From: a virus | Reading direction: 5' to 3' (one strand) | Length of the DNA stretch: 20,713 bases | Virus record (IMG/VR): IMGVR_UViG_3300043436_003317 | Coordinates: 1 to 20,713 of that record | In this document: positions 1 to 20,713 of the stretch, in pieces | Layout: the number at the start of each line of letters is the position of its first letter | Position numbering within the stretch: position 1 is the first letter of the stretch | Notes under the pieces: generated by a model | Database searches by the model: none | What the model saw: only the letters and a program-made list of their open reading frames with translations | Told to the model about the DNA's origin: nothing | Made by a program: the position numbers and the translations under genes

Positions 1-18
1 CTTTTGAGGTAACCGCCC
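1..18 (-). tRNA. Possible 5' end of a tRNA, cut by the window edge
   Basis: Read leftward from 18 the sequence is GGGCGGTTACCTCAAAAG. It fits the start of a tRNA: a 7-nt acceptor strand (GGGCGGT), T at position 8, A at 9, a 4-nt D-stem strand, A at 14 and G at 18. It lies about 15 nt past the -7 box of a leftward promoter, and the stretch between has no start codon, as expected for an RNA gene. The C at position 10 is unusual. The rest of the cloverleaf lies outside the window, so this is only a candidate. Confidence 0.3.
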
Positions 19-34
19 TTTTGATTTTGATGAC

Positions 35-65
35 TAAAGATAAGGAAGCCCTTTCGGGCCTCCAA
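35..65 (-). promoter_or_regulatory. Leftward promoter cassette with GAAA-capped hairpin in the spacer
   Basis: On the minus strand TTG (65-63) is followed by exactly 20 bp and then TATCTTTA (42-35), the same layout as the rightward cassettes. The spacer folds as GGAgGCCC-GAAA-GGGCtTCC (44-63), with one mismatch and a GNRA-type loop. It lies just past the stop of the leftward gene, so it may both end that transcript and start the next one beyond the window edge. Confidence 0.7.
44..63 (-). terminator. Hairpin terminator candidate after the leftward gene, overlapping a promoter
   Basis: Stem 44-51 with 56-63 (one mismatch at 47/60), 4-nt loop at 52-55. In the leftward direction it is followed by CCTTATCTTT, a T-rich tail. 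It starts 10 bp past the stop codon of the gene ending at 74. Confidence 0.5.
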
Positions 66-73
66 CTCTTTGT

Positions 74-349
74 TTAGTTAATTTGAGCTCTCTCTGAATA
101 AATTTTCTGAATCTTTTGCAATTCCGGCAAGCAATCTTTTGCACTCTTGCCAGTCAAGCCATAGTACTTTTTAATTTGAGTAAAAGTAACTCCTCTCATC
201 TTCATACCTAAAGCCATAATCCTTAGAGCATAGATATGAACGGCTAATTGATATCCAGCGAATGGAATCTTTCCTCCTTCAGCATGTACTGTTGGAACTT
301 GCATAGTACCATTTTCGGTAGCTAGCATTGTCTGTTGAAATTGAGTCAT
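74..349 (-). CDS. Small basic phage protein, unknown function
   Basis: A 91-aa protein that I do not recognise. The C-terminal half (about residues 40-91) is rich in Lys and Arg and looks mostly helical. The stretch around residues 55-75 (FTQIKKYYGLTGKSAKDCL) has the feel of a helix-turn-helix recognition segment, but this is weak. It is the only complete leftward gene in the window. It is supported by a full promoter cassette immediately upstream on the same strand (372-402), by an A-rich leader with the usual ATCAAA repeats ending at the ATG, and by a hairpin just past its stop. The window therefore opens at a divergent junction between leftward and rightward blocks. Confidence 0.75.
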   Translation of the reverse strand: MTQFQQTMLATENGTMQVPTVHAEGGKIPFAGYQLAVHIYALRIMALGMKMRGVTFTQIKKYYGLTGKSAKDCLPELQKIQKIYSERAQIN

Positions 350-371
350 AATTTTGATGTTTGATTATACC

Positions 372-402
372 TAAAGATAGGGAGTACAAACCAGACTCCC
401 AA
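372..402 (-). promoter_or_regulatory. Leftward promoter cassette with 6-bp inverted repeat
   Basis: On the minus strand TTG is at 402-400, a 20-bp spacer follows, and TATCTTTA is at 379-372. GGGAGT (380-385) and ACTCCC (395-400) are perfect inverted repeats around a 9-nt loop; the minus-strand spacer carries the conserved GTCTG. It drives the leftward gene 349-74 and lies back to back with the rightward promoters at 426 and 499. Confidence 0.8.
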
Positions 403-425
403 CTAAATGTTGTAAAAAAATAAAG

Positions 426-456
426 TTTTTTATATGCAGAATAGTTCGTACCTTTA
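426..456 (+). promoter_or_regulatory. Degenerate promoter cassette (TTT in place of TTG)
   Basis: AAAGTTT, then 20 bp, then TACCTTTA (449-456) has the exact spacing of the other cassettes, including the GTTCG just before the -7 box seen at 3716 and 4645. The -33 triplet is TTT instead of TTG and no start codon follows closely. It may be a decayed copy or a weak upstream promoter for the gene at 548. Confidence 0.35.
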
Positions 457-498
457 CTACAAGATTTGGTTTTTCAAAAAAAATAATTAAAAATAAAG

Positions 499-528
499 TT
501 GCTAGCTCGGAATAAGTTCATATCTTAA
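499..528 (+). promoter_or_regulatory. Promoter cassette for the gene at 548
   Basis: TTG at 499-501, 19-bp spacer (one shorter than usual) and TATCTTAA at 521-528. The leader ATCAAAATTAAAAAATATG belongs to the leader type ending AATATG, also seen before 3997, 4219 and 6142. The spacer pairing is weak (AGCT at 504-507 with AGTT at 515-518). Confidence 0.7.
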
Positions 529-547
529 GGTATCAAAATTAAAAAAT

Positions 548-832
548 ATGACTAAGCAAGAATTTTTAGAGGCTAAAGTTAGCCAGGTATCTCAAGTTTA
601 TAAAGGTAAAAGAAACCAATGCCGTTGCGGTTGCGGAGGAACTTACATTTCTACTTCTTTCATGATAAAGCCAAGAAATGAAATAAACGACAAATTGGCC
701 GAAAGGAGATTAAAGCAAGCTCATAAATTAATTTTAGAGGGAGCGGATTTTGATTCCAGCTATAATTACTTCGACGTTGAAACGGGAGAAAATCGTTGCT
801 TGACTTTTTACTTCGACGATATTAAAAGCTAA
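548..832 (+). CDS. Small protein with a Cys-rich CxCxC motif, unknown function
   Basis: A 94-aa protein with C25, C27 and C29 in the segment CRCGCGG, which could bind a metal but lacks a visible second ligand pair. The middle (about 45-65) is helical and charged, and the C-terminus ends in an aromatic-acidic strand (LTFYFDDI). I do not recognise the family. The ATG at 548 sits right after a cassette leader, which fixes the start. The stop is followed directly by the promoter for the next gene. It is probably an early or accessory phage gene. Confidence 0.8.
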   Translation: MTKQEFLEAKVSQVSQVYKGKRNQCRCGCGGTYISTSFMIKPRNEINDKLAERRLKQAHKLILEGADFDSSYNYFDVETGENRCLTFYFDDIKS

Positions 833-839
833 ATTAAAG

Positions 840-870
840 TTGGTAGGGATGTAAAAAGTCCCTACCTTTA
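840..870 (+). promoter_or_regulatory. Promoter cassette with 7-bp hairpin for the gene at 892
   Basis: TTG at 840-842, 20-bp spacer, TACCTTTA at 863-870. GTAGGGA (843-849) pairs perfectly with TCCCTAC (859-865) around a 9-nt loop, and the right arm runs into the -7 box itself. In RNA the stem is followed by CUUUA, so it may also end the transcript of the gene at 548. Confidence 0.75.
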
Positions 871-891
871 TGTAAATCAAAATTAAAGGTT

Positions 892-1266
892 ATGAAAAAG
901 TATTTAGAAGTTTGGGTAGGAAGTAGAGGTTGTATAGAAGGTGTAGAGGAAAAGGAGTTTGAGAATATTGAGGAGTATTTAGATGGGGAGAGTAATAAGG
1001 TGTTGAAAGATATGAAAGAGGAGGGTGGGTATGATGATTGGGAGTATGGAATGTATGAATGGAATAGAGTTAATGATGGGTATAATTTAGGAATGGGAGA
1101 TGAAGAAGAAATGTTTTATGTAGATATGGAGTGTGAGAATTTTAAGAAGTTTGTAAAGAAGGAATTAGATGAGGAGTTGAATGGAGAGACTTTTTGGAGT
1201 TGGAAGGATTTGGATGGTAAGAAGGTTTGGGAATTAATTAATAGTTGTGATTTATTTGGAGAGTAG
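892..1266 (+). CDS. Acidic small protein encoded almost without cytosine
   Basis: A 124-aa, strongly acidic protein rich in Glu, Asp, Gly, Trp and Tyr. It contains no Ala, Pro, His or Gln and a single Thr. I do not recognise it. By direct reading the coding strand has only one C in 375 bases (position 1190, the obligate C of the Thr codon); G is roughly a third of the bases. Every Tyr, Asn, Asp, Phe and Cys codon ends in T, every Ser is AGT, and every Leu is TTA or TTG. Start is fixed by the cassette leader ending in GGTTATG. The last codons (F-G-E-stop) carry the TTG of the next promoter. Acidic phage early proteins are often host inhibitors or DNA mimics, but nothing here proves that. Confidence 0.8.
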   Translation: MKKYLEVWVGSRGCIEGVEEKEFENIEEYLDGESNKVLKDMKEEGGYDDWEYGMYEWNRVNDGYNLGMGDEEEMFYVDMECENFKKFVKKELDEELNGETFWSWKDLDGKKVWELINSCDLFGE

Positions 1267-1286
1267 AAATATTCTTCTTATCTTTA
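1256..1286 (+). promoter_or_regulatory. Promoter cassette overlapping the end of the upstream gene
   Basis: TTG at 1256-1258 inside the last codons of the gene ending at 1266, 20-bp spacer, TATCTTTA at 1279-1286, then a leader ending AAAGTTATG at 1308. The spacer shows only weak pairing. Confidence 0.7.
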
Positions 1287-1307
1287 GTAAAATCAAAAAT
1301 AAAAGTT

Positions 1308-1556
1308 ATGAAAAATTATTGTGTAGTAATTAACAACTCACCTCTTTTCTTTAAAAGTTTAGACGGGGTTAAGGATTGGTTTAAAAAGTGTGGTGTTAAA
1401 AAGAGATTAGAGTTAGAGGATGAAGAGTATGTAGATTTAGATAATTTGGAAAGTATAGTTGGTAATGAAGAGGTAGAAATTTATAACGACTGTATGTGTG
1501 AAATGGGAGATGATTATTGTAGTATTAGTTTATCTGAAATTGTCTTTGAGGATTAG
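1308..1556 (+). CDS. Acidic Cys-containing small protein, unknown function
   Basis: An 82-aa protein, basic in the first third (a WFKKCGVKKR segment near residues 24-33) and acidic after that. C62, C64 and C71 form a CxC-x6-C pattern that could hold a metal or be incidental. I do not recognise the family. The coding strand is very poor in C from about 1381 on, echoing the neighbouring gene at 892, while the first 70 bases use C normally. The start follows a canonical cassette leader and the stop codon abuts the next promoter (TAG then TTG). Confidence 0.75.
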   Translation: MKNYCVVINNSPLFFKSLDGVKDWFKKCGVKKRLELEDEEYVDLDNLESIVGNEEVEIYNDCMCEMGDDYCSISLSEIVFED

Positions 1557-1587
1557 TTGGGAGTCTGAATAATAGTATCTATCTTTA
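1557..1587 (+). promoter_or_regulatory. Promoter cassette for the gene at 1609
   Basis: TTG at 1557-1559 immediately after the upstream stop codon, 20-bp spacer beginning GGAGTCTGAA, TATCTTTA at 1580-1587. The left arm is the same as at 6345, but the right side (AGTATC) does not complete the repeat, so this copy has no strong hairpin. Confidence 0.75.
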
Positions 1588-1608
1588 GTAAAATCAAAAA
1601 TAAAAGTT

Positions 1609-1905
1609 ATGTTAGTAAGAGAATTAATCCAGGAGTTACAAAAGTTTAACCCTGAACAAGAAATGGTATTTCATTGTGATATTGAAAGTGGAAGAAGTTT
1701 CAGTAGTTGTAAGGAAGGAGATTATGGTATTGAGGTTGAGGATTTGGATGAAGATGAGATTAAAGAACAGTTGATAAAGGAAATGGGTTATAGTGACGAG
1801 GAGGATTTAGATGAAGATGAGACTAAGGATTTGAATAAGTGGGTTAAAGAATATGAACCTAAAGTCGTATTTAGTATCTCAGGAGAAGAAACGGATTATG
1901 AATAG
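1609..1905 (+). CDS. Small acidic protein with an internal repeat
   Basis: A 98-aa protein. Its N-terminus (VRELIQELQKFNPEQEMVF) resembles the opening of many short phage and bacterial proteins of the type V-R-E-L-I-x-x-L-x-x-hydrophobic-P-x-x-x-x-V, whose role is unknown to me. Residues 44-52 and 65-73 repeat the motif EDLDEDE(I/T)K, also visible in the DNA as near-identical 27-base copies (1738-1764 and 1801-1827). The C-terminus returns to a beta-strand (KVVFSISG). It probably forms a compact alpha/beta fold with an acidic insertion. The start is set by the cassette leader ending AAAGTTATG. Confidence 0.75.
   Translation: MLVRELIQELQKFNPEQEMVFHCDIESGRSFSSCKEGDYGIEVEDLDEDEIKEQLIKEMGYSDEEDLDEDETKDLNKWVKEYEPKVVFSISGEETDYE
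1738..1827 (+). repeat. Two direct 27-bp coding repeats
   Basis: 1738-1764 and 1801-1827 both encode E-D-L-D-E-D-E-(I/T)-K and differ at only a few bases. They are in frame 63 bp apart, consistent with a local duplication inside the gene. Confidence 0.6.
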
Positions 1906-1917
1906 TAAATAAAATAG

Positions 1918-1948
1918 TTGGGAGTTTGAAATATAACTCCTAACTTTA
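1918..1948 (+). promoter_or_regulatory. Promoter cassette with perfect hairpin for the gene at 1963
   Basis: TTG at 1918-1920, 20-bp spacer, TAACTTTA at 1941-1948. GGAGTT (1921-1926) pairs with AACTCC (1935-1940); adding TTG against TAA gives nine pairs including one G-T. The copy at 2833 has GGGGTT/AACCCC in the same place. Confidence 0.8.
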
Positions 1949-1962
1949 GTAAAATCAAAGTT

Positions 1963-2196
1963 ATGAAAATAATAGACAAACCAGTCCTCTATAGGACTAT
2001 TACTACACAAGTTGTACATAAGGGTAAGAGTTATGACATTTATATTAAAGAGGATATAAATTGTACTAATTATGAAATTAGAAAGATAGATGAAAATGGA
2101 GATGTAGAAGAAGATGAAATTGGAGATGAGAAACTAAGAAAGAAGATTATAGACTTTCTAGAATATGAGTTAGAAGATTTTGAATTATTTAATTAG
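1963..2196 (+). CDS. Small hypothetical protein
   Basis: A 77-aa protein that I do not recognise. The first half is predicted beta-rich (VLYRTITTQVVHKGKSYDIYIKE); the second half is a charged helix ending in an acidic tail (EYELEDFELFN). The beta-strand-then-helix plan resembles other tiny phage proteins without implying function. It is led by its own promoter cassette with a short leader (AATCAAAGTTATG) and followed 13 bp after its stop by an aGTTGG that begins the next cassette. Confidence 0.75.
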   Translation: MKIIDKPVLYRTITTQVVHKGKSYDIYIKEDINCTNYEIRKIDENGDVEEDEIGDEKLRKKIIDFLEYELEDFELFN

Positions 2197-2201
2197 TTTA
2201 G

Positions 2202-2232
2202 TTGGAAGTATGAATTATATTACCTACCTTTA
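2202..2232 (+). promoter_or_regulatory. Promoter cassette for the gene at 2248
   Basis: TTG at 2202-2204, 20-bp spacer beginning GAAGTATGAA, TACCTTTA at 2225-2232, then the leader AAAATCAAAACAAATG. Only weak pairing (GTA with TAC) is seen in the spacer. Confidence 0.75.
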
Positions 2233-2247
2233 GTAAAATCAAAACAA

Positions 2248-2499
2248 ATGAAAAAGTATATCTTAATTAAATTTGACAGGTATGAAGCTGCTAAATCAGA
2301 AGTCATTAACCATTATACTTATGAGCATAATTTAGGATTAGCTTTTAAAGAAGCTTTAGTAAATCTATGGGAATTTGAAGAGGGTACTGAAATTAATGCA
2401 AATGAAATTAAAGGGCATGGAGATAAGATGGGATTAGACTTTGAAGAAGAAAGTTATTTGTTTTGGGAAGATAAAATAAAGTTGGAGAATATAAAATAA
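2248..2499 (+). CDS. Small hypothetical protein
   Basis: An 83-aa acidic protein that I do not recognise. It starts with a beta-strand (KKYILIKFDRY), has a central helix (about residues 28-44) and ends in a mixed charged stretch with aromatic residues (ESYLFWEDK). Its last codons (K-L-E-N-I-K-stop) double as the -33 TTG and first half of the spacer of the following promoter. The C-terminal residues may therefore be constrained by the promoter rather than by protein function. Confidence 0.75.
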   Translation: MKKYILIKFDRYEAAKSEVINHYTYEHNLGLAFKEALVNLWEFEEGTEINANEIKGHGDKMGLDFEEESYLFWEDKIKLENIK

Positions 2500-2512
2500 G
2501 TATCTATCTTTA
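2482..2512 (+). promoter_or_regulatory. Promoter cassette inside the end of the upstream gene
   Basis: TTG at 2482-2484 lies in the coding end of the gene that stops at 2499; 20-bp spacer, TATCTTTA at 2505-2512, then GGTATAATCAAAA and a leader ending AAAGTTATG at 2542. Confidence 0.75.
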
Positions 2513-2541
2513 GGTATAATCAAAAATCAAAAATTAAAGTT

Positions 2542-2820
2542 ATGAAAAAAGAAAAATTCTTGGAATTGGCTAGTCAATTATTTGACCAATCAACAGATTT
2601 AAAAGAGGAAGAAAAAATTCAAATTGAAACTAATCTCTTTGATGAAATTGTAGATCAAATTGGAAGTGAAGTTAATGACTTGGGGAGAGATTTAATTGAG
2701 AATTATGAATTGGAAATGTGTTCCCATGAAGTTACTTTAGAAGAAGTTACTTTGGATTATGGAGAAATTGAAAAGACAGTTAAAAATGTTTTGTTAAGAT
2801 ATTTTTCAACTTTTGGGTAG
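2542..2820 (+). CDS. Small acidic helical protein
   Basis: A 92-aa, strongly acidic and apparently all-helical protein (LELASQLFDQS, EEKIQIETNLFDEIVDQIG, and a C-terminal helix about 72-90). I do not recognise a family. The start is fixed by the cassette leader. After the stop an A-rich stretch leads into the strongest spacer hairpin of the array (2833-2863), which could terminate this transcript. Confidence 0.75.
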   Translation: MKKEKFLELASQLFDQSTDLKEEEKIQIETNLFDEIVDQIGSEVNDLGRDLIENYELEMCSHEVTLEEVTLDYGEIEKTVKNVLLRYFSTFG

Positions 2821-2832
2821 TAAAAAAATTAG

Positions 2833-2863
2833 TTGGGGGTTTGAAATATAACCCCTAACTTTA
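2833..2863 (+). promoter_or_regulatory. Promoter cassette with GGGGTT/AACCCC hairpin
   Basis: TTG at 2833-2835, 20-bp spacer, TAACTTTA at 2856-2863. GGGGTT (2836-2841) pairs with AACCCC (2850-2855) around TGAAATAT. Compared with the copy at 1918, one A-T pair has become G-C through changes on both sides, a compensatory pair. Confidence 0.8.
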
Positions 2864-2884
2864 TGTAAATTAAAAATCAAAGTT

Positions 2885-3142
2885 ATGTTACAAAACAAAT
2901 TAGTAGAAATCAAAGGTCGTTTATTAGAAATGATGTTTGAAATGTATCGAGATATGAATACAGACGAAACGGGAATTGACTATGCAGAATTCTATAGTGA
3001 GATTCAATCCTCGCTAGCAGAGATTAGAGGTATTACTGATTTAGATAAATTAGAAATATTTTGTGAAGGATTTGGATTTAACGACGAAGTAACTAACCCG
3101 ATGTCATTCCCTTCACTTGTAAAGCAAGCATATGAATCTTGA
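2885..3142 (+). CDS. Small acidic helical protein, overlaps next gene
   Basis: An 85-aa acidic protein with a helical N-terminal half (KLVEIKGRLLEMMFEMYRDM) and further helices to the C-terminus. Function unknown. It has its own cassette promoter and leader. Its last 11 bases overlap the start of the next gene (ATGAATCTTGA), so the two are probably translationally coupled. This pair is the one clear exception in the array to the rule of one promoter per gene. Confidence 0.75.
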   Translation: MLQNKLVEIKGRLLEMMFEMYRDMNTDETGIDYAEFYSEIQSSLAEIRGITDLDKLEIFCEGFGFNDEVTNPMSFPSLVKQAYES

Positions 3143-3389
3143 TAATAAAGAAAATTATCAAAAGGAAATGAGATTGCTCTATAGACTTCCTTTAGGTAAA
3201 TTAAAATCGTTTGTAGGAGAGCTATACCAGACTCGATTTGAGGAGCATAATATAGAAGAGGATGCTTACTATAGATTAGCCTCTCATGTATTAAACCAGC
3301 GTAAGGAAGGTAGACGGTCATTAATCTTCCACCTAAAAAACTTAGTTGTTGGTCTGATAATCGTTTCTTATCTTTATAATATAAATTAG
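3132..3389 (+). CDS. Small basic protein with hydrophobic C-terminus
   Basis: An 85-aa protein, basic and helical up to about residue 67, then a short hydrophobic stretch (LVVGLIIVSYLY). No family recognised. It has no cassette of its own and starts inside the last codons of the preceding gene, implying coupled translation. The hydrophobic tail is encoded by the complete promoter of the next gene (3346-3376 lies within the reading frame). The tail may thus be a by-product of promoter sequence, or a real weak membrane-contacting segment. Confidence 0.7.
   Translation: MNLDNKENYQKEMRLLYRLPLGKLKSFVGELYQTRFEEHNIEEDAYYRLASHVLNQRKEGRRSLIFHLKNLVVGLIIVSYLYNIN
3346..3376 (+). promoter_or_regulatory. 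Promoter cassette wholly inside the upstream coding region
   Basis: TTG at 3346-3348, 20-bp spacer containing GGTCTGATAA, TATCTTTA at 3369-3376. All of it is translated as the C-terminus of the gene ending at 3389. The leader of the downstream gene (AAACAAAAACAGATAGATATG) is not of the usual type. Confidence 0.65.
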
Positions 3390-3408
3390 TAAACAAAAAC
3401 AGATAGAT

Positions 3409-3630
3409 ATGGCATTCAAGAATTTGAACCCGGTGTACAAAATCGTAGCATTTACAGAAGCAAAGCGTCATGGTGATATTAATCGCATCGCTGAAGAGAC
3501 TGGCTACACTCAATCAATGGTATCTAAAACATTACGTGGTCTTCGTAACAACACTTCAATCGTTAACAAAGCTTACCGATTAGTGAAAGACCGTCAAACT
3601 AACTTGCAGAAGCTAACCGCTATTGCATAG
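3409..3630 (+). CDS. Small helix-turn-helix DNA-binding protein
   Basis: A 73-aa basic protein. Residues 23-45 (DINRIAEETGYTQSMVSKTLRG) fit a helix-turn-helix: a first helix with A at the packing position, the turn at TGY, then a recognition helix QSMVSKTLRG. The rest is a short N-terminal helix and a basic C-terminal helix, so it would be a minimal, probably dimeric, transcription regulator. Codon choice uses more C and G than its neighbours, suggesting high expression or separate origin. It sits inside the cassette array and ends with a strong terminator, so it forms an isolated transcription unit. A role in switching the array's promoters is inference only. Confidence 0.75.
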   Translation: MAFKNLNPVYKIVAFTEAKRHGDINRIAEETGYTQSMVSKTLRGLRNNTSIVNKAYRLVKDRQTNLQKLTAIA

Positions 3631-3635
3631 TTCAT

Positions 3636-3650
3636 ACTTTTGATTTTGAT
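3636..3650 (+). repeat. Inverted copy of the cassette leader before a terminator
   Basis: ACTTTTGATTTTGAT is the reverse complement of the leader motif ATCAAAATCAAAAGT found before many start codons here. It lies 5 bp past the preceding stop codon and just upstream of the hairpin at 3656. Confidence 0.5.
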
Positions 3651-3655
3651 AGATC

Positions 3656-3684
3656 GACCTGGAGTTTCCACTCTGGGTCTTTCT
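3656..3684 (+). terminator. Rho-independent terminator after the HTH gene
   Basis: GACCTGGAGT (3656-3665) pairs over 10 positions (two G-T) with ACTCTGGGTC (3670-3679) around TTCC, followed by TTTCT. It is placed 25 bp after the stop at 3630. Confidence 0.8.
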
Positions 3685-3697
3685 ATGTAAAATAAAG

Positions 3698-3728
3698 TTG
3701 CTCGTTTGATTAATCGTTCGTATCTTAA
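3698..3728 (+). promoter_or_regulatory. Promoter cassette for the gene at 3751
   Basis: TTG at 3698-3700, 20-bp spacer (starts CTCGTTTGA, ends CGTTCG), TATCTTAA at 3721-3728, leader ending AAAGTTATG. The copy at 4627 is nearly identical. Confidence 0.75.
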
Positions 3729-3750
3729 GGTCTAATCAAAAATTAAAGTT

Positions 3751-3939
3751 ATGGAAAGTTTATCGACAGTAGATGCAGTAATTGCCTATTTAAAGGCTAT
3801 GGATGTAGATGGAGATACTATGGAGTATATTATTAAGGAGGTTGGAATGAAGCCACAAATGCTTAGACAGCTAATTATGAGTTCTCCTGTAAAAGATACT
3901 AGAGAGTTATTCGAAGAAAGAATATCTTCGATTGGATAA
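3751..3939 (+). CDS. Small helical protein, unknown function
   Basis: A 62-aa protein made of short helices (VDAVIAYLKAM, EYIIKEVGMKPQMLRQLIMSS). The segment around residues 28-42 could be a helix-turn-helix but lacks a convincing turn. No family recognised. The start follows a standard leader and the stop lies a few bases before the next cassette. Confidence 0.7.
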   Translation: MESLSTVDAVIAYLKAMDVDGDTMEYIIKEVGMKPQMLRQLIMSSPVKDTRELFEERISSIG

Positions 3940-3946
3940 AATAAAG

Positions 3947-3977
3947 TTGCTAGTCTGAAAACTAATTCATATCTTAA
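3947..3977 (+). promoter_or_regulatory. Promoter cassette for the gene at 3997
   Basis: TTG at 3947-3949, 20-bp spacer starting CTAGTCTGAA, TATCTTAA at 3970-3977. TAGT (3951-3954) can pair with ACTA (3961-3964). The leader is of the AATATG type. Confidence 0.75.
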
Positions 3978-3996
3978 GGTATCAAAATTAAAGAAT

Positions 3997-4182
3997 ATGA
4001 AAACATTTGAAATTGGAATTACAAGAACATCTTACTCAACTAAAAAATTCATAGTTGAAGCTGAAGATAATACTGAAGCAATTATTATCGCAATGGAACA
4101 AGCTTATAATGAGGTCTTTGAGGAAGACTCGGCAGATTATTCAGTAGGAAATATTGAAGAAAAAGTTGGAAGTCTGGATTAG
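3997..4182 (+). CDS. DpnD/PcfM-like small protein
   Basis: A 61-aa protein with the pattern M-K-x-F-E-x-x-I-T ... F-x-V-E-A-E-D-x-x-E-A-x-x-x-A: a first strand (KTFEIGITRT), a second strand (KKFIVEAED) and a helix with the EAI motif, ending in an acidic tail. This is the plan of the DpnD/PcfM-like family, widespread in mobile elements and phages and of unknown function; the assignment is from the motif pattern only. The last codons (V-G-S-L-D-stop) encode the TTG and conserved GTCTG of the next promoter, so the C-terminus is shaped by it. Confidence 0.6.
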   Translation: MKTFEIGITRTSYSTKKFIVEAEDNTEAIIIAMEQAYNEVFEEDSADYSVGNIEEKVGSLD

Positions 4183-4196
4183 AGTTCATATCTTAA
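4166..4196 (+). promoter_or_regulatory. Promoter cassette overlapping the end of the upstream gene
   Basis: TTG at 4166-4168, 20-bp spacer, TATCTTAA at 4189-4196. GAAgTCT (4169-4175) pairs with AGAgTTC (4181-4187) apart from one G/G mismatch, loop GGATT. The left arm is also the coding end of the gene stopping at 4182. Confidence 0.75.
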
Positions 4197-4218
4197 GTCA
4201 TCATCAAAATTAAATAAT

Positions 4219-4467
4219 ATGTATTATTCAGAAACCTCAGTATCTAACCTAGTAAGAGTGTTAGATGAAAATGTAACTAGATTCCAATTTAAGAAATTAG
4301 ATGGAAGTATTAGAAATGCTTTAGGAACTAGAAATGAGTTATTAATCCCTAAAAAAGCTCAAGTAAAGTACTTAGATGACATTTCTAAGAAATCAGTAGT
4401 ATTTTGGGACTTAGAGGAAGAAGCTTTTAGAAGCTTTAGTAGAAATGCTGAAGTTTCAGTAATCTAA
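4219..4467 (+). CDS. DUF2693-like SH3 beta-barrel protein
   Basis: An 82-aa protein with the signature F-x-F-x-K-x-D-G-x-I-R-x-A-x-G-T (residues 22-37), a linker, then V-F-W-D-L-E-x-x-A-F-R-S-F (residues 61-73). This matches the pattern I know from the DUF2693 family of small SH3-barrel-fold proteins common in Bacteroidetes and their mobile elements; their function is not established. The match supports a Bacteroidetes host. It has its own AATATG-type leader and is followed 6 bp after the stop by a combined terminator-promoter. Confidence 0.65.
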   Translation: MYYSETSVSNLVRVLDENVTRFQFKKLDGSIRNALGTRNELLIPKKAQVKYLDDISKKSVVFWDLEEEAFRSFSRNAEVSVI

Positions 4468-4473
4468 ATAAAG

Positions 4474-4504
4474 TTGGCCCTTCGGGGCCTTCTTTTTATC
4501 TTTA
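4474..4504 (+). promoter_or_regulatory. Promoter cassette whose spacer is a terminator
   Basis: TTG at 4474-4476, exactly 20 bp, TATCTTTA at 4497-4504. The spacer is the hairpin GGCCC-TTCG-GGGCC plus TTCTTTT. The same arrangement is found at 7056. It drives the 33-aa gene at 4525. Confidence 0.8.
4476..4497 (+). terminator. UUCG-capped terminator inside a promoter
   Basis: Stem 4476-4480 with 4485-4489 closed by C(UUCG)G, an extra-stable loop, then TTCTTTTT (4490-4497). It starts 9 bp past the stop at 4467. It fits a rho-independent terminator for the upstream gene and shares all its bases with the next promoter. Confidence 0.8.
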
Positions 4505-4524
4505 GTAAAATCAAAATCAAAGTT

Positions 4525-4626
4525 ATGATAACATTATTTGAATTAACGATCATAGTAGTCGTTCAGGTATTAGGATTAGCTCTAGTAAAGACTCTAATAG
4601 AAGATTGGAAAGCTAGAAAGAAATAG
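4525..4626 (+). CDS. 33-aa single-pass membrane microprotein
   Basis: M-I-T-L-F-E-L then a hydrophobic stretch (residues 8-23, TIIVVVQVLGLALVKT) and a basic tail ending K-A-R-K-K. This is one membrane helix with a positive, presumably cytoplasmic, C-terminus. It is very short but well supported: it has a complete promoter cassette, the canonical leader AATCAAAATCAAAGTTATG, and its stop codon is immediately followed by the next cassette (TAG then TTG). No family recognised. Small phage membrane peptides can act on host envelope functions or lysis timing; nothing here decides that. Confidence 0.75.
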   Translation: MITLFELTIIVVVQVLGLALVKTLIEDWKARKK

Positions 4627-4657
4627 TTGCTCGTCTGATCAATCGTTCGTATCTTAA
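4627..4657 (+). promoter_or_regulatory. Promoter cassette for the gene at 4679
   Basis: TTG at 4627-4629 directly after the upstream stop, 20-bp spacer (CTCGTCTGATC...CGTTCG), TATCTTAA at 4650-4657, leader ATTAAAAATCAAAGTTATG. Only three spacer bases differ from the copy at 3698. Confidence 0.75.
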
Positions 4658-4678
4658 GGTATATTAAAAATCAAAGTT

Positions 4679-4909
4679 ATGTATCAATTAAAGTCATTAT
4701 TAGACAGAGCTAAGCCAGAGTTAATCGCCGCTTTAAACGCTCAAATGGATGAGTATCCAGGAATCGCAGAATCAGTAGTAAAGCATTTAGACTCTACCTA
4801 CACAGTGACTCATTTGAATTGGGGAATGTGGGTAGACGTAAGAAGTCTGTGGATGCAGACTACTAAGGAACTTATAGACAGCCCTTGGGACTGTTTTGAT
4901 GATCTTTAG
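4679..4909 (+). CDS. Small hypothetical protein
   Basis: A 76-aa protein with helices at about 3-22 (LKSLLDRAKPELIAALNAQM) and 27-38, then a Trp-rich C-terminal part (NWGMWVDVRSLWMQ ... PWDCFDDL). No family recognised. Codon use is a little less AT-skewed than in the genes from 892 to 2820. It has its own cassette and leader. Confidence 0.75.
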   Translation: MYQLKSLLDRAKPELIAALNAQMDEYPGIAESVVKHLDSTYTVTHLNWGMWVDVRSLWMQTTKELIDSPWDCFDDL

Positions 4910-4917
4910 AAATAAAG

Positions 4918-4948
4918 TTGCTCGTTTGAATTAAAGCAGCTATCTTTA
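4918..4948 (+). promoter_or_regulatory. Promoter cassette for the gene at 4971
   Basis: TTG at 4918-4920, 20-bp spacer, TATCTTTA at 4941-4948, then GGTATAATCAAAA and AAAGTTATG. GCT (4920-4922) and AGC (4938-4940) pair at the spacer ends. Confidence 0.75.
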
Positions 4949-4970
4949 GGTATAATCAAAAATCAAAGTT

Positions 4971-5159
4971 ATGGAAAAGTTTACAAAACGCGAAAGCGGA
5001 ATCATTATTGCTAGTCTTGAGAACGCAATGTCTGACTCTCTACATGATATCCAAGCAGGGGAAGAAGCTGGAAAAACTCCGCTCTTTACTGAAGAGTTCG
5101 TTAAGCAAACCTATGAAGATCTAATCCAAAGGATTAAGGAGATGAGTAGAAAACATTAA
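4971..5159 (+). CDS. Small helical protein, unknown function
   Basis: A 62-aa protein with two helices (SGIIIASLENAMSDSLHDI and EEFVKQTYEDLIQRIKEMSR) joined by a Gly/Pro-containing turn, i.e. a helical hairpin. No family recognised. Similar in plan to the protein at 6142. Start fixed by its cassette leader; stop directly followed by the next cassette. Confidence 0.7.
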   Translation: MEKFTKRESGIIIASLENAMSDSLHDIQAGEEAGKTPLFTEEFVKQTYEDLIQRIKEMSRKH

Positions 5160-5166
5160 AATAAAG

Positions 5167-5197
5167 TTGGCGGTCTGAAAAATGGCCGCTATCTTTA
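5167..5197 (+). promoter_or_regulatory. Promoter cassette with GCGG/CCGC arms for the DUF932 gene
   Basis: TTG at 5167-5169, 20-bp spacer starting GCGGTCTGAA and ending CCGC, TATCTTTA at 5190-5197. GCGG (5170-5173) and CCGC (5186-5189) lie at the two ends of the spacer. Long A/T-only leader up to AAAGTTATG at 5228. Confidence 0.8.
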
Positions 5198-5227
5198 GTG
5201 TATTAATAAATCAAATAAATAAAAGTT

Positions 5228-6034
5228 ATGTCAAATTCGTTGCAAATGACTCCATTGAGTCTAGATCAGGTAAAGCAAAATGCACCTCAAGCATTTGCAT
5301 CAGCTCCTAAGCCAGGAGTATCTTCTAAGTATTCATTCTTACCAACGTCTCGTATCATCGAAGATATGGATCGTTTAGGATGGAAAGTGAATCAAGCGAA
5401 GTCTAATCGTAGCAGAACAGCTAACGCTAAAGAGTTCGGTAATCACGTTGTAAAGTTCTTCCATCCAGATGTCTTCATGAAGGATCAAGAAGGTAACATC
5501 GAAGCTTATGTAAACATAGTTGTAATGAACAACCATATGGGTACTGGTAGCTTTAAATTCGAAATGGGTATCTTTAGATTAGTTTGTGAGAACGGATTGA
5601 TCATCAAAGATAAAGACTTCGGAGGTTTCAATATGAGACATTCAGGTTACTCTTTCGATCAATTACAAGAGACTTTGAATCAAGCAATGACTCAATTGCC
5701 AGAAGTGGTAGGTAAGATTAATTCTTATAACCAGATCATCATGAGTAAGGAAGCTCAAAAGGCTTTTGCTCAACAAGCTTTCCAATTACGTTCTTATCAA
5801 GATCGTCAATTGACTGAGATTGAGTTAGAAGAGTTCTTAGCTCCTCGTCGTAAGCAAGACGAAGGCGATAGTCTTTGGGTTGTATTGAATCGTATTCAAG
5901 AGAGTGTTCTTAAAGGAGGTTATTCTATCACTAACAAGAAGGATAAGTTACGTCGTGCAAAGTCGATCAAGAACATTCAACAAGATATTAAGCTTAACCA
6001 ACAAGTTTGGGAATTAGCTGAAACGTTCGCTTAA
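5228..6034 (+). CDS. DUF932 phage/plasmid-like protein
   Basis: A 268-aa protein of the DUF932 family (phage/plasmid-like protein). Seen here: a T-S-R-I-I-E-D-M-x-x-L-G-W segment near residues 40-52, then the characteristic core G-I-F-R-L-V-C-E-N-G-L-I-I (about 114-126) followed by a SGYSFDQL segment and a long helical C-terminal half. Members are frequent in phages and conjugative elements; the biochemical role is not settled. It is the largest gene of the array and uses codons with more C and CGT (Arg) than its tiny neighbours, suggesting strong expression. Its start follows a cassette leader, and it is closed by an inverted leader copy plus a UUCG terminator. Confidence 0.85.
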   Translation: MSNSLQMTPLSLDQVKQNAPQAFASAPKPGVSSKYSFLPTSRIIEDMDRLGWKVNQAKSNRSRTANAKEFGNHVVKFFHPDVFMKDQEGNIEAYVNIVVMNNHMGTGSFKFEMGIFRLVCENGLIIKDKDFGGFNMRHSGYSFDQLQETLNQAMTQLPEVVGKINSYNQIIMSKEAQKAFAQQAFQLRSYQDRQLTEIELEEFLAPRRKQDEGDSLWVVLNRIQESVLKGGYSITNKKDKLRRAKSIKNIQQDIKLNQQVWELAETFA

Positions 6035-6049
6035 CTTTGATTTTGATTT
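6033..6049 (+). repeat. 17-nt perfect reverse complement of a cassette leader
   Basis: AACTTTGATTTTGATTT begins inside the stop codon of the DUF932 gene. It is the exact reverse complement of the leader at 4508-4524 and nearly so of several other leaders. It sits 8 bp before the terminator stem. Confidence 0.6.
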
Positions 6050-6056
6050 GAGAGAG

Positions 6057-6078
6057 AGCCCTTCGGGGCTTTCTTTTT
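6057..6078 (+). terminator. UUCG-capped terminator after the DUF932 gene
   Basis: AGCCC (6057-6061), loop TTCG, GGGCT (6066-6070), then TTCTTTTT. A classic rho-independent terminator 22 bp past the stop. Unlike those at 4476 and 7058 it does not coincide with a promoter; the next cassette starts at 6092. Confidence 0.85.
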
Positions 6079-6091
6079 GTTAAACAAAAAG

Positions 6092-6122
6092 TTGTTAGTC
6101 TGGATAGGAGTCCGTATCTTAA
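6092..6122 (+). promoter_or_regulatory. Promoter cassette for the gene at 6142
   Basis: TTG at 6092-6094, 20-bp spacer starting TTAGTCTGGA, TATCTTAA at 6115-6122, AATATG-type leader identical in its last 18 bases to that before 548. No good end-to-end hairpin in this copy. Confidence 0.75.
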
Positions 6123-6141
6123 GGTATCAAAATTAAAAAAT

Positions 6142-6339
6142 ATGAAATTAGAATTAACCTACAGGGAAGAATCTCTACTCCTTGATTCAGTAGTAACTAG
6201 AATCAGAACAATTGAGAAATTAATATATGGTTGGAATGAATTTCCAGATGAACACACTCCCGGCCTGATAGAGACCTATACTCTAGATTTATTAGACTTA
6301 AAAGAGATGGAAAAGAAATTACTTAAACCTTTAATTTAA
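6142..6339 (+). CDS. Small helical-hairpin protein
   Basis: A 65-aa protein with helices at about 5-28 (TYREESLLLDSVVTRIRTIEKLI) and 42-62 (IETYTLDLLDLKEMEKKLLK) separated by a Pro/Gly-rich turn. It looks like a helical hairpin or coiled coil, possibly a protein-protein adaptor. No family recognised. It has its own promoter and leader; the stop is directly followed by the next cassette. Confidence 0.7.
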   Translation: MKLELTYREESLLLDSVVTRIRTIEKLIYGWNEFPDEHTPGLIETYTLDLLDLKEMEKKLLKPLI

Positions 6340-6341
6340 AG

Positions 6342-6372
6342 TTGGGAGTCTGAAAAGGACTCCTTACCTTTA
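6342..6372 (+). promoter_or_regulatory. Promoter cassette with perfect GGAGTC/GACTCC hairpin
   Basis: TTG at 6342-6344, 20-bp spacer, TACCTTTA at 6365-6372, GGTATAATCAAAAAT leader. GGAGTC (6345-6350) pairs with GACTCC (6358-6363) around TGAAAAG. Confidence 0.8.
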
Positions 6373-6394
6373 GGTATAATCAAAAATAAAAGTT

Positions 6395-6604
6395 ATGAAT
6401 GTATCAATTGAAAGATTAGAAGAGATCGAAATAGAACGATCTGAAGTAATAGCCAATCCAGCCTTCCAGGTATGGATGAGAGAGCTAAATGTATCTCAGT
6501 CCTGGTCCGATCCAGAGCCTAAATTAAGAGCGAATGAATTAACTAGGCAATACGACTTTAGTAAAAGTAAAGTTGCTTGTCTGGAATTAAGTACTTACCT
6601 TTAG
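6395..6604 (+). CDS. Small hypothetical protein ending inside a promoter
   Basis: A 69-aa protein, acidic and helical at the N-terminus (IERLEEIEIERSEVI), with a W-M-R-E-L-N segment and a basic middle. Its final residues S-K-V-A-C-L-E-L-S-T-Y-L are encoded by the complete promoter of the next gene, and its TAG stop uses the last A of that -7 box. The natural C-terminus before promoter capture may have been near residue 58. No family recognised. Confidence 0.7.
   Translation: MNVSIERLEEIEIERSEVIANPAFQVWMRELNVSQSWSDPEPKLRANELTRQYDFSKSKVACLELSTYL
6573..6603 (+). promoter_or_regulatory. Promoter cassette wholly inside the upstream coding region
   Basis: TTG at 6573-6575, 20-bp spacer starting CTTGTCTGGA, TACCTTTA at 6596-6603, leader ending AAAAGTTATG at 6627. 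CTT (6576-6578) can pair with AAG (6589-6591). Confidence 0.75.
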
Positions 6605-6626
6605 TTATAAACAAAAAATAAAAGTT

Positions 6627-7049
6627 ATGTCAAGTAAATTAAACTTCAAGGCTCAGTTAGCCGCCTTTAGAGCTAACACGGAAGAGTATATCGATAACGG
6701 TAGCTACTTCTTCTACGATTGGTTTTGTTCAGAGAAAGCTCTTAAGATTAAGAGTAAGTTATTAATGACTAAAGCCGAGAAGGTAATGTCTAAGTTAGGA
6801 TTAGATCCTGAAACGCATTATGTGTTCTTAAAGAACAACTGCCCTGGTCAAGGTAAGCTTTATGATTCATTTAGCATTTGTACCTACGACGAAAAAGGGG
6901 ATGTAGTAATTTGGTGCACCCCTGCTTCTGGTCATGACAGAGAAGCTGGACAAGCTCAATTGGTAGACTTTAGAGTAACTACTGAGGAAGAGCATAACGG
7001 TAAAACGTTTAAGGCTAATAGCTGGAAAGAGCTTACGCACTCCATCTAA
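6627..7049 (+). CDS. Phage protein of unknown function
   Basis: A 140-aa protein with a helical N-terminal half (residues 5-58) and a beta-rich C-terminal half with aromatic and Cys residues (HYVFLKNNCPG, FSICTYDEKGDVVIWCTP, AQLVDFRVTTEEEH). C71, C85 and C96 do not form an obvious zinc-site pattern. No family recognised. The start is set by the cassette leader. A UUCG terminator that doubles as the next promoter begins 8 bp after its stop. Confidence 0.75.
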   Translation: MSSKLNFKAQLAAFRANTEEYIDNGSYFFYDWFCSEKALKIKSKLLMTKAEKVMSKLGLDPETHYVFLKNNCPGQGKLYDSFSICTYDEKGDVVIWCTPASGHDREAGQAQLVDFRVTTEEEHNGKTFKANSWKELTHSI

Positions 7050-7055
7050 AAAGAG

Positions 7056-7086
7056 TTGGCCCTTCGGGGCCTTCTTCTTATCTTTA
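7056..7086 (+). promoter_or_regulatory. Second promoter cassette whose spacer is a terminator
   Basis: TTG at 7056-7058, 20-bp spacer GGCCC-TTCG-GGGCC type, TATCTTTA at 7079-7086, leader ending CAATCAAAGTTATG at 7110. It is almost the same as 4474-4504 although the flanking genes are unrelated. Confidence 0.8.
7058..7079 (+). terminator. UUCG-capped terminator inside a promoter
   Basis: GGCCC (7058-7062), loop TTCG (7063-7066), GGGCC (7067-7071), then TTCTTCTT. It is placed to end the transcript of the gene stopping at 7049. Confidence 0.75.
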
Positions 7087-7109
7087 GTCAAATCAAATCA
7101 ATCAAAGTT

Positions 7110-7598
7110 ATGAATCAAATCAAAGTAACAAACACAAAGACATTAGTAGGTACAGACTCAATCATTGCTAAAGCAGAGAGCAGTGACTGTATGGTCTATG
7201 CAACAGCAGCAGCATTCGATCTAGACTATGACAAGGCACATCAACATGTCAAGCATAGGTTCGGTAGAAAGGATAAGAAAGGTACTGCTATGTTTAGTAT
7301 CATTAGAGGTATGCAAGAGATGGTAGACCTTAGAGAGAATCTTAACGGTAAGTTCGTTAGAGAGATAATAAGCCAACCATATAAGAAGTATCACCTGCAT
7401 GGTAGAGATGTTAATAGAAAGAATAGAGTGAGTACCTTCATCAAAGAACATAGTCAAGGTACCTATTTAATATTAACTAGTAGTCATGCCCTAGTAAGTA
7501 AGGATGGTGAGATGTTAGATAATAACTCAGAAGGATCAGGTAAGGCATTTGTTAATAGAGCTTTTAAGATAGAGCCAGTCATTACCTTCCAACCATAG
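7110..7598 (+). CDS. Papain-like cysteine peptidase candidate
   Basis: A 162-aa protein. The plan fits a small papain-fold (C39-like) peptidase: S-S-D-C27-M-V-Y-A-T-A-A-A at the head of a helix (nucleophile Cys), a central helix with R-F-G-R, and near the end G-T-Y-L-I-L-T-S-S-H126-A-L-V-S-K-D-G-E-M-L-D137-N, where H126 and D137/N138 would complete the triad. Comparable short proteins occur in phages; the substrate is unknown. I chose ATG 7110 because the cassette leader (AATCAAAGTTATG) ends there; the frame is open further upstream to 7056, but that would translate the promoter. It is the last gene of the cassette array. Confidence 0.65.
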   Translation: MNQIKVTNTKTLVGTDSIIAKAESSDCMVYATAAAFDLDYDKAHQHVKHRFGRKDKKGTAMFSIIRGMQEMVDLRENLNGKFVREIISQPYKKYHLHGRDVNRKNRVSTFIKEHSQGTYLILTSSHALVSKDGEMLDNNSEGSGKAFVNRAFKIEPVITFQP

Positions 7599-7630
7599 GT
7601 AGTAAATATAAAAACAGTCCATGGTAGGGC

Positions 7631-7651
7631 GGTGACAGAAAAAAAGTCACC
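7631..7651 (+). repeat. Perfect 6-bp inverted repeat GGTGAC/GTCACC
   Basis: Arms 7631-7636 and 7646-7651 around the A-rich loop AGAAAAAAA. In RNA the right side is followed by C-rich sequence, not a U-run, so it is not a standard terminator. Confidence 0.7.
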
Positions 7652-7675
7652 CCCACCCGCGGGCAGTCGTCACCA

Positions 7676-7705
7676 CTTGAGGGCACTTGCGGTCACCTGA
7701 CGGCA
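7676..7705 (+). repeat. Three tandem 10-bp repeats
   Basis: CTTGAGGGCA, CTTGCGGTCA and CCTGACGGCA follow one another without a gap. A further related unit CCCGCGGGCA lies 20 bp upstream (7656-7665), in phase with a 10-bp period. Such helical phasing suits arrayed protein-binding sites. Confidence 0.55.
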
Positions 7706-7800
7706 GTCTAACACCACCCTAATTACAGCTGTTATCGGGGTATAGGCGATATAGCAGGGGGGTAAGTGACGAGCCACACCCGGGGAAAATTTTAAACAAA

Positions 7801-8010
7801 ATGAACATATATATGAATAAACATTACAAAGTGGTTAGCGCACCTTCTCAAGAGGAGTTAAGCAATAAGGTAAACGTACTAATGGACTTTGGATGGTCTC
7901 CCGAAGGCGGAATGACTATCGATGAAGGTAAGACAGAGAGATATACTCAAACCATGGTACGAATGGTAGAAGGTAATTCAGATAGCGGTAAACAATTATT
8001 ACATGGATAA
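7801..8010 (+). CDS. DUF1737-like small protein
   Basis: A 69-aa protein. Residues 8-38 (HYKVVSA-PSQEELSNKVN-VLMDFGWSPEGGM) match the DUF1737 pattern: Y-K-V-V then a helix ending in G-W-x-P-x-G-G, followed by a strand with Y-x-Q-x-M-V-R. The family is small, widespread in bacteria and phages, and of unknown function. The start could be 7801 or the in-frame ATG at 7813. No cassette promoter precedes it; it follows the GC-rich block. Its end overlaps the next small gene by 8 bases. Confidence 0.65.
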   Translation: MNIYMNKHYKVVSAPSQEELSNKVNVLMDFGWSPEGGMTIDEGKTERYTQTMVRMVEGNSDSGKQLLHG

Positions 8011-8113
8011 GAAAAAGAACGACGATCAAATACATTTGTTTTTAGGTATATGCTTAGTTGCATTAGGAGTATCGATATTAGGTAATTTTTTAGTAGAATA
8101 CTTTTCAAAATAA
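8003..8113 (+). CDS. 36-aa single-pass membrane microprotein
   Basis: Starts at an ATG inside the last codons of the preceding gene. Sequence plan: charged N-terminus (MDKKKNDDQ), a hydrophobic helix (residues 11-31, HLFLGICLVALGVSILGNFL), and a short V-E-Y-F-S-K tail. The positive N-terminus suggests it stays in the cytoplasm. The overlapping start implies translational coupling with the DUF1737-like gene. No family recognised. Confidence 0.6.
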   Translation: MDKKKNDDQIHLFLGICLVALGVSILGNFLVEYFSK

Positions 8114-8122
8114 ACTTTTCAT

Positions 8123-8392
8123 ATGGAACCGCTAAGACGTGTATCATCCCGCGAGGCAGAATCTCTAATAGAGTTGAGTATATATGATGACAAAGTTTGC
8201 ACAAAGGCAATCGCGTTTACATTAACGGACGTAGAAGAGGGTATCTATCCAGCTTCGTCCTATGGGACGGCCTGGCAGAAGGTTACCTATTATGGAGATG
8301 AATCCAGTACTAGTGATAACCCTTTATCTCCCTTGGAATTTATGTATAAAGAATGGGATATGAATAAAGACATTACCGATGAAAGAGACTAG
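8123..8392 (+). CDS. Small acidic hypothetical protein
   Basis: An 89-aa protein, basic in the first 15 residues and acidic at the C-terminus (KEWDMNKDITDERD), with a central Ser/Tyr/Gly-rich part. No family recognised. It starts 9 bp after the membrane microprotein, behind CTTTTCAT without a ribosome-binding motif, and is probably part of the same transcript as 7801-8113. Confidence 0.65.
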   Translation: MEPLRRVSSREAESLIELSIYDDKVCTKAIAFTLTDVEEGIYPASSYGTAWQKVTYYGDESSTSDNPLSPLEFMYKEWDMNKDITDERD

Positions 8393-8433
8393 GGAGACGT
8401 TAGGGATTCTAATGCCTTTCAATATGTATTAGT

Positions 8434-8724
8434 ATGTATAGAATGAAGAAATTGAGACTTAGAGCTGACTTAAAGGAAGCTGGTGATATGATCGCATCTA
8501 GTCCATATAATCCTAATAGGGAGTTAACTATCATCGACGTTATCGCTATGGAACTAGAAAAGCTATCGCAAAACGGTTCTATACCACAAGCCCTTTATAG
8601 CCAAGCACTTGACCTGGCTAGAGGACAGAGAAAAGTAATTAATAATATATATAGTAGGAATGGTCGCGACATCAAACCTATTATTATGCTCCTCCTCCGT
8701 CAAGTCCGTAATCGTCTCAAATAG
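8434..8724 (+). CDS. Small basic helical protein
   Basis: A 96-aa basic protein, mostly helical, with an arginine-rich C-terminus (LLLRQVRNRLK). The start may be 8434 or the in-frame ATG at 8443 (MKKLRLR). No family recognised. A CTATTTAT motif immediately after the stop precedes the next gene. Confidence 0.65.
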   Translation: MYRMKKLRLRADLKEAGDMIASSPYNPNRELTIIDVIAMELEKLSQNGSIPQALYSQALDLARGQRKVINNIYSRNGRDIKPIIMLLLRQVRNRLK

Positions 8725-8732
8725 CTATTTAT
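8725..8732 (+). promoter_or_regulatory. CTATTTAT motif 4 bp before a start codon
   Basis: CTATTTAT then CAAT then ATG (8737). Same motif and spacing as at 10656. The reverse complement, GATAAATA(G), resembles the T4 late promoter TATAAATA. Candidate late-expression signal. Confidence 0.45.
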
Positions 8733-8736
8733 CAAT

Positions 8737-9324
8737 ATGGAAAGTTTAGAGCAATTCTTTAAAGATAATCAAAGAGGCTATCCGAGAGATCCTCGTAGAA
8801 TGGCTTATGCTAAATTACAAAAGAATACTCAAGGAATGGATCAAGAGCAACTCGAAGCATTCATTACAGCAAACTTATTCATACCTCATAGTCAATATAA
8901 AATGGCTTTAGGTAACCTTATACAATTTTTAAAAAAACAAGATCAAATGAGTAAATTAAACGAAGTTAAGCAATTTCAAAAAATAGCAGGTATTGTAACA
9001 GAAGGCTACATGGGAACTTCTTACGATTCTTCTGAAGACATGGCTGTAGATATGGTCAACAAGGGAATTAAAGAAGATGATTATAGTGAAGATCCTTCTT
9101 CTGATATGGACGATGAAAGCCAATCTGGTGATACTGATGTAATGGATATTGATGAAGCAGGTAACGTAAAAGGTATTAAGATAGAAATCCCTGGTAATTC
9201 ATATGCATCTGATTTCGGTAAAGCGGCTGCTAGAGAAGTAGTAGAGAGTTTTGGTCCTAGAGAGTATAGAAATTTCTTAGAAGCTTTTTTAAATGAGTTC
9301 AAAAAAATAACAGGCGGAGTTTAA
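8737..9324 (+). CDS. Acidic protein with disordered centre, possible virion assembly protein
   Basis: A 195-aa protein in three parts: a basic helical N-terminal region (residues 1-80, with a KLQKNTQG segment), a low-complexity acidic linker (about 108-140, rich in Asp, Glu and Ser), and a C-terminal helical region (FGPREYRNFLEAFLNEFKKI). This plan recalls scaffold or prohead-core proteins, but no family is recognised. It is preceded by CTATTTAT and followed by a hairpin terminator. Its place before a nuclease-like gene and other late genes suggests late expression. Confidence 0.65.
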   Translation: MESLEQFFKDNQRGYPRDPRRMAYAKLQKNTQGMDQEQLEAFITANLFIPHSQYKMALGNLIQFLKKQDQMSKLNEVKQFQKIAGIVTEGYMGTSYDSSEDMAVDMVNKGIKEDDYSEDPSSDMDDESQSGDTDVMDIDEAGNVKGIKIEIPGNSYASDFGKAAAREVVESFGPREYRNFLEAFLNEFKKITGGV

Positions 9325-9346
9325 ATTAAATAAGATTATATATTAG

Positions 9347-9370
9347 CACCCTCTTTACGAGGGTGTTTCT
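9347..9370 (+). terminator. Rho-independent terminator
   Basis: CACCCTC (9347-9353), loop TTTAC, GAGGGTG (9359-9365), then TTTCT. It ends the transcript of the gene stopping at 9324. Its T-run merges with the CTATTTAT motif at 9369. Confidence 0.8.
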
Positions 9371-9376
9371 ATTTAT
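9369..9376 (+). promoter_or_regulatory. CTATTTAT motif before the GIY-YIG gene
   Basis: CTATTTAT directly abuts ATG 9377 and lies 6 bp before the in-frame ATG 9383. The spacing of the other copies (4-5 bp) favours 9383. On the minus strand it reads TATAAATA, an exact T4-type late box. Confidence 0.45.
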
Positions 9377-10648
9377 ATGTGTATGGATGATAAAGAAATA
9401 CTTCGTAGAGTAATTCAGGGCTTTCAATTAATCCCTGCCAAGCGCGGCTTTGGACATCCTTATGTAACTAAGACCGGTGCTGCAACACCTGATCTATCTA
9501 AGCGAATTAATGCTTGGATTAAGCAAAATTTTCCGCAGTCAAATATTATAACATCTCATGAAGGTGTTTATAAGACTATAAACTTTCGTAGAGCTATGAA
9601 TGAAAATAGAATCAGGTTAGTAGACTTGTTTGAGATTGAAGGTCCGACAAGAACTCCTAAAAATAGAATAGTATATGCTTGGACTTTTCCGGAGCAGAAT
9701 CTTGCTTATATTGGATTAACGGGGGATGAGAAAAAGAGATCTGCTTCACATAGAAGCCTTAAAGCTCAGAAAACTACCGCTGTCTCTAGATATATTAGAG
9801 AGACGGGATTTACTCCAGAGTATAGAGTAGTTTCGAAAACGGAAGAGAATCCGTCTGGACAGGTAGATGAAGATAAAGCAGTAGAGTTGGAATGTTACTT
9901 TATGGCAAAGTATAAGGCCGATGGCTGGGATTTACTTAATCTTGCACCTTGCGGCTCTAAGGGAGGCGGTGTTAGAGATGAAATTGCAATTATTAATGCG
10001 CTTGACGATTTTATACATAGTACTAGTACAGAGCTTGATACTTTAAATACGCTACCTGGAAGTGATTATACGGTAGATGCTATTAAAAATTATAATCTAG
10101 GAGATAGAGTATTTAATAGATTAAAGGATATTGTTACTGCAAATAGTATTACCTCTACAAAGCAGCTTAGAAATTTAACGAGCCGTAGAGTGAGTAAGTT
10201 AATTGAAGACTGGTCGTCTAGGTTTCCGGAAGACTCTTGGCAGAGAAAATTGTTTCCTGAGAACACTAGAGGCTTAGAAAAGCCGCAAGAAGGTGTAGAG
10301 TCTTTCTTAGCAGAGCCTAATAATTTAAATAAAGATCAGTTAAAGTTGATAACTAAAAGAGCATGGAAGGGAGTGAGACCTGAGCAAGAGAAAGCTTTTT
10401 TAGCTAAGATAAAGGGTATTATGGATAAAAATAATGTAAGTGATCCTGCTGGATTAGATAAGCTTGCTGGTAATACTATTGTAACTTGGATGTTATCTGA
10501 TCACGATAAGAATAATGATAATAAATGGAAGCCTTTACTGTATCGAGCTGATTATAAATCACCGAGAAGTAAAGCTCCTATAAGCGAATCTACTATAGAT
10601 AGTAAAGAGATAATTAAACGTATTATTAAAGATTGCTGCACTAAGTAA
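9377..10648 (+). CDS. GIY-YIG endonuclease-like protein
   Basis: A 423-aa protein. The GIY-YIG-like core lies in the middle: V-Y-A-W (residues 99-102) in place of GIY, A-Y-I-G-L-T (110-115) for YIG, basic residues after it (119-121), and a candidate metal-binding Glu at 170 or 172 before a W-D-L-L-N-L segment (184-189). Flanking parts of about 95 residues before and 230 after are likely DNA-binding or unknown domains; the C-terminal part is helical and basic. Free-standing GIY-YIG genes in phages are often homing endonucleases, inserted between phage genes, and the flanking terminator and CTATTTAT signals would suit that. A repair or defence role is not excluded. The start could be 9377 or, more likely, 9383. 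Confidence 0.65.
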   Translation: MCMDDKEILRRVIQGFQLIPAKRGFGHPYVTKTGAATPDLSKRINAWIKQNFPQSNIITSHEGVYKTINFRRAMNENRIRLVDLFEIEGPTRTPKNRIVYAWTFPEQNLAYIGLTGDEKKRSASHRSLKAQKTTAVSRYIRETGFTPEYRVVSKTEENPSGQVDEDKAVELECYFMAKYKADGWDLLNLAPCGSKGGGVRDEIAIINALDDFIHSTSTELDTLNTLPGSDYTVDAIKNYNLGDRVFNRLKDIVTANSITSTKQLRNLTSRRVSKLIEDWSSRFPEDSWQRKLFPENTRGLEKPQEGVESFLAEPNNLNKDQLKLITKRAWKGVRPEQEKAFLAKIKGIMDKNNVSDPAGLDKLAGNTIVTWMLSDHDKNNDNKWKPLLYRADYKSPRSKAPISESTIDSKEIIKRIIKDCCTK

Positions 10649-10655
10649 TTCGTAA

Positions 10656-10663
10656 CTATTTAT
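10656..10663 (+). promoter_or_regulatory. CTATTTAT motif 4 bp before a start codon
   Basis: CTATTTAT, TAAT, ATG (10668). Same arrangement as at 8725. Confidence 0.45.
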
Positions 10664-10667
10664 TAAT

Positions 10668-10913
10668 ATGATTAAACTATCTGAACTAATACAAATTAAC
10701 CATCCTGAGAACTCGCAATACCAGGTAGGAAAGACTTTTGATGATCCTAGTGGAATGTTTGAAAATGAAGGAGAGGTAGGGAGGATACATCAATCTCTTA
10801 TCGGAAGAGAATTTCAAACACTTGAAGATGTTAAGAAGATGTGCTCTAGACTTAGACAGTCTGGATTTGCACAATCAGATATCGATGAATTTTTAAGAAC
10901 TTATATACTATAG
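10668..10913 (+). CDS. Small hypothetical protein
   Basis: An 81-aa protein with an N-terminal helix (KLSELIQINH), a Gly/Asp-rich middle and two C-terminal helices (LEDVKKMCSRLRQSG and SDIDEFLRTYIL). No family recognised. It is separated from the next gene by a single base (TAG T ATG), so both are surely on one transcript and perhaps coupled. Confidence 0.7.
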   Translation: MIKLSELIQINHPENSQYQVGKTFDDPSGMFENEGEVGRIHQSLIGREFQTLEDVKKMCSRLRQSGFAQSDIDEFLRTYIL

Positions 10914-10914
10914 T

Positions 10915-11688
10915 ATGGATAATTTTAACTTAAAGCAATACCTTTTTGAATCTAGAGTAGGTATGTATTCAAAAGCGGTGCTCAACGAGTCTGCTTTATT
11001 AGATGCTGAAACTTTAGCTGGGGAAATTGCAAAGCAACATCCTGAGTTAATTAGATATCACCATGATGGAGAAGGCAGAAAGCTTCAAGATGCTATCTTT
11101 ACATATGCTGGAGAGATATTACAAGGTGCAGGTATTCCTTTACAGACAGTAAGGGGATTGGCTTATGATACGGCTTGGGCATTAGATTTAGTCAATGGTG
11201 TTAAAGATGCGTTAGAGCATGGTGGAGATAGCTTAAAAGAGGTTGATCCTGCTGCTTTAGGTGCTCCTCAAGCTGCTGCTGATGCTAAGATGCAACAACA
11301 AGATGATGAGAATGGAGATATGGTAGATAATGCTAGTATGGATGTTATGGCAGAAGAAGATACTAATCCAATGGAAGCAGCATACGGTAATGTAGGTTCT
11401 GTTGATAAGGTAGCTCCTGCTGAGACTGGTATTAGTAAATACCTAGATATACTTAATGCTTATGATTGGTTCTATCACTTTGCTGATGATCCAAGAGCTT
11501 GGAATAAAGGGCAAGCAGATAAAGTAAACCTAAAGACTTTGTATGCTACTTTAACTCCAGATCAGAAACAGCAAGCAATGGATACTTTTGTAGATAAGTA
11601 CCTCCAGGTATATAAACCAGATCAATTCCCAACTGCAGCAAATAACGTTAAATACTTAACTACAGATACTTTTAAAGGAGTTATCTAA
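10915..11688 (+). CDS. Possible virion-associated protein
   Basis: A 257-aa protein. It opens with F-N-L-K-Q-Y-L-F-E-S, similar to the F-D-L-K-x-(F/Y)-L-x-E-N/S openings I associate with structural proteins of some marine and Bacteroidetes phages; such leaders are sometimes removed by the prohead protease, which is inference here. A helical N-terminal domain (about 25-105) is followed by an Ala/Gln/Asp-rich linker (about 110-165) and a C-terminal helical domain with aromatic residues (YDWFYHFADDPRAW). No named family. It starts 1 bp after the preceding stop and is followed by two hairpins. Confidence 0.65.
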   Translation: MDNFNLKQYLFESRVGMYSKAVLNESALLDAETLAGEIAKQHPELIRYHHDGEGRKLQDAIFTYAGEILQGAGIPLQTVRGLAYDTAWALDLVNGVKDALEHGGDSLKEVDPAALGAPQAAADAKMQQQDDENGDMVDNASMDVMAEEDTNPMEAAYGNVGSVDKVAPAETGISKYLDILNAYDWFYHFADDPRAWNKGQADKVNLKTLYATLTPDQKQQAMDTFVDKYLQVYKPDQFPTAANNVKYLTTDTFKGVI

Positions 11689-11694
11689 GGAGAG

Positions 11695-11725
11695 TTGGAA
11701 GTATGAAAAAAAGTTCATAACTTCT
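11695..11725 (+). promoter_or_regulatory. Divergent copy of the promoter cassette
   Basis: TTG at 11695-11697 and a spacer starting GAAGTATGAA as at 2205, but the -7 region TAACTTCT (11718-11725) lacks the usual TTTA, and the ATG is 68 bp away rather than about 20. It may be a decayed promoter now serving as terminator. Confidence 0.35.
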
Positions 11726-11728
11726 TTA
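11698..11728 (+). terminator. Ten-pair hairpin terminator candidate
   Basis: GAAGTATGAA (11698-11707) pairs with TTCAT-a-ACTTC (11714-11724, one bulged A) around AAAAAG, followed by TTTAAA. It lies 9 bp after the stop at 11688. Confidence 0.6.
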
Positions 11729-11754
11729 AATACTAATAAAGTATTCTTCTCTTT
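11729..11754 (+). terminator. Second hairpin in tandem
   Basis: AATACT (11729-11734), loop AATAA, AGTATT (11740-11745), then CTTCTCTTT. It may reinforce the hairpin at 11698 or be part of the leader of the glutaredoxin gene. Confidence 0.5.
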
Positions 11755-11793
11755 AATAAAAGTACAATAAAAAGAAAGAAAAAAATAAAGGAT

Positions 11794-12114
11794 ATGGAAA
11801 AAGTAATTGTTTTGGGACTAAGTGGGTGCACTCATTGCGAGGCACTATCTAAATCTTTAAGAGAGCAAAATATTCCGTTTGAATTTAAGGATGTGGATCT
11901 AAAAGAACATAGTAGTCTTGCCGATAGAATGGAGGCTTTATTAAAGACTAATGCTTATCCGATGATTATAATCGAAAGATTAAGCGGAGCAAAATACCTT
12001 TACCGAGTAGATACTATAGATGAAGCAAAAGAAGCTCCTATCCCTTTTGCAACTAAAATCGGATGCGTGTCTACTGATTCGATGGTAGCGATAACTAAGA
12101 AATATTTAAATTAA
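11794..12114 (+). CDS. Glutaredoxin-like thiol oxidoreductase
   Basis: A 106-aa protein with a thioredoxin fold of glutaredoxin type: strand V-I-V-L-G-L, redox motif C12-T-H-C15, helix (EALSKSLREQN), strand (FEFKDVDL), and Y-P56 as the cis-proline before the strand M-I-I-I. Glutaredoxins reduce disulfides, in T4-type phages notably of ribonucleotide reductase; the partner here is not in the window. It follows a 105-bp gap with two hairpins. The leader contains AAAGGAT just before the ATG, the nearest thing to a Shine-Dalgarno sequence in this window, though it may be chance. Confidence 0.8.
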   Translation: MEKVIVLGLSGCTHCEALSKSLREQNIPFEFKDVDLKEHSSLADRMEALLKTNAYPMIIIERLSGAKYLYRVDTIDEAKEAPIPFATKIGCVSTDSMVAITKKYLN

Positions 12115-12119
12115 ATAAT

Positions 12120-12296
12120 ATGCGATACAAAGCACTGGTTTCAAGAAAATTAGACGAATTAAGTAATATCGTCCTTGGCTTAAGTTCTCTTTTAAGCGGT
12201 AATCCTACTAGAGAGCAAATAGAGAATCAAATCGAAAAGCATAAGAGTAAGCTTGAAGAGATTCAAACCTTAGTTAATGCTGAACAAGAAGCTTAA
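12120..12296 (+). CDS. 58-aa coiled-coil protein
   Basis: ATG 12120 opens a 59-codon frame ending TAA 12294-12296, 5 bp after the glutaredoxin stop. The protein is basic at the N-terminus (MRYKALVSRKLDEL) and then forms two helices with heptad-like spacing (LSNIVLGLSSLL; REQIENQIEKHKSKLEEIQTLVNAEQE). It looks like a small helical hairpin. T4-type phages have small coiled-coil assembly chaperones of this size, but no sequence link can be claimed. Confidence 0.65.
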   Translation: MRYKALVSRKLDELSNIVLGLSSLLSGNPTREQIENQIEKHKSKLEEIQTLVNAEQEA

Positions 12297-12303
12297 AATA
12301 AAG

Positions 12304-12334
12304 TTGGTTCTTTAGTCCCTAGTTCATATATTAT
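12304..12334 (+). promoter_or_regulatory. Promoter cassette variant for the HD-domain gene
   Basis: AAAGTTG with TTG at 12304-12306, 20-bp spacer ending AGTTCA (as at 515 and 4183), then TATATTAT at 12327-12334 as a weaker -7 box. The leader does not contain the usual ATCAAA motif. Confidence 0.5.
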
Positions 12335-12351
12335 GAGTAAAACCATTTTAT

Positions 12352-13122
12352 ATGCTATCAGCAGAACAAATTCAAGCAAACTTACAGAAGTTTTACGCTA
12401 TAATTGAAAAGTACATTTCAGAGCCTAGAACAACTAAGTTATTAGCTTTATACCAATCTCAAGAAGACAACCTAACCTTTGCTCCAGCTTCTTCTAGAGC
12501 ATCTTACCATAATTCATTTCCAGGCGGATATGTAGACCATGTTAATAGAGTTATAGAAGCAGCTTTAAAGGTAACTAAGCTATGGGAAGATATGGGAGCT
12601 ACTATCAACTTCACTACAGAGGAGTTAGTATTTTCAGCAATCAACCACGACTTAGGTAAGTTAGGTAGAGATGGTGAACCAGCTTATCTTCCTAATGATT
12701 CAGAGTGGCATATTAAGAATCAAGGAGCTAATTATAAACCTAACTCTACCCTCCCTTTTATTCCTATTCAAGATAGCTCACTATTTATATTGCAACAAGC
12801 AGGAATAGAGCTTACTTTTAACGAATGGGTTGCAATTAAAACTCATGATGGTTTATATGACGACGGAAATAAAGCTTATTTAATTTCTAGTCAAAATGAA
12901 TCTAAATTAAGATCTTCCTTACCTCTTATTTTACATCAAGCAGATATTCTAGCTGCAAGAGTTGAGTGGGAGAAAGAATGGATTGATAAAGTAGGATTAC
13001 CTACTAAGAAAGAAGTAAAAGCTTCTACTCCTACGCAATTTAAACAAAAAGCCGAGTCCACTAAATTAGCAAATGTAGCTAAAGGAAATCCAGGATTATT
13101 AAACGCATTAAAAGGATTATAA
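12352..13122 (+). CDS. HD-domain phosphohydrolase-like protein
   Basis: A 256-aa protein with the metal-binding pattern of the HD superfamily: H63 in the G-G-Y-V-D-H-V-N-R helix, H99-D100 in I-N-H-D-L-G-K, later histidines H120 and H165 (T-H-D), and H195 with D198 in I-L-H-Q-A-D-I-L-A-A. HD proteins hydrolyse nucleotides, cyclic nucleotides or (p)ppGpp, or act as nucleases; the substrate is not readable here. The C-terminus (about 215-256) is Lys-rich and probably flexible. A counter-defence role against nucleotide signals is possible but unproven. It is followed 1 bp later by the next gene, so 12352-14169 is likely one operon including the sigma factor. Confidence 0.8.
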   Translation: MLSAEQIQANLQKFYAIIEKYISEPRTTKLLALYQSQEDNLTFAPASSRASYHNSFPGGYVDHVNRVIEAALKVTKLWEDMGATINFTTEELVFSAINHDLGKLGRDGEPAYLPNDSEWHIKNQGANYKPNSTLPFIPIQDSSLFILQQAGIELTFNEWVAIKTHDGLYDDGNKAYLISSQNESKLRSSLPLILHQADILAARVEWEKEWIDKVGLPTKKEVKASTPTQFKQKAESTKLANVAKGNPGLLNALKGL

Positions 13123-13123
13123 T

Positions 13124-13396
13124 ATGATATTAGGATTGATTATGCTATTCATTTGGATAGTAACTATTATAGGTTGGGTTATTTACAACCTCTTTAATAA
13201 GAATAGAAAACTAGAAGCTACTGTTCTTGCTCAAGCTAACTTTATAGGAGGTTTACAGCAATTGATTGGTGAATCAGATAAAGCACTTAAAAATCTTGAC
13301 GATAAGATTTGGATGGATAGTGATAAAGAGTTACAGACGGTATTTCAAAATCTAAAAGCAGTCCAAGAGGGCTTAAACCAATTTAATAAGCGATAA
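13124..13396 (+). CDS. Membrane-anchored small coiled-coil protein
   Basis: A 90-aa protein. Residues 2-24 (ILGLIMLFIWIVTIIGWVIYNLF) are one strong membrane helix, followed by N-K-N-R-K and a helical, coiled-coil-like remainder. The basic residues after the helix suggest that the C-terminal part is cytoplasmic. It resembles spanin or lysis-accessory architecture only in outline. It starts 1 bp after the HD gene and its TAA overlaps the ATG of the sigma gene, so the three are translationally linked. Confidence 0.7.
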   Translation: MILGLIMLFIWIVTIIGWVIYNLFNKNRKLEATVLAQANFIGGLQQLIGESDKALKNLDDKIWMDSDKELQTVFQNLKAVQEGLNQFNKR

Positions 13397-14169
13397 TGGT
13401 TGAAGATATTTTCAAAGTCGAAGAAGCGGAAGTTACACTTACAAAGGATGGAAAAGTTAGAAAAAGAAGGCCAAAGAAGTCAATAGACTATTTTACCCTA
13501 GATACTCAACAAGCTATTCTTGATTATAGATTAGAAACCTCAACAGCAATTAGAAATAAAATATTCAATGAAAAGATTTATTATGCGTTTTATAAGTTGG
13601 CTGAAAATATCATTCATACTTTTAAGTTCTACTATACTGAGGTAGATAATATTAATGAGTTAAAGCACGAAGTAATAGCTTTTCTTTTAGAGAAATTACA
13701 CTTATATAATCAAGATAAAGGTAAAGCTTATTCTTATTTTGGTACTATTGCAAAGCGGTATTTAATTGTCTACAATAATAATAACTACAAGAGATTAAAG
13801 GGTAAGGCTAACGTTGAAGAAGTAGATACAGATAAGACAATTACAAACGAACTACTATTAACCCAGCCAGATCATTTCGAAGAAGTTAGTTTTATTAATT
13901 TATTTATTAAAGAAATTGATGATAACCTTTTAGAGCTTTTTCCAAAGCCGCAAGAGGCTAGAGTAGGAGATGCTATTTTAGAGCTATTCAAGAGAAGAGA
14001 GAGTATAGATATTTTTAATAAGAAAGCTCTCTTTATATACATAAAGGAGATTACTGATGCTCCTACTCCTGTGATTACTAAGGTAATAAAGGTTTTAAAA
14101 GAAATTTACAGAGAAATGCATAATCAATATCTCGAAGAAGGTACTGAAATTGACATTTATTCAAGCTAG
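13396..14169 (+). CDS. Late-transcription sigma factor, T4 gp55-like
   Basis: A 257-aa protein. Residues 51-80 (AIRNKIFNEKIYYAFYKLAENIIHTFKF) correspond to sigma region 1.2/2.1 of gp55-type factors. Residues 86-125, with N-E-L-K-H-E-V-I-A-F-L-L-E-K-L and K-A-Y-S-Y-F-G-T-I-A-K-R-Y-L-I, fit region 2 (core binding and -10 recognition). An extra N-terminal basic tail (KVRKRRPKK) and a C-terminal helical part are present. T4 gp55 directs host RNA polymerase to TATAAATA late promoters, so this is the likely reader of the AT-rich signals before late genes here. ATG overlaps the previous stop (TAATG). I left the symbol empty because the assignment rests on motif pattern only. Confidence 0.7.
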   Translation: MVEDIFKVEEAEVTLTKDGKVRKRRPKKSIDYFTLDTQQAILDYRLETSTAIRNKIFNEKIYYAFYKLAENIIHTFKFYYTEVDNINELKHEVIAFLLEKLHLYNQDKGKAYSYFGTIAKRYLIVYNNNNYKRLKGKANVEEVDTDKTITNELLLTQPDHFEEVSFINLFIKEIDDNLLELFPKPQEARVGDAILELFKRRESIDIFNKKALFIYIKEITDAPTPVITKVIKVLKEIYREMHNQYLEEGTEIDIYSS

Positions 14170-14177
14170 CTATTTAT
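14170..14177 (+). promoter_or_regulatory. CTATTTAT motif after the sigma gene
   Basis: CTATTTAT begins immediately after the TAG of the sigma gene and lies 13 bp before ATG 14191, a wider gap than in the other copies. It may start the baseplate operon. Confidence 0.4.
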
Positions 14178-14190
14178 TTAAAATAGTATT

Positions 14191-14556
14191 ATGAATCTCG
14201 ATTTTGAACTATACGACGGAAAGAAGTACTCAGATCTAGTACAGGACGTAATTAAGAACCATAAAAACAAGCAATCTCAGATTAAAACTTTAATTAGTCA
14301 ATTAACTGAGATGGTCGGAGAGGAGGTTGGAAACGCTGTTATAGTGGTTCCTTTAATTAAAGAGTACTTAGAAATAGATGTTAAGAACGACGATGCTCTC
14401 GTAAAACTTGCTTCAATATTACAGAAGGGAGGCCAGACTAGTACTGATGCCAGTCAAGGAGGTCTTAGCGATAAGGATCTCGAATTGCTGTTTAGTGATA
14501 TTCAAAAAACTACAGTAGAAGAATTACCAATAAAAGAATTACCTTCCAGTAAGTAG
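14191..14556 (+). CDS. Conserved-looking small myovirus protein
   Basis: A 121-aa protein beginning N-L-D-F-E-L-Y-D-G-K-K-Y, then helices with V-V-P-L-I-K-E-Y-L-E-I and V-K-N-D-D-A-L-V-K-L-A-S-I-L-Q. I associate this plan with small proteins next to baseplate genes in marine T4-like phages, but I cannot name it. The C-terminus is a low-complexity tail. It is the first gene of the run to the window end and is separated from the next by 1 bp (TAG T ATG). Confidence 0.65.
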   Translation: MNLDFELYDGKKYSDLVQDVIKNHKNKQSQIKTLISQLTEMVGEEVGNAVIVVPLIKEYLEIDVKNDDALVKLASILQKGGQTSTDASQGGLSDKDLELLFSDIQKTTVEELPIKELPSSK

Positions 14557-14557
14557 T

Positions 14558-15517
14558 ATGACAAATTTTAATCAATCTCCCGCAGAGTTTCAAAGATCAC
14601 AAACTCAGACTTTTCAAAAAGTAGCCGAGAGTACTCAATTTATCGCTAGAGTTACTCACGTAGTTCAAGGACCGTATTTAGTTGGTACAAATATACCGGA
14701 CGTTTATTACAAAGCTCCGACTGACTTAGGAGTTATCACTTTCCAATTATTAAACAGTAGTCAAGATAGTACCTTAGATAGCGGCGGAAATCAAACTGCT
14801 AAGCCTATTAACTCTGCTTTTAAACAATATCCCTTAGAGAGTGAATTAGTTTACATAATGGCTGGACCTGGCGTAGGTATGAACGAGAGTAGGGGACAGA
14901 GAGATTTCTATTACATGGCTCCTTATAACCTATGGAATGCAAGTCATCATAACGCGTTCCCGGATATGGGAGATTATGGACAGTATGTAAGTAATATAGA
15001 ACGTAGTTATCAAGATAGTAGCCAAACAAATCAAGCAATAAATACCTCTGCAACCGGCTCTCTAGTATTTCCTTTAGGACCTAATTTTCCTGAAAAGTCA
15101 AATATTAAATCTTTAAGACAGTTTACAGGAGATGTAACTATAGAAGGAAGATGGGGTAACTCAATTAGATTTGGATCTACCTCTGAAGTAACAAGAAATG
15201 AAAATTACTGGTCTGCTACAGGCTCTGCTGGCGATCCTATTACTATTATTAGAAACGGACAAGGTAAGCAAGTAGATAATTTAGGATGGTTTCCTACAGT
15301 AGAAAATATAAATAGAGACCCGTCTTCTATATACCTAACAGCTGGACAGTTAATAAAAATTGACGACTTGGCAAATTTTAGCCTAGCAAGCTTGAGTGTA
15401 CCAGCAGAAGGTATTAGTCTTAGAACAAATAGTATTCCGATTCAACAACAACTAACAAGCATAGATACTATATCTGCTGCAGCACAAGATGAACGTATCA
15501 GTAAAAATATTCAATAA
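14558..15517 (+). CDS. Baseplate hub/spike protein with gp5-like OB fold
   Basis: A 319-aa protein. Residues 26-125 look like the N-terminal OB-fold of T4 gp5-type spike proteins: FIARVTHVVQG, then G-V-I-T-F-Q-L-L-N-S, then Y-P-L-E-S-E-L-V-Y-I-M-A-G-P and a F-Y-Y-M-A-P-Y-N-L-W-N strand. Around 190-240 there is V-T-I-E-G-R-W-G-N-S-I-R-F-G-S-T, a segment typical of phage spike proteins, where the chain enters the trimeric part. No lysozyme domain is visible. It would sit at the tip of the tail tube. Confidence 0.65.
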   Translation: MTNFNQSPAEFQRSQTQTFQKVAESTQFIARVTHVVQGPYLVGTNIPDVYYKAPTDLGVITFQLLNSSQDSTLDSGGNQTAKPINSAFKQYPLESELVYIMAGPGVGMNESRGQRDFYYMAPYNLWNASHHNAFPDMGDYGQYVSNIERSYQDSSQTNQAINTSATGSLVFPLGPNFPEKSNIKSLRQFTGDVTIEGRWGNSIRFGSTSEVTRNENYWSATGSAGDPITIIRNGQGKQVDNLGWFPTVENINRDPSSIYLTAGQLIKIDDLANFSLASLSVPAEGISLRTNSIPIQQQLTSIDTISAAAQDERISKNIQ

Positions 15518-15519
15518 AA

Positions 15520-15948
15520 ATGTATACTCCTCAATTCCCATATGTAGGCAATCAGGCTATTATAACCTCCGGAAGAGTAGTTATACACTCTTACGATGAC
15601 TTTATATTCCTGTTCGGTAAAAAAGGCGTAGCTATTTCTTCTCCTAATACCTTTACTGTAGACGCTAACGAGAGAACTATTATAACTTCTCGTAAAATTG
15701 AATTAGGCTACCGTGCAGAAAGAATAGGAGAACCCATAATGCTAGGTACTTCAACTGCAATACAGCTAGGATTTATATTTCAAGCTATAGCAAATCTAGC
15801 AACAGCTTTAAAAGAATTAGATTCAGAAGATTTAGCATCTTCATTTCCTTTAATTGTACAGACTGCTACAGTACTAGAAGATACCGCTAAAACCGTTAGC
15901 AGTAAAATAAGTACTAAGTGTGTATCCAAAACAACATTTAGCAGATAA
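15520..15948 (+). CDS. Baseplate spike companion protein
   Basis: A 142-aa protein. Its first half is repetitive beta (YVGNQAIITSGRVVIHS, DFIFLFGKKGVAISS, ERTIITSRKIELGYRAE), a pattern expected for a beta-helical spike or its cap. The second half is helical (QLGFIFQAIANLATALKEL and a C-terminal helix). It starts 2 bp after the OB-fold protein and may be the split-off C-terminal part of a gp5-like spike. Its stop overlaps the next start (TAATG). Confidence 0.55.
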   Translation: MYTPQFPYVGNQAIITSGRVVIHSYDDFIFLFGKKGVAISSPNTFTVDANERTIITSRKIELGYRAERIGEPIMLGTSTAIQLGFIFQAIANLATALKELDSEDLASSFPLIVQTATVLEDTAKTVSSKISTKCVSKTTFSR

Positions 15949-17822
15949 TGGCAACCAGTGTAATAGCAAGACCCCTAATCAAGCTAGTAAAGAATACTGC
16001 TAAACTTGTAGGTAAGTTACAGATAGGTATTAATAAAATACTTTGGGGCGTTAATAATCAACAGCCTTCAGTCGCTAAAGCATCTGAAAGAATTACTAAC
16101 TATAAAGTAGGTTATAATTTTACACAAGCTACCCCTGCTCCTAAGCCTGCAGGACAAGGCGAAAATCTACTTACTGCCGGATTATTTAATGCATTAGACT
16201 TACTCGCTGAACTAGATCTTTGTAATATAATAGCTTCTCTTACTGATATGATCAATATAAAGAAGAAGCCACGTAACCCGCCTAATGGACCTTGGCAGCC
16301 GCCAGCTAGTTACTTGTATTATATACAGGATCAATGCGGAGAAATACGTAAGTTTATTGATAAGTATTTAGCTTACCCGAATGAATTTATAGGTTCCTAT
16401 CTAGGCGTAGGACCAAACGCTCTACCGCCTCAAGAGGCAGTTGATAAGACAGGCGCACCTACACAAGGAGGCACAGCAGTACAGAAGTATAATATATACT
16501 TCTTAATGCAATCAATTAAAGACTTAACTGATACTTTTACTGGCCCTAACTCTATTTTCAGTGCTGAAGAACAGACGCTTTTATCTAGTGTTCCAGGACT
16601 AGGAGGGTGCTTAAATTTCTTAGACGACTTTACGGGAATAATTAACAAGTATAGTGATTATAGAAATATACCAAATGAAGAGCTTCAAAAGTTAATTAAT
16701 AAAATAAACCAAGTACGCTCGATATGCGTTACTGTTGAGAACTTAGATTTTAAATCTGCATTAGCTTTAGCTGGTAATTTTTTAGGAGTAAATGTTAGGG
16801 AAGAAATACAAAAATTAAGTGATTTTTTAAATCCATCTCAAATTATACCTACCTTAAAAGAGATAAATAACTCTATTCGAGGATTTATTAAAATCGGACA
16901 GCAAGTACAAGGTATGTTAAGTCTCGGACAGTTTGTAATTAAGATAGCGCTAGTATTTAATAAAGTATTTAAGTTTGTTATACAGTTTATTTCCTTTGCC
17001 CCGATACCTGCTGTCTCTCAAACTACCGGTACAATTAGTAGACTCGAGTCTGCAAAATTTGCAGCAAAAGATGAGACCGGAGGCGTAGATAGAATCTTAA
17101 AAGCTGTTAATGCTCTATTAAGTGTATTACTACTCTTTATACGATACCTTGTAACAAATGCTAATGAGCTTTTAGTTAGATTAGACAGAATACTTACTAA
17201 CTTAGAGGTATGTGAAGCAATGAAAGATTCTGACGTTCTTGCAGAATTACAAGAAACTAGACAAGCTTTAGTAGTTCTAAGAGATGAACTGTTAATCTAT
17301 CTTAACGACTATGATTCTAAAACAGATCCAGATACTGCAATGTTTGGAAAATACGATATTAGAATAATAGACGAAGAAGTAACTGATAGAGAAGTTACAA
17401 ATAAGCGTAGAAGAGGTGTTGCATTAGCACCAGACGGGCAGATAGTAACTCAATCAGATTTAACTTTCGCAACAAATTCGGCAGTTATTATAGGAGAAGT
17501 ACAGCAAAAGTTACTAGCTCTTGGATTAGTACCTATAGGTGAAGGCATATTAGATGCTGCAACTCTAGATACAGTTGCTCAGTCTATTAATTTCTTGAAT
17601 AGTAACGACATAGCAGAAAACGACTTGAATATAGGTGCATCTGTTGAAGGTAGCGCTACTATTGCGCAAGATGTGAATATTAGCGACTTCTTAGGTAGCT
17701 TGCCAGGTGGTGAGAAATTCAAACAAAATTCACGAGCAACGACTACTGGATATGCAACAAATGCTCAAAACCAAGTAAAAAATCAAAAGGATAGCGGAAC
17801 AGGAACTAATCCAACGAGATAA
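15948..17822 (+). CDS. Large helical structural protein of the baseplate region
   Basis: A 624-aa protein, largely helical, with hydrophobic helices at about 325-350 and 390-410 (e.g. ALLSVLLLFIRYLV) and Pro-rich loops near 105-125. Residues about 512-555 (V-Q-Q-K-L-L-A-L-G-L-V-P-I-G-E-G-I-L-D-A-A-T-L) resemble the helical repeat of peptidoglycan-binding (PG_binding_1) domains. The C-terminus is a low-complexity Gln/Asn/Thr tail. It is probably a tail or baseplate component that may contact the cell wall during infection; no named family can be assigned. Confidence 0.6.
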   Translation: MATSVIARPLIKLVKNTAKLVGKLQIGINKILWGVNNQQPSVAKASERITNYKVGYNFTQATPAPKPAGQGENLLTAGLFNALDLLAELDLCNIIASLTDMINIKKKPRNPPNGPWQPPASYLYYIQDQCGEIRKFIDKYLAYPNEFIGSYLGVGPNALPPQEAVDKTGAPTQGGTAVQKYNIYFLMQSIKDLTDTFTGPNSIFSAEEQTLLSSVPGLGGCLNFLDDFTGIINKYSDYRNIPNEELQKLINKINQVRSICVTVENLDFKSALALAGNFLGVNVREEIQKLSDFLNPSQIIPTLKEINNSIRGFIKIGQQVQGMLSLGQFVIKIALVFNKVFKFVIQFISFAPIPAVSQTTGTISRLESAKFAAKDETGGVDRILKAVNALLSVLLLFIRYLVTNANELLVRLDRILTNLEVCEAMKDSDVLAELQETRQALVVLRDELLIYLNDYDSKTDPDTAMFGKYDIRIIDEEVTDREVTNKRRRGVALAPDGQIVTQSDLTFATNSAVIIGEVQQKLLALGLVPIGEGILDAATLDTVAQSINFLNSNDIAENDLNIGASVEGSATIAQDVNISDFLGSLPGGEKFKQNSRATTTGYATNAQNQVKNQKDSGTGTNPTR

Positions 17823-17847
17823 AAATAGTTAAAAGTAGATAAACAAA

Positions 17848-17855
17848 ATATTTAT
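17848..17855 (+). promoter_or_regulatory. ATATTTAT motif 5 bp before a start codon
   Basis: ATATTTAT, AACAT, ATG (17861). One-base variant of the CTATTTAT copies; on the minus strand it reads ATAAATAT. It lies in the 38-bp gap after the 624-aa gene. Confidence 0.4.
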
Positions 17856-17860
17856 AACAT

Positions 17861-18292
17861 ATGGCAAATTTAGACGCATTTAGAAAATTAATCCGCGAAG
17901 AGGTTAAAGCTGTATTCCAAGAAGAATTAGCTGGAATCCTCAAAGAAGCTATTATAGCTAATAGAGGTACGCAAACTATAACGGAATCTACAAGAGCAAA
18001 AGCAGCTCCTACGGTTCCTGCTACTATGAACAGATCTGTACCTAGACCGGTCGCCCCTGTATTATCCCCAGGCAATCCATTAAATAGCTTACTTGCTGAG
18101 ACAGCTCAATCTATGACTATGGACGAATTCGGTGATTTAAACGGAGAGGGAGTAGAGAGAGATGTTCCTATTGTAGAATCAGTAGGAGATATGTTTGCAA
18201 ATTCAAGAGGAAGCTCTAATTTAGAAGCAATTCAAATTAACGCAGTTCCAGACTTCTCTCACATGATGGCGAAAATGGGTATAAACGAATAA
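17861..18292 (+). CDS. Small virion-region protein
   Basis: A 143-aa protein with an N-terminal amphipathic helix (DAFRKLIREEVKAVFQEELAGILKEAI), a Pro/Ala-rich middle (AAPTVPATMNRSVPRPVAPVLSPG) and a mixed C-terminal part. The F-R-K-L-I-R-E-E-V opening recurs, to my knowledge, in small structural or assembly proteins of marine myoviruses. It lies between the large helical protein and the gp25-like gene, so an assembly role is likely; no family name can be given. Confidence 0.6.
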   Translation: MANLDAFRKLIREEVKAVFQEELAGILKEAIIANRGTQTITESTRAKAAPTVPATMNRSVPRPVAPVLSPGNPLNSLLAETAQSMTMDEFGDLNGEGVERDVPIVESVGDMFANSRGSSNLEAIQINAVPDFSHMMAKMGINE

Positions 18293-18297
18293 TATAA

Positions 18298-18708
18298 ATG
18301 GCGTATAATTTAAAACAAGTAAACGTACTCGATTTAAGACCCTCTACAGGGGTTGGAGTTGCTTTGCCGTTTAATACGCCTGCAGTATTTCAAACTGTAT
18401 ATACAACACAGGAGCAGTTAAAGTATAATATAATTAACTTTCTATTAACAAATAGACGTGAAAGGATTTTTAATCCTAATTTCGGAGCAAGTATAAGGAA
18501 TAAGGTGTTTGAGCAGATTACTACTGATACTCTTGACAGTTTAGATACTCAAATAAGAACAGGGGTAAATCAATATTTTCCAAACGTAGTCATTACGGAT
18601 TTAACTTTCGGAGGCAATCCTGATGAGAATCTATTAACAATTCAGTTTTCGTATACGATAAGTAACACAGGTGCATCTGACAATATAACATTAAGTTTAA
18701 ATGGCTAA
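18298..18708 (+). CDS. Baseplate wedge protein, gp25/GPW family
   Basis: A 136-aa protein with the family's hallmark: I-I-N-F-L-L-T-N-R-R-E-R-I-F-N-P-N-F-G-A (about residues 43-62), a helix with V-F-E-Q-I-T-T-D-T-L-D-S-L, then I-T-D-L-T-F-G-G-N and a closing strand L-L-T-I-Q-F-S-Y-T-I. In T4, gp25 belongs to the wedge core (with gp6 and gp53) that surrounds the hub. Length is typical. It overlaps the next gene by 8 bases (ATGGCTAA), so the two wedge partners are translated together. Confidence 0.85.
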   Translation: MAYNLKQVNVLDLRPSTGVGVALPFNTPAVFQTVYTTQEQLKYNIINFLLTNRRERIFNPNFGASIRNKVFEQITTDTLDSLDTQIRTGVNQYFPNVVITDLTFGGNPDENLLTIQFSYTISNTGASDNITLSLNG

Positions 18709-20566
18709 TAAAAACATAACATACTTAAATAAGGACTTTAACACGTTTAGAACCGCGTTAATCGAGTACGCTAAAGCCTACTACCCTACTTCTTATAACG
18801 ACTTTTCTACATCATCACCTGGATCTATGTTTATCGACATGGCCTCTTATATAGGAGATGTATTATCATTCTACCTAGACAATCAGGTACAGGAGAACTT
18901 TTTAGAGTATGCAAAACAAACTAACAACTTATATACCTTAGCCTATATGATGGGGTATAGACCGAAAGTAACTTCTGCAGCCATAACTACTCTAGATGTT
19001 TACCAACAAATACCTTCTTCTGGCTCTAGCTATGATCCAGACTTTAACTATGCAATGATTATTGAAGCAGGAATGCAAGTTAGATCCAGTATTAATAATT
19101 CTAATTATTTCTATTGTCCAAATAGAGTAGATTTTAATCTATCTTCTTCTATAGATCCAACAGACATTTCTGTATACACTACAGACGGAGGCGGGAATCC
19201 AAGTACTTACTTATTAAAAAAACAAACACAAGCTCTATCTGGCCAAGTTAAAACAGTTAATTTGACTTTTGGAGCTGCTGAGAGATTCCCTGTCAGAGCT
19301 ATACAGGATACTAATATTATCGAAATACTTAGCGTCTACGATGAAACTACAGGATTTAGATGGTATGAAGTACCTTATTTAGCTCAAGATTTTATCTTAA
19401 ACCCTGTAACAAATACTGCCTTACTTTATCCGCAACTATACCAAGAAGCAAATGAAATTCCTTATATAATAGAGAGACTCCCAGTACCTAGAAGATTTGT
19501 TTCTAGATTTAATAATAATAGTTTATTAGAACTAGAATTCGGCGCCGGTATACAGAGTACATCTGGTTCAATTCCAAATCCATTTAATGTGGGTATAGGA
19601 ACAGTAAACGGTATCGACTTATTAAATACAGCTTACGATCCTACAAACTTCGTAGTAAACCAATCTTACGGTCTAGCTCCTACAAACACTACCTTAGTAG
19701 TTTCTTACTTAGCAGGCGGCGGCGCAGGTTCAAACGTTGGTACAAACGAATTAACGCAAGTAGTTTCTTCAAACATTACCTTTCCTAACCCTGTAAACTC
19801 TACTACAGCAGATACTTTAAAAGGAACCCTAGCAACTAGTAACGCAGTACAGGCTGTAGGAGGAGGAGATGGAGATACACCAGAAAGTATTAGACTAAAC
19901 ACACTTGCTAAGTTTCCTTCTCAAATGAGAGCTGTAACACAGCAAGATTATCTAGGTACTGTATTAGGTATGCCACCTAAGTTTGGACAGGTAGCGAAAG
20001 CATACGTAACAAAAGATACTGCCCTATTTTCTCAATATTTAAGAAACGAACCGGGAGAAAGAGACCCTCTTTCAACTTCAATTTATATCCTAGGCTATAA
20101 TACAGACGGTACATTTACAGATCCGGGACCTGCTTTGAATAGAAATATTCAGACCTACTTGGAAGATTATAGAATGTTAACTGATACAATTCATTTAAAG
20201 CCTGCTTATATTATTAACATTAAGGTAAGCTTTGATATTGTTACGAGACCTAACTATACTTCAAGAGAAGTAATTGCAGGGTGTTTAGCTATATTAAAAA
20301 CATATTTTAATAGAGAGAATTGGCAGATAAATCAACCTATAGTACTTTCTGAAGTTTATACTCTACTTGATCAAATAGCAGGAGTGCAGACGGTGCAAAG
20401 GGTTACTATTAGTAATTTAGCCGGTACAACATCAGGCTACTCGCAATATAGTTACGACATTCCAGGTGCAACTTTAAACGGCGTTATTTATCCTTCTTTA
20501 GATCCGAGTATCTTTGAAGTTAAATACCCAGACACAGATATTCAAGGACGCGTAGTAACAATGTAA
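18701..20566 (+). CDS. Baseplate wedge protein, gp6/baseplate-J-like
   Basis: A 621-aa protein, about the size of T4 gp6 (660). Seen: an N-terminal D-F-N-T-F-R-T-A-L-I-E-Y-A-K-A-Y-Y-P segment and S-P-G-S-M-F-I-D-M-A-S-Y-I-G-D-V-L-S-F-Y-L-D, typical of gp6/J-like wedge proteins; the G-G-G-D-G-D-T-P-E-S-I-R motif at about 385-397; then A-V-T-Q-Q-D-Y and a C-terminal region with T-R-P-N-Y-T-S-R-E-V. In contractile tails it dimerises to form the inner ring of the baseplate. Its position directly after the gp25-like gene is the usual order. Confidence 0.85.
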   Translation: MANKNITYLNKDFNTFRTALIEYAKAYYPTSYNDFSTSSPGSMFIDMASYIGDVLSFYLDNQVQENFLEYAKQTNNLYTLAYMMGYRPKVTSAAITTLDVYQQIPSSGSSYDPDFNYAMIIEAGMQVRSSINNSNYFYCPNRVDFNLSSSIDPTDISVYTTDGGGNPSTYLLKKQTQALSGQVKTVNLTFGAAERFPVRAIQDTNIIEILSVYDETTGFRWYEVPYLAQDFILNPVTNTALLYPQLYQEANEIPYIIERLPVPRRFVSRFNNNSLLELEFGAGIQSTSGSIPNPFNVGIGTVNGIDLLNTAYDPTNFVVNQSYGLAPTNTTLVVSYLAGGGAGSNVGTNELTQVVSSNITFPNPVNSTTADTLKGTLATSNAVQAVGGGDGDTPESIRLNTLAKFPSQMRAVTQQDYLGTVLGMPPKFGQVAKAYVTKDTALFSQYLRNEPGERDPLSTSIYILGYNTDGTFTDPGPALNRNIQTYLEDYRMLTDTIHLKPAYIINIKVSFDIVTRPNYTSREVIAGCLAILKTYFNRENWQINQPIVLSEVYTLLDQIAGVQTVQRVTISNLAGTTSGYSQYSYDIPGATLNGVIYPSLDPSIFEVKYPDTDIQGRVVTM

Positions 20567-20570
20567 TAAA

Positions 20571-20713
20571 ATGGCAGTATACAACATATTCGCATCAGCA
20601 GATGCAACAATTTACTCAAGATACCCGTTAAAAAATACCGGTAGAGATCCTATACTAGAAGTGTCTGTTAAGAATTCTCAAGACGGTACTAGATTCTTAT
20701 ATAGAAACCCTAT
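20571..20713 (+). CDS. Start of a DNRLRE-like appendage protein (partial)
   Basis: The first 47 codons of a gene that runs off the window. It reads M-A-V-Y-N-I-F-A-S-A-D-A-T-I-Y-S, then R-Y-P-L-K-N-T-G-R-D-P-I-L-E-V. The A-D-A-T-I-Y-S ... N-T-G-x-D-x-I-L-E-V pattern is that of DNRLRE-type beta-sandwich domains found in some marine phage tail or fibre proteins. It starts 4 bp after the gp6-like gene, where T4 has further wedge genes. Confidence 0.55.
   Translation, partial: MAVYNIFASADATIYSRYPLKNTGRDPILEVSVKNSQDGTRFLYRNP

Follow-up and report, generated by a model that had tools for sequence, protein, structure and literature searches.

Terminator-like RNA hairpins nested within Bacteroidota-type promoter cassettes of a T4-like phage

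In phage N4, short inverted repeats at promoters act as the recognition signal of a polymerase, and in phage T4, C(UUCG)G hairpins are found between cistrons. Promoter-early stem-loops (PeSLs) combine a strong early promoter of the host sigma70 type with an effective terminator stem-loop and are associated with the exchange of neighbouring genes and with mini-circle formation. PeSLs of T4-like coliphages were reportedly described by Arbiol et al. in GBE in 2010, and are said to be the “Composite conserved promoter-terminator motifs” of Comeau et al. in GBE in 2014. In papers citing this work, PeSLs are composite promoter-terminator motifs of the T4-like coliphages RB49 and phi1 (PMC4503421, PMC3950731). 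In the sequence of the E. coli phage RB49, the present analysis found that 7-8 bp inverted repeats with varied arms and GAAA or GCGA loops fill the spacer between the -35 and -10 boxes, and 11 promoters have the form TTGAC-[arm]-loop-[arm]-TATAMT. The first-pass annotation knew of no described phage promoter family in which structure in the spacer is under selection, but PeSLs are such a family. The haloarchaeal virus HGTV-1 has a motif likened to PeSLs, in which a TATA-like box accompanied by an inverted repeat precedes the majority of genes in one half of the genome (PMC3950731), while the ESAS of cluster K mycobacteriophages has a conserved 17-bp arm consensus and lies within a translation-start-associated motif (PMC3203893). 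The promoter of the primary sigma factor of Bacteroidota, as described in F. johnsoniae, consists of a -33 TTTG and a -7 TANNTTTG (PMC6847099).

The cassettes described here were found in positions 1 to 20,713 of the IMG/VR record IMGVR_UViG_3300043436_003317, and this whole stretch of 20,713 nts is referred to as the window. Their source is a T4-like myovirus of Bacteroidota related to Flavobacterium phage immuto, to which its baseplate wedge protein is 44% identical over the full length; gp20 and gp23 annotations of T4 type are present in immuto, a phage of Flavobacterium sp. LMO8 in which such cassettes also occur, for example near positions 68,713 and 70,241 of its record NC_055915. The window contains 22 cassettes of the form TTG-N19/20-TA(T/C/A)CTT(T/A)A, 20 on the plus strand and 2 on the minus strand, and a cassette precedes nearly every small gene. 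The motif had been correctly recognised in the first-pass annotation as TTG with a 20-bp spacer (19 in one copy), but its count of about 24 was too high; the arm pairs that it listed were located where it had placed them, and the GTCTGAA that it took for a conserved middle holds as a consensus of this clade, but not beyond it. Like the Bacteroidota promoter, the cassettes have TTG and TA--TTT boxes (TTG and TA-CTTT in every one) and an A-rich leader devoid of a Shine-Dalgarno sequence, with the ATG about 20-40 nts downstream. They differ in the last base of the -7 box, which is A where the host consensus has a nearly invariant G, in the position of the first T of TTTG, which reads AG instead (98% G), and in the strictness of the spacer, which is 20 nts in 21 of the 22 copies and 19 nts in the other. 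Judged from their sequence, the cassettes are predicted to be Bacteroidota-type promoters of the small gene downstream, with TTG at about -33 and TATCTTTA at about -7. A simple sigma70 scan gave no excess of matches, as expected for promoters of Bacteroidota type. Rfam returned no match for the window and five relatives, a search of 257 Gb of bacterial genomes for the cassette string gave 11 scattered matches, none with the phage leader, and exact TTG-N20-TATCTTTA matches in a Flavobacterium genome were at chance level (7 versus 7 for the reversed-pattern control).

On the minus strand, the composite cassette at 35..65 combines the hairpin GGAGGCCC-GAAA-GGGCTTCC (63..44) with the TTG/TATCTTTA promoter and lies on the terminator side of the minus-strand gene 349..74; the same cassette occurs in L002 and L180. 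The predicted promoter of that gene (372..402, minus) has a spacer hairpin, GGGAGT/ACTCCC, which the L138 (L002) ortholog has lost, and sits at a divergent site opposite a hairpin-free promoter with the 19-nt spacer (499..528, plus). The remaining cassettes are on the plus strand. Composite cassettes are found at 840..870 (hairpin 842-866, GGTAGGGAT/GTCCCTACC), 1916..1948 (11-bp stem AGTTGGGAGTT/AACTCCTAACT with one G.U), 2831..2863 (11-bp stem AGTTGGGGGTT/AACCCCTAACT, differing from the stem at 1918 in one pair, changed on both sides), 5167..5197 before a DUF932 gene (hairpin 5168-5191, TGGCGGTC/GGCCGCTA) and 6342..6372 (hairpin 6345-6363, GGAGTCT/GGACTCC). Two others contain the stem GGCCC-UUCG-GGGCC, at 4474..4504 (stem 4476-4489), with a T-tract TTCTTTTT running into TATCTTTA, and at 7056..7086 (stem 7058-7071), followed by TTCTTCTTATCTTTA. 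The first-pass list of copies lacking a hairpin was right only in part, since the cassette at 1256..1286 forms a 7-bp RNA hairpin, GGAGAGT/ATTCTTC, with two G.U pairs; its ortholog in L089 has the perfect stem GGAAAGT/ACTTTCC, in which one pair is changed on both sides. Promoters without a hairpin lie at 3346..3376, 3698..3728, 3947..3977 and 4627..4657, those without a strong hairpin at 1557..1587, 2482..2512 and 6092..6122, and those with a weak hairpin at 2202..2232 (weak hairpin only), 4166..4196 and 6573..6603, while the hairpin at 4918..4948 is marginal, with a long loop. Two plus-strand hairpins stand alone, an intrinsic-terminator-like one at 3656..3679, followed by the hairpin-free promoter at 3698, and a terminator composed of AGCCC-UUCG-GGGCT and a T-tract at 6057..6070, followed by the hairpin-free promoter at 6092.

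A strong hairpin is present in about ten window cassettes, the number also given in the first-pass annotation, and this is far more than chance would produce. For 16 non-redundant cassettes of the window, folding energy averaged -7.2 kcal/mol, compared with -4.2 to -4.7 kcal/mol for column-permuted or half-swapped cassettes, and was reached in 0 of 200 replicates of every null. The shuffled-spacer test that the annotation had proposed agreed: perfect stems of 5 bp or more, anchored at the spacer ends, were present in 4 spacers versus 0.22 after shuffling (0 of 2000). Among 493 non-redundant, clustered cassettes of relatives, 18% had an MFE of -9 or below versus 2% of column-permuted ones; hairpins occur in about half of the cassettes in the window and about a fifth across relatives. 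The covariation that had been claimed for the arms did not reach significance at any single fixed register in the window cassettes, register sums of 20, 21 and 22 being matched by 189, 81 and 59 of 1000 arm shuffles, and the 493 relatives had no coherent fixed-register stem. The absence of significant fixed-column covariation follows from the hairpins occupying different registers. Among the relatives, stems range from straddling the TTG, as in AGGGAATTAG-TTG-CTAGTTCCCT-TTCTTTT, to reaching into the -7 box, and the end of the 3′ arm varies in position between the first half of the spacer and the interior of that box. Orthologous sites keep a hairpin whose sequence and register differ between genomes: the one preceding the DUF932 gene is GGCGGTC..GGCCGC in the window and L004, of the UUCG type in L224 and L124, and TTG-straddling in L103, and after gene 4219-4467 a UUCG hairpin in the window corresponds to GGTAGGGA/TCCCTACC in L002. 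The earlier proposal that selection acts on structure rather than on one protein-binding sequence is supported.

The signal resides in RNA of the promoter-sense strand. Of the single non-Watson-Crick pairs in the stems, 24 were G.U and 1 was A.C (0.6 : 0.4 per replicate in the null), the ratio being 13 : 1 with the fixed promoter letters left out, and C(UUCG)G loops with a stem numbered 24 on the sense strand and 0 on the antisense strand. Hence, of the two structures that the first-pass annotation had offered, the RNA hairpin is supported, while extruded DNA is disfavoured because of this strand asymmetry and the sliding register. The hairpin behaves as a terminator of the upstream gene. The T fraction 3′ of the stem is 0.65, compared with 0.39 for the corresponding columns of cassettes that lack a hairpin (p = 2e-10), and the commonest single form, stem-UUCG-stem-TTCTTTT, has the layout of a textbook intrinsic terminator; a GC-rich stem with a T-rich tract is found in both the UUCG and the TTG-straddling forms. 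Strong hairpins occur in 46-59% of cassettes with the TTG 10-40 nts past the upstream stop codon and in 0 of 24 with the TTG 60-100 nts past it, and a separate upstream terminator seldom accompanies one inside the cassette (2/34 versus 65/303, p = 0.04). Several observations count against termination: the spacer-end hairpins of the window have poor U-tracts, with only TATCTTTA/TAACTTTA after the stem, the 13-15 bp stems of L155, L187, L202 and L212 include the -7 box and have no U-tract after them, a simple scan recognised no terminator, nested or separate, in well over half of the cassettes (238 of 337), and hairpins are not rarer at divergent promoters, which have no upstream gene on their own strand (6/23 versus 77/356), although at the one divergent window site (402) the L138 ortholog has lost the stem.

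Taken with the layout of the cassettes, this evidence makes it very probable that the hairpin terminates the transcript of the upstream gene and that the same DNA is the promoter of the next. A polymerase arriving from the upstream gene would transcribe the hairpin within the same ~35 bp as the promoter, and the folded hairpin, aided by the T-rich tract or the -7 box after it, would terminate or attenuate the upstream transcript. In its double-stranded DNA form, this sequence would serve as the promoter of the downstream gene, whose transcript would begin past the -7 box and therefore without the hairpin. The outcome would be gene units that are compact, separately transcribed and exchangeable, presumably by recombination. 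A role of the hairpin in promoter recognition was rejected, many cassettes having no hairpin and its position sliding relative to the boxes. An active coupling of the two genes seems rather unlikely; here a polymerase terminating or pausing in the spacer would interfere with initiation at that promoter or be released by it. Promoter state would then set read-through, and each cassette would work as a small timing switch instead of two signals that overlap passively.

It is also rather improbable that the hairpin is instead an element of mRNA processing or 3′ protection, at which read-through RNA is cut by an RNase III-like enzyme or shielded from 3′-5′ exonucleases. The sense-strand RNA signature fits this explanation equally well and the spacer-end stems without strong U-tracts would suit it, but the T-tract enrichment past the 3′ arm, the avoidance by nested stems of sites having a separate terminator and the terminator layout of the commonest form speak for termination. 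That the hairpins are transcriptionally irrelevant by-products of palindromic cassettes spreading as recombination sites is very unlikely: 78 of 104 near-identical cassette pairs do precede genes without detectable DNA similarity, but T-tracts, the G.U bias and the dependence on stop-codon distance are not predicted by it. Equally doubtful is that the palindromes are operators for a phage repressor or activator bound between -33 and -7, a typical operator position from which many cassettes would be co-regulated; the arm sequences are wholly different, the symmetry centre slides, and there is neither fixed-register covariation nor a shared half-site, so that, with G.U mismatches tolerated where A.C is not and UUCG confined to one strand, it was rejected. 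Least probable of all is extrusion of the inverted repeats as DNA hairpins recognised by a phage RNA polymerase, for which the virion polymerase promoters of N4 are a precedent, and this cruciform explanation was rejected because the G.U/A.C asymmetry and UUCG sense bias are unexpected for a structure forming on both strands, many cassettes have identical boxes but no stem, and the register varies, whereas an N4-type promoter requires a hairpin at a fixed distance from the start.

With termination presumed, the cassettes are a Bacteroidota form of composite promoter-terminator motifs (PeSLs), the kind itself being already known. As in PeSLs, many copies lie before small accessory genes of a T4-like myovirus, a stem-loop is combined with an early-type promoter in the nested geometry of RB49, and cassettes recur before unrelated genes. 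They differ in the host phylum and in the promoter, which is not of the host sigma70 type (TTGACA/TATAAT) but has -33 and -7 boxes as in Bacteroidota, 20 nts apart, as well as in a much more variable register, with stems straddling the TTG, placing UUCG and the T-tract inside the spacer or extending into the -7 box. The boxes may be the host-appropriate equivalent of the PeSL promoter, though the final A of the -7 box departs from the host consensus (PMC6847099). HGTV-1, by description, resembles the cassettes in pairing a promoter-like box and an inverted repeat ahead of genes, but its promoter is archaeal. ESAS elements are likewise inverted repeats that recur upstream of some small phage genes, but the cassette arms lack conservation and are located within the promoter. 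UUCG hairpins between phage genes are shared with T4, but those of the cassettes form part of the next promoter, as does their T-tract.

The fusion of terminator and promoter is thus not confined to the T4 relatives of E. coli and occurs with a very different promoter type in abundant aquatic phages of Bacteroidota, with the hairpin in almost any register. The pattern suggests that gene units which are compact, exchangeable and transcribed separately have been selected repeatedly. The roughly 500 natural cassettes, with the same promoter boxes and with or without a hairpin, offer ready material for measuring how one DNA segment accommodates both termination and initiation. In these phages, space would often be saved by placing the stop signal of one gene within the start signal of its downstream neighbour.

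The window derives from a T4-like myovirus. Within this 20.7-kb virus record, the baseplate wedge protein (18701-20566) shares 44% identity over its full length with its counterpart in Flavobacterium phage immuto, and the DUF932 protein (5228-6034) is 39% identical to that of immuto; comparison with named phages at the DNA level gave no close match. About 22 small genes occupy positions 1-7600 and virion genes lie in the right half. A non-coding, GC-rich stretch with short repeats (7610-7800; gtcacccccacccgcgggcagtcgtcacc...), for which Rfam returned no match, separates the early-type genes from the block that follows. The 423-aa protein encoded at 9377-10648, weakly matching GIY-YIG endonucleases, is possibly a homing endonuclease adjoining the virion genes.

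The window contains 22 promoter-like cassettes of the form TTG-N19/20-TA(T/C/A)CTT(T/A)A. An ATG comes within about 20-50 nt after each of them, and the intervening leader is A-rich and devoid of a Shine-Dalgarno sequence. Their boxes resemble those of the Bacteroidota primary-sigma promoter (-33 TTTG, -7 TANNTTTG; PMC6847099), except for the last -7 base, which is A in the window and its relatives (TATCTTTA) and a nearly invariant G in host promoters. The exact cassette string occurred only at chance level in one Flavobacterium genome; possibly, a phage factor changes the specificity of the polymerase. In related phages, some cassettes (L003:6291, L124:1107, L124:2607 and L001:2285, minus strand) precede, instead of a gene, GC-rich text having AGGCGCCC in common (e.g., gtgggtcatcaggacaggcgcccgaaaag), which is possibly a small non-coding RNA; Rfam gave no match on L001, L003 and L124.

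The inverted repeats that the first-pass annotation had located in the promoter spacers are present and exceed chance, both by the shuffled-spacer test which that annotation had itself set (4 end-anchored stems with 5 bp or more vs 0.22 expected; 0/2000 shuffles) and by folding energy (0/200 nulls equally low). Position 1256, listed there as hairpin-less, actually carries the stem GGAGAGT/ATTCTTC with two G.U pairs; in its L089 ortholog (GGAAAGT/ACTTTCC) one pair is altered on both sides and the two G.U pairs become G-C. The proposed covariation did not hold at a fixed register, either among the window's own copies or in a non-redundant set of 493 cassettes (IMG/VR relatives plus the window and immuto), which, aligned on their promoter boxes, gave no coherent stem in any register. 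Folded individually, 18% of cassettes reach -9 kcal/mol or lower vs 2% of column-permuted copies, in many registers: at the two ends of the spacer (GGAGTCT/GGACTCC), within it (GCCTC-UUCG-GAGGC-TTCTTCT), across TTG (AGGGAATTAG-TTG-CTAGTTCCCT-TTCTTTT) or extending into the -7 box. A rare form (L187:2811, L202:1046, L212:3491, L155:3204) is a stem of 13-15 bp that takes the entire -7 box and the beginning of the leader into its 3′ arm (GGTACCTAGAGATA..TATCTTTAGGTATC); it lacks a downstream T-tract and is not explained by termination.

The pattern is real and, as first proposed, structural, the signal being RNA structure on the promoter-sense strand. Stems with a single internal non-Watson-Crick pair comprise 24 G.U, 1 A.C and 5 others (null per replicate: 0.6, 0.4 and 2.6), and 13 G.U vs 1 A.C when promoter-fixed letters are left out. 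The loops are frequently C(UUCG)G tetraloops, and all 24 of these are in the sense orientation, with none on the other strand. A DNA structure or a protein-binding palindrome would yield G.U and A.C equally, contrary to the 24 vs 1 observed.

Several features are terminator-like. In free spacer columns, the T fraction downstream of the 3′ arm is 0.65, whereas cassettes with no hairpin have 0.39 at the corresponding columns (p = 2e-10). With TTG 10-40 nt past the upstream stop codon, 46-59% of cassettes have a strong hairpin, compared with 0/24 at 60-100 nt, and an in-cassette terminator rarely accompanies a separate upstream one (2/34 vs 65/303, p = 0.04). The p-values are approximate, since the context tests use simple ORF calls and same-phage cassettes are related. 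The window promoters at 3698 and 6092, which follow stand-alone terminators (3656-3679 and 6057-6070), lack a strong hairpin. Weighing against termination, spacer-end stems of the window's clade have poor U-tracts, divergent promoters carry hairpins as often as others (6/23), although the stem of the divergent promoter at 402 is lost in the L138 ortholog, and a simple scan recognised no terminator at 238/337 cassettes.

The RB49/phi1 stem-loops were reportedly termed effective terminators in Arbiol's 2010 abstract. Phage RB49 was examined because promoter-early stem-loops (PeSLs), composite promoter-terminator motifs, are described in T4-like coliphages (Arbiol 2010 and Comeau 2014, as cited in PMC4503421 and PMC3950731). 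At least 11 of its promoters follow the pattern TTGAC-[arm]-loop-[arm]-TATA(A/C)T (e.g., TTGACAGGGGATCGGTGATCCCCTATACT, TTGACGCGGGGAGAAATCCCCGCTATAAT, TTGACAGGGGAGGATAACTCCCCTACAAT), and almost all of these have an ATG 26-45 nt further on; other promoters have a stand-alone terminator farther upstream. The nested promoters are identical in geometry to the window's spacer-end class, and both lack a strong U-tract behind the stem. In the nested promoters of RB49 (L263/L264), AAAAAAGTTG directly precedes TTGAC and resembles AAATAAAGTTG of the Bacteroidota phages, which may be coincidence or shared origin. PeSLs are reported to recur before unrelated genes; likewise, among cassettes of the window's type, 78 of 104 near-identical pairs lack detectable downstream similarity. 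These cassettes differ from PeSLs in their promoter and in a freer hairpin register.

The cassettes are not a new promoter type, and a known kind exists where the first-pass annotation had seen no described counterpart. The hairpin is very probably a terminator nested in the promoter, a Bacteroidota variant of the PeSL kind. Orthologous promoters keep the hairpin while its sequence and register change: that of the DUF932 gene has a spacer-end stem in the window, L004 and L111, a UUCG stem with a T-tract in L224 and L124, a TTG-straddling stem in L103 and no hairpin in other relatives, a pattern to be expected of exchangeable terminators.
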